This document shows, piece by piece, positions 1 through 64,000 of a DNA stretch of 64,000 bases (the first letter of the stretch is position 1; each line of letters opens with the position of its first letter). Where the stretch lies: assembly GCA_022823225.1 (NCBI GenBank), contig JAJDXM010000057.1:1-64000 (forward strand). The letters are read 5' to 3'. The translations under genes and the position numbers were made by a program. Origin of the DNA: Gemmatimonadota bacterium (GTDB lineage Bacteria; Gemmatimonadota; Gemmatimonadetes; Longimicrobiales; Gaopeijiaceae). The notes beneath the pieces are model-generated. The model saw only the letters and a list, made by a program, of their open reading frames with translations, made no database searches and was not told the DNA's origin.

Positions 1-1137
1 TACGGCGCCGGCGAGTGGGGCCGGAACAGGGTCCGGATTTTCCCGGATCCGAAAACCGGCCTGTTCCAGGTGGAGTGGCGCGAGAACGGGCGCAGGCTCA
101 CCCGGTCGCTCGGACACCGCGACTGGGCGAGGGCGAAACGGCAGGCGGACGAGTTCGCTGCCGGGTTCGCCGCCCCGGACCTTAACGGCAAGGCGGAAGC
201 CGAGCCTGAGCCGCTCACGCTGGGCACGCTGTTTGACAGCTACGGTGAGGAGGTGACGCCGACCAAGGGCGAACGGTCCCGGCGACACGACGGGACCACG
301 ACGGAGATGTTCCTCCGTTTCTTCGGACGTGACCGCGAAGCGGCGACGCTCTCCCAGCGGGACTGGGATCGGTTCATCGTGGCGCGGCGCGCGGGCAGGA
401 TCGGTATCTCGGGCAGGCCCGTGTCCAACCGGACGATCCAATACGACTTGGCGTTCCTGATGGCGGTGCTCAACTGGGCCGCGAGGTCGAAGGACGAGCG
501 GGGCCGCCCGATGCTGGACAGGAACCCGCTCCGGGGTCTCAGGAAGCCCGTCGAGAAGAACCCCACCCGGGTCGTGCTCACCGAAGAGGAGTACCGCGCG
601 CTCTTGAGGGTGTCCACTGAGGTCGGCTGGCAGTTCCGCACCGCCCTCGTGCTCGCGCACGAAACGGGACACCGGATCGGTGCCATCCGCCAGCTTCGGT
701 GGAGCGACATCGACTTCGAGGGCAAAGCGGTGCGGTGGCGCGCGCAGCACGAGAAGACGGGCTACGAGCACACCACGCCCGTGACCGCCGAGGCGTTGGC
801 CGCTTTGGAGGAGGCGCGAGCGTTGAGCGCCGGGACCGGCGACGGGCCGGTGCTCCCCGCCCCGAGGGATCCCTCGGGGTGCGCGGGCCGGACGCTCGTG
901 GGGTACTGGTGGAGGAAGGCCCAGACGCTGGCCGGACTCGAACCCAAGCGCGGTCGCGGCTGGCATTCGCTGAGGCGGAAGTTCGCGTCCGACCTCATGA
1001 ACGTCCCGCTCAAGGTGCTCTGCGATCTCGGCGGCTGGAAGGAGGCGCAGACCATTCTCCGCTGCTACCAGCAGGCCGACGAAGTACAACTCAGGACGGC
1101 TCTGGACAGCCGCCGCCGCGAGGTTGACACCCGATAA
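1..1137 (+). CDS. Tyrosine recombinase / integrase, 5' end outside window
   Basis: This is a phage-type integrase that would catalyse site-specific insertion and excision. The frame is open from base 1, so the true start lies left of the window. A GTG at 70 is only an internal candidate, and residues before it (YGAGEWGRNR...) look coding. The visible part has a SAM-like core-binding region followed by the catalytic domain. The catalytic residues seen are Arg in HETGHRIGA, His and Arg in HSLRR, Trp replacing the second His in LGGWK, and the nucleophile Tyr in RCYQQ near the C terminus. Its place at the edge of a region rich in defence genes and remnants fits an island integrase, but no attachment site or tRNA is visible here. 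Confidence 0.9.
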   Translation, partial: YGAGEWGRNRVRIFPDPKTGLFQVEWRENGRRLTRSLGHRDWARAKRQADEFAAGFAAPDLNGKAEAEPEPLTLGTLFDSYGEEVTPTKGERSRRHDGTTTEMFLRFFGRDREAATLSQRDWDRFIVARRAGRIGISGRPVSNRTIQYDLAFLMAVLNWAARSKDERGRPMLDRNPLRGLRKPVEKNPTRVVLTEEEYRALLRVSTEVGWQFRTALVLAHETGHRIGAIRQLRWSDIDFEGKAVRWRAQHEKTGYEHTTPVTAEALAALEEARALSAGTGDGPVLPAPRDPSGCAGRTLVGYWWRKAQTLAGLEPKRGRGWHSLRRKFASDLMNVPLKVLCDLGGWKEAQTILRCYQQADEVQLRTALDSRRREVDTR

Positions 1138-1419
1138 TCCAAACGGCGGGAACCAAACGGCGGTAACGGGATCGCCGAATTCCGTAAGTCACACGGTCAC
1201 AGCAGGATGCGCGACCGTTTGCAAATGCCTCGGCAGCGGTCTCGTCCCGGTCCAGCTCGCCCTTACCATGGTCACGGTATTGAGGGAGCTCGTGCTGGAG
1301 CCGCTCGCGCCCGACCATGTGCTGCGCGTCAGGTCCTTCCCGACCATGCAGCCCATGGGCTTGCGGGTCCGCGTCCTCGGGCGCCGGACGCACGACGCGC
1401 CGGCGACCGCGTAGCCCCG
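1138..1419. other. Gene-poor stretch after the integrase, with a short tandem repeat
   Basis: A 14-bp unit, CCAAACGGCGG(G/T)AA, occurs twice in tandem at 1139-1152 and 1153-1166, directly after the integrase stop. It could be an integrase arm site, but that is a guess. The plus-strand reading frame at 1124-1414 ends in a stretch that resembles the tail of some enzyme, but I could not place it and do not call a gene. Confidence 0.4.
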
Positions 1420-2613
1420 TTGTCCGGCGTTCGACCGCGGGTCAGCCTTCCCCGGTACCACTCCCTCGACCGACTGCGCGCGTCCATGATGCTGCTCGGC
1501 GTGGTTCGTCACGCCGCGGTAAGCTACGTGCCCGTCGTCTTCTTCGAATGGCCGTACCGGGACGCGCAGGCCGACATGCTCACCTACTGGGTGGTCATCT
1601 TCATCCGCGTGTTCAACCTGCCGGTCTTCTTCGCGATTGCAGGGTTCTTTGCCGCGTACCTTATCGAGACGCGCGGCGCCCGGGAATTCCTGCGGCATCG
1701 GTGGAGCCGGATCGGGGTGCCGCTGCTGGTGGCTTGGCCCATTCTGGCCGTTACGATGTTCCTCCTGGGGCCGTTCGCCGCGCCGTTCAGCTCCGTCCCG
1801 CCGACCGGCGCCTACAGCCTTGCCGAGCTGACCTCGTCCCGGGCACTGGACCACCTGTTCATGCACCTGTGGTTCCTCTACCACCTGCTGATCCTCTGCG
1901 TGGTGGCGAGCGCACTGCGGCCGCTGGCCGCCCGGTTTCCCGCAGGTCTGCGCGCCCGGGCGATGGACCTCTTCGAGCGCCGGGTGCACCGTGGAGGCAT
2001 CGCAGTGCTGATTCTGGTTGCGGGCCTCGTCCTGTTCCGGATGGAGTCGTGGGCGATCGATTACTACGCCGGTCCGTTTCCCGCGCCGCGGCAGCTGGCG
2101 CTGTACGGCCTGTTCTTCGGATTCGGGTGGATACTGTTTCGCAGGCGGGCGACGCTTGAGGGATTCAGGCGCCCTACGTGGGTCTACCTCGCCGCTGCAG
2201 TCGCGTGCTACTTCGTGTACCGGCACTTCTTCGAGATCGGCTGTCCCCCCAAACCGGACAGGACGTGCCCGGAGGCCGGCGAGGGGCACCTTCCGGCGGT
2301 CGTCTTTCTCGCGTTTTCCATGTGGTTCATGACCTACGGCCTGATCGGGCTGTTCCTGCGCTACATGGACAAGCCGAGTTCGCGCTGGCGCTACATGGCT
2401 GACGCCTCGTACTGGATCTACATCGTCCACGTGCCGTTCGTCCTGCTGCTTCCCCTCCTTCTGGCGGGCGTGCCGCTTCCGGCGATCCTCAAGCTCGCGC
2501 TGGTCTCGATCGCGGCAGTCAGCCTGATCCTCGTGATCTACCATTACTTCGTACGGCCCACCTTCATCGGGAAGCAGCTGAACGGGCGCCGCTACCCGCG
2601 GGGCGCGACTTGA
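1420..2613 (+). CDS. Membrane acyltransferase (acyltransferase 3 family, OpgC-like)
   Basis: A polytopic inner-membrane O-acyltransferase of about 397 residues with roughly ten hydrophobic segments. The N-terminal family signature is visible as YHSLDRLRA followed by VVRHA, where the His is the expected catalytic residue. A later HLWFLYHLL segment resembles glucan-modifying OpgC-type members. The frame stays open upstream to ATG 1207, but that stretch is low-complexity Arg/Ala/Pro and looks non-coding. TTG 1420 keeps the whole signature, although no good ribosome site supports it. The stop overlaps the TTG start of the RND gene, so these genes are probably cotranscribed. The substrate (a sugar or lipid) is unknown. 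Confidence 0.8.
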   Translation: MSGVRPRVSLPRYHSLDRLRASMMLLGVVRHAAVSYVPVVFFEWPYRDAQADMLTYWVVIFIRVFNLPVFFAIAGFFAAYLIETRGAREFLRHRWSRIGVPLLVAWPILAVTMFLLGPFAAPFSSVPPTGAYSLAELTSSRALDHLFMHLWFLYHLLILCVVASALRPLAARFPAGLRARAMDLFERRVHRGGIAVLILVAGLVLFRMESWAIDYYAGPFPAPRQLALYGLFFGFGWILFRRRATLEGFRRPTWVYLAAAVACYFVYRHFFEIGCPPKPDRTCPEAGEGHLPAVVFLAFSMWFMTYGLIGLFLRYMDKPSSRWRYMADASYWIYIVHVPFVLLLPLLLAGVPLPAILKLALVSIAAVSLILVIYHYFVRPTFIGKQLNGRRYPRGAT

Positions 2614-5600
2614 CGGCGGCGGGCGGAGGGGACGGCGGGGGCGGCACGGGCGGCGCGGACCGGCACATGGGCGCGGACCCGCACGGCGGCCCGATCGCCT
2701 GGATGGCCCGCAACGGCGTCGCGGCCAACCTCCTGATGGTCGGAATCCTTGCGGCGGGACTACTCTCGCTCGGGACCCTCGACCAGGAGGTTCTTCCGGA
2801 GCACTCCCTGCACCGCATTCAGGTCTCCGTTCCATACCCGGGCGCATCGCCGGTGGAGGTGGATGAATCGATCGTCAGCAGGATCGAGGAGCGGATTCGG
2901 TCGATCGAGGGGGTCAGGAGCGTCGCGTCGGTGGCCTCGGAGGGGCTCGGGTCGGTTGTCGCCGAGCTCGCCGGAAGCGCCGACGCCGGGAGGGCGCTGG
3001 ACGAGATCAAGGCGGCCGTCGACGGAATCCGGACGTTCCCGGCGGGTGCCGAGCGGCCGGCGGTGGCCGAAATGACGTCGCGCCGCCCCATCATGCGGAT
3101 CGCGCTTTACGGAGACGTCCCGGAGCGGACGCTCAAGGAGCTGGCCCAACGCGTCGAGGACGAACTCTCGGCGCTCCCCGCGGTTTCGCAGGTGCGGACG
3201 AGCAGCGTACGCGACTACGAGATCTCGATCGAGGTGCCGACAGCCCGCCTGAACGCGCTGGGCCTCACGCTGCCGGACGTGGCCGCCGCGGTCCGGAGCG
3301 GCACGGTGGAGCTGTCGGCGGGCAGCATCGACACGCCCGACGAGCGTGTCAGGATCCGCACCGCGGGCCGCAGCTACAGTCAGCACGACTTTGAGAGCAT
3401 CATCGTGCTCGCCCGCGACGATGGCACAACGGTTCGCCTGGGCGACATCGCCGAGGTGCGCGACGGCTTCGCCGAAGGCGGACTGGTCAGCCGCTACAAT
3501 GGACAGCCGGCCGCCTTCATCGAGGTGTACAGGACCGCGGACCAGCGGGTGCTGGACATTTCGGAAGCGGTCAAGCGACAGCTGCGCGAAAGCGTGGCCC
3601 CGGGGCTGCCGCAGGGAGTGCGGGTGGATATCTGGAGCAACGACGCGGACCCCCTCGCGGCTCGCCTGGGCCTGATGCTCAAGAACGGGTTCCTGGGCCT
3701 CCTGCTGGTAGTGGGCGTGCTCACGCTGTTCCTGGAACTCAGGCTCGCATTCTGGGTCGCCGCGGGCATCGCGGTCTCGTTCATCGGGACGCTGGCCGTA
3801 ATGGCGGCGCTCGGCGTCTCGATCAACCTGACCTCTCTCTTCGCCTTCATTCTGGCCGTCGGGATCGTCGTGGACGACGCGGTCGTGGTGGGCGAAAACA
3901 TCGCCGCGGAGCGCGAGCGGGGACACGGCGGGCTGGCCGCGGCGATCCGGGGCACGCGGCGCGTGAGGGCACCGGTGATATTCGGCGTTCTGACCACCGT
4001 GGCGGCGTTCCTTCCCCTCTTTTTCGTTCCCAGCTCGGTCGGGGCGATGGCCGAAGCGGTCCCCGTGATCGTGATTTCGGTGCTGCTTTTTTCCCTGGTG
4101 GAATCGCTGCTGGTGCTACCCAACCACCTCTCCAGGCTGTCCGCCGGCGGTGCCTCCGGGGCGGGAAGGCCAGGTGGCGCGGGTGGCGCGGGTGGCGCGG
4201 GCGGACCCGCCGCCGACGGCTTCCACAGACGCGCGCAGGCCCGCGTGAACAGCGCGCTGGAGCGGTTTGTGAACGGTCCCCTGGACCGCCTGTTGCGCTT
4301 CGCGACGGCCCGGCCCGGGATCGTCCTCGCCACGGGGGCGGGCATGCTCATCGTGACCATCGCCATGGTGCCCGCCGGTATCGTCGGCGTGGCGTTCACG
4401 CCCACCGTCGAGGGCGACCTGGTGACCGCAACGCTGGAGATGCCCGAGGGCACGCCACGGGCACGCACCGCGGCCATGGCGCAGGAACTGGAGGACGCCG
4501 GACGCCTGGCAGTCGACCGGCTGTCGACCGGACCGTCCGGGGGAGCGGAGCCGCTGTTGACCGGGGTTGCAGTCACGCTGGGTGGCGAACCTGCAACGCT
4601 CGGGTCAGCCATCGTGAATGCCGGCGGGGCTCCCGAGTCGGGACCCCGTGCCCACGTGGCGACCGTGCAGCTCAGACTCCTTGACGCCCAGCGCCGGACG
4701 ATCACCGCTTCCGCCCTGCTGCAGGCCTGGCGCGAGGAGTCCGCGGAGATCGCGGGCTACCGCAGCCTGTCCTTCAGCGCCAATCTCGTCGACCTGGGCC
4801 GGCCCGTGCATGTCGAACTCGCGCATCCGGATCCGGTGCGCCTGACCGCGGCCGCCGATACCGTTGCGGCGCTCCTGCGCGGGTGGCCGGGCATCTTCGA
4901 TGTTCGGTCGGACCGGGAACAGGGTGTCCGGGAGATTCAGCTCGATCTGAAGCCCGAGGCCCGGACGCTGGGTCTCACGCTCGACGATCTGGCCCGTCAG
5001 GTCCGTGCCGCGTTCTTCGGCGAGGAGGTGGTTCGGCTGCAGCGGGGACGGGAGGAGGTCCGCGTCTATGCGCGTCTTCCCGAGCGCGAACGTGATGCCA
5101 TCGCCGATCTGGAGACGTACCGGGTCCGCACACCCGCGGGGGGCACAGTCCATCTCGGCCGGGTCGCGGCGGCGCGGTTCGGGAATTCGCCGGTCGTGAT
5201 CCGGCGCCAGGACGGCAGCCGTGTGGCGACCGTCACCGCCGACGCGCAGGCGGGCACCGCGCAGGCGGCGATCCAGCAGCTCGACGCGGCCCTGCAAGAG
5301 ATGTCGGCCCGGGATCCCGGCCTCGCACACGCGTTCGCGGGCGAGCGCCAAGGGGTCTCCGAGTCGATGCGCGCTCTCGGCGCCGGCTTCGCCCTCGCGC
5401 TCCTCGTGATCTACGCGCTGCTCGCGATCCCGTTCCGTTCGTACGTGCGGCCCCTGATCGTCATGGCCGCGATCCCGTTCGGCCTGGTGGGCGCGGTGCT
5501 GGGGCATCTGCTTCTGGGGTTCGAGATCGCCGCCACCTCGATCTTCGGCTTTGTGGGGCTGAGCGGCGTGGTCGTCAACGACTCCATCGTCATGATCGAC

Positions 5601-5870
5601 TTCATCACCGAGCGTCGGCGCGCGGGCATGCCCGTGCGCGACGCGATCATCGGGGGGGCCAAGGCGCGCTTCCGCCCGATCTTCCTGACCTCGCTGACCA
5701 CCTTCCTCGGCGTCGCTCCCCTCATTCTGGAGCAGGACCTGCAGGCACGCTTTCTGATCCCCATGGCGGCCTCGCTGGGCTTCGGGATCATTGCCGCGAC
5801 CGGCGTGCTGATGGTGATCGTCCCGGCGCTCGCGACCTTGCAGGAGCTCCGCCATGACGACTTCCGATGA
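2610..5870 (+). CDS. RND superfamily efflux permease
   Basis: Inner-membrane proton-driven efflux pump subunit of 1086 residues, a normal length for the hydrophobe/amphiphile RND family. An N-terminal transmembrane segment is followed by the porter-domain signature GASPVEVDES near residue 80. VVDDAVVVGE near residue 420 and VVVNDSIVMID near residue 987 lie in the two transmembrane halves. A Gly/Ala-rich linker (about 515-535) precedes the second half. Translation may start at TTG 2610, overlapping the previous stop, or at ATG 2667. No HlyD-type adaptor or outer-membrane channel is encoded nearby, so the partner proteins would have to come from elsewhere. The next gene overlaps by 17 bases. 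Confidence 0.92.
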   Translation: MTAAGGGDGGGGTGGADRHMGADPHGGPIAWMARNGVAANLLMVGILAAGLLSLGTLDQEVLPEHSLHRIQVSVPYPGASPVEVDESIVSRIEERIRSIEGVRSVASVASEGLGSVVAELAGSADAGRALDEIKAAVDGIRTFPAGAERPAVAEMTSRRPIMRIALYGDVPERTLKELAQRVEDELSALPAVSQVRTSSVRDYEISIEVPTARLNALGLTLPDVAAAVRSGTVELSAGSIDTPDERVRIRTAGRSYSQHDFESIIVLARDDGTTVRLGDIAEVRDGFAEGGLVSRYNGQPAAFIEVYRTADQRVLDISEAVKRQLRESVAPGLPQGVRVDIWSNDADPLAARLGLMLKNGFLGLLLVVGVLTLFLELRLAFWVAAGIAVSFIGTLAVMAALGVSINLTSLFAFILAVGIVVDDAVVVGENIAAERERGHGGLAAAIRGTRRVRAPVIFGVLTTVAAFLPLFFVPSSVGAMAEAVPVIVISVLLFSLVESLLVLPNHLSRLSAGGASGAGRPGGAGGAGGAGGPAADGFHRRAQARVNSALERFVNGPLDRLLRFATARPGIVLATGAGMLIVTIAMVPAGIVGVAFTPTVEGDLVTATLEMPEGTPRARTAAMAQELEDAGRLAVDRLSTGPSGGAEPLLTGVAVTLGGEPATLGSAIVNAGGAPESGPRAHVATVQLRLLDAQRRTITASALLQAWREESAEIAGYRSLSFSANLVDLGRPVHVELAHPDPVRLTAAADTVAALLRGWPGIFDVRSDREQGVREIQLDLKPEARTLGLTLDDLARQVRAAFFGEEVVRLQRGREEVRVYARLPERERDAIADLETYRVRTPAGGTVHLGRVAAARFGNSPVVIRRQDGSRVATVTADAQAGTAQAAIQQLDAALQEMSARDPGLAHAFAGERQGVSESMRALGAGFALALLVIYALLAIPFRSYVRPLIVMAAIPFGLVGAVLGHLLLGFEIAATSIFGFVGLSGVVVNDSIVMIDFITERRRAGMPVRDAIIGGAKARFRPIFLTSLTTFLGVAPLILEQDLQARFLIPMAASLGFGIIAATGVLMVIVPALATLQELRHDDFR

Positions 5871-7413
5871 TGCCACCCGTTCGCAGGCCATGAATCCGGA
5901 CCAGCACCGGCGTGCGCTCCAGGGTGCGATGGCGGCGCTCTTTCTGGCGGCCATGGGGAACACGATCGTGGGCACCGTGCTGCCTGCCGTGATCGCCGAC
6001 CTGGGAGGATTCGACCGGTACGCCTGGGCGTCCACGTCCTACATGGTGACCTCGACGACGGCGATGCCGATCGCGGGCCGGCTCGCCGACCTCTACGGCC
6101 GCCGGGTCATGTTCCTGGTCGGCATCGTTGTCTTCACCCTGGCCTCGATCCCCGTCGGGTTGAGCGAGACCATGAACCAGCTCATCGTCTTCCGGGCGCT
6201 GCAGGGCATCGGGGGCGGTGTGACGATCGTCAACGCCATCTCCGCCGCGGGGGATCTGGCACCCCCCGAGGAGCGCGCCAGATACCACGGCCTGGCGGGC
6301 GCGGTGTTCGGCCTGGCGGCCGTCGCGGGACCGCTGGCCGGGGGATTCATCATCGACCGGGCGCACTGGAGTTGGGCGTTCCTTCTCAACGTGCCCATCG
6401 GGCTGTTGGTGCTGGCCCGGATCGCGCGATCCTATCCCGGCCACACCGGTTCGTCCGGCGAACGGCCCGTGATCGACCATGCGGGAATCGCGGCGCTGGT
6501 TACAGGCACGATGTGCGTTCTCGTTGCGCTTTCGGTTGGAGGCGTGCTCTATCCGTGGGGTTCCTGGCAGGTGATCGGGCTCCTTGTCTTCGGACTGGCG
6601 GTCACCGGTCTCTTCATGGTCATCGAATCCAGGGCGGCGTGCCCGATCGTGCCCCTGGGCATCTACCGAAGCCGAACCGTGCTGGTGTCCGTATCGGCCT
6701 ACTTCCTGATCGGGTTCATGATGTTCGGCAGCATCCTCTTCATACCGCTGTACTTTCAGGCGGTGCAGGGGACTTCCGCCGCGCAGAGCGGCGCCTTTCT
6801 TGTTCCGATCCTGCTGGGCATCGTCGTCGGTGCAGCGGTGTCGGGACATCTTCTGTCCCGTTCAGGCCTGAGCTACCGCGCGGTCGCTCTGCCCGGCACG
6901 GTTCTCGCGGCGGCCGGGATGCTGGCGCTTTCGACCCTGGGGTCCGACACCCGCGTTGCCGTCGCCCTCGCGTACATTCTGGCGATGGGCATCGGGATCG
7001 GCGGCGTGACGTCGGCATTCATGGTTGCCGTGCAGAATGCGGTTCCTCACGGCAACATCGGTTCCGCCACGGCGGCATTGCAGTTCCAGAGGTCGGTGGG
7101 AGGCACGGTCGGCGTGGCGGTCATGGGCGCCGTCGTGGCACAACGCACGTCTTCGCACCTCCTGGACAATCTCCCGGAAGCACTGCGCGCCCGGCTTCCG
7201 GACGGCTGGCTCGAGTCGATGGTGCCTTCCGGATCGCCGCTCGACTCAACGGTGCCCGATCTGCCGGGTGGCGCGGAGACCGCCGAGAGCGTGAGCGGGT
7301 ACTTCACGACGGCCCTGGGCGGCGCGCTCGATGACGCGTTCGTCGTCGGAGGGGTGGTCGCGGGGCTCGCCATCGCCAGCGCGGTGTTGCTGAGGGGGGA
7401 GGTGAAGGGGTAG
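5854..7413 (+). CDS. MFS drug transporter, DHA2 (EmrB-like) family
   Basis: A 519-residue major-facilitator transporter, long enough for the 14-segment DHA2 group. Motif A is visible as GRLADLYGRR after the second segment, and a motif-C-like GPLAGGF lies near residue 155. It probably exports drugs or amphiphiles by proton antiport. The ATG start lies inside the end of the RND gene, so the two are translationally coupled and form an acyltransferase / RND / MFS operon. The first copy of the 42-bp element begins 21 bases after its stop. Confidence 0.92.
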   Translation: MTTSDDATRSQAMNPDQHRRALQGAMAALFLAAMGNTIVGTVLPAVIADLGGFDRYAWASTSYMVTSTTAMPIAGRLADLYGRRVMFLVGIVVFTLASIPVGLSETMNQLIVFRALQGIGGGVTIVNAISAAGDLAPPEERARYHGLAGAVFGLAAVAGPLAGGFIIDRAHWSWAFLLNVPIGLLVLARIARSYPGHTGSSGERPVIDHAGIAALVTGTMCVLVALSVGGVLYPWGSWQVIGLLVFGLAVTGLFMVIESRAACPIVPLGIYRSRTVLVSVSAYFLIGFMMFGSILFIPLYFQAVQGTSAAQSGAFLVPILLGIVVGAAVSGHLLSRSGLSYRAVALPGTVLAAAGMLALSTLGSDTRVAVALAYILAMGIGIGGVTSAFMVAVQNAVPHGNIGSATAALQFQRSVGGTVGVAVMGAVVAQRTSSHLLDNLPEALRARLPDGWLESMVPSGSPLDSTVPDLPGGAETAESVSGYFTTALGGALDDAFVVGGVVAGLAIASAVLLRGEVKG

Positions 7414-7434
7414 GGGACCACACTTCGATCCCAT

Positions 7435-7476
7435 AATGTCAACCGGACCTTACTTTTTGTAATGTCGGCATTACAT
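7435..7476 (+). repeat. 42-bp dispersed element, copy A
   Basis: The left part reads AATGTCAAC and the right part GTAATGTCGGCATTACAT, separated by 15 bases. Three more copies with exactly the same spacing lie at 12216, 24847 and 27328, all in this orientation. This copy contains an inverted repeat, TAATG...CATTA. It sits just after the MFS stop. Confidence 0.7.
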
Positions 7477-7526
7477 GTCGAGAACGAAGAAGGGGCGGTT
7501 CCCGGCTGTGTGCGGATTGGGATGCA

Positions 7527-7716
7527 TCAACCGCTGACCCCGACTGACCCGCTCCTCGTACCCGTCAGCGAGACATCGAGCCTCACCTGGTCGTAGGGCA
7601 CCCGCGGGACCAGCGTACCGCGGGCACCCGGCCGCAGTTCCACGAGTCCGTACTGCGACATCGTCTTCAGGGTTCGCGAGAGGTTCGACTTGCTGCGGCC
7701 GGTCGTCCCGGGCCCG
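7527..7716 (-). pseudogene. Remnant of an HVO_A0114-type winged-helix DNA-binding protein
   Basis: Reading the minus strand down to a stop at 7527 gives about 60 residues, including TGRSKSNLSRTL and QYGLVELR followed by LVPRVPYDQVRLD. This is how the C-terminal winged-helix part of HVO_A0114-family proteins (often antitoxin partners) looks. The N-terminal half is missing and no start is available, so it is a 5'-truncated fragment. It lies directly downstream of the secreted protein gene ending at 7728, and the remaining gap to the MFS gene holds only the 42-bp element. Confidence 0.45.
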
Positions 7717-7727
7717 CCAACCTTTGC

Positions 7728-8789
7728 CTAGCGGTCAAACGGCCTGCCGCTGATCCGTGCGATCCATGCTCTCCAGGCGTCGACGTCCGTTCCGAAATCC
7801 TCGCCGCCCATGGCTCTCAGGAAGTTCAAGGCCGGGATCCGGGTTGGTCCATGCTCTGCTCCGGCGTACGCGAGCAGCAGATCCGGGCTCTCGCGAGCCA
7901 GCTGCTGCGCGAGCTGCGGCTCAATGCCCGTGACGACCAGGACCTGCAGGATGGTGCTGAACGCGGGAAGGTTCGTGCCGCCGAAGATCGCCGACAGCGG
8001 GGAACGGGCCCCGGACCAGTCGACCGGGTCTCTCTGCCGCGTCATCCGGCCCATGACCATGCCCTCGTGCATGCCTTCGAGCATGCTCCGAGCCACGGTG
8101 TTGACCACGTGGTGGGGATGGGGGTCGATCACCGAACTCACGAGTGCGTGCCATGACCTGTCGTCATCCATGAAGTTGCCGAGCACGAGGGTCGCGACGG
8201 TCCGCGCCGACGACGATGAGTCGCTTGCGAGCACTGCGTGGGCAAGGCGTCGATCCGCTTCGCCGTCCAGCCGGTCGGCCAGGTTCCACACCCGTTCGAC
8301 GAATACGGGATCGGCACCCATCCGTTCAGCGACCTGTTGCGGGCTATCGGGGTTGCTCAAGTAGCCGCGCAGGGGGAAAGCGCGCGCGACCACGGCCAGC
8401 GTATAGTAGTCGTCACCGATGGCTGCCTGCAGCTCCTGCCAGGACTCCGGCAGAACGACCGATTCCCCTCCGGTCGAACGGTACTTGATCCGCGTGCCGT
8501 CTTCCACACCGGACACGACCGTGTACCAGTCGTCGGATTGATCCATCCGATAGCGAAGCGCGGCCGCCTCGGCGAATCCGAGGTTCTGCTTCATCAGGTT
8601 GGCGCATGCGTGAAAAGGGAGGTCGGGGGCGAGATCCTGGATTGCGTCGAACAGCTCCTGGGCCTCCCAGCGCTGCAAACCGATGAACTCGACCGGACCG
8701 GCGGGCCCCGCAATGACCTGACTCACGGCTGGAGGTACGACGGCGGCGAGTAGCGCGACGATGCTGGCAGCTGTTCGGAAGGTCTTCAT
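7728..8789 (-). CDS. Secreted protein of unknown function
   Basis: A 353-residue protein starting at ATG 8789 with a clear Sec signal peptide (MKTFRTAASIVALLAAVVPP, then AVSQ). The rest is helical with several evenly spaced hydrophobic helices and could be a HEAT-like repeat fold, but I do not recognise a family. The frame continues upstream to 9308, but that part is Ser/Arg-rich antisense of the next gene and is not coding. It lies 118 bases downstream of a lipoprotein gene on the same strand and may be expressed with it. Confidence 0.65.
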   Translation of the reverse strand: MKTFRTAASIVALLAAVVPPAVSQVIAGPAGPVEFIGLQRWEAQELFDAIQDLAPDLPFHACANLMKQNLGFAEAAALRYRMDQSDDWYTVVSGVEDGTRIKYRSTGGESVVLPESWQELQAAIGDDYYTLAVVARAFPLRGYLSNPDSPQQVAERMGADPVFVERVWNLADRLDGEADRRLAHAVLASDSSSSARTVATLVLGNFMDDDRSWHALVSSVIDPHPHHVVNTVARSMLEGMHEGMVMGRMTRQRDPVDWSGARSPLSAIFGGTNLPAFSTILQVLVVTGIEPQLAQQLARESPDLLLAYAGAEHGPTRIPALNFLRAMGGEDFGTDVDAWRAWIARISGRPFDR

Positions 8790-8907
8790 GGGGGCTTGGT
8801 TTTCGGGGGTTGACCGTGGGCTACGAAGGTTGGTGTAGGTTAGGGGGCGGTTCGGTGTTGTGCAAGTGGCCACATTCTCTTGACAGAACGGCTCCTGACC
8901 AAGCTCT

Positions 8908-10203
8908 CTACCCTTCACCGACCAATACACGGTAACGCACCACCCTCGCGACCCCCAGCTCGTCGGTCGTGACGGCCCACACGTGATCGCCGTCGAAGAC
9001 CGGGCGTGCCATGGGGTTGAATTCCTCCGGGGGCAAGACGATGCCCAGGTAGGTGCCGTCGGGCTCGAAAACATCGTAGCGGAGGCGTTCGTTCCAGAGC
9101 ACGGGCACCGATCCGGGATTGTCCGGGTTGTAGTTCTCGTTCTCGATGAGCTCTCCTTCGGACGACAACTGGGCCCAGACGCGTCCGCCCTTGCCGACCA
9201 GAAGTTCCACAAAGGCCGGCTTGTAATCGGGGATCGGTGGGCCGTTCCAACTCCAGCCCGGCTGGGTGTTGCGCATGTTTCGAGTGATGCGTTCGACCGA
9301 CGATTCACGCTCTCCGTCAGACACGGGAACCGGGTCGTGGACGCGCTCGATTCGCAGCACGCCGTCGTCGCTGGGGACGTTGATGCGGTACGCCGAGGAA
9401 TACCCGGTCAAAAAGTGTCCGTTGGGATGAACTGTCCAAATGAATCTGGGCGAGAAGGGCACGATCGAGGTTGCTCGGCCCGATCCACCCTCGTCGGAGA
9501 ACTCTGCCGTGAGGGTCGCCTGCTCATACCCGCCTGAAGGCAGGGGCATCGTGTCAAGAGGTGTTCCATCGGATCCCAAAACGACGAGATGCATGCCGTA
9601 GTCCGTTCGCGACATGTCGCGCGTCTCCAGGAACGTGCGACCGAGCCCGTCGCTGTAAAGCGGGCCCATGGAATAGGCGTAGCCCGAGTTGTACCGCCAT
9701 TCGTCCCGCACCCCGGGGCCTGGGCCGAACACCTGAACCCGCATGTTGCCGGCATCCCGCACGACCAGCCGGCCGTCGGGCAGCAACGCAATCGCCTCGG
9801 CGCGGCTGAACTCACCCGGGCCCTCTCCCCGTCCACCCAGCGTCTCCATGTACACGCCGGCCGAGTCGTACACCTGAACGTGCTGTGCCTGCTCGTCGAA
9901 GACGTACACGTTCCACTCGTCGTCCACCGCGATCGACCAGATCCAGCCGAAAAGGTACTCCCCGGCGCCTTCGACTCTGCCGATCGTGATCTCGGGAACC
10001 AGGATCGCCTCCGCACCCCAAACGCTGCCGGACATGGTGCGCACCACGGTGGTGTCCCCAATGGTCTCGACGACGGTTTCGGTTCTGCCGGGGGGAGAGT
10101 CCGCGTCGGGGAGGCAGGCGGCCAGGATGATTGCGGTGGTGGCGAGGAGTTGCCTCGCGCCCTGGCTCTTCTGATGTCGCGTTTGAAACGTATCGGTACG
10201 CAT
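8908..10203 (-). CDS. Lipoprotein with six-bladed beta-propeller repeats
   Basis: A 431-residue exported lipoprotein of the six-bladed beta-propeller group. The repeats are visible as DEWNVYVFDEQAQHVQVYD, GRGEGPGEF and LLPDGRLVVRDAGNMRVQVF. The lipobox is IILAAC at about residues 30-35. The start at ATG 10203 is fixed by an AGGAGG six bases upstream and a matching promoter. Both are shared, base for base, with an intact RelB antitoxin gene at 13993. The first five residues, MRTDT, are the RelB start, and the following DNA is a YafQ toxin-gene fragment read in another frame. The signal peptide is therefore partly made from a decayed toxin-antitoxin locus. Confidence 0.85.
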   Translation of the reverse strand: MRTDTFQTRHQKSQGARQLLATTAIILAACLPDADSPPGRTETVVETIGDTTVVRTMSGSVWGAEAILVPEITIGRVEGAGEYLFGWIWSIAVDDEWNVYVFDEQAQHVQVYDSAGVYMETLGGRGEGPGEFSRAEAIALLPDGRLVVRDAGNMRVQVFGPGPGVRDEWRYNSGYAYSMGPLYSDGLGRTFLETRDMSRTDYGMHLVVLGSDGTPLDTMPLPSGGYEQATLTAEFSDEGGSGRATSIVPFSPRFIWTVHPNGHFLTGYSSAYRINVPSDDGVLRIERVHDPVPVSDGERESSVERITRNMRNTQPGWSWNGPPIPDYKPAFVELLVGKGGRVWAQLSSEGELIENENYNPDNPGSVPVLWNERLRYDVFEPDGTYLGIVLPPEEFNPMARPVFDGDHVWAVTTDELGVARVVRYRVLVGEG

Positions 10204-10310
10204 CCTGGACCTCCTTCGGTGTAGCAGCACTGTAGATACAGCCCAGGCTGTCAGCAAGGATGGTATGGCGTTCTCCGACATCAGTTCGCCGCGGAATGCG
10301 CCGATGTGAA
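10152..10310 (-). pseudogene. Collapsed RelB/YafQ locus (promoter, start codon and toxin fragment)
   Basis: Bases 10193-10310 match 13982-14099, the promoter, ribosome site and first codons of an intact RelB antitoxin gene. Bases 10152-10188 match 13670-13706, the 5' part of its YafQ toxin gene. In the intact locus the two blocks are about 275 bases apart; here they are joined, so roughly 270 bases were deleted. In the toxin frame this fragment would read FKRDIRRARARG. The lipoprotein gene now uses the promoter and start codon. Confidence 0.8.
10229..10257 (-). promoter_or_regulatory. Promoter of the lipoprotein gene, inherited from a RelB locus
   Basis: On the minus strand TTGCTG (10252-10257) is followed after exactly 17 bases by TACAGT (10229-10234). 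The equivalent promoter of the intact RelB gene is TTGCTG-N17-TACAAT at 14020-14048. Confidence 0.6.
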
Positions 10311-10360
10311 CCTCGCGAACCGGACAGCTGCCGATTCCCTGCTTCGGAAAAGAGCCTGTC

Positions 10361-12190
10361 ATGACGACGCGACTCCCGCTATTCTTCGCGTCTCGCTCGC
10401 TGGTTGCACCCCCAAAACCACCCCAAATGCTCCTTTTTCAGCGCCTCAAGTGCGGATCTGCCGACCTCCTCCCGCCTGTGCCGGCGCTTCCCACCGCAGT
10501 GATCTCCTGCCCTGCTGTGGCGCTTGCGCTCTTCGGGACGTCGCTGGTGGCGCCGCGCGACTCCCACGCGCAGGAAACCATTGCCCGCGACGAGGAAGCC
10601 GCTTCCACGGCCCAAGTCAAATGGCAAGGGCCCCTTGCGCCTGATGTCGCGTGGATTCTGGGCAGCTACTACGGCCCCGCGCGGCTGCGGAGAACCGCGA
10701 CTTCGGGATGCAGCGCCGACGATGGCGACGTGTGTTTCAACGGGGATCACGAAGACCACAACTGGAGACGTCTCGGACGTCGTGAGCCGGAGGAAGTAGC
10801 CGGGCTGCTGGCCAAGCTCGGGGAGGCCGCGGCCGACAGACCCGACGACGCCCTGGCTTTCGCCCAGCTCGTCTATGCGCATACCCGGCTCAGTGACTTT
10901 CAGGAGACCCTGGCGGTGGCTCGTGAATGCAACTTTGTCGCCTGGTGGTGCGAGTTGCTCCTGGGCATGGTTCACGAACGGGGCGGCGAGCCCACCCAGG
11001 CCGCTGCCTATTTCCGTTCCGCGCTGCCGGACGCTGATCCGGCCCTGGCGGCGCTCCTCACGGGTATCGGCGACCTGCTGGAAGGCAAGGACGGATCGGC
11101 ATACCGGCGTCTGACGGGTCGTGAGCGCGGTGACTTCGAGCAGCGATTCTGGTGGCTGGCCAACCCGATGTGGACCATTCCCGGCAACGAACGTTGGACA
11201 GCGCATGTGCGTCGAGGCGTCGAGTTGGTGCTGCACTGGACCCTCCTCGAAGCACGCGGCGGACAACACGGGTATCCACACCAGGGTCTCCTGGTGCGCC
11301 GCGGACCCGAGGACTCGTGGTTGCCGCAACCCACGCCAAGACCACGCTGGACGAGCTTGCGTGCGGCCAGGTACCGCTTCACTCCGGTCTCGGCAATCAC
11401 CGACGGGATCGGCGCGCTGCGCTACAATCTTGAGGCCGGGATAGAGGACGAGCGCTACACGCCCACCGCCTACGGTCCGATTACTCAGGTGCCCGCGCAG
11501 TTTGCACGGTTCCTCGACGGCGACTCGCTGGTCGTGGTAGCAGCCGCCCGCCTCGAGGAAGCTCGGCTCGTCGCACCTCGGACCGTCTTTCTGGTCAGCG
11601 ACGGGCCCGGCAGCTTTCCGACGGTGCTTCCAGCCGCCCCGGGAGGTACAGATCCAATCTTCCAGGCGGTCATCGCCAATCGACCGGTGGCGGTGGGCAT
11701 CGAGTCACTGGACGAGAATCAGGCTGCCGCCCGCGCGCGTGGTGGCCTGCTGCCGCTCGATTCCGGCGGGCTCGTACTGTCCGACCCGCTTCTGATGACG
11801 CCGATGGGACTCGACCTGCCGGCGACTCGGGACGCAGCCGTGGCGCGGACGCTCGGAACAACGACCGTGGAGGTGGGTGAGGAACTTGCCGTCTACTGGG
11901 AGGTCTACGGTGCGGTTCCGAGGTGGCCACTCCGCCATTCGATCACCGTCGAGGGGGACAGACCGGGAATGCTCACGCGGACGCTCCGGGCGCTCCGGAT
12001 CCGGTCGGCCCCCAAGGTGCCCGAGGTGTCATGGACGCAGACTACAACCACCGCGGTCGAACCGATGGCACTCGCTGTGGACATTGCCAACCTCGATGCC
12101 GGAGATTACACACTCAAGATCAGAGTCGTCGGTCCGGACGGGTCGGAGGCGGCGAGCGAGCGGCGGTTCAGGGTTGAGCCGGGGTCCTGA
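10361..12190 (+). CDS. Large exported protein, GWxTD-like
   Basis: A protein of up to 609 residues with an internal signal-peptide-like stretch ending in DSHAQE near residue 70. The real start may therefore be downstream of ATG 10361. A region around residues 265-310 (FWWLANPMWTIPGNERWT, later HQGLLVRRG) resembles the GWxTD-type secreted proteins common in Gemmatimonadota. Helical, TPR-like sequence comes before it and a beta-rich region with a regularly spaced Thr-rich tail after it. The function is unknown. It is divergent from the lipoprotein gene and separated from it by 157 bases. Confidence 0.7.
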   Translation: MTTRLPLFFASRSLVAPPKPPQMLLFQRLKCGSADLLPPVPALPTAVISCPAVALALFGTSLVAPRDSHAQETIARDEEAASTAQVKWQGPLAPDVAWILGSYYGPARLRRTATSGCSADDGDVCFNGDHEDHNWRRLGRREPEEVAGLLAKLGEAAADRPDDALAFAQLVYAHTRLSDFQETLAVARECNFVAWWCELLLGMVHERGGEPTQAAAYFRSALPDADPALAALLTGIGDLLEGKDGSAYRRLTGRERGDFEQRFWWLANPMWTIPGNERWTAHVRRGVELVLHWTLLEARGGQHGYPHQGLLVRRGPEDSWLPQPTPRPRWTSLRAARYRFTPVSAITDGIGALRYNLEAGIEDERYTPTAYGPITQVPAQFARFLDGDSLVVVAAARLEEARLVAPRTVFLVSDGPGSFPTVLPAAPGGTDPIFQAVIANRPVAVGIESLDENQAAARARGGLLPLDSGGLVLSDPLLMTPMGLDLPATRDAAVARTLGTTTVEVGEELAVYWEVYGAVPRWPLRHSITVEGDRPGMLTRTLRALRIRSAPKVPEVSWTQTTTTAVEPMALAVDIANLDAGDYTLKIRVVGPDGSEAASERRFRVEPGS

Positions 12191-12215
12191 GATGGGACGG
12201 ATGTGGGGGCGTCCA

Positions 12216-12257
12216 AATGACAAGTGGACTTGTCATATTGTAAGGTCGAGATTACAT
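12216..12257 (+). repeat. 42-bp dispersed element, copy D
   Basis: The left part reads AATGACAAG and the right part GTAAGGTCGAGATTACAT, with the same 15-base spacing as the other copies. The left half is also a perfect palindrome (ATGACAAGT, two bases, ACTTGTCAT). It contains TTGTCA-N17-TACATT on the plus strand and lies 133 bases before the AAA ATPase gene, so this copy could also serve as that gene's promoter. Confidence 0.7.
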
Positions 12258-12389
12258 TCCAACGAGTAAACAGTTGGCGCGCAGTGCTCGTCATGAAACC
12301 TGGCCCCTCCAGCCATACCGCAGGCTCAACCGAATCGCTACGTTGCCCGCCCACCCCGACACCCCACAAGCGCAACCGGGAGATACCCC

Positions 12390-13379
12390 ATGGCCAGTGC
12401 CGAACAGCTCAAGGCGTTGCTGAGGTCGCATCTGGCGGGCGACAACGACCGATTCATCTCGGTCGCCATGCAGGTCGCGGCACACGAAGCGAAGCTCGGG
12501 CACGGGAGACTGGCCACCGATCTGCGCGACATTATCGATCAGGCCAAGAGCCGGCGTAGGGCTGGGTCCCCGGTTCCAATCGGTCGGCCGCGTGGGGAGC
12601 TGGCGAACCTGCTCGAAGCTTCCTACCCCAAGGCGCGGCTCGGGGACATGATCCTCGGAAAGGCCCTGGCGGGTCGCATCGACCGAGTCATTCGCGAGCA
12701 GCGGCACGCGGGGAAGATCCTGGATCACGGCCTCTCGCCGAGGCGCAAGCTCCTGCTCGTAGGCCCTCCGGGCACCGGGAAGACGCTGTCCGCTTCGGTC
12801 CTGGCGGGGGAACTCCGTCTCCCTCTGCTCCAGGTTCGACTTGACGGCTTGATCACCAGGTTCATGGGAGAGACCGCAGCCAAATTGCGGCAGATCTTCG
12901 ACTCCACCGGCCAGACAAGGGGCGTCTATTTCTTTGACGAGTTCGACGCGATCGGCTCGGAACGCGGGATCGCCACCGACGTAGGCGAGATCCGGCGGGT
13001 GCTGAACAGCTTCCTCCAGATGATCGAGCAGGACGACTCACACAGCATCGTGATGGCAGCGACCAATCACCCCAAGGTCCTCGACCGTGCACTCTTCCGC
13101 CGCTTTGACGACATACTTCATTTCGAGATGCCGGACATCGTACAAATCGCCGAGCTGTTGAAGACGCGGCTTGATCGGGCTGCCTCGCCGGACACCGTGT
13201 GGAGCGACCTCGCCGAATGGGCGGTGGGACTGAGCTTCGCGGATGTGGCGCGGGTAGCAAACGATGTTCTCAAGGACGCACTGGTTGGGCAGCGCGAGCG
13301 GATCCGTGAGGAGGAGATTCGGGCAGTGATCGACGAGCGGAAGGCGGTCAGCAGCGAACTGGCGGCGCCACGGGCGTAG
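12390..13379 (+). CDS. AAA+ ATPase
   Basis: A 329-residue ATPase. The Walker A motif is GPPGTGKT (about residues 126-133), Walker B is VYFFDEFDAIG, sensor 1 is MAATNH and the arginine-finger region is RALFRRFDD. A helical N-terminal region of about 100 residues precedes the ATPase core. Proteins of this type are often paired with a subtilisin-like peptidase in predicted defence loci, but no peptidase gene lies next to this one. GGGAGA six bases before the ATG supports the start. The nearest genes are a RelB/YafQ pair on the other strand. Confidence 0.85.
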   Translation: MASAEQLKALLRSHLAGDNDRFISVAMQVAAHEAKLGHGRLATDLRDIIDQAKSRRRAGSPVPIGRPRGELANLLEASYPKARLGDMILGKALAGRIDRVIREQRHAGKILDHGLSPRRKLLLVGPPGTGKTLSASVLAGELRLPLLQVRLDGLITRFMGETAAKLRQIFDSTGQTRGVYFFDEFDAIGSERGIATDVGEIRRVLNSFLQMIEQDDSHSIVMAATNHPKVLDRALFRRFDDILHFEMPDIVQIAELLKTRLDRAASPDTVWSDLAEWAVGLSFADVARVANDVLKDALVGQRERIREEEIRAVIDERKAVSSELAAPRA

Positions 13380-13461
13380 TCGGCGCACGAATTCGACGTG
13401 GCGAACGGAAACGGGGGACAGAATCCGCACTTCATTCTGGAGGCGAGCCCGAAGTGCGGCC

Positions 13462-13746
13462 TCATTCCCTGAAGAGATCCGAGTGGGTGCCGGTGCGCAC
13501 CAAATGCAACTCGTCACCCTTGACGCAGTAGATCACGAGCCAATCGGGCTCACTGTGCGCCTCTCGATGTCCTTTCCAGATGCCCCGAAGCGGATGATCG
13601 CGATGCCGTGCAGCCAACGGCTCCTGTGCGATCAGGGTCTCCAGAAGCACCCGTAGCTTGCTTAGGTACTTGCCTCGCGACCTGGCTCTTCTGACGTCGC
13701 GTTTGAACTGCGAGGATCTAACCGGGATCAGTATGTCAGATCTCAA
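13462..13746 (-). CDS. YafQ-family mRNA interferase toxin
   Basis: A 94-residue RelE/YafQ-superfamily ribonuclease toxin that would cut mRNA on the ribosome. The YafQ active-site pattern is present: His in RDHPL, His in GHREAH, Asp in EPDW and His in THSDLF. The start is a TTG that overlaps the end of the antitoxin gene by 11 bases, and a slightly later start is possible. It forms an operon with the upstream RelB antitoxin. This is the only complete RelB/YafQ pair in the window. Confidence 0.88.
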   Translation of the reverse strand: MRSDILIPVRSSQFKRDVRRARSRGKYLSKLRVLLETLIAQEPLAARHRDHPLRGIWKGHREAHSEPDWLVIYCVKGDELHLVRTGTHSDLFRE

Positions 13747-13993
13747 GGTCGCGGAACAGCTCCTCGGCGGTATCGCAACGCTGACCCCGGCCGTCGTCCA
13801 GCTCCCTCATGGCCTCGAGGGTAGTCGCGTTCGGTACCTGGACGACGAAGGGGAGTCGCTTCTCCTCCGCAACCCGCAGCAGCACCATGCGAATGACGTC
13901 GGACACGGACAGGCCCATGGCCTTGAGCGCCTCGGTGGCACGTGCCTTGGTCTCACCATCGATTCTCGCGCGGACAACGGTATCGGTACGCAT
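13736..13993 (-). CDS. RelB/DinJ-family antitoxin
   Basis: An 85-residue ribbon-helix-helix antitoxin. The N-terminal strand is VVRARIDGETKARATEAL, followed by MGLSVSDVIRMVLLRVA and the LPFVVQVPNATT segment typical of RelB/DinJ. It should neutralise the YafQ toxin and repress the operon. ATG 13993 has AAGGAG seven bases upstream and a promoter with an operator-like repeat. The whole upstream region was copied to 10.2 kb. Confidence 0.9.
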   Translation of the reverse strand: MRTDTVVRARIDGETKARATEALKAMGLSVSDVIRMVLLRVAEEKRLPFVVQVPNATTLEAMRELDDGRGQRCDTAEELFRDLEI

Positions 13994-14099
13994 CCTGGAG
14001 CTCCTTTCAGTGTAGCAGCATTGTAGCTACGGGCCAGGCTGTCAGCAAGGATGGTATGGCGTTCTCCGACATCAGTTCGCGGCGGAATGCGCCGACGTG
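13982..14099. repeat. 118-bp direct repeat of 10193-10310
   Basis: The RelB start codon, ribosome site, promoter and about 60 further upstream bases are repeated almost unchanged at 10193-10310, in the same orientation. The few differences include ATTGTA versus ACTGTA in the -10 region. Confidence 0.9.
14011..14048 (-). promoter_or_regulatory. RelB/YafQ promoter and probable operator
   Basis: On the minus strand TTGCTG (14043-14048) lies 17 bases before TACAAT (14020-14025). The inverted repeat GTAGC...GCTAC spans the -10 box, where a ribbon-helix-helix antitoxin would be expected to bind. Confidence 0.65.
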
Positions 14100-14275
14100 A
14101 AGGTGGGGGTTGGACTAGCGCAGCGGTTGACCCGAGGAGCAGCCCGCAATCCCCGCCCCATCGCTAATCTCGGCGATGCAGGCTGCCATGATCTCGTCGG
14201 CGTTGCCCTCGTCCCACCCGGAGTCCTGCGGGTACCTTGCTTCTCGCCGATTGACGAACGAGGAGGCTCCCAACC

Positions 14276-15481
14276 ATGCCTGACGCCGGCAGCACAGCGC
14301 CACAGGTTTCTGCACATGCTCTACCACCCGAGGCTTCGCGCCGCGTCCGTATCCCGTGGTTTCCCTTGTATCACGAAGTACGCCACCTCCTCCGGGTCTG
14401 GCCCGGTCGGTCCAAGGCACAGATTACGGGGCTTCACAGCGCCTTAAGGCGGCTCACCGGAACGCCTACGAACCCGGTCGACTGGACCGATCCGGACACC
14501 TGGATTCCGGACAGACTCACGAGCAACGCCCAGGAACTCGCCCACGCTATCTGGATCTCCAGCCACGGGGAGGTGAATCCCCGGCACACCCGCGGCCATT
14601 GGCTACTCAGTCAGAAATACGAACTTCTGGCCGATGGACGAGGCGGGAGTCTGGCCCTGACCGACCGCGGCCGTGACTTCATCGAGAATCACCTCGGGGA
14701 GGCGGTCTCGTTTCTTGACACGCAGGAGGGCCTCGTCGAACTGCTGACCATCGTTGCCGACACCGGACCCGCTCAGGTCGGGGGCCTTGAGCCGGCGTGG
14801 ACCGAATTCCTCGCGCGGCATTCCACGTTCCGTTCAGCTTCGACCGTTCGCGACACTCTGCGCCGCCGCCTGAAAAACCTCCTCGACCGAGGTCTGATCG
14901 AGCGCGAACGCACCAAGTACACGGTGAGCGACGGCGGGATTTCGTACCTGGAGAAGGTTGCACCCGCGCCCGGTCCGCGAATGAAGGTCCGGATGCTCGC
15001 CAAGGAGCAGAAGGCAACTGTCCGCGAGTCCATTCGTGAACACCTGTTGCAGATGGAACCGAAAGCCTTCGAGGAGCTCGTCGGTCGACTACTCAGGGAG
15101 ATGAAATACCAGAAGGTCCGGGTCGTCGGACAATCCGGTGACGGCGGAGTCGATGTGGTCGCCGACATTCAGCTCGGCGTCACCTCGGTCCGCGAGGTCG
15201 TACAGGCAAAGCGCCACAAGCGGACCATTCAGCGGAAGGACCTGGACGCGCTCCGGGGATCCCTGTACCGATTCAATGCCGTCCGAGGAACGATCGTCGC
15301 GACTTCGCGCTTCGCGAAGGGAGCTGTGGAAGCCGCGTTTGCCCAGGGCGCAGCCCCGATTACGCTCATCGATGGCGACAGACTCATCGACCTGTTGATC
15401 GCACACGGCATCGGCGTGCGGACGCGAACGGTGGAAGTGCTGACCTTCGACCCGGAGGGATTGTCCCCGCATGAAGACTGA
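14276..15481 (+). CDS. Mrr-like restriction endonuclease
   Basis: A 401-residue protein with an N-terminal winged-helix region (Mrr-N type, about residues 25-130), a second helical region, and a C-terminal PD-(D/E)xK nuclease domain. The nuclease signature is GDGGVDVVA (about 285-293) and VVQAKRHK (about 307-314), where Asp, Gln and Lys form the expected site. Mrr-type enzymes cut modified or foreign DNA. AGGAGG nine bases before ATG 14276 supports the start. The next gene overlaps by 11 bases. Confidence 0.85.
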   Translation: MPDAGSTAPQVSAHALPPEASRRVRIPWFPLYHEVRHLLRVWPGRSKAQITGLHSALRRLTGTPTNPVDWTDPDTWIPDRLTSNAQELAHAIWISSHGEVNPRHTRGHWLLSQKYELLADGRGGSLALTDRGRDFIENHLGEAVSFLDTQEGLVELLTIVADTGPAQVGGLEPAWTEFLARHSTFRSASTVRDTLRRRLKNLLDRGLIERERTKYTVSDGGISYLEKVAPAPGPRMKVRMLAKEQKATVRESIREHLLQMEPKAFEELVGRLLREMKYQKVRVVGQSGDGGVDVVADIQLGVTSVREVVQAKRHKRTIQRKDLDALRGSLYRFNAVRGTIVATSRFAKGAVEAAFAQGAAPITLIDGDRLIDLLIAHGIGVRTRTVEVLTFDPEGLSPHED

Positions 15482-15893
15482 CATCGGCATCTGGGAGATC
15501 GACCGGACGTCCCAGGCTGGAACCAAGCTCGATCTGGCCGAGAGGATTGAGACGGAAGAGATGCTGGAAGCCGTGCTGGTGGCGAACCCCGAGATGCTGA
15601 TGAGCGGGCTCACGCTGGTCGGCAGGCAGGTTCCGGTCGAAACCGGTGCCGTTGACCTTCTCGGCATTGACGAAGACGGTCGGCTGGTGGTCTTCGAGCT
15701 CAAGCGCGAGAAGCTCACGAGGGCCGCCGTCGCACAGGTACTGGAGAGGAAGCCGTCGCAACGGGCCCTCCTGCGGGGCACGTCCAAGGTAACTCGCTCG
15801 TGGGGATCCAAGAGCAAACGGGGAGGCGTCCGAGCTTTTCCAAGCCGGGAACGGCGGCATCTCAGGAAGCTCTGCACGGACGTTCGGAAGTAG
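15471..15893 (+). pseudogene. DUF91/NucS-like nuclease, C-terminally truncated
   Basis: A 140-residue product. Residues 1-95 look like the N-terminal part of DUF91 (NucS-related) PD-(D/E)xK nucleases, with METEEMLEAVLVANPEML-like helices, GAVDLLGIDEDGR and the catalytic VVFELKRE. After AVAQVLER the sequence turns into Arg/Ser-rich residues with no family likeness, so the C-terminal part has been lost by deletion or frameshift. It starts inside the Mrr-like gene and was probably cotranscribed with it. Whether the shortened protein is active is unknown. Confidence 0.6.
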
Positions 15894-15917
15894 CTACTGT
15901 AACCGGGGCGAACTGAA

Positions 15918-16865
15918 TTGGGGCGTCAAGACGGGAGAAGACGGTTGGAGCCATTGGCAGGAGGTGAGAGTGTCGGCTCCTTCGGGAATGTGATCGATCG
16001 CGCAATCGCGAAGGTCGCGGAGCGGGAGTTCCGCCGGCTCAGCAGAGGCCTGAGCGATGAGGAAGTCGCCCGTACCGTCCGAATCGCTCTGGATGAAGTG
16101 GCGAAAACCGGGAAATGCCGTACGCCAAACTACGACTGTGAGTGGGTCGCTCTTTTCTACCTAACGTGGTTTCAAGCGCGACAAATCAATCTGGTGTACT
16201 CTCTGTTAGATCAGATGCAGGTCGAACTTCCCCGGGACTTGCATGTGGTCGACTTGGGGTGCGGCACGTTGGGGGTGCAGTTCGCGCTGGCTGCATTCGC
16301 CGCGACACGCGATCAGGCGGGGACACGGATTTCACTGACCGGGATGGACATCAGCCGACCGATGATCGCGATTGGGGTTGAGCTCTGGGATTGCTTCACG
16401 GATATGATCCGCAAGGAGGCGCATGGCTCTCTATTGGATCGGGTGACAACGACCATGTCGACGAAGATTATGGCCACGGATCCAACGACAGTCAGAACCT
16501 TCTGCCCAGAAAGGGATCACCGACCGGCAACCGATCGTTGGCTGACTTCAATTCACTCCGCTTACCATCTACCGCAAGACCTGCTACCAGTGCTGAGCGA
16601 CCGGTGGAAGCCAGAAGGCATACTGCTGACCGCCCATAGTCGTAGGGCTTCCGACTTGGCCAGGGTGGTGAAGGACATGAGCTACCAGTTCGGAGGCATG
16701 AAGGTGCGACCTCGGAAGGAGGGTTGTCTTCGACAAACCACCAAGTGGCGGCACCAACTGTGCCGACGGCTGCGACTGCGGCATCCCCTTCTGAAGTCGG
16801 CGGTGGAGTGGAACGGGAACCCGATTGAGAAGGATGATGTCAGAGTTGCGGGGACGTTCCAGTGA
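15918..16865 (+). CDS. SAM-dependent methyltransferase-like protein
   Basis: A 315-residue protein with the class I methyltransferase motif VVDLGCGTLGVQFALAAF at about residues 110-127 and a motif-II-like acidic stretch SLTGMDISRP. The start is uncertain; TTG 15918 is the longest choice and the homologous part begins later. The substrate cannot be read from the sequence. Its stop overlaps the GTG start of the radical SAM gene, which strongly suggests that the two proteins act together. Confidence 0.65.
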   Translation: MGRQDGRRRLEPLAGGESVGSFGNVIDRAIAKVAEREFRRLSRGLSDEEVARTVRIALDEVAKTGKCRTPNYDCEWVALFYLTWFQARQINLVYSLLDQMQVELPRDLHVVDLGCGTLGVQFALAAFAATRDQAGTRISLTGMDISRPMIAIGVELWDCFTDMIRKEAHGSLLDRVTTTMSTKIMATDPTTVRTFCPERDHRPATDRWLTSIHSAYHLPQDLLPVLSDRWKPEGILLTAHSRRASDLARVVKDMSYQFGGMKVRPRKEGCLRQTTKWRHQLCRRLRLRHPLLKSAVEWNGNPIEKDDVRVAGTFQ

Positions 16866-17809
16866 CCAGCCCCCGCCAACTGGCCCTATTCGGAGGGTCC
16901 ACCCCAGACCAACCGGAGGAAACCCGCGGACAGCCCGGTCCCACCCGCTTAGGCCACGCCAGCATCGACTACAAGCCGGCGCGCGCCATTCTTACGAAGG
17001 CGACGGGGTTCATGGATGCCTACGACTTCACGCTGAACCCCTATTCCGGCTGCGCGTTCGGCTGCACCTACTGCTATGCAGCCTTCTTTTCCCGCGCTTC
17101 CGGATCCATGACCGGCGCCGAGAGACGCGACACTTGGGGGGCGTGGGTCGAAGTCAAGGAAAACGCGATCAAGCTACTGGAGAGACGCCGCAAGCCCCTG
17201 GATGACACCCTCATCTACATGAGCAGCGTGACCGACCCGTACCAGCCCATCGAGCGCAAGCTGAACCTCACTCAAGGGCTTCTGGAGGTTCTCGCCAAGC
17301 GGCATCGTCCGAAACTGGTCGTCCAGACCCGAAGTCCCGATGTCGTGCGCGACGCGGACCTCTTTCGCGAGATCGTCGCCAACGGCGGCAGAGTCCAGGT
17401 CAATCTGACGGTCACCACCGACGACGAAGACGTACGCCGCGCGTTCGAACCAACCTGTCCGAGCAACGCCAAGCGTCTTGGAGCTGCGAGAGAACTGGTC
17501 GGGCACGGAATCGCGACCTGTCTGACGATGACGCCTCTGCTGCCGGTCGAGAACGCAGAGCGGTTTGTCGACGATCTTCTGGCCACGGGTGTCCAGAACT
17601 TCATCGTCCAGCCCTTCCACTTCCAGAGCGGCAAGTTCATAGCCGGAACACGGGACGCGGCGCTCGGTATTCTGGCGACAAAGCTCGATTGCGGTCAGCG
17701 CAGCGTGCCGGGGCGGTACTTGGAGCATTATAATCGCGTTCGAGACACGCTCCGTAGTAAGTTGCCCGGACTTGGCGAGGGCAAGGACGGATTCAAGCCC
17801 CCGTTTTGA
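16862..17809 (+). CDS. SPL-type radical SAM protein
   Basis: A 315-residue radical SAM enzyme of the spore-photoproduct-lyase-like group. The iron-sulphur motif is CAFGCTYC (Cys-x3-Cys-x2-Cys) at about residues 63-70, and SVTDPYQPIE and QTRSPDVVRD follow as in the family. Characterised relatives repair DNA photoproducts or modify other molecules through a 5'-deoxyadenosyl radical; the role here is unknown. GTG 16862 overlaps the previous stop (GTGA). It ends 108 bases before the first DUF6361 gene on the same strand, so it could be transcribed into that cassette. Confidence 0.85.
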   Translation: MTSPRQLALFGGSTPDQPEETRGQPGPTRLGHASIDYKPARAILTKATGFMDAYDFTLNPYSGCAFGCTYCYAAFFSRASGSMTGAERRDTWGAWVEVKENAIKLLERRRKPLDDTLIYMSSVTDPYQPIERKLNLTQGLLEVLAKRHRPKLVVQTRSPDVVRDADLFREIVANGGRVQVNLTVTTDDEDVRRAFEPTCPSNAKRLGAARELVGHGIATCLTMTPLLPVENAERFVDDLLATGVQNFIVQPFHFQSGKFIAGTRDAALGILATKLDCGQRSVPGRYLEHYNRVRDTLRSKLPGLGEGKDGFKPPF

Positions 17810-17917
17810 TGAACGGCCCCACCCTCCCCACGGTCCGCTGGCCGCCTTTCTGGTCGTTATCCGCGGCCTCTTCCAAACGGTCGCACCGCTCAATGCACGG
17901 AATAAAGAGGGGATGAC

Positions 17918-19144
17918 TTGGAAAGCACACTGACCTGGCTCGACCTGACCTCGGGAGACCGCAAAAGGATGCGGCGCGTCCTCGACTTCCTCAACGAGCC
18001 GGAAACAATCGACGAGATGGGCCTCGCGACACTGCGCGACGGCTTCTCCAACGCTCTGTTTCCAGGGACATCGACGCTCCAAACCCGACTGCGATACGTC
18101 CTGTTCGTTCCGTGGATCTACAAGCGACTTGAAGCAGCAAGGACCAGCAGCGCCGATGTCGCGGCAGCAGGGCGCCGGGACGAGACCGCCCTTATCGAGC
18201 CGCTCCGTGACAGCAACGAGAACGGCATCATTGGCGCCCGTGCCGGAGCATCGCTGGCCCGGCTGCCCAGCTCCGTGTACTGGTCTGCTCTTGTACGCTG
18301 GGGTGTGTTTCAGCGCGACCGAAGTCAAGCCTGGTATCACAGCAATTTTCGTAGCGTGGCGGACCAAGGGCTGAGTGCTGCGGTCGCCGCCGATGATCCG
18401 GGAGTCGTGGACCTGCGCCGTCCCAGCTGGCACCCCCGGTTGCCCAAGCAACCGGCCGACTTCCCGACCGGGATCTCGTTCGCCCTCACGCACGAAGAAG
18501 CAGAGTTCGTTACGGGACGGATCGAAGAGCGATGCCCACGCACCCTGCTGGCACATCTCGCCGGCGCGGTCGGCAAGTTGGTCGAGGGCCCACCATGGGC
18601 TCAACCGGCCGCCCGGAATGCGGGTCCGGAGGTCCGCAAGGTCGTCGAGCTTGCGCGTCGGTTCTCCCTGCATGTGAAGGGAGCCCCCCTGCTCTACAAT
18701 CTCCTGCTAGCCGAAAGGCGGCACGCCATCCACGGAAGCGACGAGGATGAGGCCCGGATTGATTCCTACCAAGGGAGAATCTCCGAGTGGACGGAACGCG
18801 AGGCCGAGAAGGGAGCTTTCAACCCGGGCAAACTGTGGGTTTTCGCGGCCCAACACGGCGTGGGCGTCCATGGCCTGCAGCGACGCTTTGTCGAGTCGTG
18901 GTCCGCGCGCATCGGTGAGATCGTTCATCCCAAGCTCGGTGGGTCAGGAAGAGTCGCCGACGACCTTCAGCTACGCAGCTTGGTCAAGGCCCGAGAGAGG
19001 CAGCTCAAGGGGCGCCGGTCTAGATTCGACAACATGGCCAAACTTCTGGAGTGGAACGGCGCTGCGGGTGTGGGGCGGATGGAGTTCCGCTGGCCCCGCG
19101 TCCGCACTCTCCTCGATGACCTGCACCGCGGATTGATGGCTTGA
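17918..19144 (+). CDS. DUF6361 protein (helicase cassette copy 1)
   Basis: A 408-residue protein of the uncharacterised DUF6361 family. The N-terminal signature is STLTWLDLTSGDR, followed by TIDEMGLATLRD, FPGTSTLQTRLRYVLFVPW and later GVFQRDRSQAWY. It is cytoplasmic with no known catalytic motif. TTG 17918 has GAGGGG seven bases upstream. The stop overlaps the ATG of the PLD-like gene in TGATG. A second, clearly diverged homologue (MASTLTWLDYSERDR) begins an identical gene order on the minus strand at 33778. Confidence 0.85.
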   Translation: MESTLTWLDLTSGDRKRMRRVLDFLNEPETIDEMGLATLRDGFSNALFPGTSTLQTRLRYVLFVPWIYKRLEAARTSSADVAAAGRRDETALIEPLRDSNENGIIGARAGASLARLPSSVYWSALVRWGVFQRDRSQAWYHSNFRSVADQGLSAAVAADDPGVVDLRRPSWHPRLPKQPADFPTGISFALTHEEAEFVTGRIEERCPRTLLAHLAGAVGKLVEGPPWAQPAARNAGPEVRKVVELARRFSLHVKGAPLLYNLLLAERRHAIHGSDEDEARIDSYQGRISEWTEREAEKGAFNPGKLWVFAAQHGVGVHGLQRRFVESWSARIGEIVHPKLGGSGRVADDLQLRSLVKARERQLKGRRSRFDNMAKLLEWNGAAGVGRMEFRWPRVRTLLDDLHRGLMA

Positions 19145-21003
19145 TGCTCTCGCCTGACTCGCGGACCGTCGCCTTCGATCTGCTTCGCCCTCCCAGCGGC
19201 TACACGCTCGACCTGGCTGTCCTCACTACCTACACGCTGGACTTGGAAGCACTGCTCGCCTTGCCGCTCAGCGTAGTGTCCGAGACTGAAGGCGGCCTTG
19301 AGGAGCTGCTAGCCGACCCGCTGCTCCTGCTTGAAGCGCTACGGAGGGCTGGTGAGCGGATTCAGCTCTTTGTGGACCGATCGGGAATTGCCATCCCGCG
19401 CGCGCCCCGCGAGCTCTATTCGGTGCTCGAGTCGAGCGTGCACCCCGTTCGAGCTCCCGGCGGTGGGGTCTTCCACCCCAAGGTGTGGGTGGCGCGGTTC
19501 ACGCCAATAGAGCCCGGGAGCGACACAGCGGTGGGTCGGGCAGAAGGACGGGAGGACGGGGCAAACGATCGACCGCTCCTGCGTGTCGCAGTGCTGACCA
19601 GAAACCTGACTTTCGACCGATCCTGGGACGTCGCACTGGCGAGCGAAGTACACCCGGATCCGGAGCGTTTGTTCGAGGCGAGCCAGCCGCTGGCCGACCT
19701 GATCCGGGCGCTGCCCGACCTGGCCACGACACCGGTCCCGAAGGACTCAGTCGCCCGCGTAAGAACGTTGGCGGATCAGATCGGTCGAGCCCGATTCCCG
19801 CCTCCCCCCGGGTTCTTTGAGGATCCAATCAGATACCACGTAATGGGCCTGCACGGAGCCCACGCGCCGTGGCGACCGATCTCCGATGGACGACGCACCT
19901 TGGCCGTCGCTCCCTTCGTCAACCGCACCGGTCTGGAGACGGTCCGCGGCCCGGCGTGGGGCAAGGGGCTTCTGGTAGGCTCGCAGGGCGAACTGGACAA
20001 GCTGTCCGACGACGCCCTGTCTGCATGGAACGACGTGCGCACACTGTCGGACCACGCGCTCGATGACGAGGCGGAGGATATCGCTGCGCGCCCATCCGGC
20101 CTGCATGCCAAGCTCATCGCCGTGGAGCACGGGTGGAATGTCACCTGGTACGTCGGCTCGGCTAACCTAACCGCAGCTGCCCTCCATGGACGCAACGTCG
20201 AGGCGCTCGCCGAGATCAGCGCGCGCAAGGGACGACCGCAGGGGAAGAGCGGTTGCGGAATCGATCGCTTCCTGGAGTCGGGGTTTGACCAGCTCTGCAC
20301 CTCGTACCAGCGGATCGAGATAGCAGATGCCGACCCGGATGTGGTCGAGGCCCGCGCGCAATTGACCGCCGCCCGGGACGCGCTGTTGAAAGCCGACATG
20401 GAGGTGGTGTGTTCCGGTTCTGGCGCGGAGTGGACATGGGCGCTGGACTGTGGCGGGCTAGGTCCCGAAACCCAGTCTGCGGTTGACGTGGTGGTGTGGC
20501 CCATCTCGGTAAGCGAGGAGACGGCTCGCCCACTGAGCCCGCCACCTGCCTTGATCCTCCCGATTCAGCACCTGACCCGCTTCGCCGCCTTTCGGCTGTC
20601 GGTTCCGGTCCGCGGCGTGGACGATGTGCGTCTCACACTGAGGCTGCCTGCTCGGGGCATGCCGGGGGGTCGCGTGCACCACGCGCTAGTGGCCTTGATC
20701 AGCGATCCTGGACGCTTTCTCCGCTTTCTGCGGGCGCTTCTCGGGGATCTTGACGCCTTGACCGGTTGGAATGGCGCAGGAGGAACCGGAGGCTACGGCG
20801 GCGACGAAGGGCCGAAACTCGATTCCGAAACCCTCCTGGAGGATCTCGTGCGCACAGCATCGAGGGCTCCAGAGCGCTTGGATCCCGCGCGCCGCTTGAT
20901 CGCCGACCTCTGCAAGACCGAGAAGGGGCGCGCGGTGATCCCTGAGGACTTCCTGAGCGTGTGGGAAGCAGTGGAGTCGGCCATCAGAGGGCGAGCAGGA
21001 TGA
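19144..21003 (+). CDS. Phospholipase-D-like nuclease domain protein (cassette copy 1)
   Basis: A 619-residue protein with two PLD-like half-sites. The first has FHPKVW at about 109-114 with TRNLTF near 153; the second has LHAKLI near 319 with GSANLT near 338. Each keeps the His-x-Lys and Asn, while the Asp of a classical HKD motif is not seen. Such domains in defence loci often act as nucleases; phospholipase activity is unlikely. ATG 19144 overlaps the stop of the DUF6361 gene, and its own TGA overlaps the helicase ATG, so all three are translationally coupled. Confidence 0.82.
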   Translation: MLSPDSRTVAFDLLRPPSGYTLDLAVLTTYTLDLEALLALPLSVVSETEGGLEELLADPLLLLEALRRAGERIQLFVDRSGIAIPRAPRELYSVLESSVHPVRAPGGGVFHPKVWVARFTPIEPGSDTAVGRAEGREDGANDRPLLRVAVLTRNLTFDRSWDVALASEVHPDPERLFEASQPLADLIRALPDLATTPVPKDSVARVRTLADQIGRARFPPPPGFFEDPIRYHVMGLHGAHAPWRPISDGRRTLAVAPFVNRTGLETVRGPAWGKGLLVGSQGELDKLSDDALSAWNDVRTLSDHALDDEAEDIAARPSGLHAKLIAVEHGWNVTWYVGSANLTAAALHGRNVEALAEISARKGRPQGKSGCGIDRFLESGFDQLCTSYQRIEIADADPDVVEARAQLTAARDALLKADMEVVCSGSGAEWTWALDCGGLGPETQSAVDVVVWPISVSEETARPLSPPPALILPIQHLTRFAAFRLSVPVRGVDDVRLTLRLPARGMPGGRVHHALVALISDPGRFLRFLRALLGDLDALTGWNGAGGTGGYGGDEGPKLDSETLLEDLVRTASRAPERLDPARRLIADLCKTEKGRAVIPEDFLSVWEAVESAIRGRAG

Positions 21004-24000
21004 TGAAGCGGCCATCCGTCGAGTACATCATGAGGCCGCTGAAGCCGTTCCAGCGGCGGACGGTTGACCATGCCTTCCACCGCCTCTTTCTGGCAGGCGA
21101 CAGCACTTCGCGCTTCCTGGTCGCCGACGAGGTGGGGCTGGGCAAGACCCTGGTTGCCCGAGGAGTCATAGCACGGACCATTGATCACCTGTGGGACGCC
21201 GTCAACCGGATCGATGTCGTGTACATCTGCAGCAACGCCAGCATCGCTCGGGCCAACCTACCCAAGCTGACGATTGGCGATGACGACGAGGGATCGTACG
21301 CCAGCGCAACCAGACTCACGATGCTCGCCACTGAACTTGCGCCTCGGCACGGTGCCACCGGTGTGCTCGAAAGGAAGCTCAACTTCGTCAGCTTCACGCC
21401 CGGCACATCGTTCAAGCTCGGACATCAGAGCGGTCAGCGAAGTGAGCGCGAGGTGCTCTTTCGTCTGTTGCACCCGGTGATCCAGCGCTGGATCCCACTC
21501 GCGAATCTGTTGCAGGCTGGGGTGAAAGACAGGGGTAAGTGGCGCGAGGGCCTCAAGGACCGCGATCTGCCTATCGAACCGGGGATCCGAGCCCGGTTCG
21601 TCAAGAGTTTCCAGGCAGACGAGGCGCTGCGGGGAGACCTTCACGACGCTCTGGATCGCTGGTTCTTTCGCTACCGAAGCACATGGCCGAGCGAGGCCGG
21701 ACGGACCCGCAACGAACTGATCGGCCGGCTGCGGCGGCTCCTTGCAGGCATCTGTCTGAAGGTACTCGAGCCTGACCTGATCGTCCTGGATGAGTTCCAG
21801 CGCTTCAAGCCTCTGCTGGAGACCAAACCAGACCGCCAGAGCGAGGCAGCCCGTCTCGCACAGGCGTTGTTCCGGATAACGGCTCATGACGGGTGCCCTG
21901 TGCGTACCCTGCTCCTTTCTGCCACACCGTACAAACTCTACACGTCCGACGCCGAGATCGACCAGGAGGACCATTACAAGGACTTCCTGAGCACCACAGA
22001 GTTCCTGTTCGGCGATCGAACGGAGCGGATCGACAAACTGAGTGAGGGTCTCGGGCGATTTGCGCGTTCCCTCAAGCGAGTCGCTTCGCACGGTTCTGCG
22101 CCCGCGGACCAAGAAGCCTTGCGGGCTGCCCGAGATGCGAAGACAAACGTGGAGCATCTGCTCGGGGCGGTCATGGCCCGCACCGAACGGGTTGCGGCCA
22201 GCGGTGACCGGGACGCGATGGTTACCGCCCCCGATGTCTCGACTGCGATTCGCGCTTCGGACGTGCGCCAATACCTCGCGGCCGACGCCTTGTTCCAAGC
22301 GGTGGGCGACCGCGACCCGATGCCATTCTGGAAATCCGCTCCGTACCTGGCCCACTTCATGCGCGGCTACAAGGTCAACGAGCGCCTCGCCAGCACGATC
22401 GCGCACGCGCCGGAAAAGATGCGAGCGGTGCTTCAGCGGCATGGTGAGTCGTTCCTGGATAGAAACGCTCTTGGGGACTGGAAGGCGATCGACCCGGCTA
22501 ACGGCAAGCTGCGCGAGATGACCACGTCTCACCTGGACCGCGACGGCTTGTGGCGGCTGCTGTGGTTGCCCCCCACGGTTCCGTACTGGCCATTGGAGGG
22601 TGCCTACGCCACCGCAGCCGGGGCGACCAAGTCACTGATGTTCTCAGCGTGGAATGTCGTGCCCGACGTGGTCAGCGGTGTGCTCAGCTACGAGGCGGAA
22701 CGACGGATGGCGGGGGGACGCATTCGCCGGTATGAGAACCCCGATGCCCAGCAGAGGCCCCTGCTTCGCTTCACGCAGCCTGCCGACGGCCGACGGTCGC
22801 GCCACCGGCTCCTCCTGCTGTTGCTACCGTGTCTGCCTCTGGCCGACGACGCACATCCCCTGCGCGCTCCGTCGGGCGCGGATCGACGCCGATGGGTGCG
22901 CGAACGTGTGAAGGCGCTTTTGTCGGGCCTGCCCAATCCTCCCGATGGCCCGATTGATGACCGATGGGAATGGGCGATACCCCTGCTACTCGATCCTGGT
23001 CTGCGGGGGTTCCTGAAGCAGTGGAGAAAGGGGGTGCCGTTTGGTCAACGGGACTCGGATCCTCTCGCCAAGCCGAATCCGGAACTCTTCGACTTCTATC
23101 TAGACGACCTCTTGGAACTGGATGCTGATCGCTTGGGGTGCCGTCCTCCTCACTTGGCCAAACTCGTCACCGAGGCTGCGCTCGGCTCGCCCGCCGTGCT
23201 CGCCATGCGGGCCCTCGGGGCGTTTTCCAGTCGGGTGACCGACAAGACCCGGCGAAGCCTCGCAGTCACCGTCGCCGGAGCATTCTGGAGCTTGTTCAAC
23301 CGCCCGGCGGTGATCTCCATGCTTCGCCATTCGGCCAGCCAGCAAGACGCGGCGGGCGACGATATCGCTTACTGGCGACTCGTACTCGAATACTGCTGCC
23401 ACGGCAACCTTCAGGCAGTGCTTGACGAACAGCTTCACCTGCTGTGGGACCAGCACTCCTGGGTACCCGACGCCGACCCGGACGCGACGGCTACACGCTG
23501 CGCCCGCCAGCTCGTACAGGGGATCAGTCCCGTCAGATCGCGCGTTCACGCCCGACTCTTCCCGCTCTCGGGCACGGATTCCGCCGTCGACCCGAGCGAC
23601 TTTCGCGTCCGTACGGTCTTCGCCCTGCGCTTCGGCCATCTGCGCGGCGAAGACGGGGTTGGGCACATCAGCCAGGACGCTGTGAGGATCGCGTTCAACA
23701 GCCCGTTTCGCCCCTTCGTACTCACCTCGACTTCGATCGGACAGGAAGGGCTCGACTTCCATCCCTGGTGCCATCGGCTGATACACTGGAATCTGCCGGG
23801 CAACCCGGTGGACCTCGAGCAGCGCGAGGGGCGGGTGCATCGCTACAAGGGTCACGCGGTCAGAAAGAACGTGGCGGCTGCGCATTCCGAGAGTGCTCTG
23901 GCGCGCTGGTCGCCGGGCGACGATCTGTGGTCTCTCATCTTCGAAGACGCGGTGCAGGCCGCCCGCGCCGCCCGCCAGTCGGATCTGGTCCCGCACTGGA

Positions 24001-24269
24001 TCGCCGAAGGACCCTGCCGTGTGGAGCGTCGCGTGCCGTTACTTCCCTACACCAGCGAGGTTGCCGCACTGGAACTCCTGAAGCGGCAGCTGGCCGCCTA
24101 CCGCCTGGTGTTCGGTCAGCCGCGCCAGGAGGAGCTGATGAACCTGATCGTGAACGCCGACATGCCGATCGACGAGATTCAGGCGCTGACGATCAACCTC
24201 GCTCCGCCTTTTCGGCGGGATCACCGGGTTCCGCGCGATCGCACCCATGCAGTCAAGTTGCCTCCGTAG
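21000..24269 (+). CDS. Large SF2 (SNF2/DEAD-like) helicase (cassette copy 1)
   Basis: A 1089-residue superfamily 2 helicase or translocase. Motif I is DEVGLGKTLVA near residue 42, motif II is LDEFQRF near 262, motif III is LLSATPY near 305, and motif VI lies in QREGRVHRYKG near 941. The spacing leaves a very long insertion (about 350-850) between the two RecA-like halves. It should couple ATP hydrolysis to movement on nucleic acid or remodelling, with the PLD-like protein as the likely nuclease partner. ATG 21000 overlaps the previous stop as ATGA. Copy 2 (30619-27359) keeps the same motifs and length. Confidence 0.88.
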   Translation: MMKRPSVEYIMRPLKPFQRRTVDHAFHRLFLAGDSTSRFLVADEVGLGKTLVARGVIARTIDHLWDAVNRIDVVYICSNASIARANLPKLTIGDDDEGSYASATRLTMLATELAPRHGATGVLERKLNFVSFTPGTSFKLGHQSGQRSEREVLFRLLHPVIQRWIPLANLLQAGVKDRGKWREGLKDRDLPIEPGIRARFVKSFQADEALRGDLHDALDRWFFRYRSTWPSEAGRTRNELIGRLRRLLAGICLKVLEPDLIVLDEFQRFKPLLETKPDRQSEAARLAQALFRITAHDGCPVRTLLLSATPYKLYTSDAEIDQEDHYKDFLSTTEFLFGDRTERIDKLSEGLGRFARSLKRVASHGSAPADQEALRAARDAKTNVEHLLGAVMARTERVAASGDRDAMVTAPDVSTAIRASDVRQYLAADALFQAVGDRDPMPFWKSAPYLAHFMRGYKVNERLASTIAHAPEKMRAVLQRHGESFLDRNALGDWKAIDPANGKLREMTTSHLDRDGLWRLLWLPPTVPYWPLEGAYATAAGATKSLMFSAWNVVPDVVSGVLSYEAERRMAGGRIRRYENPDAQQRPLLRFTQPADGRRSRHRLLLLLLPCLPLADDAHPLRAPSGADRRRWVRERVKALLSGLPNPPDGPIDDRWEWAIPLLLDPGLRGFLKQWRKGVPFGQRDSDPLAKPNPELFDFYLDDLLELDADRLGCRPPHLAKLVTEAALGSPAVLAMRALGAFSSRVTDKTRRSLAVTVAGAFWSLFNRPAVISMLRHSASQQDAAGDDIAYWRLVLEYCCHGNLQAVLDEQLHLLWDQHSWVPDADPDATATRCARQLVQGISPVRSRVHARLFPLSGTDSAVDPSDFRVRTVFALRFGHLRGEDGVGHISQDAVRIAFNSPFRPFVLTSTSIGQEGLDFHPWCHRLIHWNLPGNPVDLEQREGRVHRYKGHAVRKNVAAAHSESALARWSPGDDLWSLIFEDAVQAARAARQSDLVPHWIAEGPCRVERRVPLLPYTSEVAALELLKRQLAAYRLVFGQPRQEELMNLIVNADMPIDEIQALTINLAPPFRRDHRVPRDRTHAVKLPP

Positions 24270-24314
24270 ATGTGTAGTGACCACCTATCACCTATGGACA
24301 AGGAGAGCGTACAA

Positions 24315-24776
24315 ATGGCTGTTCTAGCCCGAGTGTTGTTGTTGATCATCTTCGCTTTCGGCTCCTCGTGGCTCTCGGTTGAATCGGAACCCTCTCCACA
24401 GTATACAGTCGTGTTCGAAGGCTATCCGACCAAAAAGGTGGAGACTGGCCCCGACGTGCTCATGGAACGTTCCCTGAGTCCAGAGGAGTCCGACGAGTTC
24501 GCGGTCCGCATTGTGGTGGATCAAGAAGGCAACTACTTCTGGGCAAGCCGGGAGATGAAACCGATGGTCAAGGTGCTCAGCGGCTCCTACGTGACCTATG
24601 CGGCCACGTCGGGATACGTCCGCACTTACATGGATGATGTACTGGACATGGCGAGAGCGGGCATCGACTCCACCGTTGCGAGCATCATGGGCCTAGATCA
24701 CTCATACGAATACGTTGAACACCTTTACATTTTCTTCGGCGGCATCAACTACTACGGTGAACGACGGGATCGGTGA
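24315..24776 (+). CDS. Small membrane-anchored protein of unknown function
   Basis: About 153 residues: an N-terminal hydrophobic segment (LARVLLLIIFAFGSSWL) that could be a signal anchor or signal peptide, then a soluble part rich in acidic and aromatic residues with no family I recognise. AGGAG nine bases before ATG 24315 supports this start; ATG 24270, touching the helicase stop, is possible. It follows the helicase on the same strand and could be a fourth cassette member, but copy 2 has no equivalent. Confidence 0.55.
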   Translation: MAVLARVLLLIIFAFGSSWLSVESEPSPQYTVVFEGYPTKKVETGPDVLMERSLSPEESDEFAVRIVVDQEGNYFWASREMKPMVKVLSGSYVTYAATSGYVRTYMDDVLDMARAGIDSTVASIMGLDHSYEYVEHLYIFFGGINYYGERRDR

Positions 24777-24846
24777 TAGGAGGGCTGTTGGTAGCCGTTC
24801 GGATGGCCAGCCGATACTCCGGCCACAGCAGCTGCTGGTTTCCTGA

Positions 24847-24888
24847 ATTGTCCACTACAGTATACAGAATGTAAAGCCGTCTTGACAT
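24847..24888 (+). repeat. 42-bp dispersed element, copy C
   Basis: The left part reads ATTGTCCAC and the right part GTAAAGCCGTCTTGACAT, with 15 bases between. The middle, TACAGTATACA, is nearly the same as TACACTATACA of the copy at 27328. It lies between convergent genes, 47 bases beyond the HNH gene stop, and with copy B it brackets exactly two genes. Confidence 0.7.
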
Positions 24889-24935
24889 TTTTCGGGAACC
24901 GAGGGCCGACCGCGGAAATCGGCATTACCGGGTCA

Positions 24936-26009
24936 TCACGCCGCGGGCTGGCCCGCGGCACCCAGTATCCTCCTCCAGTCGCCTGACAGCGGCTTCAGGT
25001 CCACCTTCGATCCGACCCAGACCTGCCGGTCCGCCTCGGCCGCCTGGCCGTACGCCCAGTGCGCAATCTGGCGGCTCTTGGGCCAATCGTGCAGGACTCT
25101 GAGTTGATCGAACCCGTGCTCCAGTTCGGCTCGACGGGTACGGCTTCGCTCGGTCCATCGTTCGAGGTGCTCTTCCGCCGCGAGCAGGTCCGACTTGCTT
25201 GAGTTACACCCCGGGTGGGCCAGGACGAAGTTGTGGCCAAGGTCCAGCGAGTAAATTCGCCAGGGGATGAAGTGGTCGACGTCCCCCCGCGACTTGATCT
25301 CGCGCTCGCAGTAGAAGCAGCGGCCTTCCTGCAGATCCGTCAGCAACGGACGGTAGGCATCGAGCGCCTTGCGTCGCGATCCGAATAGGAACGACCGGAG
25401 GTCGACGACCTGGCCCAGGTGCTTCCGGTTGCGTTGCTGGACGAACTGAGACCACGCCCCCTCGATCATGTCGGTTATCATCGGATAGAACGCCCGAAAG
25501 CAATAGGCGACGCCGGGCTGAAGCCGAACGACCTGGCCGCTTTCGTGGTTTTCGTATAGGAAATCCAGCCGGCCGGACCTGACGGTCTGCAACTTCCAGA
25601 GCGGCATCTTCCTTACCGTCCGCTCTACCTCGCGTAGCAGGCGGTCCCAGTCCGACCGACTTCTCTCGAGGTCGGCCAGTGACCCCTGATACCGGGCGCG
25701 TTGTTCAGCAACATGGCGGACGATCGCTGCTTGTCGGCCCGTGTTCTGGCTCAGGATCGGCTGCTCCGCGCTGGCCGAATACGGTACCACCTGGGGCCAG
25801 TACAGCCGGATGAACTGTGCCGCGATCTCGGAGGTGGACAGCTCCAGCTCCGCTCCACTGTCGTCGCCCTTGACGAGACACAGGTCGGCGATGGCGTGGA
25901 GCAGGGCGAACTTGTAACTGGCGACGAAGCTGCCCTCGTCCATGAGCCGCTGGAGCAAGCGGAGGAAAGCGAGTTGCTCGCTGGCAGTCGGCGGTCGTGG
26001 GCCGCTCAT
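24936..26009 (-). CDS. HNH endonuclease
   Basis: A 357-residue protein with a C-terminal HNH nuclease domain. A zinc knuckle CFYCEREI (about 228-235) is followed by DVDHFIPWR (about 245), NFVLAHPGCNSSKSD (about 260-273) and a helical tail. The N-terminal 220 residues are helical and may recognise the target. ATG 26009 overlaps the stop of the DUF429-HIT gene as ATGA, so the two are cotranslated. It ends the minus-strand series that begins with the second DUF6361 gene. Confidence 0.85.
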   Translation of the reverse strand: MSGPRPPTASEQLAFLRLLQRLMDEGSFVASYKFALLHAIADLCLVKGDDSGAELELSTSEIAAQFIRLYWPQVVPYSASAEQPILSQNTGRQAAIVRHVAEQRARYQGSLADLERSRSDWDRLLREVERTVRKMPLWKLQTVRSGRLDFLYENHESGQVVRLQPGVAYCFRAFYPMITDMIEGAWSQFVQQRNRKHLGQVVDLRSFLFGSRRKALDAYRPLLTDLQEGRCFYCEREIKSRGDVDHFIPWRIYSLDLGHNFVLAHPGCNSSKSDLLAAEEHLERWTERSRTRRAELEHGFDQLRVLHDWPKSRQIAHWAYGQAAEADRQVWVGSKVDLKPLSGDWRRILGAAGQPAA

Positions 26010-27289
26010 TGGTCCCAATACGCCGCGCATTCGGGCAGGACCCAGCGGATACCGCCCCTCGGGTCTGCCACGTCCCCGTAGAAACGGGGGATGACGTGCA
26101 CGTGCGCGTGCTCCACCGTCTGACCGGCGGCCCGGCCGTCGTTGAGTCCGATATTGAAGCCATCGGGATTGAGGTGTGACTGAAGGTCGGACCTCACCTT
26201 GGCGACGAGATGCCAGACATCCGCCTGGGCTTCGGTGCTCAGGTCAAACAGGGACTTCACGTGAGCCTTGGGGACTACGAGAGTGTGCCCCCTGCTGACG
26301 GGGTACCCGTCCCGTATGGCGACGGCGTGGCGTGACTCGGCTATCACGGTTTCTCTGCTGATGACGCGGAACAGGCAATCGGCCTGCGGTTGGGCCGCGG
26401 GCCGTGAGGTGGCAGCATCGGCGCGGGGCTCTCTTGGCCACCAGATTGCGCCCTCGATTCGTTCCACGGCGTCAGGGGATTGGGTGAGCTCGACGATTTC
26501 ATCCAAGTGGCGGCTCATCTCCACGGCCGATACTGCCGCGTCGAAGGCGTCCTCGGAGGAAGCAGCTTTACAGGCGAGCCCGCCACCAATCTCGGGGAGG
26601 CACTTGGCAGTCAGGTGCGCTCGACGCTTGCAGAAGTCAGACTTCGTCACCCGTCCGGTGAGCAGCCGCGGATAGATTTCGATCACGATAGGGGTCTGAC
26701 GGGGCTCGGTATCCGACGGCGCCCGCGGCTGGGCTCCGTGGAATGGCCAAATCGAGAAGCCCGCCTCAGCGAGTTTCGCCAGGTAGGGCATTCCACGGAT
26801 CGAGCCTGTGCCGACCGCGCCGGCGCCACCGATCTGGAAGACGCTCTTGGGATTCACATCTTTCGTTTCAGCAGCGCATCGTTCCGTGCGCCGATAATGC
26901 TCGCGCAGGTCCGGTCTCGGCTTTCCACGCCTGCCCCAGAATGGGGGCTGGCAGTTGCTCAGCCAGTCCTCGCCCTTCTTGGCCACCAGGTCCCAAACCT
27001 CCTTGATCGAGGTCGCACCCTCTCCCTCCGCAAACCAGCTGGCGAAGGAAAACGCGAAGTCCAGACCGACGACCAAGTCGGGGTCCGTGCTGGCGACTTC
27101 GATCAGGTACGCGATGAGCTCGTCACGATCGCGTCCCGATTCCAGGCGCGTGAGCCGTCCGCCGCAGACCTCGGCCAGCCAGATCTTGGACCTCGCTCCG
27201 GCCTTGGCTCCGGACCAATCGACGGCGATGACCCGTTTCATGGAACGCGGCCATCGGTGTGCGGGGAGGGTCCTCGGAGATTGGTCCAT
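26006..27289 (-). CDS. DUF429 - HIT domain fusion protein
   Basis: A protein of up to 427 residues. The N-terminal part (VIAVDWSGAKAG at about 20-31, DLVVGLDFAFSF near 70) is DUF429, an RNase-H-like fold domain of unknown activity. The C-terminal 110 residues are a HIT domain ending in the histidine triad HAHVHVIPRF (about 395-404), which in characterised members hydrolyses or transfers nucleotides. ATG 27289 has GGGAGG four bases upstream; ATG 27241 starts directly at the DUF429 homology. The fusion suggests action on a nucleotide or nucleic-acid end. It is coupled to the HNH gene, and a 42-bp element separates it from the helicase gene. Confidence 0.82.
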   Translation of the reverse strand: MDQSPRTLPAHRWPRSMKRVIAVDWSGAKAGARSKIWLAEVCGGRLTRLESGRDRDELIAYLIEVASTDPDLVVGLDFAFSFASWFAEGEGATSIKEVWDLVAKKGEDWLSNCQPPFWGRRGKPRPDLREHYRRTERCAAETKDVNPKSVFQIGGAGAVGTGSIRGMPYLAKLAEAGFSIWPFHGAQPRAPSDTEPRQTPIVIEIYPRLLTGRVTKSDFCKRRAHLTAKCLPEIGGGLACKAASSEDAFDAAVSAVEMSRHLDEIVELTQSPDAVERIEGAIWWPREPRADAATSRPAAQPQADCLFRVISRETVIAESRHAVAIRDGYPVSRGHTLVVPKAHVKSLFDLSTEAQADVWHLVAKVRSDLQSHLNPDGFNIGLNDGRAAGQTVEHAHVHVIPRFYGDVADPRGGIRWVLPECAAYWDQ

Positions 27290-27327
27290 CGGCCCTCCCG
27301 GTGCCCTCCAGCCGGCAATAGGGGCGA

Positions 27328-27369
27328 AATGTCAACTACACTATACATTTGGTAAACTTTAGATTACAG
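27328..27369 (+). repeat. 42-bp dispersed element, copy B
   Basis: The left part reads AATGTCAAC and the right part GTAAACTTTAGATTACAG, with 15 bases between. It overlaps the last codons and stop of the helicase gene (minus strand) and precedes the DUF429-HIT gene. The minus strand reads TATAGT in its middle, so a promoter for DUF429-HIT is possible. Confidence 0.7.
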
Positions 27370-30300
27370 TATTGGCCGGATTCGGCGCTGCCGACAGGTC
27401 GATCCGCAACAAGGGCTCAAGCTCCCGCAGCTTCTCTCGAGGCACCCGCTCCAGAAGAAATGCCACCAAATCGTCCTGCCGCGGCTGCCCGAAGACCATG
27501 CGGTAGACCGCAAGGGATCGCTTGAGCGCGTGGAGTTGAGACGCGTCCCAGCTCAGCGGCAGTGCGGGAACGTGGCGTTCGATGTGCGCGCCGTCCGCCA
27601 GCGGGAATAACCAATACGGCACGAGCCCACGACCGGCCGATGACTCCTGCAGGGCCGCTTCGAAGAGGGCCTTCCAAACGTCATGGTCGCCACCGCCAAG
27701 CACCGCGGCGCCGTGCTTCGCCGCGACGTTCTTGCGCACGGCGTGTCCCTTGTAGCGGTGGACCCGGCCTTCGCGCTGCTCGAGGTCGACGGGGTTGGAC
27801 GGCAGGTTCCAGTGCATGACGGCATGGCAGTAGGCGTGGAAGTCCAGTCCCTCCTGGCCGACTGACGTGGACGCCAACACGAAGGGCCAGAACGGTGAGT
27901 TGAACGCCCGGCGGACCTGTCCCTCGCGCGCTCCCGCCCGCCCGTCGTCGGTCTCCTGTGCACCGAAACGCATGGCGAAGTGGTTGCGCATGCGGCGACG
28001 CTCGATGCGCACGGTGTCGTCGGCGCGCCGGAACTCGTCCACGCGCGGGGCGCCGGTGCGAAGCGACAGCGCCGCCGAAACCGCCTCGGCCAGCCTCTCC
28101 CAGGCCTTCTCGTTGGCGGTTGCAAACAGGCCTTCGAGGTCACGCAAAGTATGGACGTATTCGTCCAGCACTGCCTGCAGATTGCCCGCCGCGCAGTAAT
28201 CCACCACCTGTCGCCAGTATGGGGTCTTGTCACCTCTGGAACGCTCGCCCCGGATGAGCGCCGTCGCCTCCGGGAGGTTGAACAACTTGCGGAAGCTCCA
28301 GGCGATCCGGGCGGCGGCGTCCCGGGCCGCCCGTGACGCACGCGTCGCGGGACCGGAGGCTCGCGTCAGTGCCCTGAGGGCGCTCGTCGCGGGGCCGGCC
28401 ACGGATCGCGTGGCGAGGGCGTCGGCGAGGTCGGCCGGGGGTCGTCCCAGATCCCGCGAACCGTGCATCAGTGCGTCAATGCCGCCGTCAACGAGGCTTC
28501 TCGCTTCGCTGACGTGGTCCACCCAGCGCGACTCGTCATCGTCATCACCCTCCGCGCCCGTCCACCGCCGTGCGAGGTCCCCACGGCCGAACCATTCTCT
28601 GGTCGAAGCCTCGTGCTCCTCGAGATCCAGCAGGATCGGGGCCGCCCAGTACCAGCTCTCGTCTTCACGCGCAGCATCGAGGTACGGCTCCGTGAGTGCG
28701 GCAAGACGCGGTTCGAGTCGCTCCCGCGCTCGGGCAACGGCATCTGCCAGGGTGGCTCCACCCTGGGGCACCGCAATGGGATCCCCCAGCTCGGCGAGGG
28801 TGGGACTCGGGTACAGGATCGCAAGCACCGGCATTCCCGTGAGACCCTGACGCTCCTGCGAATACGCGAATCGCAGCAACGGGCGCCGCTTTTTGCGCTC
28901 CTTGGGTGTGTTAAGGATCGACTCGTGAAAGCGCGGGAAGATGCGGCGCTCGACGTCGTAGCTCACCACAGCCGCGACAGCCTTGGGAACGACCTGCCAG
29001 GTCGAGAAGATCAGACGCTTGGAAAGTTGCTGCTGGCGCGCCGTCCTCCATTGACCGGACTCCGCGTAGTACGGAAGTGCAGGCGGAAGCCACAGAAGCC
29101 GCCACGCCTCGCCGCGTTCCATCCACTCGAGAAGGCTACGCAGGCGCGCGTTGGCTGGGTCGAGTTGCGCGTAGGCCTCGACCTCTTCCCCGGAAAGGGA
29201 GACCCGTCCGCTATCGGCCAAGAGCTCCGCGAGGCCATTGTCGGACGACATGTCCAGTCTCGCAATGACTTTCTTCTTGAGTTGGTAGTCGTCCATAAAA
29301 CTCAGGAGGTAGGGCGCCGACTTCCAATATTCGAGGACACCCGGCTGCCTTACTTCGCGACCGATCTTCTCCAGCGCCAGGAAGTCCTGCACGTCTCCCG
29401 CGGTAAGAGCCAATCCCGCGCATGGGACTTCGCGCATCATCCCGTCCGATTCCGTGGATACCCGCAGCCTTTCGGTCCGCGACATGACCCGCCGGAGCTG
29501 CTCTTCGATCCGTCTCTTGATCCGTACCAACGACTCGGTCCCGGACTCGATCCGGTACATCGCCTGGCGGTAGTCGTCCAGAAGCCCGCGGAGACCGCCG
29601 CTCTCCTTCAGCTTGGGGTCCAGGAACTCGACGGTGCGCAGAAAGTCCCGGTAATGGTCGTCGTCGGCACTTTCGTGATGGAGCGTGTACATCCGGTAGG
29701 GCGTAGCCGAGAGGAGCAACAGACGAACGTCGGCGGTATCGACGGAGTAGTTGAAGAGATGTCTCGCCAGCCTTGACGTGGCATCCTCTCCGTCCAGGAG
29801 GTGCTTGAACCGCTGGAATTCGTCGAGGATCACGAGGTCGGGTTCCAACGCGGTAACGCAGACCTCGGCCAGCATTGCGCGCAAGTGGCCGATGAACCCG
29901 ATCTGTTCCTCGCGATCGGCCCACGGGATTCGAGTTCGAGTGCGCCAGAATCGCTTGCAGAGGTCCTTGTACCGTTTCCGAAGATCTTCGCCTTCATCGA
30001 CAAGACGACGCTTGAACGCATCCCCGAGATCGTCATCGATCCGCGCCCAGCGCGTGAAATCCTCCAGCTGCCAGCGAAAGTTCCTCGTCTTCCTCACATA
30101 TCCTTGCAGGACGTTCATGGGACCCTTGCGATGATCGGGCCAAACACGCTGCAAGAGGTGATAGAGCACGACGCGCTCTTCCGCGGTTCCCATGCTGCTC
30201 CTCAGATCGAACGAGGTGCCAGGCGTAAGCGCGAGGTAGTTGACCCTGTTCGCCTTCAGGTCGTGGAGCTCCCGCGGCAACAACCCGAGCCGCCCAGCCC

Positions 30301-30619
30301 GAACAAACCTGCCGCTGCCAATCTGAAGTCTGCGAACGTTCTGTCTGGCGATCTGTGCGTTGGAGCAGATGTAGACGATGTCGATCTGCTCGACTCTGTC
30401 ATCGCCGTCCCAAAGGTGGTCGATCGCCTTGGCGATTACCCCGCGCGCCACCAGCGTCTTGCCGAGACCAACCTCGTCGGCCACAAGGAAACGACGGGTC
30501 GAGTCCTCCGCCATGTACAGGCGCTCGAAGGCGTATTCGACGGTGTCGCGCTGGAATCCCTTGAGGCCATCGAGGACGGCTTTCGGGTCGGGGCGCTCGC
30601 CCGCACGCTGTGGGCTCAT
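27359..30619 (-). CDS. Large SF2 (SNF2/DEAD-like) helicase (cassette copy 2)
   Basis: A 1086-residue homologue of the helicase at 21000. It has DEVGLGKTLVA near residue 45, LDEFQRFK near 268, LLSATPYRMYT near 305, and QREGRVHRYKGHAVRKN near 950, with the same long middle insertion. The two proteins agree closely in the motif blocks and differ widely elsewhere, so they are old relatives, not a recent duplication. ATG 30619 overlaps the stop of the PLD-like gene as ATGA. The last codons lie inside a 42-bp element. Confidence 0.88.
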   Translation of the reverse strand: MSPQRAGERPDPKAVLDGLKGFQRDTVEYAFERLYMAEDSTRRFLVADEVGLGKTLVARGVIAKAIDHLWDGDDRVEQIDIVYICSNAQIARQNVRRLQIGSGRFVRAGRLGLLPRELHDLKANRVNYLALTPGTSFDLRSSMGTAEERVVLYHLLQRVWPDHRKGPMNVLQGYVRKTRNFRWQLEDFTRWARIDDDLGDAFKRRLVDEGEDLRKRYKDLCKRFWRTRTRIPWADREEQIGFIGHLRAMLAEVCVTALEPDLVILDEFQRFKHLLDGEDATSRLARHLFNYSVDTADVRLLLLSATPYRMYTLHHESADDDHYRDFLRTVEFLDPKLKESGGLRGLLDDYRQAMYRIESGTESLVRIKRRIEEQLRRVMSRTERLRVSTESDGMMREVPCAGLALTAGDVQDFLALEKIGREVRQPGVLEYWKSAPYLLSFMDDYQLKKKVIARLDMSSDNGLAELLADSGRVSLSGEEVEAYAQLDPANARLRSLLEWMERGEAWRLLWLPPALPYYAESGQWRTARQQQLSKRLIFSTWQVVPKAVAAVVSYDVERRIFPRFHESILNTPKERKKRRPLLRFAYSQERQGLTGMPVLAILYPSPTLAELGDPIAVPQGGATLADAVARARERLEPRLAALTEPYLDAAREDESWYWAAPILLDLEEHEASTREWFGRGDLARRWTGAEGDDDDESRWVDHVSEARSLVDGGIDALMHGSRDLGRPPADLADALATRSVAGPATSALRALTRASGPATRASRAARDAAARIAWSFRKLFNLPEATALIRGERSRGDKTPYWRQVVDYCAAGNLQAVLDEYVHTLRDLEGLFATANEKAWERLAEAVSAALSLRTGAPRVDEFRRADDTVRIERRRMRNHFAMRFGAQETDDGRAGAREGQVRRAFNSPFWPFVLASTSVGQEGLDFHAYCHAVMHWNLPSNPVDLEQREGRVHRYKGHAVRKNVAAKHGAAVLGGGDHDVWKALFEAALQESSAGRGLVPYWLFPLADGAHIERHVPALPLSWDASQLHALKRSLAVYRMVFGQPRQDDLVAFLLERVPREKLRELEPLLRIDLSAAPNPANTVI

Positions 30620-32559
30620 GACATCAGAGCCTTTCGCGCCGCCCACACCGGTTCCCATATCTCGTCCAGGCCCTCCGGCAGAAGATCTCTACCCTCCGGC
30701 GTCTTTTCGAGATCGGCAATCAGCCGGGCCGCGTCGTCGATTTGCCTCGGGTTGTCGCTCAAGCTCCGGAGAAGAGCCTCCAGCAGCGTTCCCTGGTCCC
30801 AGCCTCCGAAAGTTCCGGGCGATTCCTTGTCGCCACCACGCGCTGCTTCCACGAACGCCGACACGTCCGCGCCCTCCCCCATCAGAATGAGGAGCAGGAG
30901 CTGGAGGACGCGGCGGCGATCCTTCAGTAGTGAGCGCAACAGGCGCGGCTTACGGTCCTCGGGTGCTCCAACCAGGTCGGCAGTCACCGCGAATCGCTTC
31001 CGCACTTCGTGCCGCCCTTCCCGTAGCGCGACCTCGAACGCGAAGAAAGCGGTCAGTGCTTCGAACGAGATTCCCTTGAAGGTGGCGATTCCGTCGTCGG
31101 GATCGGTCTGGCTTACGATGCCAGGACCCGTAACCTCCGCACCCCGAATCTGTATTGCCTCCTGGTCGGAAAGCGTCACCGGCCATACCTTGACCTCTGC
31201 CCCAGCGGATATGTTCGGAAGTATCCCCGACAACGTTAAATCCCAGCGCTGCTCCTGGTCCACATCGCGCGCCATCGCGCGCAACCGGGCAGCACCCAGT
31301 ACCCGCGTCAACTGATCGGCGCGTCGCTCAAGGGTACGTTGCGCGTCGTCCGCGGCGGGGATGGAATCAGGCACTTGGTACTCCTGCAACAGCGACCGCA
31401 GGGTCTCGAGCCGCGGATCGTCTTCAACGCCCAGGAGCGCGTTGATGCCGCAGTTCTTTTTCTTGCCAACCAGTTCAACCAGCACTTCCACATTCAGCTG
31501 GAACGCGGCGCTCGTCGCGTTGGCCGAACCGGTAAAGAGCCTCGCCTCCCGACCGTTCTCGAACAGGAACAACTTGGCGTGCAGACCGACGAGTTCCACC
31601 GGGTCATCGGCGGGTGGCGACCCACTATCGGGTGGCAACCCATCAACCCGCGACGACTCGTCCGCTTCCTCCTCTTCCGCGTTGCGTGAATCGAGGCTGG
31701 CACCAGGCGAAAGCACATAACACGTGCCAGGCAGGCCCTCTTTTCCCAAGCTACGGGCAACATCCTCGAAGGCCTCCGGCCGCGAGATCAGAACCTCGAG
31801 CCCGTGATCACGCACAAGGTCCTCCACGGTCGAGCCGACAAGGAACGGCGACACCACCAGGCTGCGCTGCGCCTCAGGGAAGGGCCATCCACGCTGGCGC
31901 GTCAGGCCAAGGCTGTGTACTCGGAAGTCACTGAACCGTTCGGGTGGCCGGAAGTCCACTCTCCGGACTTCGTACGCCATCCGGTTGATGTCTTCGCGCA
32001 ACTTGGCCGGCAGCGATCGAGTGGACAGCCCCGGAAGGGCCACGAGCAGATCCGCAAACGGCTTGTTTCGCGCGTAGCCGCGTTGCCGCTTCGTAAGGCG
32101 TCCCTCCAGACGGAGGCAGGTATCCCACGCCCGGGCAAACGTCAGGTTGCGGGAGAGGCAAAGCACTCGGTAGATCGAGGGCCGGTCGTCCGCCTCGAAG
32201 TTGAGCACCCAGATCTTGGGGTGGAAGATTCCTTCCTTCCGCGGCGCTTCGACTTCGAACACTGAGCCTTCGAGGTAGGCCATGAGGCGCTGTTGCGGCT
32301 TGGGCACGCCGATCGCACCGGCCTGACAGAAGAGCGTGACCTTCTCGGCATGTCGCCGGAGAGCCTCGAGCAGGGCCACGGGATCGGTCACGGGGGCACC
32401 ATCGTCGTCGTGGGCGTCGAAGAAGGTGAACGCGAGGGGCGCCGTCAGCAGCGCCATCAAGTCCAGCGTGAAACTGGTCCCCACGGCGCGCCGCAGTCGG
32501 TAGCCGGCCGGGGGGCGCAGGGCTTCGAGGAGGAGCGTCCGCTCACGCGTTCCCAGCAT
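30616..32559 (-). CDS. Phospholipase-D-like nuclease domain protein (cassette copy 2)
   Basis: A 647-residue counterpart of the protein at 19144. Half-sites are FHPKIW near residue 111 with SRNLTF near 136, and LHAKLF near 326 with GSANATSAAF near 343. As in copy 1, the His-x-Lys and Asn of each half are kept and the Asp is not. ATG 32559 lies within the last 17 bases of the DUF6361 gene. The C-terminal end overlaps the helicase start. Confidence 0.82.
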   Translation of the reverse strand: MLGTRERTLLLEALRPPAGYRLRRAVGTSFTLDLMALLTAPLAFTFFDAHDDDGAPVTDPVALLEALRRHAEKVTLFCQAGAIGVPKPQQRLMAYLEGSVFEVEAPRKEGIFHPKIWVLNFEADDRPSIYRVLCLSRNLTFARAWDTCLRLEGRLTKRQRGYARNKPFADLLVALPGLSTRSLPAKLREDINRMAYEVRRVDFRPPERFSDFRVHSLGLTRQRGWPFPEAQRSLVVSPFLVGSTVEDLVRDHGLEVLISRPEAFEDVARSLGKEGLPGTCYVLSPGASLDSRNAEEEEADESSRVDGLPPDSGSPPADDPVELVGLHAKLFLFENGREARLFTGSANATSAAFQLNVEVLVELVGKKKNCGINALLGVEDDPRLETLRSLLQEYQVPDSIPAADDAQRTLERRADQLTRVLGAARLRAMARDVDQEQRWDLTLSGILPNISAGAEVKVWPVTLSDQEAIQIRGAEVTGPGIVSQTDPDDGIATFKGISFEALTAFFAFEVALREGRHEVRKRFAVTADLVGAPEDRKPRLLRSLLKDRRRVLQLLLLILMGEGADVSAFVEAARGGDKESPGTFGGWDQGTLLEALLRSLSDNPRQIDDAARLIADLEKTPEGRDLLPEGLDEIWEPVWAARKALMS

Positions 32560-33778
32560 CGCCCTCGCCCCGCGCCAGCCCGTCAAAGATGTCTTTGAGA
32601 ACCCGCTTGGCTGGACCCCACCGGTAGCTCAGGCGTCCCGTGCCGGACTCCCCGCGCCACAACTCAAGCCGCCGCTGGTTCGTCAACCGCGCCCGGGCCC
32701 GTTTGAGTTGAGTCTCACGACCCCTCACGAGCGTTCGCGCGGTGCTGTTGTCGGCGGTGCCCTCGGGCCCAGCTCGTTTCAGATTCTCGACCCAGCTCTC
32801 GACAAAATCCCGGGTCGGATACCTGAGCGTTCGGCCCTGGGTCTTCACGACTCGCCATACCCCGTCCAGTCTCCAGTCCTTCAGGGCCGACTCGAGTTGA
32901 AGGACGTCGTCCGCCCACTTCACCAGCCTGCGTCGATACTTCTCCTGCCAGTCGTCACGCTTCCTTAGTTCGGAGAGCATGAGGTTGTAGAGAAGGGCCG
33001 CCCCCTGCATACAGACGGCGAAGTGTTTGCCGTCCTGAAGATTGCCCCGCAGAACCGGCGAGACCTCTGGGAGGCGGGCCAGATCCCACGGCCAATCGGC
33101 TTCGAGATCCTCAACGGCGGCGCGGCCCGCCAGTACAGCCAAAAGGCTCCCGCCTAGCCGCGTCTGAATGCGCTCCCTCAAGTACCGGGCGTCCTTTCCG
33201 CGCAGTGCAACCGAGACGCCTGCGTTCGGGAATCCTGACGGTGGGCACGGTAGGTGAGAGTGCCAATTCGCTGGGGGCGCGCTCCTTCCCTCCGGGTCAC
33301 GCGACGTGTCCGCAAAATGGCCTTTGCGCCGGTGGAAGCCATCGAGGGATCGAAAGTACGCCCACTGGTGGCCCGAAAACGTGCGGATGCCCCAACTTCC
33401 AAGGCCGCCCCAATAGACCTCGCTCGGAAGGCGCTTCAGGGCGTCACCAGCCTGCGAACCGAACACCCCCCAAGTGTCACTCCCCTCGCGCAACCGTCCG
33501 TTGAGGCGCAGCTCTTCCCAACGCGCTCGCCCCTCAGCTTCACCGGACGTAACCCGCAGTCTCTCCAGCCGCAGGAAAGTCCACGGAATCAGCAGGAAGT
33601 AGCACGCCCGAGTCTGAAGTGTCGTGGTGCCGGGGAAGAACAGATCCGAGTAGCTGTTGCCGACACCCCCCAGCCCAAGCTCGTCGACGGTGCCCGTCTC
33701 GCGGAACAGATCAATGACGTCCAATGCGCGACGTCGGTCACGCTCCGAGTAGTCGAGCCAAGTTAGTGTTGATGCCAT
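32543..33778 (-). CDS. DUF6361 protein (helicase cassette copy 2)
   Basis: A 411-residue DUF6361 protein that opens the minus-strand operon. It shares STLTWLD, TVDELGLG, FFPGTTTLQTRACYFLLIPW and similar blocks with the copy at 17918 but differs in most other positions. No enzyme motif is evident. The operon order DUF6361, PLD-like, helicase matches copy 1 and then continues with DUF429-HIT and HNH. Confidence 0.85.
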   Translation of the reverse strand: MASTLTWLDYSERDRRRALDVIDLFRETGTVDELGLGGVGNSYSDLFFPGTTTLQTRACYFLLIPWTFLRLERLRVTSGEAEGRARWEELRLNGRLREGSDTWGVFGSQAGDALKRLPSEVYWGGLGSWGIRTFSGHQWAYFRSLDGFHRRKGHFADTSRDPEGRSAPPANWHSHLPCPPSGFPNAGVSVALRGKDARYLRERIQTRLGGSLLAVLAGRAAVEDLEADWPWDLARLPEVSPVLRGNLQDGKHFAVCMQGAALLYNLMLSELRKRDDWQEKYRRRLVKWADDVLQLESALKDWRLDGVWRVVKTQGRTLRYPTRDFVESWVENLKRAGPEGTADNSTARTLVRGRETQLKRARARLTNQRRLELWRGESGTGRLSYRWGPAKRVLKDIFDGLARGEGDAGNA

Positions 33779-33907
33779 GTTGGTTCGCGCGGTCGCTCCG
33801 TCAGCCCCGGCCTGCCGCCTCTACCCATCGGACTCGTATGATAGTACATCGGGCAGACGACGGGCGGCGAGTGTCGGTGTCGCCGCTTGACGGAATGGAG
33901 CAATGCT

Positions 33908-34228
33908 ATGAGCAGGGTCAAGAACCTCTACGTGATTCGCCTTGATAGGGCCGTGCTGCAGGAGCCGAAGTTCAGGAGTGAGAATCCTGGCTATCGGCGG
34001 TGGAAACCGTGCGTCTACGTGGGCGTCACCTCGCTCGACCCCGAAGAGCGCTTTCGGCAACACAAGAGCGGCTACAAGGCCGCGCGATACGCCAAGAAGT
34101 ACGGCAAGTACCTCATGCGAAGGAAATACGAGAAGCTGAATCCTGTCCCGTTGGCTGAGGCCGAGGATCGGGAGAGAGACTTGGCTGAATCACTACGACG
34201 GCGAGGTTATGGGGTCTGGCAACGCTGA
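33908..34228 (+). CDS. Small GIY-YIG-like protein
   Basis: A 106-residue protein. NLYVIRLD near the N terminus, then PCVYVGVTSLDPEERFRQH, resembles the two strands and following Arg helix of GIY-YIG nucleases, with Tyr-Val in place of the second motif. An acidic segment (LAEAEDRERDLAE) may supply the metal ligand. GGAG seven bases before ATG 33908 supports the start. It is divergent from the second DUF6361 gene, with 129 bases between them. Confidence 0.55.
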   Translation: MSRVKNLYVIRLDRAVLQEPKFRSENPGYRRWKPCVYVGVTSLDPEERFRQHKSGYKAARYAKKYGKYLMRRKYEKLNPVPLAEAEDRERDLAESLRRRGYGVWQR

Positions 34229-34234
34229 CTCGGC

Positions 34235-34435
34235 CTACGCGTGCGGCTGTCGCCAGTTCGCAGACCGCCCCGAGTTCCTTATGAGCCTTCCACCCAGCGC
34301 CGGTTTCAGCCTGTACCCACCCAACTTGAGCCCCACATCGGCGAGCTGTTTCGCGGCCTGACGGCTACGTTCGATCGCCGTTGGATCGATCTTGGGATTC
34401 TCTTTCAGAATCTTGCCCGGTTGCTCCGTTGTCAT
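34235..34435 (-). CDS. Small basic protein coupled to the HigA-like antitoxin
   Basis: A 66-residue product starting MTTEQPGKILKENPKID and rich in basic residues. Its ATG overlaps the antitoxin stop in TGATG, which is the main reason to call it. I do not recognise the family. Codon use looks like that of the neighbours. Confidence 0.5.
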   Translation of the reverse strand: MTTEQPGKILKENPKIDPTAIERSRQAAKQLADVGLKLGGYRLKPALGGRLIRNSGRSANWRQPHA

Positions 34436-34713
34436 CAGCCCAGTAGTGCACGCCTGACCGCGTTGGGATCGTGCGCGATGACGCGCAGAAGAGTCTCGGC
34501 CGGGCCGCTGACGCGACGCGTCCCCTGCTCCCATTTTCTGTAGCCCGATACGCTCATGCCCATCAGGACGGCCATCTGTGCCTGCGTCAGTCTGGCCTGC
34601 TCCCGGACCTCGCGCGGAGCTATCGGCGAGTGAACAATGGCAGGGCCCTCGCCCTTCGAGTGGGCCAGCGCTTCGTTCAGGGACTGGATCAGGTCTTCTC
34701 CGAACGTACTCAT
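34435..34713 (-). CDS. HigA/NadS-like XRE antitoxin, orphan
   Basis: A 92-residue Cro/C1-type helix-turn-helix protein. The HTH runs from TQAQMAVLMGMSVSGYRKWEQG (about residues 43-64) with the usual GxSxxxYRKWE ending. Proteins of this type are the antitoxin of HigB/RelE-like toxins encoded just upstream. Here the toxin gene is only a fragment (34710-34805), so the antitoxin is an orphan that may still repress its promoter. Confidence 0.82.
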   Translation of the reverse strand: MSTFGEDLIQSLNEALAHSKGEGPAIVHSPIAPREVREQARLTQAQMAVLMGMSVSGYRKWEQGTRRVSGPAETLLRVIAHDPNAVRRALLG

Positions 34714-34805
34714 TGCTCCCGCGTCCCGAATCGCACCTTTCGAACGCCGCCCGTCCCGGGAATCTCGTCACCCGCCAAGGGGTTCTCTGCCAGATAGTCG
34801 ATCAG
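34710..34805 (-). pseudogene. HigB/RelE-like toxin remnant
   Basis: The minus strand reads LIDYLAENPLAGDEIPGTGG and then VRKVRFGTRE before a stop that overlaps the antitoxin start as ATGA. This is the middle of a HigB/RelE-type toxin. The N-terminal part is cut off by an in-frame stop at 34806-34808, and the C-terminal strand is missing. Confidence 0.65.
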
Positions 34806-34888
34806 TCAGCCTGGCGGGTAAGGAGCGGAGTCTCGGCAACGGTCTCATGCGATCCAAGGTAGCCCATTGGGGCAGTGCTTGCCAGCCT

Positions 34889-36388
34889 TCATCGCCCACG
34901 CACCCTCCCCGCCCTGAGACTCCCCAGCACCAGCTCCACCTCGTCCCCCTCCCCCGCAAACCGCACGGCGCGTCCGTCCTCCACATCGAAAAACGTCGAG
35001 TCGCTCATCGGCCACAGCACCACACTGTTCTCCTGCCACGACAGCACCAACCCCCGCCCCTCCAGCGCGACCTCGAACTCGGTGCCTCCTTCGGCGGCCG
35101 CATAGGTTCCGGCGTACCGACGGCGCGATTCGGCCGACAGTTCCACCGGCACCCTCTCCATGGCCCGGGGCCCGGACCAGCCGTACGCCTCCGCCACCGT
35201 GAGCGCGATCTCGTTCGCCAGAGGGGATCCGGCGTCCGAGTTCGTCATGACGAAGACGCCGTCGTCCCCATCGATGTACGCGGTGAAGGTGGAGCGGAAG
35301 CCCTGGTTCGAGCCTCCGTGCCGAAAGCGCTCGCCGTCCCCCGAGATCCCGGGGCCCAGGCCCCAGTCGTCCGCGTCCGGCGTCAGCATCTCTTTCGTGA
35401 CCGCCTCGTCCAGCACGCGCGTCGACTCGCCCCTCCAGGTCCGCTGTACCTCGGCTGCGTAGAGGGCCAGTTCGCTGGGCGTTGTCCACAACCCGGCCGC
35501 AGCCTGCTCCGGGTAGGTGTTCCAGCCGCCGGGGACGGGAGTCCCGTCGGGGCGGTGACCGGTCGCGATGTCGTCCTGCCGGTCAGGCGGAATCGGCTGC
35601 TCGTACGTGGAGCGGACCATGCCGATCGGATCCAGCACGCGGCGCCGCATGACATCGGGGAACGGCATGCCGCGAACGTCCGCGACCAGCTGTTGCATCA
35701 CGGTGTAGCCGCCGCCCGAATACCGCCGCTCGCCCGGCGGCGTCACGACGCGCACGGGATCGGTGTTGCCGCGGCCGTCCAGCACCCCCGGGGCGTCCGG
35801 GACAGCTTCGCCCGGTCCGTAGCCGGGGAACCCCGACACGCTCAGGCCGGCGCGATGCGTGAGGAGGCCGCGGAGGGTCACGGGCGTTTCGGCGGTGAAT
35901 TCGCTGGCGGGCACTCGCCAGCTTGTAAGGTAGTCGTTGACGTCGGCGTCCAGCGCGACGCGGCCCTCCTGGACAAGCTGCAACGCCGCGAGCGCGGCGA
36001 CGGGCTTGGAGATCGACGCGGCCTGGAAGAGCGTGTTCGTGGTGACCGGCCGCCGCGATTCGAGGTCGGCAAAGCCGTATCCGTGCGCCCACGCGATCTC
36101 TCCGTCGACAAGCACGGCAACGCTGACCCCGGGCACCCCGAGCGCTTCCATCCGGTCGGCAAGTGAAGTGCGGGGCGTGGGTTCGCCGCGGATGACGAAG
36201 GTCGGGAGCAGCGCGGACTCGACCTGGGCGGCGGGTGCGCCGGGCGCGGAAGCGTCGGGCGTGGAAGCGTCGGGCGTGGCCTCACCGCAGCCGGCCAACG
36301 GGCAGAGGACGAGGACGATGGCGGCGCGATGGAGGCGCCGTGCGATGCGATTTCGTTTCGGCCGGTACTTCGGCGACAGTCCGCTCAT
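34889..36388 (-). CDS. Lipoprotein serine hydrolase (beta-lactamase / class C family)
   Basis: A 499-residue exported protein. A basic N terminus and the lipobox LAGC (about residues 30-33) are followed by a low-complexity Pro/Ala/Ser linker and a class-C-type penicillin-binding fold. The catalytic SxxK is SISK (about 123-126), the Tyr motif is YSGGGY (about 222) and a KTG-like HGGSNQGF lies near 357. A C-terminal beta domain begins around residue 410. The family includes esterases and D-amino-acid peptidases, so resistance to beta-lactams cannot be inferred. ATG 36388 is the start that gives the signal peptide. Confidence 0.85.
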   Translation of the reverse strand: MSGLSPKYRPKRNRIARRLHRAAIVLVLCPLAGCGEATPDASTPDASAPGAPAAQVESALLPTFVIRGEPTPRTSLADRMEALGVPGVSVAVLVDGEIAWAHGYGFADLESRRPVTTNTLFQAASISKPVAALAALQLVQEGRVALDADVNDYLTSWRVPASEFTAETPVTLRGLLTHRAGLSVSGFPGYGPGEAVPDAPGVLDGRGNTDPVRVVTPPGERRYSGGGYTVMQQLVADVRGMPFPDVMRRRVLDPIGMVRSTYEQPIPPDRQDDIATGHRPDGTPVPGGWNTYPEQAAAGLWTTPSELALYAAEVQRTWRGESTRVLDEAVTKEMLTPDADDWGLGPGISGDGERFRHGGSNQGFRSTFTAYIDGDDGVFVMTNSDAGSPLANEIALTVAEAYGWSGPRAMERVPVELSAESRRRYAGTYAAAEGGTEFEVALEGRGLVLSWQENSVVLWPMSDSTFFDVEDGRAVRFAGEGDEVELVLGSLRAGRVRGR

Positions 36389-36570
36389 GGGGCCTTCCGG
36401 TGACGCGAGCTGCGTGTCATGGAGTAGTGTGCCCGGTACCGGTACACGTGGCAAGCCCACGGGGTTGCGAAGTATACGTCCCACCGCTGGGCTTCCTGGC
36501 CGCGCTTTTCGTGTTTGCCTTCGTGATGGGCCATCGCAAGCGGTCGGGAGGCCGATCCTGAGAAGTACGA

Positions 36571-36620
36571 TCGGATCGTTTCCGCCGGGATCATCCAACC
36601 GCAGTTTTTCGGGGCCACGG
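36571..36620 (+). repeat. 50-bp dispersed repeat, copy 1
   Basis: This block matches 44814-44863 at all but three positions. Here it runs into the Xre antitoxin fragment; at 44.8 kb it runs into the leader of a beta-propeller gene. Confidence 0.8.
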
Positions 36621-36624
36621 AGCC

Positions 36625-36745
36625 CACAGACCGTTTCACGTTGGCAGACTGGGAGGTCGACGCCCCGGCCGAATAGCCTCGATCGGCTCCTCCGGCTGGA
36701 ATAGTTGGCCGGGCAGCTCGTCCAGGTGTAATTCGCCCGGCGATT
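36625..36745 (+). pseudogene. Fragment of the Xre antitoxin gene (RES-Xre type)
   Basis: This stretch is almost identical to 39899-40018 inside the intact Xre antitoxin gene. It would encode PQTVSRWQTGRSTPRPNS and the following LDRLLRLE, but then meets a TAG where the intact gene has a Trp codon. Neither end of the gene is present. Confidence 0.8.
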
Positions 36746-36882
36746 CAGCCCGCTCCAAAGTTCGGCCGATGGAGCCATGGCGCTGTCCCACGATGTGCGC
36801 GAGACTACAAATGGCTGTCGGCGTCGGTTTTGCGGACTGTCGGACTGTTTTTCCAAATAGCCAACCCACGAAAGGGCCAGCA

Positions 36883-37842
36883 GTGCCTCAGGTGAACCCG
36901 GACATCCTCAGTTGGGCCCGCGAGACGGCCGGGCTCAGCCGGGAGGCTGCGGTCAGGAAGCTGGGGATCAAGGACGCCAGGGGCGTGGCCGCCATCGACC
37001 GGCTGATCGCGCTTGAGAGCGGAGAAGTCGCGCCGACCCGGGCCATGCTGTCCAAGATGGCCAAGAAGTACCGCAGGCCACTCGTGACGTTCTACCTGGC
37101 CCAGCCGCCGCGCCGAGGTGATTGGGGGAAGGACTTCCGTGCACCGCGGCCGGATCGCTCGCGCGAGGACGAGGCGGTGCTGAATGCATTGGTCCGAAAC
37201 GTCCAGGCCCGGCAGGGACTCCTTCGCGAGGCGATGCTGGACGACGACGACGATCTCGCCCCGCTCACGTTCCTCGCATCGGTGACCATCGACACGCCGG
37301 TGACGGAAGTGGTCGCCTCGATTCGGGCGACGCTTGGGCTGCGGCTGGTGGATTACCGGGCCGCCAAGAATCCGGATGATGCGTTCCGCCTCCTGCGGAC
37401 ACATGCGGAACAGGCCGGCATTTTCGTCCTCGTGTTGGGCAATCTGGGCAGCCACCACACCGATCTGGGAGTGCAGGTCTTCCGGGGCTTCGCGCTGGCG
37501 GACGACCTCGCGCCGTTTGTGGTCGTCAACCCTAAAGACTCGGCAGCCGCAAGGTGCTTCACGCTGCTCCACGAGCTGGCGCATCTGTGGATCGGCGAGC
37601 CGGGGATCAGCGGCGGGGACCCCATGGATCCCGTGGAAGTGTTCTGTAACAGAGTGGCGTCCAGTTTTCTGCTCCGGGACGAGGAGTTGGGTGCGTTTCG
37701 GGAGCCTTTGACGAAAAGCCTGAACGCCTGGGCGGGGGCAGCTGCCACATTCGCGACCCCTACTCCCGCATCAACCGAAACACCCGGATCGACTCGACAC
37801 CAAGCTCGTCCTTCCACACGCCGAGCACCCGCGAGTCAGTGA
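36883..37842 (+). pseudogene. XRE - IrrE/ImmA-type metallopeptidase, 3' truncated
   Basis: The product is up to 319 residues. It begins with an XRE-like helix-turn-helix (NPDILSWARETAGLS...), continues with a linker domain and then an IrrE/ImmA zinc peptidase with LLHELAHLW near residue 230, where the two His and the Glu are the expected metal site. After SFLLRDEELGAF the family sequence stops. The last 30 or so residues are Pro/Thr/Ser-rich and are read antisense to the 3' end of the next gene, so the original C terminus was lost at a junction near 37750. GTG 36883 is favoured by AAAGGG seven bases upstream. Confidence 0.7.
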
Positions 37843-39061
37843 TCTCGGTGGGGCGAAAACGCGGTGGGAGCAAGGCACGGGCGCGCAGCGTGCCCTGACC
37901 ATCGAATACGTGCCACTCCTGACCATCCAACTCTTCCGCGACCCAGAGTGGTAGTCCACTGGTGGGTGACATGTTCGATGACGAATAGCGAATGTTGGTC
38001 CTGACCGTTTCCTCGTCAGGTCCCGCGCGCCGCCGAACCCAGATCTCGGCGTTGTTCGCCACGAATACCCAGTCGTAGGCGGGAGCGGTTTCCATGACGG
38101 GTGCCTCCACCCTCCGGAGTCGTGCGCCGCGCTCGTCCCTCACCGGGGGCGGGGCCGCCCTCGCCGACTCGATCAACCGCGACTCGCCTGGATTCGGCAT
38201 CGCATTCCGAATGACATGGATCAACCCGCCTCCATCGCCGAACACCTTCAGCTCGTACGTGTCGCTGTCCCCCGCGACGGCGACCCCGCCACCCACCGTG
38301 AAATGCCCGCGCGGACCACCCAGAACCCCGTACGTGCTGCCGTCAAGGGCAAGCAGAGTGTCGGCCGAGGTCAGATCCGGAGTGTACCGGACGACATGCC
38401 ACAGTTCGCGCAACATGCCGCGCTGGCGGGGAAACTCTCCCCCCAACGAGACTCCCGCCCATGCTCCGTCGCGGAGGAGCCCCATCCTGACGACGCCCGC
38501 GAATGCCGGAGTGGCGTCGCTTCGAATGAACCTGCCGTCAGGACCGAACATCTTCCGGGACGGAGGCCGTCGGCTGACCGCCAACACCGTGTCTCCGCCG
38601 AGAACCTCCAGCCGGGCAACTGCACGAGACTCGTTCGGGCCTTCACCCGTTCCTCCGCCACGAGCGAGCAGATTGCCGTTCGAGTCGAACCACAGGAGTT
38701 CGGAACCGAAGTTGCGGACCACGATCCCGGCGTCCGAAAGGAAGCGTGCCTCGCTCACTTGGTGCAGTATGAACGAACCATCGTCGGCCTCGCTCTCTAT
38801 GACGAGATCCGGAGCATCGGCCAGAGACCACAGCGGCAGGTCGTCTCGGGGCGGCGCGTTCTCCACGATACGGATGCCGGCGCTGTCGCGGATGACGGCG
38901 TCCTGGGCGTTGGCCACCGGTGGTGCGACGCAGGCCAACCCGACAGTCGCCAGCAGCGCCGGTGCGCTATTCCAAACGATCGGCAAGCCGGATGGCGACC
39001 AGTGAGAAACGCTGTGGGTTCTCCAAACCAGCTGTCCGAGGGCAAGGGGCAGGGATTTCAT
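37760..39061 (-). CDS. Secreted six-bladed beta-propeller protein
   Basis: A 433-residue exported protein. The long N-terminal region ends in a signal-peptide-like ALLATVGLACVAPPVANAQD, and the propeller follows with repeats such as LLWFDSNGNLLARGGGTGEGP and ARLEVLGGDTVLAV. ATG 39061 includes the whole signal. The function is unknown; this family is expanded in the window (five members). Its 3' end overlaps the tail of the truncated peptidase gene. Confidence 0.78.
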   Translation of the reverse strand: MKSLPLALGQLVWRTHSVSHWSPSGLPIVWNSAPALLATVGLACVAPPVANAQDAVIRDSAGIRIVENAPPRDDLPLWSLADAPDLVIESEADDGSFILHQVSEARFLSDAGIVVRNFGSELLWFDSNGNLLARGGGTGEGPNESRAVARLEVLGGDTVLAVSRRPPSRKMFGPDGRFIRSDATPAFAGVVRMGLLRDGAWAGVSLGGEFPRQRGMLRELWHVVRYTPDLTSADTLLALDGSTYGVLGGPRGHFTVGGGVAVAGDSDTYELKVFGDGGGLIHVIRNAMPNPGESRLIESARAAPPPVRDERGARLRRVEAPVMETAPAYDWVFVANNAEIWVRRRAGPDEETVRTNIRYSSSNMSPTSGLPLWVAEELDGQEWHVFDGQGTLRARALLPPRFRPTEITDSRVLGVWKDELGVESIRVFRLMRE

Positions 39062-39222
39062 CTCGTGTCGTCTCCGTCGGTCACCAGTGCCCACCACCCC
39101 AAGGCCATCCCGGCGGGTCTTACTCTGATCGACACCGCATCCGGTCCAACGGTTGCTCGTGGGCGGCTTCGCGAGATCGTCCAATGCCTCGCGCGTGGCG
39201 CTGCGCTCGGCAGACACCGCCC

Positions 39223-39251
39223 TTGACTCGCTTGCGCCGAAACAGTATGAT
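39223..39251 (+). promoter_or_regulatory. Promoter of the RelB gene at 39281
   Basis: TTGACT (39223-39228) is followed after 17 bases by TATGAT (39246-39251), 30 bases before the start codon. An AGGAGG follows at 39270-39275. Confidence 0.75.
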
Positions 39252-39280
39252 GTGTCGCATTTGAGATACAGGAGGTTCGA

Positions 39281-39562
39281 GTGAAGACACGGAGTTCGAT
39301 GGTGCACGTGCGGATGGACACCGAGATGAAACGGAAGGCGACGGAAGCGCTTGCGGCGATGGGTATGACAGCTTCGCAAGCTGTGCGGCTGCTGTTCCAT
39401 CGCATCGCCGTCGACCAGGCGTTCCCGCTCGAACTGAAGGTCCCGAACGCGGAAACACGAGCTGCCATGGCCGAAGTTGACGAGATGGTCGGCACGCGCG
39501 CGGCGCGATTCGCGAGCGCGGACGAGATGTTTGCGGAGCTTGAAGGAGCCTCCGAGCGGTAA
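39281..39562 (+). CDS. RelB/DinJ-family antitoxin, partner toxin broken
   Basis: A 93-residue ribbon-helix-helix antitoxin: MVHVRMDTEMKRKATEAL, then MGMTASQAVRLLFHRIA and FPLELKVPNAET, as in RelB/DinJ. GTG 39281 has AGGAGG five bases upstream and a near-consensus promoter. The toxin gene that should follow is only a 3' fragment, so this antitoxin is probably an orphan. Its 3' third is repeated at 46221. Confidence 0.88.
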   Translation: MKTRSSMVHVRMDTEMKRKATEALAAMGMTASQAVRLLFHRIAVDQAFPLELKVPNAETRAAMAEVDEMVGTRAARFASADEMFAELEGASER

Positions 39563-39596
39563 GCGGGCCGAGCCCCCGCGCCGGGCTGACTTCCCG

Positions 39597-39720
39597 GCAG
39601 GCTCATGGGCGCGCTACCGCGAATGCCATGTCGGCGGTGACTTTCTTCTCATCTATCGCATCGACGATGCAGACCGGCCGAGCGGCACCGTCTACTTTGC
39701 CCGGGGCGGCCCCCCCATCT
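39597..39720 (+). pseudogene. YafQ toxin remnant (3' half)
   Basis: In frame with 39477-40148, this stretch encodes GSWARYRECHVGGDFLLIYR followed by IDD and VYFARGG, the C-terminal half of a YafQ-type toxin. The N-terminal half, including the first active-site His, is absent. The frame runs on without a stop into the Xre antitoxin gene. Confidence 0.7.
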
Positions 39721-39735
39721 GGCCTCCTTCGCTCC

Positions 39736-39764
39736 TTGACGTCCATGGAAATGTTCATTACGAT
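39736..39764 (+). promoter_or_regulatory. Promoter of the Xre-RES operon
   Basis: TTGACG (39736-39741), 17 bases, then TACGAT (39759-39764). It lies inside the toxin-remnant reading frame and 46 bases before the GTG start of the antitoxin. Confidence 0.55.
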
Positions 39765-39809
39765 GTATATGATTATGTCCATCACACCTCCACAGAGGAT
39801 CGAAGACCC

Positions 39810-40148
39810 GTGGCGACAGCTGTAGCTCGAAAGCTCGACAGCATCAGAGAGTCCGGCGGCATCAGGGCTCGAGAGATCGCGCAGCTTCTGGAGACGACCC
39901 CACAGACCGTTTCGCGTTGGCAGACTGGGAGGTCGACGCCCCGGCCGAATAGCCTCGACCGGCTCCTCCGACTGGAATGGTTGGCCGGGCAACTCGCCCA
40001 GGTGTATCCGCCCGGCGACGCGCGAGTGTGGCTATTCAGTCCGCATCGTGACCTCGGCGGAGAGCGGCCGGTCGACTTGATTACTGAAGACCGGATGGAT
40101 GAGGTTCTCGCGATCATCGATCGGCTTCAGTCCGCCGCGTACACCTGA
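39810..40148 (+). CDS. Xre/MbcA/ParS-type antitoxin
   Basis: A 112-residue antitoxin of the RES-Xre class. An N-terminal helix-turn-helix (EIAQLLETTPQTVSRWQTGR) is followed by the C-terminal toxin-binding region (DRMDEVLAIIDRLQ). The frame is open far upstream, but GTG 39810 is the first start after the YafQ remnant and has AGAGGA 11 bases before it. It precedes the RES toxin by 14 bases. A fragment of the same gene lies at 36625. Confidence 0.82.
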   Translation: MATAVARKLDSIRESGGIRAREIAQLLETTPQTVSRWQTGRSTPRPNSLDRLLRLEWLAGQLAQVYPPGDARVWLFSPHRDLGGERPVDLITEDRMDEVLAIIDRLQSAAYT

Positions 40149-40162
40149 TTCACGAAGGGCGC

Positions 40163-40696
40163 ATGACACCGCACCGGCCCTTCGATCCCACGCTTCTTGA
40201 CGCCATTGAGGAGACAGTCGTCGAATGGAGTGGGACGGTCTACCGACAGGTGTTCGAGGGAACCGAGGTTCTACGGGCAAATGTCCGAGGCGGTCGGTGG
40301 AACCCTCCAGCGGTAGAGGCCCTATACTGCTCGCTACAACCGCAGACAGCAGGTGCCGAAATTGATCACTTGATCGCTCGACAGCCGGTTCCGATTCTGA
40401 CACCCAGGGTCACTCACAGACTGTCAGTCACGTTGGCGAAGGTTGCGGACCTCCGGAATCTCGCAGCGCTCGAGTCCTGTGACATATCGCCCGACATGGT
40501 GATGGCAGAGGGCCTGTCGGTTTCACAACTCGTTGGTGGCGCCGTCAACTGGCTTCAATGCGCCGGGATGCTCATTCCGAGCGCCCGTGCCGGCGGCGAT
40601 AACCTCGTGATCTTCGTGAACAACATGGTGCCAACTGATGCGATAGACCCTGTGTCCGACGAAGTGTATTCGCCAACCGATCACAGGCGGAAGTGA
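40163..40696 (+). CDS. RES-domain toxin
   Basis: A 177-residue RES toxin; characterised members break down NAD+. The family residues are visible as Arg in GGRWNPP, Tyr and Ser in ALYCSLQ and Glu in GAEIDHL. Length and order (antitoxin first) match RES-Xre modules. This appears to be the one intact toxin-antitoxin pair between 33 and 47 kb. Confidence 0.85.
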   Translation: MTPHRPFDPTLLDAIEETVVEWSGTVYRQVFEGTEVLRANVRGGRWNPPAVEALYCSLQPQTAGAEIDHLIARQPVPILTPRVTHRLSVTLAKVADLRNLAALESCDISPDMVMAEGLSVSQLVGGAVNWLQCAGMLIPSARAGGDNLVIFVNNMVPTDAIDPVSDEVYSPTDHRRK

Positions 40697-40789
40697 TCCA
40701 GGCGCGCGAGTACCTTGGCCGCGACATTCGAGACGGTGCCAACCAGCCCGCCCCAGATCCAACCGGCTTTCCGCCGGGGGCATCCCCAA

Positions 40790-42103
40790 TCAACGGATCC
40801 CCTCAGGCAGACGCCTCACCACCACGGTCGGCACGTCGAACGCGTCCAGTCCGACGTAGGCCACCAGCCCGTCGGGGCCGAAGGCGTTGGGCATCCGCGA
40901 GTCCGGAATCGTGCCGAGGTACTCGCCCCCGGGCGTAATCACGTCGATGGGTCCGGGCCCGACCGCCGTCAGGCCGGTGGGTTCCTACGTGACGCCCGCC
41001 AAGGCTCCTTCCAGCATGTCCACGTCGGGGAACCCGCGGGTGGGGATACGGAGGACCCAGATGTTCCCCTCCCAGGTCGTCTCCATCTCCGTGATCAGCG
41101 GAATCGGCCCGTCGAATTCCGCCTCTTCGATCCTCTGCTGCAAGGCCTCGAGTCCCCCGAACATGCCCAACATCTCGGCACGGTGACCTCCTTCGGCGAC
41201 CGCCGCCGCCAGGCTCTCCTTCACGTAGTCCTTGAACTCCCGGGCGGTGCCCGCGTCCCACACACGAGGCGGCAGGGGGCGAACGAAGACATGGCCGGTT
41301 CGCCCGGTGGGGTCCGCGATGCTCACCACATAGGTAGACGTGTCAGCGAAGGCGACTCTGTCGCCGGGGAGCGCTCCGAAGAAGAAGACGCCCACGGCAC
41401 GCGGATTCGTCGCCTGCGCCACCTGTTCCTCGTGCGCCGCGTCCCCGTCGAGTGAAACACGCAGCACTGTGCGCGGACCGGGGCCGATCTCGAGGTTGGC
41501 TCGCGGGGGCGTCGTGCTGGAATCGGTCGTGAGCGTACGCGAGGTGGTGACCTGGGCCAGCAGGGTTCCGTTCCACCGGTCCACCTTGCGAAGCCTGGGA
41601 TCCGCGCCCCGAACGTACATCAGCGGCGGCGACTCTCCCGGTCCCACCCCCGGATAGCGGGCCCATCTCTCAAGGCCCCCTTCCAGGTTGAACAGCTGAT
41701 AGGCCAGATGTCCGTCGTCGGCCACCACCGTGCGCCCGTCGGGCAGCGCCAGAGCGTGGGTCGCGTTGCGAAAGTCCCCGGGACCCTCGCCGGGTTGCCC
41801 GAAGCGGACCACCAGATTGCCGCTCGCGTCGACCACCAGCACCGACAGATCACCGCCGGACCAGTCCCCGATGTGCAGGTTGCCCCGGTCGTCGAATCCG
41901 ATCGATGTAACGCGGGTCAGCAGTTCCCAATCGCGCATGCCGTCGCCGATGCGGTAGACCTCGGGGAATGAGGCGTCGAGGATTCGGTCCTCCAGCGGGA
42001 GTTCGACGACTTCCTGGGCGGTGGCCGGGCCGGCGGCGAGGGCCAGTGCGGCAAGGGCAACCCCGACCGGGTAACTGGATTCATTCAGCATTGATCGACT
42101 CAT
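40790..42103 (-). pseudogene. Secreted six-bladed beta-propeller protein with an in-frame stop
   Basis: From ATG 42103 the frame encodes a signal peptide (LAALALAAGPATAQ) and propeller repeats, including GNLHIGDWSGGDLSVLVVD and GQPGEGPGDF, and reaches TAG at 40985-40987 after 372 residues. The same frame then continues for 64 more codons (EPTGLTAVGPGPIDVITPGG, later DGLVAYVGLDAFDVP and VVVRRLP) to TGA at 40790. Those residues form the last blade, so TAG is a nonsense mutation in the blade or a readthrough site. The protein may still be made in shortened form. Confidence 0.78.
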
Positions 42104-42226
42104 CTCTTGGGGGTCCGTAGCATCAAAACTATGGTTGCCCGATGGGCTTGTGCCACCACCCCAACTCCCCCATCGTTCGACCGGTGGCGAAATCGAGCAT
42201 GTGCGTCAGGCAGCTGAGAGATCCCC

Positions 42227-43528
42227 AGCCCGGCGCGGCGATGGAGGTCCGTTGACGTGAAGGCACAGCCCTTGAATTGGTTGCCGGCGGTCGGAACCCT
42301 CCGCACGATGTCCGCGACAGTGGCAGCAATTCTGGCCGCGCTGGCACCTTCGCCGATCCACGCCCTGAACGGCGCGCACGGAACCGCTCCACAGGAGGTC
42401 GTGGTGGACACGGTTGATGGGCGTCCCGTGGTGACGACCGAATTCCCGCAGCGCGGCGGAGACGCCGTGCCCTGGCGCCTGGTCGAGGAACTCAGACTGG
42501 GCAACGTCATGGGCGACGGACCGGAGGGGTTCGGGGACATTCACGACATTGCGGTGGACCCGGCCGGGCATATCTACGTGCTGGATGTAGGCTCGAAGGA
42601 GGTCCGCGTCTTTGGCCGGGAAGGCGTCTACCTGAGAACCATTGCCCGCGATGGTGACGGGCCGGGAGAGATCAGGTACCTGCGGATCGCCAATCAGAGA
42701 ATCACATGGCGGGCGCCCGACCAGCTGTGGATCGGCGACGGTTACCAGCTGAAGGTTGTCGACACGCTGGGGGATGAGTTGCGCCGGTACGTCTGGTACC
42801 GGCGGCCCGGCGCGACCGGCCCGGGCGAGGTACGGGTGTCCAGGCGGGTGATTGCCGCCGGGACGGACGGTTCGGTGTTCTCGCTCGTGAGCGTGACTCC
42901 GCCGTTTGGCTGGGAAGACGTCGAATTCCCTCAATACACGCATATGGTTCGTTCGCCCGTGTCGGTGGACCACGAGATGCTGCCCGGAGACACGCTGGCG
43001 ATACAGACACTGACACGGAAGTTCGCGGCGGGCGGCACAGGTGGGGAAGCACGGGCCATTTCGGTGCGACACGTCCAGCCTGAAGAACCACGATTGGTGT
43101 GGACAGTTGCCCGCGACGGAACGCTGTGGCTGGCCCACCGTTCCAGGTATCGCTTCGACAAGGTCACCTTTGCCGGAGATACGGTCCGCACGGTTCAGGT
43201 GGGCGATGTCCCGCCTCCGCCGGCGGAAGAGTCGGAGTTCGTCCCAATCCTTGCAGCCCTCGCGCCTTCGCCCGAGGGGTGGCTGTGGGTGCAGCGGGAG
43301 GAGCCCGAGACGGAGGGTGGATCGACGTGGGATGTCCTGGACAACTGCGGGCGATACCGCGCCACGGTGTCCGCTCCGGTCGGCCTGCGGAGGGTGGAGG
43401 TTGGTGCTGGCGGCGAGCTGTACGGGATCTCTTCAGACGAAATGGACCTCGACTTCGTGCACCGTTTTCGTCTGCTGAGCGAAGTGGGTGCGGACGTTGC
43501 CGAGGGGAGGTGTACGTTCTGACTCGGG
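42227..43528. repeat. Duplicated gene block, copy 1 (copy 2 at 44868-46186)
   Basis: Similarity begins at CCAGCCCGGCGCGGCG before the start codon and ends just after the stop. Both copies are on the plus strand, with a minus-strand nuclease-like gene between them. Confidence 0.85.
42257..43522 (+). CDS. Secreted six-bladed beta-propeller protein, tandem paralogue 1
   Basis: A 421-residue exported protein with a signal peptide ending near ALNGAHG and repeats such as IAVDPAGHIYVLDVGSKEVR and DGPGEI. GTG 42257 has GGAGG upstream, and the leader is shared with the copy at 44897. The first 190 and last 130 residues are nearly identical to paralogue 2, while residues of about 195-290 differ strongly. 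The product presumably acts outside the inner membrane; the role is unknown. Confidence 0.85.
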   Translation: MKAQPLNWLPAVGTLRTMSATVAAILAALAPSPIHALNGAHGTAPQEVVVDTVDGRPVVTTEFPQRGGDAVPWRLVEELRLGNVMGDGPEGFGDIHDIAVDPAGHIYVLDVGSKEVRVFGREGVYLRTIARDGDGPGEIRYLRIANQRITWRAPDQLWIGDGYQLKVVDTLGDELRRYVWYRRPGATGPGEVRVSRRVIAAGTDGSVFSLVSVTPPFGWEDVEFPQYTHMVRSPVSVDHEMLPGDTLAIQTLTRKFAAGGTGGEARAISVRHVQPEEPRLVWTVARDGTLWLAHRSRYRFDKVTFAGDTVRTVQVGDVPPPPAEESEFVPILAALAPSPEGWLWVQREEPETEGGSTWDVLDNCGRYRATVSAPVGLRRVEVGAGGELYGISSDEMDLDFVHRFRLLSEVGADVAEGRCTF

Positions 43529-43675
43529 CCCAGGGACGGCGGCAGGCCCGGTTGACCCCGTGGTGGGGCGTGACATGCCATTATGGGTAGTATGGGCGGT
43601 TGGATATGGGTGGTATGGGTCGACTGGCTTGCCAGGCACGTCGATCCTGCTCCGCCAAGAGAGTTCGGGCCGGAA

Positions 43676-44725
43676 TCAGCCTCCCGAGGAGCCCCGCACC
43701 CGCCGAAGCAGCTCCTCCGCCGTCGAGCACTCGATCACCGCCGCCTCTGCCCTCGCGAGCCGCTCGGAGTCCGGCGGCGTCCCGAACAGATCGGCCAACC
43801 GCTCGCCCGCGTCCGCGCCGAACCGCCTGCCGGCCTGACGGCACAGCACGGCGGCGTGCCCCTCGGCCCGCTCCCTGGCGTACTTCTCTCTCGCCCACTC
43901 GTGCAGGCTCCGCTCGTACTCCGTCATCACCTGCGTCATCGTCGTCGCCTCCCTGTACTGGTCCTTGGTGATCCGCCCCTTCGAAACTAGCCATGCCCCG
44001 ATGCACTCGGCCAGAAGCCGATCCAGCCGGTCGCCGGTCCGCTCGGCGATTCGCCGCAGGCTCCCCAGCGCCGCGAGCGTTCCCGCCAACGATCGCTCCC
44101 GATCGAGGTTCGCAATCGCTCCGACAAGGTCCACGGCGCCGGCGGATCCGCCCACTTCCGAATCCCGGAAGATCACCCGGAACTCGCGCGGAATCCCGCG
44201 CGGGAAGAGTTCGTCCAGCGAGGTCGGACCCCTCCATGCACCGGGTCCGTGGTAGATCACCATCGGCCGCAGCACATCGATGGAGGCGGGACTGGGCGCG
44301 GGGCGCGTTCTCCGCAGCAGCTCCTGCACCGCCAGGTGGGAGTAGATCGTCGTCCGAAGGGGCATGAGCCGATCCTGTTGGCCCTGGAACTCCGTCAGGA
44401 TGAGCACGCGGCCGGTGCCGTCGCGGGTGCGGGCCGTCCACAGCATGTCGGGGTAGCGGCGAACGAGCGCCTCGCCGACGAGTTCGGTGCCCACCTTCTC
44501 CAGCGTTGCGAAATCGATCCGGCCGGCATCCTCCGGCAGCATGTCCCGGATCAGAGTCTCGACGACCTCGGCGTGACCGAAGAGTCGCTTGAGCAAGGGG
44601 TCCCTCACGAGCGGGTTCCGTTCTCCTGGGGAAGGACGCCACTGGTCCGGCGGGCGTTGGAACCCCAAGATGTGGGATGGCGGGGGGCGCATACATGGCA
44701 GAATGGGCCAAGCCAAGGCGATCAT
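43676..44725 (-). CDS. Rpn-like recombination-promoting nuclease / putative transposase
   Basis: A protein of up to 349 residues of the Rpn / PD-(D/E)xK transposase-like group. DPLLKRLFGHAEVVETLI (about 42-59) is the usual N-terminal block. YPDMLWTARTRDG followed by LILTEFQGQQD (about 95-125) gives the Asp and Glu-x-Gln of the nuclease fold. The C-terminal part is helical and Arg/Ala-rich. The start is uncertain (ATG 44725 or 44692). Characterised Rpn proteins raise recombination; this one sits exactly between two recently duplicated genes. Confidence 0.75.
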   Translation of the reverse strand: MIALAWPILPCMRPPPSHILGFQRPPDQWRPSPGERNPLVRDPLLKRLFGHAEVVETLIRDMLPEDAGRIDFATLEKVGTELVGEALVRRYPDMLWTARTRDGTGRVLILTEFQGQQDRLMPLRTTIYSHLAVQELLRRTRPAPSPASIDVLRPMVIYHGPGAWRGPTSLDELFPRGIPREFRVIFRDSEVGGSAGAVDLVGAIANLDRERSLAGTLAALGSLRRIAERTGDRLDRLLAECIGAWLVSKGRITKDQYREATTMTQVMTEYERSLHEWAREKYARERAEGHAAVLCRQAGRRFGADAGERLADLFGTPPDSERLARAEAAVIECSTAEELLRRVRGSSGG

Positions 44726-44813
44726 CCCCGCCCACCAGCCGCAGGAGCGCTCGGATCCTCGACCGTTTGTCCGCGCTGGGCTCGCCGCGTAGAATCCTGG
44801 GGCTCGTCGAGAA

Positions 44814-44863
44814 TCGGATCGTTTCCACCGGGATCATCCAACCGCAGTTCTTCGCGGCCACGG
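44814..44863 (+). repeat. 50-bp dispersed repeat, copy 2
   Basis: It matches 36571-36620 with three differences and ends four bases before the duplicated propeller block begins. Confidence 0.8.
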
Positions 44864-44896
44864 ACCAGCCCGGCGCGGCGATGGAGGTGCGTTGAC

Positions 44897-46180
44897 ATGA
44901 AGGCACAGCCCTTGAGTTGGTTGCCGGCGATCGGAACCCGCCGCACGATGGCCGCGACAGTGGCAGCAATTCTGGCCGGACTGGCACCTTTGCCGGTCCA
45001 CGCCGCGGACGGCGCGCTCGACCCCACCCCACAGGAGTTCGTGGTTGACACGGTCGCGGGGCGTCCCGTGGTGACGACCGAATTCCCGCAGCGAGGTGGA
45101 AACGCCGCGGCTTGGCGCCTGGTCGAGGAGCTCAGACTGGGGAACGTCATGGGCGACGGACCGGAGGGGTTCGGGGACATCCAGGACATTGCGGTGGACC
45201 CGACCGGGCACATCTACGTGGTGGATGCCGGCTCGAAGCAGGTCCGGGTCTTTGACCGGGACGGCGCCTATCTGAGGACCATTGCCCGCGATGGTGAGGG
45301 ACCGGGAGAGATCAGGTACCGGCGTGGCGCCAATCAGAGAATCACGTGGCGGGCGCCCGACCAGCTGTGGATCGGCGACGGTTACCAGCTGTCGGTTGTC
45401 GACACGCTCGGGAGCGAGTTGCGCCGGTACGCATGGCATCGCTACCCCGGCATGTTTCTCCCTGGCCAGGTTCCGATTTCCAGGCGGGTGATCGCCGCCG
45501 GGACGTACGGTTTGGTGTTTTCCGTCGTCAGCGTCCGGGTCCGTGAGACGGTACGGGAACGTGAGCCGATTGAGGGGCGCACGGACGTGCATGTGGTTCG
45601 TTCGCCGGTGTCGGAGGACTACGAGATGCTGTCCGGAGACACGCTGCTGATCGAGTCAAGGAAACTCGTGGAGACCCGCCCCCCCGCGGACCGTGCCACG
45701 CGCGGGGGCAGCACGCTTTCGTTGCGATCGGTCGAGAATGAGGACCCAAGGTTTGCGTGGACGGTCGAGCGCGGCGGAATGGTGTGGGTGGCCCACCGTT
45801 CCGGGTATCGCTTCGACAAGGTCACCTTTGCCGGAGATACGGTCCGCACGGTTCAGGTGGGCGATGTCCCGCCTCCGCCGGCGGAGGAGTCGGAGTTCGT
45901 CCCGATCCTTGCGGCCCTCGCAACTTCGCCCGAGGGATGGCTGTGGGTGCAGAGGGAGGAGCCCGAGATGGAAGGGGGATCGACGTGGGACGTCCTGGAC
46001 AACTGCGGGCGATACCGCGCCACGGTGTCCGCTCCGGTCGGCCTGCGGAGGGTGGAGGTTGGCCCTGGCGGTGAGCTGCACGGGATATCTTCAGACGAAA
46101 TGGACCTCGACTTCCTGCACCGTTTTCGTCTGCTGAACGAAGTCGGTACGGCCATTGCCGAGGAAAGGTGTACGTTCTGA
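44897..46180 (+). CDS. Secreted six-bladed beta-propeller protein, tandem paralogue 2
   Basis: A 427-residue counterpart of the gene at 42257, with a signal peptide ending near PVHAADG. ATG 44897 has GGAGG eight bases upstream. The open frame extends back to 44249, but that part is antisense of the Rpn-like gene. Blades outside the middle section are nearly identical to paralogue 1; the middle (about 195-295) is unrelated in detail and rich in Arg and Glu, so one copy was replaced or evolved fast there. Confidence 0.85.
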   Translation: MKAQPLSWLPAIGTRRTMAATVAAILAGLAPLPVHAADGALDPTPQEFVVDTVAGRPVVTTEFPQRGGNAAAWRLVEELRLGNVMGDGPEGFGDIQDIAVDPTGHIYVVDAGSKQVRVFDRDGAYLRTIARDGEGPGEIRYRRGANQRITWRAPDQLWIGDGYQLSVVDTLGSELRRYAWHRYPGMFLPGQVPISRRVIAAGTYGLVFSVVSVRVRETVREREPIEGRTDVHVVRSPVSEDYEMLSGDTLLIESRKLVETRPPADRATRGGSTLSLRSVENEDPRFAWTVERGGMVWVAHRSGYRFDKVTFAGDTVRTVQVGDVPPPPAEESEFVPILAALATSPEGWLWVQREEPEMEGGSTWDVLDNCGRYRATVSAPVGLRRVEVGPGGELHGISSDEMDLDFLHRFRLLNEVGTAIAEERCTF

Positions 46181-46220
46181 CTCCGACGCGGCCCAAGCGG
46201 CGCGTCATAGGGTCGGACAC

Positions 46221-46410
46221 GGAAACACGAGCTGCCATGGCCGAAGTTGACGAGATGGTCAGCACGCGCGCGGCGCGATTCGCGAGTGCGGACGAGATGT
46301 TTGTGGAGCTTGAAGAAGCCTCCGACCGGTAAGCGGGGCGGGCCCCCGCGTCGGGTTGACCCCGCTCGGTCCTGAATGGAGGTATCACGCGCTCAAGGGC
46401 TCATGGGCGT
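46221..46410 (+). pseudogene. RelB 3' fragment and YafQ scrap
   Basis: Bases 46221-46362 match 39451-39592, the last third of the RelB gene and what follows it. A little further on, the plus strand encodes RYHALKGSWA and a stop, a piece of the matching YafQ toxin. It begins 40 bases after the second propeller gene. Confidence 0.75.
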
Positions 46411-47285
46411 AACCAACGCAGTCCCGACCGAGTTGGCAGCGCTGACCTGCAACGACCGAGAAACTGGCATGGGAAGAGGTTGACCGTGCCCCGCGGCCGC
46501 CGTCTACTCTCGACGCACCGTCGCCGCGAGATGAGGCGGAAGATGACTTCGCGGCAATGGGCCTGACCGCTTCGCAGGCCGTGCAGCTCCTGGTTCACGG
46601 CTCCGGCACCGGAGGGGACCTGTCTTGATCGCAACGCCATCATCCGATAGAATGGTCAGGATCCAGCGACCACGACCATCGGCTGTATCATGCATATCTG
46701 GACAACGGTTGAAGATCCGTCCGCAAAAACGGCGCGGCCGGCGACCGATCCAGGGAGGAGGAAGCGCCGTCACTCTGTCGAGAAGCGATCTCCCGCACGC
46801 CGAGGACGGGCGACCCAAGGAGCACCATGCGCTCACACTTCGAACTGCCCCACCGGTGTCCGCCTGTTCTTCCAGATTGAACCGACGCTATGGACTCTTT
46901 CACGGACCGCGCCACTCCGGGTCAACAGCGACGTCCTCAGTGCCTCCACGATCGGGGCCGTGCCCCGCTCGACGGCGCTACCCGCCGTACACCCCAACCG
47001 CCAAGATCTCCGCGACTCGCGGAGTCCGGGCTACATCGACTGCGGTCCGCCATGCGTGCGATTACGACGACATAGCGACCGGGAATCGTCCACTCCAGGG
47101 CGCAAGCATGAGCCCCATGATCGAGCGTCTCTCCTTCCACGTTGTCCAACTCGTCACGCGCCCCGGATCGGTCGGTAATCCATCTGCCCGCAACTACCTT
47201 CACGGTACCCCGTTCATCCCTTTCCTACGTTGCCCTTCCCGCAACATCTATTCCTCCAGCTTACGAACAGGATAACCACATTTAA
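46411..47285. other. Gene-free stretch before the cysteine-peptidase-like gene
   Basis: Apart from the RelB-like scrap at 46530-46628, both strands give only biased, low-complexity frames. The last 80 bases before ATG 47286 are pyrimidine-rich and probably hold that gene's promoter, but I cannot place it. Confidence 0.4.
46530..46628 (+). pseudogene. Second RelB-like fragment
   Basis: The frame reads DEAEDDFAAMGLTASQAVQL then LVHG and ends in a stop. AAMGLTASQAVQLL matches AAMGMTASQAVRLL of the RelB protein at 39281. It is a distinct, more decayed sequence and not part of the 46221 duplication. Confidence 0.5.
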
Positions 47286-48818
47286 ATGGCATCCTACGAT
47301 TGGATCGATCTCGACAGCGACGGAGGATACGATCGTCTCAGGCAAACGCTGGACCCGGAATTCGGTCCCGAACGGATTGTCCCGCACCTTGAGGAGCAGC
47401 TAACGACAGCCGCAAAGGGTGTGCTTGTGGAGCACGGCTATGTCGACAAAGACTACCGCAGCACCTTCTACAATTTCTACGCAAAGAAGGGGCGCCTATA
47501 CCAACCTGACTGCGTCCGGCTGCATTTTTTTGACGAAACAGTGCGGTATGATGAAGTAAGCGCGAACATCGTATGCCATGACCACCGACCATGCGACCAC
47601 TACTTTGGGTACATCGTCTTGCGGCCCACTTTAGTTGCCACGTTGGGGCGCTCGCTGCTTTCGCCAGACATTCGTAAAGGCGCGCGCGGCAGCGCAATCC
47701 AGTCTGTTCATTTCGCCAACCTCCTTGGTCATAGACTACCCGTATGGGGATTTCCTTCCATGGCTCAGCACGTGGATATTGCCGTGTGCGCACACGTATC
47801 GTGTTGGGCGATTCTCAGATACTACAGCGAAACATTCTCTCAGCATCGGGAATACCTTATCCACGACATTACAAAGCTGGCAGCCCCCTTTGACCCAGGC
47901 GGACTGCTGCCATCGCTAGGCTTCAGTGTTCTTGAAGCCGAGCGAGTTTTTCAGGCTGCCGGTTGCTTTCCGCTGTTAGTCGGAAGGCCCGAACCCTCTT
48001 CTAGCGCCTCTGACTTAGCGTTTTTCTCGCAATTGCTGGCATATCTGGAATCGGGGTTTCCACTGTTCGTCGAGATTGAAAGCAAAGCGCATGCCGTAGT
48101 TGTCGTCGGCCACAACTGGAAACAACCGGCAGAGTCGCCGCCCGCTTTGGCGTCACATGGCTGGACGCAAGTGGAGACGCTGATGACCATTGACGACAAT
48201 CTGCTTCCCTACGCCACAGTTCCGTTGGACTCGACCGGGACAACGTCGGCATCCCCGGGATACACTGCTGACTTGTTCACGTCGTTTATCGTTGCATTGC
48301 CCGAGAAGATCTGCTATCCAGCCGACGCGATTGAGGTATACAGCCGAACGCTAAAGGGAGTGTTGGAACGCGCACGCAGACCCAACCAAGAGGCGCTGGA
48401 GTTGCAGCGTTACTTTATCACGACGATCGCGAGGCTGCGAGAGCATGCTCGTGAGCATCAGACCTTCTTGGGTGACAACCTAGTTGATCTCATTATGCAT
48501 TTGGACACCGCCCAGTTTGTGTGGATTATCGAGTATGGCAGTGTAGCGCAATGGAACGAAAAGAAGGTTGCCGCGAGGGCCATCGTGGACGCAACCGCGA
48601 GTCCACGGGATCTCGAACCGATCTGGCTACTCCACGACGAAGAAGTCGCCCACGTTTTCGATCGCTCCTCAGCAGAGACCAACAATCCAATGTCTATTGC
48701 ACTTGACCGCGGAGGCGGGCCTCTACCGCGCATCGAATTGAATCTGCGCCCGGTAGTGCCCTCCCGAACAGGTACAGACGATAGCGCAGCAACCTCGGCA
48801 CGCGGAGGCGACCAATGA
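47286..48818 (+). CDS. Putative papain-like cysteine peptidase
   Basis: A 510-residue protein I do not recognise as a named family. The likely catalytic centre is QHVDIAVCAHVSCWA at residues 161-175, where Cys168 or Cys173 could be the nucleophile. It is followed by SKAHAVVVVGHNW (His, about 264-276) and MTIDDNL (Asp/Asn, about 298-304), the order expected of papain/C39-like peptidases. Base composition is visibly lower in GC than in the genes to the left, which suggests transfer. It overlaps the next gene as ATGA and faces the ubiquitin-like operon, so a role as a processing or deconjugating peptidase is an attractive guess. Confidence 0.55.
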   Translation: MASYDWIDLDSDGGYDRLRQTLDPEFGPERIVPHLEEQLTTAAKGVLVEHGYVDKDYRSTFYNFYAKKGRLYQPDCVRLHFFDETVRYDEVSANIVCHDHRPCDHYFGYIVLRPTLVATLGRSLLSPDIRKGARGSAIQSVHFANLLGHRLPVWGFPSMAQHVDIAVCAHVSCWAILRYYSETFSQHREYLIHDITKLAAPFDPGGLLPSLGFSVLEAERVFQAAGCFPLLVGRPEPSSSASDLAFFSQLLAYLESGFPLFVEIESKAHAVVVVGHNWKQPAESPPALASHGWTQVETLMTIDDNLLPYATVPLDSTGTTSASPGYTADLFTSFIVALPEKICYPADAIEVYSRTLKGVLERARRPNQEALELQRYFITTIARLREHAREHQTFLGDNLVDLIMHLDTAQFVWIIEYGSVAQWNEKKVAARAIVDATASPRDLEPIWLLHDEEVAHVFDRSSAETNNPMSIALDRGGGPLPRIELNLRPVVPSRTGTDDSAATSARGGDQ

Positions 48819-49015
48819 ACCGAAGGCTCAAGGACCATTTGCGGAAGCGCACGCCTGCGACAGGCGACCGTGAGATGTTCGAGGAGTTGCGGCGCGAGAT
48901 GAAGAAGGCCGTACCGGAGATTGCGGAAAGCATCAGAGCCCGGGAGGCACTTGCGGCCAAGTTGCGAATCGCGGCTTCGAAGCCATCACGGTCCACGGAG
49001 CAGGAGCAAGACTAG
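48815..49015 (+). CDS. Small charged helical protein
   Basis: A 66-residue, highly charged and probably all-helical product (MFEELRREMKKAVPEIAE). Its ATG overlaps the stop of the peptidase-like gene, so it is cotranslated with it. Its end overlaps the end of the convergent XRE gene by four bases. No family is recognised; a partner or inhibitor of the peptidase is possible. Confidence 0.55.
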   Translation: MNRRLKDHLRKRTPATGDREMFEELRREMKKAVPEIAESIRAREALAAKLRIAASKPSRSTEQEQD

Positions 49016-49371
49016 GAATCCGGCGACTGCCGCCTGAGTCTCTCATAGGCCGTCTTAATGATGGCTGCCAGAGCATCGGCGCTAGGCTCATCCAGGTTGG
49101 GATCGGCCCGAAGGAGTCTGGATACGGTCACCACGGGTTCGGGATCGTGTTTCGGTGCGCTCGTGAAATCCACGGGGTTTACGCCCGACCATGCGGCCAA
49201 CGCGGTTAGGCTGGCGGCATCCGGGTGCCTACCCTTGGACATTCTGGATAGCGTCGACTGGGATACGCCCGTCTGCTCGCTCACTTTCTTCCAGCTGATT
49301 CCGCGTGCGGCCACGGTGGCGCTTAGTGCCCTGTAGAATGCGTCAAAGTCGAAATTCCCACGCTGAGTCAT
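49012..49371 (-). CDS. XRE-family regulator
   Basis: A 119-residue protein with a Cro/C1 helix-turn-helix at about residues 25-60 (WKKVSEQTGVSQSTLSRMSK) and a helical tail. It follows the E1-JAB gene on the same strand after 93 bases and may be the last gene of that operon. The inverted repeat over the operon promoter at 51565-51580 is a candidate binding site. Confidence 0.8.
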   Translation of the reverse strand: MTQRGNFDFDAFYRALSATVAARGISWKKVSEQTGVSQSTLSRMSKGRHPDAASLTALAAWSGVNPVDFTSAPKHDPEPVVTVSRLLRADPNLDEPSADALAAIIKTAYERLRRQSPDS

Positions 49372-49464
49372 TGACAGGTCTCCGTGTGCTCCAACGTCGT
49401 GCCGCGGACTGAATCTCTACGAACCACGGTAGCGAGACCGCCCAATCGTCCCGTGATCTTCACG

Positions 49465-50832
49465 TCACCCCTCCAAGACAGGTAAGTCGAGCGCATCGCC
49501 CATGGCAAGCCTTTGGACGCACTCCGTGCATTCACGGTCCCGGCGTGGTACAACCCGTTCGATCTTATCGCGATCGAAGTGGAAATGCAGGTAGTTCGCG
49601 TCTACGCCACGCGATCTGAGGCCAAGGAAATCGAACAGGAAGTCATTGACCGCATGGGCAGCAGCGACCGCGTTCAACGTTATCACGCTGGGGTTGGGCT
49701 CCTGCACCCCGTACGCCTGCTCCTTCCGTTCCTCGTCGGACTTCGCTTCGATCGCGAGCGAAGTCGAATCGATCAGACCGTTGCACCATAGGCAGCCGAT
49801 GCCTGGTCTGATGTGCCGCACGGCAGACATGGCATCCTCAAGCCTGCCCGCGTTGCCAGGGCGGATCTTCGCGCCCATCTGTATCACGGGAATGAGGTAT
49901 TGGTGGGCGAGCGCGTTCACAACAAGTCTGGCGCGCATCGAGTCGGCGGCCAGGAAGATGAAGTCGCAATCTCGCAGTACTCGCGCGACGGACCCAACCG
50001 CGACATCCCCGGCGATCGGGAACAACTTGGCATCCACTGCCATCTCGCGAGCATGCCGAATGGCGATCTGAGTCTTGAGTTGTCTCGTCTCGACATCGAC
50101 ACGAGTCGCGCCGACCACACGTGAGAGATTGCTGCTCTCGATTCTGTCCTGGTCGATTAGAATGAGGTTGCCGACGCCGAGGCGGGCTAGCCATTCCGCG
50201 ACCAGTGACCCGATGCCGCCGAGCCCGACGACGGCGATCTTGCTCGCGCGCAGGATCTGCTGTCCGGCCGCACCAAACATGCGCACCTGACGATCGTGTG
50301 CCGCATCCGAATCGCGCTCTTCGACCGGCCTGGAGTTGAATCTGGTGATTCCTTGGCCCACGACGCTGTAGCTTCCCAGCGTTCGGCGGCTCCCGTCCGC
50401 CAACCAAATATCAGCCGCAACCGACCGCCTTCCGTACACCAAGGCGCCAACCGGGACACCGCGGCCGATGTCGAGTAGGGCAGGATAGCCTCGCTCATGC
50501 GACTCGATGTCGATGAGGCTGAAGTCCACATGCCGGTCGCGATCGTGATTGTGGATCGCCAGGTACGCAAGACCCGAATCCCGGCACCGGATAATCTCCC
50601 GGTGAATGAAGGTCGGCGCGAGCGCCCGGTAGCCGTACTGGCCGGGCACGTAATCGGTGCCGAACCGGGCCGGTTCGACGTGTTGCACGAGCAGCCGAAG
50701 GGAAGCCCCACTACGCACGACGCCCGCACTCAGGATCGCGCCGTGTTCATCCCGGTCCCCTGGGAATAGGTGCTCCATGATCTGCTGGTGGAGTCCGGCA
50801 GGGACCAGGATGTCACACTTCTTACGGTTCAT
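49465..50832 (-). CDS. JAB (MPN) - ThiF/E1 fusion protein
   Basis: A 455-residue two-domain protein. The N-terminal JAB metallopeptidase has Glu in DEHGAIL (about 28), HNH near 94-96 and SLID eight residues later, close to the JAMM pattern but one residue longer. The C-terminal ThiF/E1 adenylation domain has VVGLGGIGS (about 199-207), LILIDQD and two Cys pairs, CLWC and CTEC, that should bind zinc. The loop before SVITLN, where a thioester Cys would lie, has none. It would activate and also trim or remove the Ubl. The ATG overlaps the E2-like stop. Confidence 0.85.
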   Translation of the reverse strand: MNRKKCDILVPAGLHQQIMEHLFPGDRDEHGAILSAGVVRSGASLRLLVQHVEPARFGTDYVPGQYGYRALAPTFIHREIIRCRDSGLAYLAIHNHDRDRHVDFSLIDIESHERGYPALLDIGRGVPVGALVYGRRSVAADIWLADGSRRTLGSYSVVGQGITRFNSRPVEERDSDAAHDRQVRMFGAAGQQILRASKIAVVGLGGIGSLVAEWLARLGVGNLILIDQDRIESSNLSRVVGATRVDVETRQLKTQIAIRHAREMAVDAKLFPIAGDVAVGSVARVLRDCDFIFLAADSMRARLVVNALAHQYLIPVIQMGAKIRPGNAGRLEDAMSAVRHIRPGIGCLWCNGLIDSTSLAIEAKSDEERKEQAYGVQEPNPSVITLNAVAAAHAVNDFLFDFLGLRSRGVDANYLHFHFDRDKIERVVPRRDRECTECVQRLAMGDALDLPVLEG

Positions 50833-51239
50833 GGCAGTTCTTCCAGGAAATGCAGGACCTTCACGAACTTCGCCACGGCGGTCTGCGGATGGTTCTGGGC
50901 GCGGTTGTTGCGTCTCGAGATCTGTAGCGCCGGACGCCCGAGAAAATGTGCACCTCCGGTGATCGGCACCGCAAACGCCACGCCATCCACGCGACGCACC
51001 CGGTCACTGATGAACAGCGGATAGATATCGGCGTACGGGTGGAGGGCCGTGATACGGCCCCCAACCCATGTCGACGACGGTTCGTACCGATCCCCGATCT
51101 CGACGTCCTCGACGATCACGAAGGCGCCGCCGCTTCCGTCCTCCTCGGTGTACACGTCCGAGGAGGGAAACGCCTTTTTCAGCTCCTCGATTGCGTTCGC
51201 GACTGCCTGCTTCACCAGTGTGCCCCTAGCTGTTGTCAT
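50829..51239 (-). CDS. E2-like (UBC fold) protein without cysteine
   Basis: A 136-residue protein in the position and of the size of prokaryotic E2-like proteins, with the typical HPYADIYPLFISD block (about 67-79) and a following GGAHF. The whole protein contains no cysteine, so it cannot form an E2 thioester and may be a scaffold. It overlaps the Ubl gene by 14 bases and the E1-JAB gene by four. Confidence 0.7.
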   Translation of the reverse strand: MTTARGTLVKQAVANAIEELKKAFPSSDVYTEEDGSGGAFVIVEDVEIGDRYEPSSTWVGGRITALHPYADIYPLFISDRVRRVDGVAFAVPITGGAHFLGRPALQISRRNNRAQNHPQTAVAKFVKVLHFLEELP

Positions 51240-51495
51240 CCGCCGCGATGGCGGTGAAGGCGAGGTGTTCGGTCAAAGGTACCTTGTCGTCGTCGCCGAT
51301 CACCTTGCTTGATCCGTTCGGCAGCTGGACCTGCAGAACGAAGTTCACCTGAATGTTGACACCCTGCTTGATCGCCGCCTCCTTGACCTCAAGTCCGGTC
51401 GCCGGGCCAGCCGGCATCTCGACCTTGTGATCGTTGACTTCGATGATGACGGTCTTCACCGTCAGGACCTCGGGCGTGGCGTCTCTCACTGTCAT
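51226..51495 (-). CDS. Ubiquitin-like (multiubiquitin-type) protein
   Basis: An 89-residue protein with a single beta-grasp domain of the bacterial multiubiquitin type: VIIEVNDHKVEMP, TGLEVKEAAIKQG, FVLQVQLPNG, then VPLTEHLAFTAIA. The C terminus is DDNS, with no diglycine. It opens a tightly overlapping operon with the E2-like and E1-JAB genes. ATG 51495 has AAGGAGG five bases upstream and a near-consensus promoter. Family knowledge says such loci form ubiquitin-like conjugation systems; the function here is unknown. Confidence 0.82.
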   Translation of the reverse strand: MTVRDATPEVLTVKTVIIEVNDHKVEMPAGPATGLEVKEAAIKQGVNIQVNFVLQVQLPNGSSKVIGDDDKVPLTEHLAFTAIAADDNS

Positions 51496-51536
51496 CTCTG
51501 CCTCCTTAGCAGGAACGGTTTTCCCATCGGAGCCGA

Positions 51537-51580
51537 ATCCTAACGATTGCGACTTCGGATGTCAATTGCTGACTAGCAAT
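51537..51580 (-). promoter_or_regulatory. Promoter and probable operator of the ubiquitin-like operon
   Basis: On the minus strand TTGACA (51560-51565) is followed after exactly 17 bases by TAGGAT (51537-51542). Upstream of the -35 box lies the inverted repeat ATTGCT-GACT-AGCAAT (51565-51580), a likely repressor site. The remaining bases up to 51800 show nothing else. Confidence 0.75.
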
Positions 51581-51800
51581 CAGCGTACTGGGGATCGCTC
51601 CGCAACCGTAGGATTCAGGCTTCTCTGGGTTCACCGAAGGACACGTTCAACGGGGTCCGGTAGCTCTGCTACCGCAGCGGGCCCGCCGAGAGCGACCGGT
51701 CACGGGCTCGCGATGCGGTAGCAGCTCCGACTCGGTTACCCGCGGACTGGATGGCGCGGCTGGACATGCGGATTCCGACCTACGCCGATCTGACTCCGCC

Positions 51801-52505
51801 ATGCCGATCACCCATTCCAGAGCATGCGGTTTCGGTGGTCCGCTGGTGAACTCGCTGGCGACCGGGAAAAAGCTCCCGTCCTACATCGGATCGGGGACCT
51901 TCGCGTCGGCGCTCGTGGACCTGCTCGCCCACGGGGAGGAGGACCAGGCGGCCAATTTGGTCCGCAGAGCCAGCGACGCCCCCGAGCTCGAACGGGCAAT
52001 ACGCGCGTTGAGCAGGTCGGGAGCGAAGACGGTGGCCGACCTTCGGACCGAGATCGCCGTCTGGTTCGACGACAGCATGAACCGTGTGTCCGGCTGGTAC
52101 CGTCGTCAGACGCAGTTGATCATCTTCATCATCGGAGCCTTCGTCACCGTGTTCGCAAACGCGAGCACCGTCCACGTCGCGCGGGACCTCTGGAAGGACG
52201 ACGCCATGCGGTACTCCGTCGCCCAAGAGGCGATCTCGCTGGCGTCCACGACCCAGAGCCCCGGCTCGCTGCAGGACCCGGACTCTCTTCTCCACTCATT
52301 CCCGGCGGGCTGGGAGGACGAAGACCCGTTCGGCTGGAGGGAAGCGGTCCCGGACTGGTCTTGGGGGACTTGGCTCGCGCATCTGATGGGGTGAGTCCTT
52401 ACCGCCGCCGCCGTTTCGCTCGGCGCGCCGTTCTCGTTCGACCTTCTGAGCCGGGTGGCGAAGCTGCGGGGGACGGGGAGACGGCCGGAGGGGGCGGCGG
52501 GCTAG
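51801..52505 (+). pseudogene. Membrane protein with a nonsense codon, paralogue 1
   Basis: The product shares PSYIGSGTFASALVDLLAHG, WFDDSMNRVSGWYRRQTQ and a transmembrane helix (LIIFIIGAFVTVFANAS) with the gene at 56475. At 52392-52394 it has TGA where the paralogue has TGG (Trp). Beyond it the same frame continues for 36 codons (LTAAAVSLGAPFSFDLLSR), the second transmembrane helix, to TAG at 52503. The N-terminal membrane region expected in this family is also missing, so the gene is damaged at both ends. Confidence 0.75.
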
Positions 52506-52572
52506 TTGGTTCTACATGCCATCGCTTGGCCCGTCGGTAGCGCCGATATTCCGCTGGTTGGCGTGAGACGAC

Positions 52573-53592
52573 CTATTCTCTTCTTTCAGCTGCGTCCTTT
52601 ACCAACCCTATCACCCCGCTGGGCGGCGTGAACCCTTCGCCGCCTTCCCTTGTGTATCCGGTCGGCTGCGGCCCAAAAATACATGCCGCTGCATAGGTCA
52701 ACACTACATCTTGATCTGACCGGCTGTGGGCTGCCTCGGCGAGTGTGGTGTAGGTCACCAGCGCGTTCTGTCGATGCTTATTCACGATTGCATTGTGCTT
52801 GTGTGCCAGGAAGTTCCTAGCGCATAGATAGACGGCGTATGAGACGGTCGCAAAGACAAGCACTTTCGCTACAGACATTTGAATGGCGTCTGGTGTCGAC
52901 TCGGCGTCTAGCAGGCCCAAGTTGGGCGCAAACAGGAACAACACGGCGACCACGAAGAGGGCCACGGACGACCAACCTGTTCGAGTTTGCCACCTTGATG
53001 ATTCGGTCTCGTGTTCCTTGGCGGCCTCCTGGAAGTGGATTGCCTGCTGTGACACGCCTACTTCAGCCGCAGCTGTTCTAGCCGCGCCAAGGATCTGTTG
53101 GATCTCAGTGAGCGCGCTTTGCATACGCTCTTCACCGTCTGCGACAGATTGTTCAAGTCTCTGCCTCGTCTCGCGTGCTTCACGCTCCAAGGACTGGAAG
53201 TCCGCCGAGCGATAATGAGAGTAGGCAATGAGAGGGTGCAGCTGGTTGAAGCATGGTTGATATTGAGCAATGACCTGGTCGACAAGCGAGTCCCGAACCC
53301 CCCGTGGGTTCCCCTGATCCGCAGTGAATTCCGTAACTTGGGTGAAGACGTTATGGATCCTGTCGGCCAAGTTCATGATGGTTTGCAATTGCTCATCTGG
53401 AAGATCGTCAAGAGTTGACGAAGGAATGCGGTCAAGCAGGGCGATGAGGCGAAGAGCCGGCTCGACGATGGCCGTGAACGCAAGCTGGGCTCCGAGTTCC
53501 CTTTCCCGAACGAGGCTCTGTACATCGAATCCCTGGACACGTTCCAAGGAATCCCGGGTTGAGGCAAGAAGTTCGCTATCTCCGGTCGACAT
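52573..53592 (-). CDS. Coiled-coil membrane protein of unknown function
   Basis: A 339-residue protein. The N-terminal 200 residues are helical, with a coiled coil around SLEREARETRQRLEQSVADG, followed by two transmembrane helices (about 210-225 SSVALFVVAVLFLFAP, and 245-265) and a cytoplasmic tail. No family is recognised. ATG 53592 has GGAG four bases upstream; the longer frame to 53697 is not supported. Confidence 0.65.
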   Translation of the reverse strand: MSTGDSELLASTRDSLERVQGFDVQSLVRERELGAQLAFTAIVEPALRLIALLDRIPSSTLDDLPDEQLQTIMNLADRIHNVFTQVTEFTADQGNPRGVRDSLVDQVIAQYQPCFNQLHPLIAYSHYRSADFQSLEREARETRQRLEQSVADGEERMQSALTEIQQILGAARTAAAEVGVSQQAIHFQEAAKEHETESSRWQTRTGWSSVALFVVAVLFLFAPNLGLLDAESTPDAIQMSVAKVLVFATVSYAVYLCARNFLAHKHNAIVNKHRQNALVTYTTLAEAAHSRSDQDVVLTYAAACIFGPQPTGYTREGGEGFTPPSGVIGLVKDAAERRE

Positions 53593-54338
53593 TTTCTCCG
53601 TGTCCTCCTGTGACGATCCCGTTGCAGTTGCTCGTTGCAAGTAATGTACGATGGGTGCTAACTGGAGTGCAAGTGATCCGGCGCTTCTCGGCATCAAGAA
53701 CCGGCCGCCTTCGGAGACTTGCTGAGCGGAGAGTTCGGTGCGCGGCGGCTCCAGAGGCCGGGGGCCACGGCTCTCGGGCTCTGCCTCGCTGGCGATGCGG
53801 CGTTCCGCGCGTCAGATCGCTGCGACGCAGTTGCTGCGCTTGAGCTCGCCCAGCGCCCTTTGCACTGGCTGACCTCGCCCGACACTCAGCTCCTCATAAT
53901 CACCCAACCCCCAACCGGCACCGCGTTCGTGGGATTGGCGAAACGCTCCAGCGCCCCCCGGCTGCTTCGGACCCACATACCGGGCCCGATCGGGCAGGAT
54001 CGGCCGGGATCGGCGAACAGCCGACCGCGGCTCTTCGTCGAATCCCGCTCTTCCGTCTTCCGAGACATCCCGTGCCTCCCCTCTCCTGGACCCCGGAAGG
54101 GTTGCTAAACTACGGTCCAGGAGAATCGGGGGCACTATAGCAGTAGGAAGGCTATCGAAGCCGCGAGGGGCCATTGAGCTTGGACGACGACCAACTGCCA
54201 ACAATCTGCTGGTGAAGTCGACGCATTCTGCGAGGAATCTGACGAGACCTGGCTTGCGGCGGCGGCGACGACCCCCTAACGTGGCTTGACCATCACGGTG
54301 CACTTTGGTAACTGGCATGAAACAAGGAGGCTACCCCG
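53593..54338. other. Gene-free stretch
   Basis: The frames of more than 100 codons here are rich in Arg, Ser and Pro, lack ribosome sites and show no family likeness. A promoter-like TTGACC-N17-TAACTG at 54286-54314 lies 24 bases before the repeat-protein gene. Confidence 0.45.
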
Positions 54339-54824
54339 ATGTGGGACGTATCGATACCGAGTTTTCTCGGGGCGTTGGCCGCTGGCGCGACACTGATGGG
54401 CATCATATGGAAGTACCTTGCTCGTCCCGCGCTAAGCAAGCTCGTGAAGGCTGCGAACAAGGACCTAGCGAAAGAGATCTCAGGGCTCCAGCAGTCGGTC
54501 AAGCAGGCCCAAGGGGCGCTCGAACAGGCGATCACCGACGCTCACACGGCTACCCGAGAAGCGGTCATGCAGGCCCAGGGGACGCTCGAACAGGCGATCG
54601 CCGACGCTCACACGGCTACCGGAGAAACCGTCAAGCAGGCCCAGGGGACGCTCAAACAGGCGATCACCGGCGCTCACACGGCTACCCGAGAAGGGGTCAA
54701 GCAGGCCCAAGGGACGCTCGAACAAGCGATCACCAACGCTCACACGGCCGCTGGACAGGCGGTTACAAAAGCCAAGAAAGATATCAAAGCGGACCTAGCA
54801 GCTATTCGGGTACACGTCAACTGA
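54339..54824 (+). CDS. Membrane-anchored protein with four 22-residue repeats
   Basis: A 161-residue protein. A short hydrophobic helix (FLGALAAGATLMGIIW) is followed by a charged region and four 22-residue repeats of the form VKQAQGTLEQAITDAHTATR plus two residues (about 54-141), ending in a Lys-rich tail. The 22-residue period (two 11-residue turns) gives a long amphipathic helix like those of phasins or apolipoproteins, so binding to a membrane or oligomerisation is likely. AGGAGG eight bases before the ATG supports the start. Confidence 0.75.
   Translation: MWDVSIPSFLGALAAGATLMGIIWKYLARPALSKLVKAANKDLAKEISGLQQSVKQAQGALEQAITDAHTATREAVMQAQGTLEQAIADAHTATGETVKQAQGTLKQAITGAHTATREGVKQAQGTLEQAITNAHTAAGQAVTKAKKDIKADLAAIRVHVN
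54498..54761 (+). repeat. Four 66-bp tandem repeats within the gene
   Basis: Units begin at 54498, 54564, 54630 and 54696. The third unit differs most (for example Lys for Glu in the LEQ position). There are no spacers, so this is not CRISPR. Confidence 0.85.
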
Positions 54825-54936
54825 AGGCTCCTGAACCGGAATGGACCTGTGACATAGTGGAGCTACTCCATGGAGGTCTTGCCGCAGGTAGAACCGCAAG
54901 CCCATGCCGACCGGGTCTGGGCGGTAGTCTGCAGGA

Positions 54937-55011
54937 TCACGCGGTCCCCGGTCTTCGGCGATCGAAGAAGTACTGCAGGATCTGCTCGCGTTTTCTGTCG
55001 TTGGGATTCAC
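54937..55011 (-). pseudogene. Fragment of an unknown gene start
   Basis: The minus strand reads GTG-initiated MNPNDRKREQILQYFFDR and stops after 24 codons. The segment looks like a genuine protein N terminus with a helical HTH-type start, and GAGGTG precedes it. No continuation is found, so it is a cut-off gene start or chance. Confidence 0.3.
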
Positions 55012-55039
55012 CTCACCTCACCGACGCCTACTGGTGTAA

Positions 55040-55506
55040 CGAGCGTTCTGGGTATGCATGTGTTGCCTCTCTTCCGTGTGTCCCAAGACTGATCCTGCCA
55101 AGATCGGCGCTGGGACCCGGCACGTCGCCGCCTTGGGTATCGCGATAATATCGTTGTATTGGCCTGTATGATGATGTGCCAATCATGGTAGCAGGTCGCA
55201 CGTGACGCCATGATCCATTACATTGGTTGCCCACTCAGATAACCAACTCGTCACGGTGGACGTTGCCACGTCCCGCGAAGGGTTTGCGTCTGGCGGCCCG
55301 ACCAGGCCGAGCTCCGACACACCCGAAATCCGAGGCACCGAGACAGGGTTCACGCCGACGATGATCTCTGACTATTGGACCCCCTCGTCAGGAGCCGAGC
55401 CGCGTGCGGACGCAGACCAGTCGTACTGCAGCGCGAGTGCGTGGCAGCCTGGGCGCCCTGGTCCTGAGCTTCCGTTCACAACTCATCCTCTGAGGGAGGT
55501 AGTGCC
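55040..55506. other. Gene-free stretch
   Basis: No supported frame. The palindrome TATCGCGATA at 55137-55146 and A/T-rich sequence around it may hold a promoter for the lipoprotein gene. Confidence 0.35.
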
Positions 55507-56478
55507 ATGAGATGGATCTTCGCAGTGCTCGCCGCCGTTACGTTGACCGCCACCGCATGCACGGACGGGTTCGTGCTTGAACCTCTAGTCGGCCCGGCCG
55601 GCGATCCTCTCACCTCGGCCACGGCAGACGACTGTCCGCCCTACATCGAGATCTGCGGCCCGGTCGACCCAGGCGGCGGCGGCAGCACCTCGCTGCCCAT
55701 CGACGTTGCGAACGGATGGAACGGCGCGGACTGCCGGAACACTTCGATGGGTGGTGGGGATTCTGACGGCGACGGCCTGAACGACAGGTGCGAATTCGAT
55801 GTGGCCCATGCCTTCGCCCCGGTCCTGAAGTTCGATCCCGGCGACGACACAACCCGCGACGAATACTATGTCGTCATGCCCGGCAGCGGGTCGAGAATCA
55901 TGATCTTCTACGCCTTCGGGTATCATAGGGATCACGGGTACGCCTTCGGGCTGGGCTCCCATAACGGCGACTCCGAGTTCCTCGTGTTCGAGACCTTCCC
56001 GCCCACGGACAACAACGACCCGTGGCGCCTGAGCCGGGCCTACCTTTCCGCGCACCGTGGCGAGACCTTCGCCGGCAACGATGTCGACTCGTCCGTGCTC
56101 GTCTTCGGCAGCACGCTGCAGACGGGCTGGGAGGGCCGTCCACTCATATGGGTCGCGAAGAACAAGCACGCGAACTACGTGTCGCAGATCGCGTGCGATA
56201 GCGGCGCCGGCACGCTCGACGACTGCGACAACAACACGGTCACCGGCTGGTTTTGGGTGTACGAGAACGGCAACCTCGGCCAAAGCGACAGCCGCACGTA
56301 CGACCGGGCCGGCTGTGCCGTGCCCAGCCGGTCCATCAGCAACGAGCGGGAGTGCTACTGGGAATGGGGTCACAAGTTCCTCGGTTGGCAGGAGTGGGAC
56401 GGAAAGGGCTCGACCAGCTACCACTACCTGCTGAGCGACTTCGGCTTCGACGGCGATGAGGCCCACATCAACGGTTGA
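55507..56478 (+). CDS. Lipoprotein of unknown function
   Basis: A 323-residue exported protein with the lipobox TATAC (about residues 14-18). The mature part has a Ser/Gly-rich linker, an Asp-rich segment (GGGDSDGDGLNDRCEFD) of the calcium-binding thrombospondin-3-like type, then a beta-rich domain with HRDHGYAFGLGSHNGDSE and WEGRPLIWVAKNKHANYV, reminiscent of Vps62/NPP1-like folds. Six or more cysteines could form disulphides. GGGAGG seven bases before the ATG supports the start. Function unknown. Confidence 0.72.
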   Translation: MRWIFAVLAAVTLTATACTDGFVLEPLVGPAGDPLTSATADDCPPYIEICGPVDPGGGGSTSLPIDVANGWNGADCRNTSMGGGDSDGDGLNDRCEFDVAHAFAPVLKFDPGDDTTRDEYYVVMPGSGSRIMIFYAFGYHRDHGYAFGLGSHNGDSEFLVFETFPPTDNNDPWRLSRAYLSAHRGETFAGNDVDSSVLVFGSTLQTGWEGRPLIWVAKNKHANYVSQIACDSGAGTLDDCDNNTVTGWFWVYENGNLGQSDSRTYDRAGCAVPSRSISNERECYWEWGHKFLGWQEWDGKGSTSYHYLLSDFGFDGDEAHING

Positions 56479-57242
56479 TACGCCGTCCGCCACTAGTTTA
56501 CGCGGCCAAGCTCTACGACCATCCGCTGGTGAGCACGCTGGCGACCGAGAAGAAGCTGCCGTCCTACATCGGGTCCGGAACGTTCGCATCGGCACTCGTG
56601 GACCTGCTCGCCCACGGCGAGGAGGGCCAGTCCGCTGCGGACACCGAAGACGACCAGTCCAACGCGGACACCAAGGACAGAGCGGCGCAGTTGATCCGCA
56701 GTGTGAGCCGCGACCCCGTACTCGGACGGGCCCTGCGTGCGTTGAGCAGCACCGGGGCCGAGACGGTGGCTGAGCTCCGAACCGAAATCGCCGCATGGTT
56801 CGACGATGGCATGAACCGCGTCTCCGGCTGGTACCGAAGGCAAACACAGTGGATCATCTTCGCTATCGGAGCGGGTGTCACGCTGTTCGCAAACGCGAGC
56901 ACGCTCCATGTGGCGGGCGACCTATGGCGGGACGACATGCTTCGCTACTCCGTTGCTCAGGAGACGGTGTCGATGGCGTCCACGACGCCGAGCCCCGACT
57001 CGCTGCAGGCTTCGGAAGCTCTCCTCGCGTCATTCCCCGTGGGATGGGAGGACGAAGACCCGTTGGGCATCAGGGAAGGGGTGCCGGACTGGTCTTGCGG
57101 GACTTGGTTCGCACACCTGATGGGGTGGATCCTGACGGCCGCAGCCGTTTCGCTCGGCGCGCCGTTCTGGTTCGATCTCCTGGGCCGGGTGGCGAAGTTG
57201 CGGGGCACGGGGAAGCGGCCAGCAGCCGGGCCAACGGGATAA
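56475..57242 (+). CDS. Membrane protein, paralogue 2 (N-terminally shortened)
   Basis: A 255-residue product whose frame overlaps the end of the lipoprotein gene; the TTG at 56475 has no ribosome site and the true start is doubtful. It keeps LPSYIGSGTFASALVDLLAH, WFDDGMNRVSGWYRRQTQ, one transmembrane helix (WIIFAIGAGVTLFANA) and the C-terminal helix (WILTAAAVSLGAPFWFDLLG) that paralogue 1 lost to a stop. The N-terminal membrane segment of the family is absent. The IS481 remnant begins directly after its stop. Confidence 0.6.
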   Translation: MIRRPPLVYAAKLYDHPLVSTLATEKKLPSYIGSGTFASALVDLLAHGEEGQSAADTEDDQSNADTKDRAAQLIRSVSRDPVLGRALRALSSTGAETVAELRTEIAAWFDDGMNRVSGWYRRQTQWIIFAIGAGVTLFANASTLHVAGDLWRDDMLRYSVAQETVSMASTTPSPDSLQASEALLASFPVGWEDEDPLGIREGVPDWSCGTWFAHLMGWILTAAAVSLGAPFWFDLLGRVAKLRGTGKRPAAGPTG

Positions 57243-57264
57243 GTAAACGCGGCACCACCGGCTT

Positions 57265-57957
57265 GTGAGGCTGGAAGAGACGGTCCGGAAGAGGAAGATG
57301 AAGCTGACCGAGGAGCAGATCCAGGCGCTGGAGCGCTTCGACCCCGAGTACCGCGAGCGACACATCCAGGTGGGCGCCACGGGCGAGCTGGTGGCCGTGG
57401 ACACCTTCTTCGCGGGCACGCTGAAGGGGGTGGGCAAGGTCTACATCCAGACCGTGCTGGACTGCTTCAGCCGCTTCGTCTGGGCCCGGCTGTACACCTC
57501 GAAGATGCCGGTGACCGCCGTTCAGGTTCTGAACAACCACGCACTGCCGTTCTTCGAGAAGCACGCCGTGAAGGTCCAGACGATCCTGAGCGACAACGGC
57601 CGCGAGTACTGCGGCAGGCCGGACAAGCACCCCTACGAGCTCTTCCTGCAGCTCGAGGAGATCGAACACCGCACCACGAAGGTCGGCAGGCCCCAGTCGA
57701 ACGGCTTCATCGAGCGCTTCCACCGCACGCTCCTCGAAGAGCACCTCCGGATCAAGGGTCGAACGACCTGGTACGAAGCGCTCGACGAAACGCGGAAGGA
57801 CCTGGACGGCCATCTTGAGACCTACAACACCCGCAGGCCTCACCGCGGCCGAGGGATGGAGGGCAGAACGCCCTACGAGGTATTCAAGGCCGGGATCCCG
57901 CGAAAGCGGCGCACCCGGAAGCCCTCAGCCAGAAAGGAGGTCACGACCGCAGCGTAG
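57265..57957 (+). pseudogene. IS481-type transposase, N-terminally truncated
   Basis: A 230-residue DDE integrase domain: GELVAVDTFFAG (first Asp), ILSDNGREYCG (second Asp), then QSNGFIERFHRTLLEEH (Glu) and HRGRGMEGRTPYEVF at the end. The N-terminal DNA-binding half is missing: the frame meets a stop at 57244, where the membrane-protein gene also ends. The element is a 3' fragment and is followed by two copies of a likely terminal repeat. Confidence 0.82.
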
Positions 57958-57964
57958 ACCTGAC

Positions 57965-58046
57965 CTCGGCGAGGCCGGGTGTCAGGTGATTACTGTACTT
58001 GTACACTCGGCGAGGCCAGGTGTCATGTGCATACCATACTTGTACA
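57965..58046 (+). repeat. Two tandem 41-bp repeats, probable IS481 ends
   Basis: Units 57965-58005 and 58006-58046 differ at about seven positions; both carry GGTGTCA and end in TACTTGTACA. They follow the transposase fragment and probably represent two right ends left by separate insertions. Confidence 0.65.
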
Positions 58047-58244
58047 GCCCGAGGTGACCTACATCACACGACCCTTCACTCGCTGATCACGTGGCCTCAG
58101 CACTCGAACTGAAAGTTCCACACGCGGCGCTGAGAGGCACTATGAGTTCTTACCGAACCCACACGCCGCCAGGGCCCGTGGAAGATCCCTGGCTATCGGA
58201 CAATTGTCTTTGCACAGATACGGTAGGCGCGATACCCATTATAG

Positions 58245-61200
58245 CTACAAATATCTGTTGAATTCACCTTCAATTTCGCCGAGTGGTTTCGGGAGCAGCC
58301 AAAGTGCTTTCGAGACGCGACCGAAATAGATTGTCACAATATCTCTTTGCCCCGGGAATCGATCCGCCAATGCCTCCAGCAAGTATTTCACCACACCAAC
58401 GAGCACACCTCGCCCAATCGGTGAAAGGGCCAATCGACGTACAAATGCCGAGAACTCCCTCGCCGCCCACGGCGGGTCCATCGCACAGAGGTTGTCTATA
58501 GCACCCGTGAACCTACTGCCCAGTTGAAACTGATCGTCACGAATCGAGTGCTCCAAGTACTCAGCGTCCACCGGGATCACTCGATAGCCGAGTTCAATCA
58601 ACCTGCCAATACAATCACGAAACGTGGTTTCGCTCACCAGTCCACGACTCATTGCCCTTTCGAGTAGTGTGTACGTCGAAAACCCCGTCGATCCTCGGAT
58701 GCCTTGCCCGTATCCTCGCAAAGCCAAGTCATCTGCGTAAACAGGCGTACTCTCGCTTGCCAACATAAACGCATCAAAGGAAGACCAGCCGATGAACTCA
58801 CGAATCTCTTCCCACTTTTCCTTCAGTGCGTCCACCGGGCGTATCACAGTGGTTGGAACCGCATTCACCCATTGCAGCAGAGCCTCCACCTCCCGCAACC
58901 CGCCTTCCAAGATCGATGCCGGCGCTTCCGACAACACAACCCTACCGCCTTCCAATCCTAAACTCCTGAGTTTCCCCCCCGCTATCCTTTCGCGGATCAT
59001 GTCTATATCACGCCGTAGCTCTACCGGAAGCGATGCCGGGATTATAATGTGGTCAAACATCTCGCTCACTACATGCAGCATTCCGATTTCACGCAGCGTT
59101 ATGATCGCCGACGTGTGGCACACCACCCCTTCAGCTGTTTCCAACGCTCGCCGTGGTGCTTCCAAGGAAATCTCTGAACCAGATTCTACCAGCAACCCAC
59201 AGGGCAGGTGCCGAGCATGCATGTACGCGTCCAGGTACGGGCGTCGATTATATACGGAAAAGACAGATACCGGGATTTTCCCTTGCATATACAAATCGTC
59301 TGGCACAGCCTGTGCGTCTTGCCTTTTTTGAAGCATCGGCAATATGTGTGACAAAAAATGCACAGAGTCCGGATCTCCAAGCCTTATCATCTGTATTGGG
59401 CTTTCCTCTAGTGAAATCCGTTGCGATGTGCGCTCGAAGACCTTCTGGTAGGCTCGTGCCCAAATGGTCAAGAGCTCTCTTACCTCATATCGCTGAGGAT
59501 CAACATCCATTGGCCGTAGTGTTGCCGACTCACCAACTCGTTTTCCCAGCAGCCGTTCTGCTTCCGAGGAGTCCACGGCAACCTCATTGACCCTGCTTGC
59601 CTCAAGTTCCGCATCGAGCAGCCAGTAGCTGGTGTCATTGCCCTCCTCGTCCACGAGGCGAACCCAAGTGTTGCTTGCTACCGTCGTCGGCGTTGCTCTC
59701 GCGAGGACACCGTCCGGCGCCCTCAGGAAGACCGCGACGTACACCGCTTCAACGTCTACACTTGTCGCAGCCTCTCTCATTGCCCGATATGCGGTCTTGA
59801 TTGCCGAATCATGGTCACCCAACTTGCTTAGTATCTTGGCCACCTCGGTCTTCACAGCCACCGAAAGATCACGGCACCGATGCAACTCCCTCGCGACGGC
59901 CAGCGCCTCGTTTTCCTCTCCCTTCATGGATAACACCCACGCAAGGTGAAGCTCGGCTCGGCCATCTTTGGTGCCGTCGCGTGCGATTAGTTCTTCAAGC
60001 AAGAGAACAGCATTGTCGTAGTCGTCTCTCCGGATCGCAATGTCAATTGCTATACCAATCCCCCAATCCGGTACGGGATCGAAGCGCCTGTCGATCAACT
60101 CAACAGTGCTTGCGATGGTATCCCATCTTTTGAGCGTTACAAGCGTCTCACAATAGGATGCCCATACACTCTCCGGGGCACCGTCGAGTCCGACCTCCTC
60201 TACAATCTCGAGCACCTTCGGCCGCGATCCCATCGCCGCAGCTGCCGACGCGTACTCATATCCGACTTCTCGTCTTATTTCATTTGGAGCGGTTTGAAAC
60301 GCTCGTTCATAGCATCTCAGCGCATTCGCGTCATCGCCGTTTTGCTTCCACAATCGACCGTTGAATACGTCAACCATGTGAGTCGGCGCCCTATTACCTA
60401 TTGTTGCGACAACCGATGCCGCTACGTCCGGCATGCTCTTCCGCGTCGCAAGATCGGCTAACCCTATCCACACCGCTACAGGAACCGCGTCATCCGCACC
60501 ATCAAGGGCCTCGAGAATAGACCGCTTGATCTCGTCATCATTCCCATCACATTCTGCCACTACGTGCGCTCTCAGTGCCCATTGCGTAACACTCATTCCA
60601 TCGGTGCCGATAGTGTCCAAGACCGAGAGGGCCTCTTCATACTGCTCCCCACATGCTAGTGTATAGACCCATGTAACAATCGCTTCTGGTGCCCTTGGAT
60701 TCTCGTCGTACGCACTTCGCGCATCCCGTGCGGCACCTTCAGCGTCGCCCGTACGCATGCATAACGCAGCCCGACAGGACAACGCTCGGGCCCGCCAGGG
60801 AGAGTCGCCATGCCGCGCAAGTTCCGCGAACGCCACCTGAAGCAGGTCATGAATGAGGATTTCGTCATCGCGGCTCATCCTCTCTCCTGGAACAGGAGTG
60901 CACAGGTAAAGTAACGTTTCAGCAGCGACCAACAATCTGAGAACGTCTGGTCCGATAAAATCGCATGCCCTCTTAGTCGTTGCGATTGCTTCCGTACCTC
61001 TACCCTTGTTCATCTGGCCGATTGCCAGGGCAAGCACTACCTTCGGGTTGTCCTGAAGTTCCGTTGGCAAGTCGTCGATTGTGTCAACCCCAACTCCGCC
61101 GCTCGCTTTTAGCTGCCAGGCGACCTCGTGAATTGGATCGGCCACCAACACCTCGGCTAACCTCCCCGACGCTCGTTCATCGTATCCCATCGCGATATCT

Positions 61201-61979
61201 GCGTGCGCAAGCAAAACGTTCGCCATGTTATCGTCCGGTATGTGACGACGCGCTCTTCGAACGAAGCGCTCCGCTTCCTCTGGTTTACCCATGTCGATCA
61301 TTGAGGATCCAATGTTGATATTGATCCGATAAAACAGTCGTTTGTCGACTATTTTTTCCGATGTCGCCTCTCTCCCAATCTGTCGATATTGGGCAACTGC
61401 AGCTTCGGTGTGGCCTTGCTCTCGAAGTCGGTTAGCCGAATCGACTTTCCTGTGCCATTCCGAGAGCTCACGGTCTAACGACTCAGTGAACTCACTGCTT
61501 CCCAGTATTCCACTTGTAGTTTGGGGACTGGATGTAATGAGTTGTTCCAAGCGTTCCTGGCGTCGATGGCTGTCTTGCAGAATCGTAGTCTCAGAATGCT
61601 GAATGCGTTGCAGAACGTGCCACTCAGGCGACCCAACGCCAACGGCCTCAGCAGCCAGTCGGTCGACAAATCGTTGTAGGATTTCGGCAGCAGCTTCAGG
61701 GGTCAAACCGGGTATCGTCGCGTTATCAACAAAAAGACCCACCAGGGTGCCAGCTGTGGACTCGCTTTCGTCGCCGCCTACAATGGCTTCCAATGCAGTC
61801 TGGGCATCAGGGTGCCGGACGAAAGTCAAAATGGACTCTGGTATCTCGGCCTTGAATACCGGAAAGTCGCCCTGCAGTCTTCCTATGGCGCGCTGCAGTG
61901 GCGCTTCCTTATCGTCGCCATTCGCGATCTTGTGAAGCACTTTGGCTAAGAGCAATCCGATGTTAGCGTACTCAAGCAT
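58245..61979 (-). CDS. Giant TPR protein with GreA/B-C-like and PIN-like domains
   Basis: A 1244-residue soluble protein. After a helical N terminus, TPR-like helix pairs run from about 190 to 750 (for example AERFVRRARRHIPDDNMANV, ALRCYERAFQTAPNE). About 765-850 resembles the C-terminal domain of GreA/GreB (NTWVRLVDEEGNDTSYWLL, then ERLLGKRVGESATL and YEVREL). About 948-1110 resembles a PIN nuclease: VVCHTSAIITL, where the usual first Asp is His, PVELRRD, and VYADDLALR with Asp kept. ATG 61979 has AAGGAA nine bases upstream. GC content is clearly lower than in the neighbours. A role as a defence effector acting on RNA or RNA polymerase is inferred. Confidence 0.75.
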   Translation of the reverse strand: MLEYANIGLLLAKVLHKIANGDDKEAPLQRAIGRLQGDFPVFKAEIPESILTFVRHPDAQTALEAIVGGDESESTAGTLVGLFVDNATIPGLTPEAAAEILQRFVDRLAAEAVGVGSPEWHVLQRIQHSETTILQDSHRRQERLEQLITSSPQTTSGILGSSEFTESLDRELSEWHRKVDSANRLREQGHTEAAVAQYRQIGREATSEKIVDKRLFYRININIGSSMIDMGKPEEAERFVRRARRHIPDDNMANVLLAHADIAMGYDERASGRLAEVLVADPIHEVAWQLKASGGVGVDTIDDLPTELQDNPKVVLALAIGQMNKGRGTEAIATTKRACDFIGPDVLRLLVAAETLLYLCTPVPGERMSRDDEILIHDLLQVAFAELARHGDSPWRARALSCRAALCMRTGDAEGAARDARSAYDENPRAPEAIVTWVYTLACGEQYEEALSVLDTIGTDGMSVTQWALRAHVVAECDGNDDEIKRSILEALDGADDAVPVAVWIGLADLATRKSMPDVAASVVATIGNRAPTHMVDVFNGRLWKQNGDDANALRCYERAFQTAPNEIRREVGYEYASAAAAMGSRPKVLEIVEEVGLDGAPESVWASYCETLVTLKRWDTIASTVELIDRRFDPVPDWGIGIAIDIAIRRDDYDNAVLLLEELIARDGTKDGRAELHLAWVLSMKGEENEALAVARELHRCRDLSVAVKTEVAKILSKLGDHDSAIKTAYRAMREAATSVDVEAVYVAVFLRAPDGVLARATPTTVASNTWVRLVDEEGNDTSYWLLDAELEASRVNEVAVDSSEAERLLGKRVGESATLRPMDVDPQRYEVRELLTIWARAYQKVFERTSQRISLEESPIQMIRLGDPDSVHFLSHILPMLQKRQDAQAVPDDLYMQGKIPVSVFSVYNRRPYLDAYMHARHLPCGLLVESGSEISLEAPRRALETAEGVVCHTSAIITLREIGMLHVVSEMFDHIIIPASLPVELRRDIDMIRERIAGGKLRSLGLEGGRVVLSEAPASILEGGLREVEALLQWVNAVPTTVIRPVDALKEKWEEIREFIGWSSFDAFMLASESTPVYADDLALRGYGQGIRGSTGFSTYTLLERAMSRGLVSETTFRDCIGRLIELGYRVIPVDAEYLEHSIRDDQFQLGSRFTGAIDNLCAMDPPWAAREFSAFVRRLALSPIGRGVLVGVVKYLLEALADRFPGQRDIVTIYFGRVSKALWLLPKPLGEIEGEFNRYL

Positions 61980-62123
61980 CTTCTGGTTTCCTTGCTGACT
62001 ACCGGCTCGTGCTTCTCTGGGTAAGGAGGTCAGGTCACCAGTGCACAGCTCGGCATAACCCACTAACGAACAACGGTCACTCAGGCTAACACAGTTTCCG
62101 ACCAGGTTCAAGGCGGGCAGCGT

Positions 62124-62395
62124 CTAATCCGACGAAGTCGGCCGCCAATTTCGAGCGAAGCCGTACAAAGTGTCCTAGCCGAGCCGTTCAGCGATTCCGG
62201 GGCGCCTGATCGGCGTGGTTTAGACGAACGCAGGGTTAGCCGCCATCCAGACCGTCCGCGTCCTTCAGGACGGCCGGCACCCCCGTTACTCGCTCGTATT
62301 GCCTATTCCGACGAAGTCGTCCATCGATTCCGGGCGAAGCCGTTCGGCTGTTCCGGGCCAAGGCGTCCACCGATTCCGAGGCAAGTCGTCCGGGT
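62124..62395. repeat. IS21-type multiple terminal repeats
   Basis: About six imperfect 22-24-bp units with ATTCCG...GAAGCCGTCC-like sequence, clustered at 62124-62205 and 62303-62395, as in the ends of IS21-family elements. A degenerate IstB fragment follows. Confidence 0.6.
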
Positions 62396-62434
62396 CGAGC
62401 GGTGATCCTTGAAGGGGTGCTGGACATGGATGGA

Positions 62435-62635
62435 TCAGGCGTGGTGGGGAGGGTTATGGGCCTCCTTGGTCGAGTCGTAGAGCCGCCTCATGGAGCCACC
62501 CTTGCGGGTGATGCGGTGGGCGTTGTTGAGGAGCCGGTCGAGGATGGCGTCGCCGAAGGTGGGATCGCCGACGACGTCGTGCCAGTGGTCGACGGGGACC
62601 TGGCTGGTGAGCAGGGTGCCGCGGCGGGCATGGAA
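62435..62635 (-). pseudogene. IstB-like ATPase fragment (IS21 family)
   Basis: The minus strand encodes RGTLLTSQVPVDHWHDVVGD and then AILDRLLNNAHRI...GGSMRR, the C-terminal 65 residues of IstB, the IS21 transposition helper ATPase. The ATP-binding part is gone; the upstream sequence is unrelated. Confidence 0.8.
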
Positions 62636-62797
62636 TAGGATCACTGATCGGCATGCGCCGGAATCACGCGAACCAAGGCCTTTAGAACCGGAAGACTGGT
62701 CGGCGACTCTTCCTGCGGGTACGTCGGACGCCTGGAACCCGCGCACCGGGCACACCGCAGGGAAACCCCGTGCCATCGTCCTGAACGCAAGCTCGAC

Positions 62798-64000
62798 TCA
62801 TGCTTCTCCGGCGTTGCCGCCAGGAAGAGTCGTGGCCGCTTTCAAGGTAGGCTGCTCAGAGCCCATGGAGACACGCTTCTTCTTGGTGAGTTGGCCCCCC
62901 AGCTCGTACTCCAACTCACCTTCGAGTTTCGCAACGGCCTCGTTCTCGTCGTCGTTGGCCTTCATACGCAACTCGCTTGCTCTCTCCGCCGCGTCCGCAA
63001 TCTCTACTTCTTGCTTCACAGCTAGTCGCGGAATCGGCAGCCGTTCGATGTCCTCCGGGGCCAGGTGTGGGACCGACGTGCCGTAGGCTTGGCTCACCAC
63101 GAGGAGCTTTCCGAGGGTGGGGTGAGAAAGCACCGTCTGAAGATAGCCCGGGCGGATATCGTGTCCGTCCGCCGATAAGACAATCCTCATGAGGTCGTGC
63201 GTAACCACCTTCCCCTCGTGCCACCTGTCGGCGAGGATCGCTTGGCCGTTGATCCCGTAAATCTGTCCCGAGCACGCCATGAGCAACCAGCCGCGCTTCA
63301 CCATGTAGTCGTCGAAATCGATGCGCGTGGCTGGCAGGAGGGTTTTTTGGAGCTCCGGATTGACTTTGAAGATCGGCCCGCCGTCGAGGTACGTCGTTCC
63401 CTGCTGCTCGCCGTAGATCCTCTTGAATCGAGCAGGCAGAAAGGCGCGGGCGATCTCCCCCAATCGGACAACTGACTGAGAATTGCGCTCGTACGTCTCG
63501 CGTACCAACTGCGCGCCGGGGCTGTGTGCGAAGGCCTCAAGCCTCCGCCGTCCGTGAAAGAGCCTTGACGCCCGAACGGCGTAACCCTCTTCCGGCAGCC
63601 TCTCGGGCTGGTCGCTCATCGCGACAGCGAACTGCCGCCGGGCGGTCATGTCAAGTCGGTACGCTTCGTCGCGAGCGGCAAATACAGAGCCGATTCGGTT
63701 GTGGATCTCGTCGCGTAGTCGAGGCAGCACGGGCACCGGAATCTGTTCGAGGTGAGACACCTCAAGGTGCTTGATGACGTTTCCGTAGTGGCTTCCCCGC
63801 ATCATCGTTCGCCCGAACCGGGTGCGAAGGAACGTATACAGGTAGCTCCGCAGCGACGGGTCGTCTTCGATCTCCACGCGCAGAAGATCGTCCGAGATCA
63901 CCCGTTTGGCATGTGCCGAATAAGCGATGATGACGTTTCCCACCGTGCCCGAGCGGGTGACGAGAATGCAGCCCGGGGCCACATAACGATCTGCAATGTC
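62798..64000 (-). CDS. Type I restriction specificity subunit (HsdS-like), 5' end outside window
   Basis: At least 400 residues, open to the right edge (a GTG at 63982 is internal). Two target-recognition-type regions are visible: the first ends in HYGNVIKHLEVSHLEQIPVP, the second in GTSVPHLAPEDIERLPIPRL. Each is followed by a helical spacer such as RLRDEIHNRIGSVFAARDEA. This is the DNA-sequence-reading subunit of a type I restriction-modification enzyme or a relative. The modification and restriction subunits must lie beyond the window. The C-terminal tail is Lys/Arg- and Gly-rich. Confidence 0.8.
   Translation of the reverse strand, partial: DIADRYVAPGCILVTRSGTVGNVIIAYSAHAKRVISDDLLRVEIEDDPSLRSYLYTFLRTRFGRTMMRGSHYGNVIKHLEVSHLEQIPVPVLPRLRDEIHNRIGSVFAARDEAYRLDMTARRQFAVAMSDQPERLPEEGYAVRASRLFHGRRRLEAFAHSPGAQLVRETYERNSQSVVRLGEIARAFLPARFKRIYGEQQGTTYLDGGPIFKVNPELQKTLLPATRIDFDDYMVKRGWLLMACSGQIYGINGQAILADRWHEGKVVTHDLMRIVLSADGHDIRPGYLQTVLSHPTLGKLLVVSQAYGTSVPHLAPEDIERLPIPRLAVKQEVEIADAAERASELRMKANDDENEAVAKLEGELEYELGGQLTKKKRVSMGSEQPTLKAATTLPGGNAGEA

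Follow-up and report, generated by a model that had tools for sequence, protein, structure and literature searches.

Two sets of the same three genes lie close together and face each other in a single bacterial genome; what do they encode, and how did both come to be there? The window, a stretch of 64,000 nucleotides from contig JAJDXM010000057.1 of a Gemmatimonadota bacterium, carries the two cassettes at 17918-24269 (plus strand) and 33778-27359 (minus strand). The two share one set of three overlapping genes, identically ordered and in stop-free frames, and they are convergent. When frames, stops and junctions were checked, the positions, lengths and overlaps given in the original prediction all stood. 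The genes are as follows.

17918-19144, plus strand: zacA of copy 1 (DUF6361, 408 aa, TTG start); PADLOC ZacA, E 1.5e-118, residues 1-406; Pfam DUF6361, E 2.4e-57.
19144-21003, plus strand: zacB of copy 1 (PLD family, 619 aa from the ATG overlapping the zacA stop, 620 from the upstream TTG); PADLOC ZacB, E 1.7e-147; both HxK..N half-sites present.
21000-24269, plus strand: zacC of copy 1 (SF2 helicase/translocase, 1089 aa); PADLOC ZacC, E 0, 1024 bits; helicase motifs intact.
27359-30619, minus strand: zacC of copy 2 (1086 aa); PADLOC ZacC, E 0, 1144 bits; 90% identical to its counterpart in G061, a genome considered below.
30616-32559, minus strand: zacB of copy 2 (647 aa); PADLOC ZacB, E 4e-166; AlphaFold2 model mb667d24c97ae.
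32543-33778, minus strand: zacA of copy 2 (411 aa); PADLOC ZacA, E 2.8e-121; AlphaFold2 model m0c997b5ac26d.

Within each copy the genes are adjacent, on one strand and in the order A-B-C. The junctions read TTGATG (TGATG) and ATGATGA; in copy 2, zacA and zacB overlap by 17 bases, and zacB and zacC meet at CATGAG (ATGA). Sequence alignment finds the catalytic motifs intact in both copies. A simple Nei-Gojobori estimate of dN/dS, each gene being set against its nearest relative, gives 0.15-0.34 for all six zac genes; thus, both cassettes are under purifying selection. The genome (4.19 Mb, 97 contigs) has only two DUF6361 genes, and both belong to these cassettes.

The PADLOC models for ZacA, ZacB and ZacC match all six proteins over nearly their full length (E from 1e-118 to 0), and the match of ZacA to Pfam DUF6361 is above the cut-off. 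Both cassettes are, with near certainty, complete Azaca operons (zacABC). In a passage citing Millman et al. 2022, PMC10952713 attributes this anti-phage system to those authors and lists a PLD-like domain for it; a passage of PMC12278908 counts 'Azaca (ZacC)' among the systems with a helicase, and the mechanism is given as unknown where Azaca is mentioned in PMC10482375 and PMC12926258. The literature search for DUF6361 itself gave no match, and ZacA as a name matched unrelated words only. The original prediction had known of no described system with DUF6361 and had named prior description of the set as the outcome that would count against it. That outcome is what was found: the DUF6361/PLD/SF2 helicase set is the ZacA/ZacB/ZacC of PADLOC, already named as Azaca (PMC10952713, PMC12278908). 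The set must be struck off as a candidate new system, and the pair are further members of a described one. The predicted defence role fared better, as the resemblance of all six proteins to models of a named anti-phage system suggests that both cassettes probably serve in defence.

The AlphaFold2 model of ZacB (54 sequences, pLDDT 85) was compared with solved structures by Foldseek and VIA-align. The closest fold is that of yeast Tdp1 (Z 20.8, rmsd 3.8, 310 residues), followed by PLD3 (Z 18.5; PLD3/PLD4 about 18), with a match that spans residues 1-409. A Tdp1/PLD3-like fold is thereby predicted for ZacB. Its single chain carries two HxK...N half-sites, which, judging from the Tdp1 alignment, would meet in one active site. 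In the numbering of copy 2, H113, K115 and N138 are invariant (57/57), and H327, K329 and N347 are present in 56 of the 57 sequences, the exception being locus L042. By sequence, only the second half-site matches known PLD nucleases (SauUSI, E 3e-6; BfiI, 0.002).

The sequence of ZacC marks it as an SF2 translocase of the RapA/DrmD-like type, with motifs that vary little or not at all: Walker A, DEFQ, SAT and motif V/VI (the C-terminal arginine motifs) occur in 53-54 of 54 rows, one Walker A position being T or S across rows. Outside ZacC itself, the named families closest to it are DrmD, DpdE and RapA. The ZacA model is all-helical (pLDDT 90). No relative of ZacA was found among solved structures by sequence or fold (no Foldseek E below 2.9), and its best structural Z, 4.5, is meaningless for a helical protein. 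Together, a Tdp1/PLD3-like ZacB, a RapA/DrmD-like ZacC and a helical ZacA lacking a solved relative provide a structural lead for Azaca.

How might these proteins act together? We think it somewhat probable that invading DNA is attacked by a metal-independent PLD nuclease, brought to it by a DNA-translocating complex, and that self is distinguished from foreign by the state of the DNA. Assuming that ZacA, ZacB and ZacC form a complex, ZacC would load where invading DNA shows an abnormality (for example an end, a gap or a replication intermediate), then translocate along the DNA and drive ZacB, with ZacA as an adaptor or sensor. ZacB would break phosphodiester bonds by covalent-histidine, metal-independent chemistry, and phage or plasmid DNA would be degraded. 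There is no modification gene within the zac cassette; thus, self is probably told from foreign by DNA state and not by methylation. Two diverged versions of Azaca may widen the range of invaders or triggers. Two points weigh against a nuclease driven by a translocase: the zacB of L042 lacks the second half-site, and the PLD fold leaves the substrate open to lipase, transferase or end-processing roles. Lipases, transferases and end-processing enzymes belong to the PLD family as well as nucleases, and the fold does not fix the substrate.

Abortive action is a minority possibility that deserves weight. In such a case, a DNA intermediate would be sensed, and host and phage DNA would both be degraded, by analogy with Hachiman, for which a passage of PMC12278908 reports abortive degradation of host and phage DNA alike. 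The design of an SF2 helicase with a nuclease is the same, and the lack of a modification gene leaves the cassette without a means of protecting host DNA. Such action overlaps with the nuclease-translocase model preferred here.

It is rather improbable that Azaca is an end-processing system, in which the Tdp1-like ZacB would hydrolyse DNA ends linked to proteins or adducts, freeing phage DNA of its terminal proteins or of trapped enzymes, with ZacC remodelling the complex. The closest solved fold of ZacB is indeed Tdp1, and the HxK..N form of its motif agrees with this; however, PLD3, PLD4 and other PLD enzymes have the same core at slightly lower Z, and the sequence profile points to the nucleases SauUSI and BfiI. 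More speculative still is a specific version in which ZacB is a Tdp1-type phosphodiesterase acting on protein-capped or adducted phage DNA ends, with the two copies recognising different linkages or invaders. If this were true, Azaca would defend the cell by attacking DNA-protein linkages.

Whether the three genes form a unit was examined by scanning genome contigs with the ZacC alignment alone. This yielded 45 real relatives (L042-L086) and also drew helicases of other kinds, whose resemblance is confined to the C-terminal motifs. The zacB gene lies directly upstream of zacC in all 45 relatives, and zacA precedes zacB in 44; in the remaining one (L063) the contig ends there. Some loci, such as L083 and L085, have partial zac genes. 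The order zacA-zacB-zacC recurs across at least 14 named phyla, one archaeon included. No relative was detected in the viral contigs scanned, which is weak evidence against phage-borne Azaca. Among 395 genomes of the same phylum as the window, 15 carry zacA. Two zacA genes per genome were found in one genome of this sample (G337) and in 3 of 42 carriers elsewhere (G395, G400 and G420), on different contigs; two Azaca copies per genome are uncommon, not unique. None of the other genomes examined has a side-by-side pair. The nearest case is L042 (Acidimicrobiia, L042:8193-14831), where a second zacC fragment lies 1.4 kb downstream of the intact zacC. Given that its zacB lacks a half-site, this locus appears to reflect decay or recombination.

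Two further genes lie between the cassettes, beside copy 2 and outside Azaca:

24936-26030, minus strand: HNH-nuclease-like protein (364 aa), paired with the HIT gene; weak HNH match, E 5e-4.
26006-27289, minus strand: HIT-domain protein (427 aa); Pfam HIT, E 4e-24.

That zacABC and these two genes form one five-gene system is very improbable. All five lie in one 8.9 kb block common with G061 at 84.5% identity; against this, the HIT-HNH pair recurs in more than 10 other genomes of the phylum with zac not nearby, G259 and G139 hold the pair and zac on different contigs, and no HIT gene was found beside other zac loci. The five-gene unit was rejected because most carriers of the pair have it independently of zac. 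The pair is a module independent of Azaca and a passenger here, possibly an uncharacterised two-gene defence module. By eye, the HIT protein resembles DUF429 in its N-terminal half, which Pfam does not confirm.

Both operons sit in a defence island, with PDC-S02 Mrr, IetA-like AAA and GIY-YIG genes as defence-type neighbours. The surroundings include:

70-1137: phage-type integrase gene at the window edge.
12390-13379: AAA ATPase gene; PADLOC IetA, E 3e-73.
14276-15481: Mrr-type restriction endonuclease gene; PADLOC candidate PDC-S02, E 1.6e-131.
15471-15893: short NucS_C-like frame right after the Mrr-type gene.
15918-17809: methyltransferase-like gene that overlaps a DUF5131-like radical SAM gene, the two lying immediately upstream of Azaca copy 1.
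33887-34228: gene for a small GIY-YIG nuclease, just beyond the start of zacA copy 2.
49465-51239: ThiF/E1-like protein gene overlapping a 136-aa gene of unknown family.
57265-57957: rve-type transposase.
58245-62111: 1288-aa TPR protein with GreA/B-C and PIN-TPR-GreABC domains.

The genes scanned next to the IetA-like gene included no IetS partner; a gene 96% identical to the IetA-like one adjoins the Azaca locus of another genome, G064. The overlapping pair at 15918-17809 is one that we take to resemble a TcmP/radical SAM pair. The ThiF/E1-like protein has an N-terminal HNH..D stretch that by eye resembles a JAB site, and its locus could be a ubiquitin-like conjugation operon. The integrase and the transposase are signs of a mobile or much-recombined island.

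The remaining question is the origin of the two copies. Corresponding proteins align end to end, with BLASTP identities of 34% for ZacA (414 columns, E 1e-68), 31% for ZacB (681 columns, E 2e-64) and 39% for ZacC (1113 columns, E 0); cross-matches between non-corresponding genes are noise. Only three short stretches of the cassettes (61-210 bases, 69-79%) are still alignable as DNA. In contrast to the 31-39% between neighbours, copy 1 reaches 79-90% identity with the single copies of three congeneric genomes (L033, which is incomplete, L034 and L035). For copy 2 the values are 82-90% against L030, also of this genus, and 62-79% against L031 and L042. In the ZacC tree, copy 1 falls in a six-row clade (100%) that includes one Planctomycetota and one Wenzhouxiangellaceae row, and copy 2 is placed in clades of four rows (100%) and five rows (99%), whose members include one Acidimicrobiia and one Planctomycetota row. 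The shared DNA is also separate: 17901-24208, with copy 1, is common with G064 at 88%, and 24935-33804 is the 8.9 kb block of copy 2 with the HIT and HNH genes that is common with G061. Separate clades, close relatives elsewhere and separate DNA blocks indicate that the copies were most likely acquired independently. The original view of an old divergence, with two related systems gathered in one island, is in agreement with these data. A duplication inside this genome followed by divergence, which the common gene order and island might suggest, is scarcely credible in view of the separate clades and blocks and of the closer relatives in the genus, and a recent duplication is ruled out by the ZacC tree and the relatives in other genomes. 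The adjacent operons offer a natural test of phage-range difference between two Azaca lineages.

Comparison with known systems places these features in context. DISARM (DrmA, DrmC, DrmD) shares with Azaca an SF2/SNF2 helicase and a PLD-type protein, and the C-terminal helicase motifs of DrmD are common to ZacC; however, the cassette has neither DrmB nor a methyltransferase, and ZacB is two-lobed, with a DrmC match only around one half-site (E 0.005). Scores of the cassette proteins against the DrmC and DrmD models are far below cut-off, and neither DrmB (DUF1998) nor the DISARM core drmABC was matched in the cassette proteins or scanned neighbours. Mokosh, described in a passage of PMC10952713 as an anti-phage design of a helicase with a PLD-like domain, shares that design, but it lacks DUF6361 and has a different gene architecture. 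No model of MkoA/MkoB or the single-gene MkoC was among the PADLOC matches of the cassette proteins, and NCBIfam phospholipD_antiphage scored 32 bits against a cut-off of 1100, through short helicase stretches only. Hachiman (HamA, HamB) likewise couples a helicase to a nuclease effector, in two genes instead of three, and was also absent from these PADLOC matches. Tdp1 and PLD3-PLD4 share the fold of ZacB and its two HxK..N half-sites in one chain, whereas identity is about 15% or less, and ZacB carries an additional region at its C-terminus and shares an operon with a translocase gene. Azaca itself (PADLOC PDLC03828-03830) agrees with both copies in its three genes and in the order, length and domain type of each; here the two diverged copies are adjacent and convergent, whereas the other double carriers found have them on separate contigs.

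Follow-up and report, generated by a model that had tools for sequence, protein, structure and literature searches.

Ubiquitin-like conjugation is generally described as working through glycine ends and cysteine thioesters. For the bacterial Bub system, a 2026 paper on the mechanism by Ye et al. is said to report ester, not thioester, intermediates, and this paper may already describe part of the system considered here. Operons of this kind were described as type 6E by Iyer, Burroughs and Aravind in 2006 (PMC1779556), whose type 6E section places a cysteine-less E2-like gene, termed inactive, between the genes for a ubiquitin-like protein (Ubl) and a JAB-E1 protein. Later work cites the name Bub together with a set of 544 operons and, in the passage on phage, states that protection by Bub has not been demonstrated (PMC13373217).

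We analysed a 64,000-nt window of contig JAJDXM010000057.1 (assembly GCA_022823225.1) from a Gemmatimonadota bacterium (Gaopeijiaceae); "the window" denotes this whole stretch. Positions 49465-51495 carry genes for a Ubl, an E2-like protein and a JAB-E1 fusion, all three on the minus strand. On its sequence, this operon is a variant form of type 6E, now Bub. Like the operons in the type 6E section of PMC1779556, which have a Ubl with one to three repeats, a cysteine-less E2-like gene in the middle and the JAB domain N-terminal on the E1, it keeps this arrangement, whereas a conserved acidic terminus ending in serine is not among the features described in that section. The Bub operon of Citrobacter (BubA, BubB and BubCD; PDB 9EA4, 9EA5, 9EA8, 9EAE and 9EAV; Ye et al.) shares the JAB-E1 fusion, and the two operons are alike in having a Ubl, a serine-bearing E2-like protein and no cysteine in the E1 loop. 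However, the Citrobacter Ubl is multi-domain, is encoded in one gene with the E2-like part and ends at glycine in its PDB chains, whereas the window Ubl is a single free domain that ends in DDNS. The DDNS tail in place of glycine marks a Bub variant and does not exclude the operon from type 6E or Bub.

More distant systems differ further. Bil (BilABCD) likewise combines a Ubl, an E1, an E2 and a JAMM protease in a single operon, but its E1 and E2 have catalytic cysteines and BilA exposes a C-terminal glycine (PMC11354881), and the window operon has neither. The canonical ubiquitin cascade has an E1 cysteine, an E2 cysteine and a diglycine Ubl, and the window operon possesses none of these. E1s of the MccB, ThiF and MoeB families share the ThiF-type adenylation domain with the window E1, and we know of no E2-like partner for them. 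Scans of viral contigs with the E1 found no relative, phage records held only partial ThiF-type matches, and a PF14453 search of the genome gave no match; as the controls gave none either, this search carries no weight.

Organization of the operon

The features of the locus are collected in the table below. The E2-like gene as listed would overlap the DDNS codons of the Ubl gene, but its true start is probably the GTG at 51215: a TAGGGG ribosome site lies approximately 8 nt upstream of this codon, and the nearest homologue begins at the same position. With this start, the apparent overlap vanishes. Relatives of the operon show the same gene order. In the fusion protein, the JAB domain covers approximately residues 1-165 and the E1 domain approximately residues 175-455.

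Table. Coordinates of the operon and neighbouring features in the window
Feature	Positions	Strand	Remarks
510-aa protein	47286..48818	+	Conserved Cys, His, Asp; homologues adjoin Bub operons in L001, L054, L083 and the P. aeruginosa plasmid L119
66-aa protein after papain-like gene	48815..49015	+	Weak homologue, same place, in L001
XRE-type HTH regulator	49012..49371	-	HTH_3; homologues adjoin Bub operons in L001, L054, L083, L052
JAB(JAMM)-E1 fusion	49465..50832	-	455 aa; phmmer to BubCD 9EA4; ThiF PF00899
E1 crossover loop, residues ~366-381	49690..49737	-	No Cys
E2-like protein (BubB-like)	50829..51215	-	128 aa from GTG 51215; no Cys
E2-like gene as listed	50829-51239	-	136 aa from ATG 51239; 0 Cys
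Candidate nucleophile Ser108 codon, E2-like (136-aa numbering)	50916..50918	-	Ser/Cys column in homologues
Ubl	51226..51495	-	89 aa, one Multi_ubiq beta-grasp domain; Pfam PF14452 32.6 bits (cut-off 24.5); clade alignment
DDNS codons	51229..51240	-	DNA GATGACAACAGC-TAG; stop codon 51226-51228
AAGGAGG ribosome site before Ubl	51501-51507	-	Consensus match only
Sigma-70-like promoter TTGACA-17-TAGGAT	51537..51565	-	Consensus match only

Conservation of the Ubl terminus

The initial annotation had pointed out that the Ubl ends in DDNS rather than in diglycine, and the comparison bore this out: the C terminus, FTAIAADDNS, is flush at the stop codon, and 11 of the 13 relatives in the closest clade end in exactly DDNS, the other two having DDNA (G046) and HEDS (Mesorhizobium huakuii). 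In none of the 13 does the Ubl extend past the tail motif, and most lack a glycine near the C-terminal end. The 13 loci belong to Gammaproteobacteria, Alphaproteobacteria, Actinomycetota, Cyanobacteriota, Deinococcota and the window's own class, so that the DDNS clade spans at least four phyla, and it was supported at 100/100 in an E1 tree that included 12 clade E1s. A search for further members around G042 recovered only two, both already in the set. The Ubls have otherwise diverged (33-49% identity to the window Ubl, the nearest one excepted; mean column identity across the clade 34%), and against this divergence the recurrence of DDNS is more than chance. Nor is the motif forced by gene overlap, because the E2 gene starts past the Ubl stop codon in six loci (L001, L052, L056, L057, L059 and L060). 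An origin by chance or overlap was thus ruled out: the motif is kept in these non-overlapping relatives, and the terminal serine is encoded by AGC, AGT, TCA and TCG, that is, by both the AGY and the TCN codon families. Across the sequences compared, DDNS is a clade-wide terminus, and the non-glycine end sets this clade apart within Bub.

In the other sampled clades, some tails read FG, TEG/NG or NPG and in almost every case run on into a removable stretch, either additional residues or an E2 domain fused to the Ubl; the remaining ones end flush in TPV(A/V/S) or TDxS. Six loci (L088, L089, L090, L111, L115 and L128) represent another Bub-like group, with Ubls flush in (T/A)PV(A/V/S) and no glycine. 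In four others (L033, L036, L039 and L119), a Ubl flush in TDxS occurs with an E1 that has no recognisable JAB and with a DUF6527-like cysteine-rich protein, and no E2 gene was seen in these four systems. Bub-like operons on haloarchaeal plasmids (L125, L126 and L131) have Ubl tails containing FG. In Nostoc commune SO-36 (NZ_AP025734.1, near 23982), the match to the Nostoc Ubl covers just its first 31 residues, and this copy may be broken.

The JAB-E1 fusion

The fusion matched Citrobacter BubCD (PDB 9EA4) over residues 10-400 in phmmer (E 6.6e-29), and MccB and PaaA structures were also among its sequence matches. Its cysteines lie at positions 6, 83, 289, 347, 350, 435 and 438, and those of the zinc-type pairs described by the initial annotation are 347/350 and 435/438. 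The crossover loop lacks a cysteine, as had been stated; the same holds for each of 34 related Bub-type E1s, whereas the MoeB-type E1 of the same genome, used as a control, has one in its loop (LIPNCAEAGV). The crossover loops of the DDNS, Gly and TPV groups share an invariant tyrosine, Tyr374. The JAMM residues E29, H94, H96, S105 and D108 and the adenylation residues N235, R238, K253 and D297 are invariant in the clade, in agreement with the earlier view that both motifs are intact.

Because no loop cysteine occurs in any of the 34 E1s and cysteine-less 6E E2s were already reported in 2006, the cysteine absences in E1 and E2 are, on these alignments, family traits and not special to the window operon. 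That the missing residues might be family-wide therefore held for the two cysteines and not for the DDNS end, which is limited to one clade among those sampled.

Several positions hold a single residue throughout the DDNS clade but other residues elsewhere, namely R69, H112, R114 and D141 in the JAB domain, the H112 column being Asp or Glu in all other groups. Q318, R339 and S382 are likewise fixed in the clade's E1, and Q318 is Asp in all Gly-type E1s. These residues would fit adaptation to the acidic tail, though as one evolutionary event; since the evidence on the tail comes from one clade, the JAB and E1 changes may be hitch-hiking.

A conserved serine in the E2-like protein

The E2-like protein contains no cysteine anywhere in its sequence, and here too the initial annotation was right. 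Pfam Prok-E2_E did not match it, and hhalign paired it with other Bub E2-like proteins at a probability of 97.2 (E 3.7e-11). At the column of Ser108, all 42 bacterial homologues have a serine, including chain D of PDB 9EAV (BubB), whereas the three relatives from haloarchaeal plasmids (Salinigranum, Natrinema and Natribaculum) all have a cysteine, in the context YCIH or HCIH as against bacterial WSRH or FSWH. The archaeal positions concerned are 1847-2263 (L125), 2061-2465 (L126) and 2501-2917 (L131). The column agreed in two of three alignment modes; in the third, there was a two-column offset for five FG-type bacterial proteins and an offset of a few columns for one archaeal protein. hhalign paired the archaeal cysteine with the bacterial serine at a probability of 96.6. 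It also paired the archaeal cysteine with Cys85 of UBE2D2, with WxP and PN..NPL in register, at a probability of only 4-5%, and placement on the canonical catalytic cysteine thus rests on the motif register. The UBE2D2 sequence in this profile comparison is identical to PDB 1UR6 chain A, and the UBE2D2 alignment also held two other human E2s, whose sequences we take to be correct. When bacterial Bub E2 profiles were compared directly with UBC, the alignment either covered no more than the YP core or was of no use. A Ser-to-Pro spacing equal to that of UBE2D2 was considered and dropped, since the spacing differs between clades. AF2 models, built from the window and L001 sequences only, were poor (pLDDT 52 for the E2-like protein and 37), and comparison of the E2 model (pLDDT 52) gave E2 structures at Z ~5-6, no better than CapZ, among unrelated folds, with no Bub structure among the 50 matches listed.

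Genomic neighbourhood

The genes for the HTH regulator and the 510-aa protein lie downstream of the operon. The 510-aa protein has no Pfam match, and its conserved Cys, His and Asp suggest a papain/C39-like fold. Within the stretches examined, its gene occurs in only 4 of the 13 clade loci, where it is accessory. Relatives are also found in Hymenobacter and Shewanella plasmids with no Bub genes nearby, where they adjoin a caspase-family gene and a TrlF-type ATPase, respectively; from these neighbours, the protein is perhaps a general part of conflict systems. Farther out, two more genes could be read from the sequence, one transposase-like and the other HsdS-like, and the surroundings resemble a defence island. 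The HTH neighbour suggests regulated, stress- or phage-linked expression. The paralogous genes at 51801-52394 and 56475-57242 have LPSYIGSGTFASALVDLLAHGEE in common, and the latter is followed by an integrase-like transposase gene (57265-57957).

Proposed mechanism and alternative explanations

We give nearly an even chance to the whole of the following mechanism, in which a Bub variant would activate a non-glycine C terminus and pass it on through a serine oxyester. The E1 module would adenylate the C-terminal carboxylate of the Ubl, that of the serine (rarely alanine) closing the invariant acidic tail, with no trimming first, and the activated Ubl would not be held on any E1 cysteine. It would be transferred as an oxygen ester to Ser108 of the E2-like protein, standing in for the E2 catalytic cysteine, and would then move to a target, from which the JAMM domain would take it off again, without a role in precursor maturation. 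We infer the adenylation of a serine carboxylate, the oxyester, the transfer to targets and the JAMM role from conservation. Because a serine occupies the place where ubiquitin E2s seem to have their reactive cysteine, oxygen esters are probably used and not sulfur esters. A route free of thioesters had been raised in the initial annotation, and it fits both the E1 loops and the bacterial serines; however, the absences behind it are family traits, and the E2-like protein more plausibly has a serine as its nucleophile than no nucleophile at all.

The E2-like protein could instead be an inactive RWD-like scaffold, the target amine attacking the Ubl adenylate on the E1 with no covalent carrier. 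The E1 indeed lacks a loop cysteine, some related systems consist of a Ubl-E1 pair and a DUF6527-like protein with no E2 gene, and the type 6E text of Iyer et al. 2006 (PMC1779556) terms the domain inactive. The exchange of serine and cysteine argues otherwise: a residue invariant in the 42 bacterial proteins and replaced only by cysteine in the three archaeal ones is what one would expect of a nucleophile and not of a scaffold. A dead E2-like protein is thus unlikely, and we consider the scaffold scheme rather improbable. So fixed a C-terminal motif could equally be a binding signal, and DDNS might serve as a recognition tail for the E1, JAB or E2 that is trimmed by JAB or another protease, an internal residue being activated. 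JAB residues R69, H112 and R114 change along with the acidic tail, and the Citrobacter Ubl chains stop at glycine although the gene is a BubA-BubB fusion, which suggests that in this organism a precursor of the Bub Ubl is cleaved. Against trimming in the DDNS clade stand the complete lack of residues after the motif, the scarcity of glycine near the end and the fixed flush terminus, as expected of a substrate carboxylate, and we judge this explanation improbable.

Two further schemes concern other chemistry. MccB acts on a C-terminal asparagine, and given the MccB and PaaA structures among the E1 matches, the final product might be a Ubl whose C terminus stably carries AMP or a comparable group; as this would leave the E2-like and JAMM partners, conserved throughout the clade, without a job, it is the least probable of all. 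Scarcely more credible is a missing thiol provided by the neighbouring papain-like protein, as an extra carrier or deconjugase: its gene adjoins Bub operons in four loci and its Cys, His and Asp are conserved, but most of the clade loci lack it within the stretches examined, and it also occurs apart from Bub.

As a tentative and rather less probable proposal than the serine-oxyester mechanism itself, the clade may hold a modifier whose activated and conjugated end is serine (or alanine), with an E1 and an E2 that employ no cysteine carrier and an E2 serine interchangeable with archaeal cysteine. If this is true, it would be a natural clade with the same folds, a serine terminus and a serine carrier, which would show which chemistry is optional, and its archaeal cysteine relatives would provide a ready pair for comparing serine and cysteine at one site.
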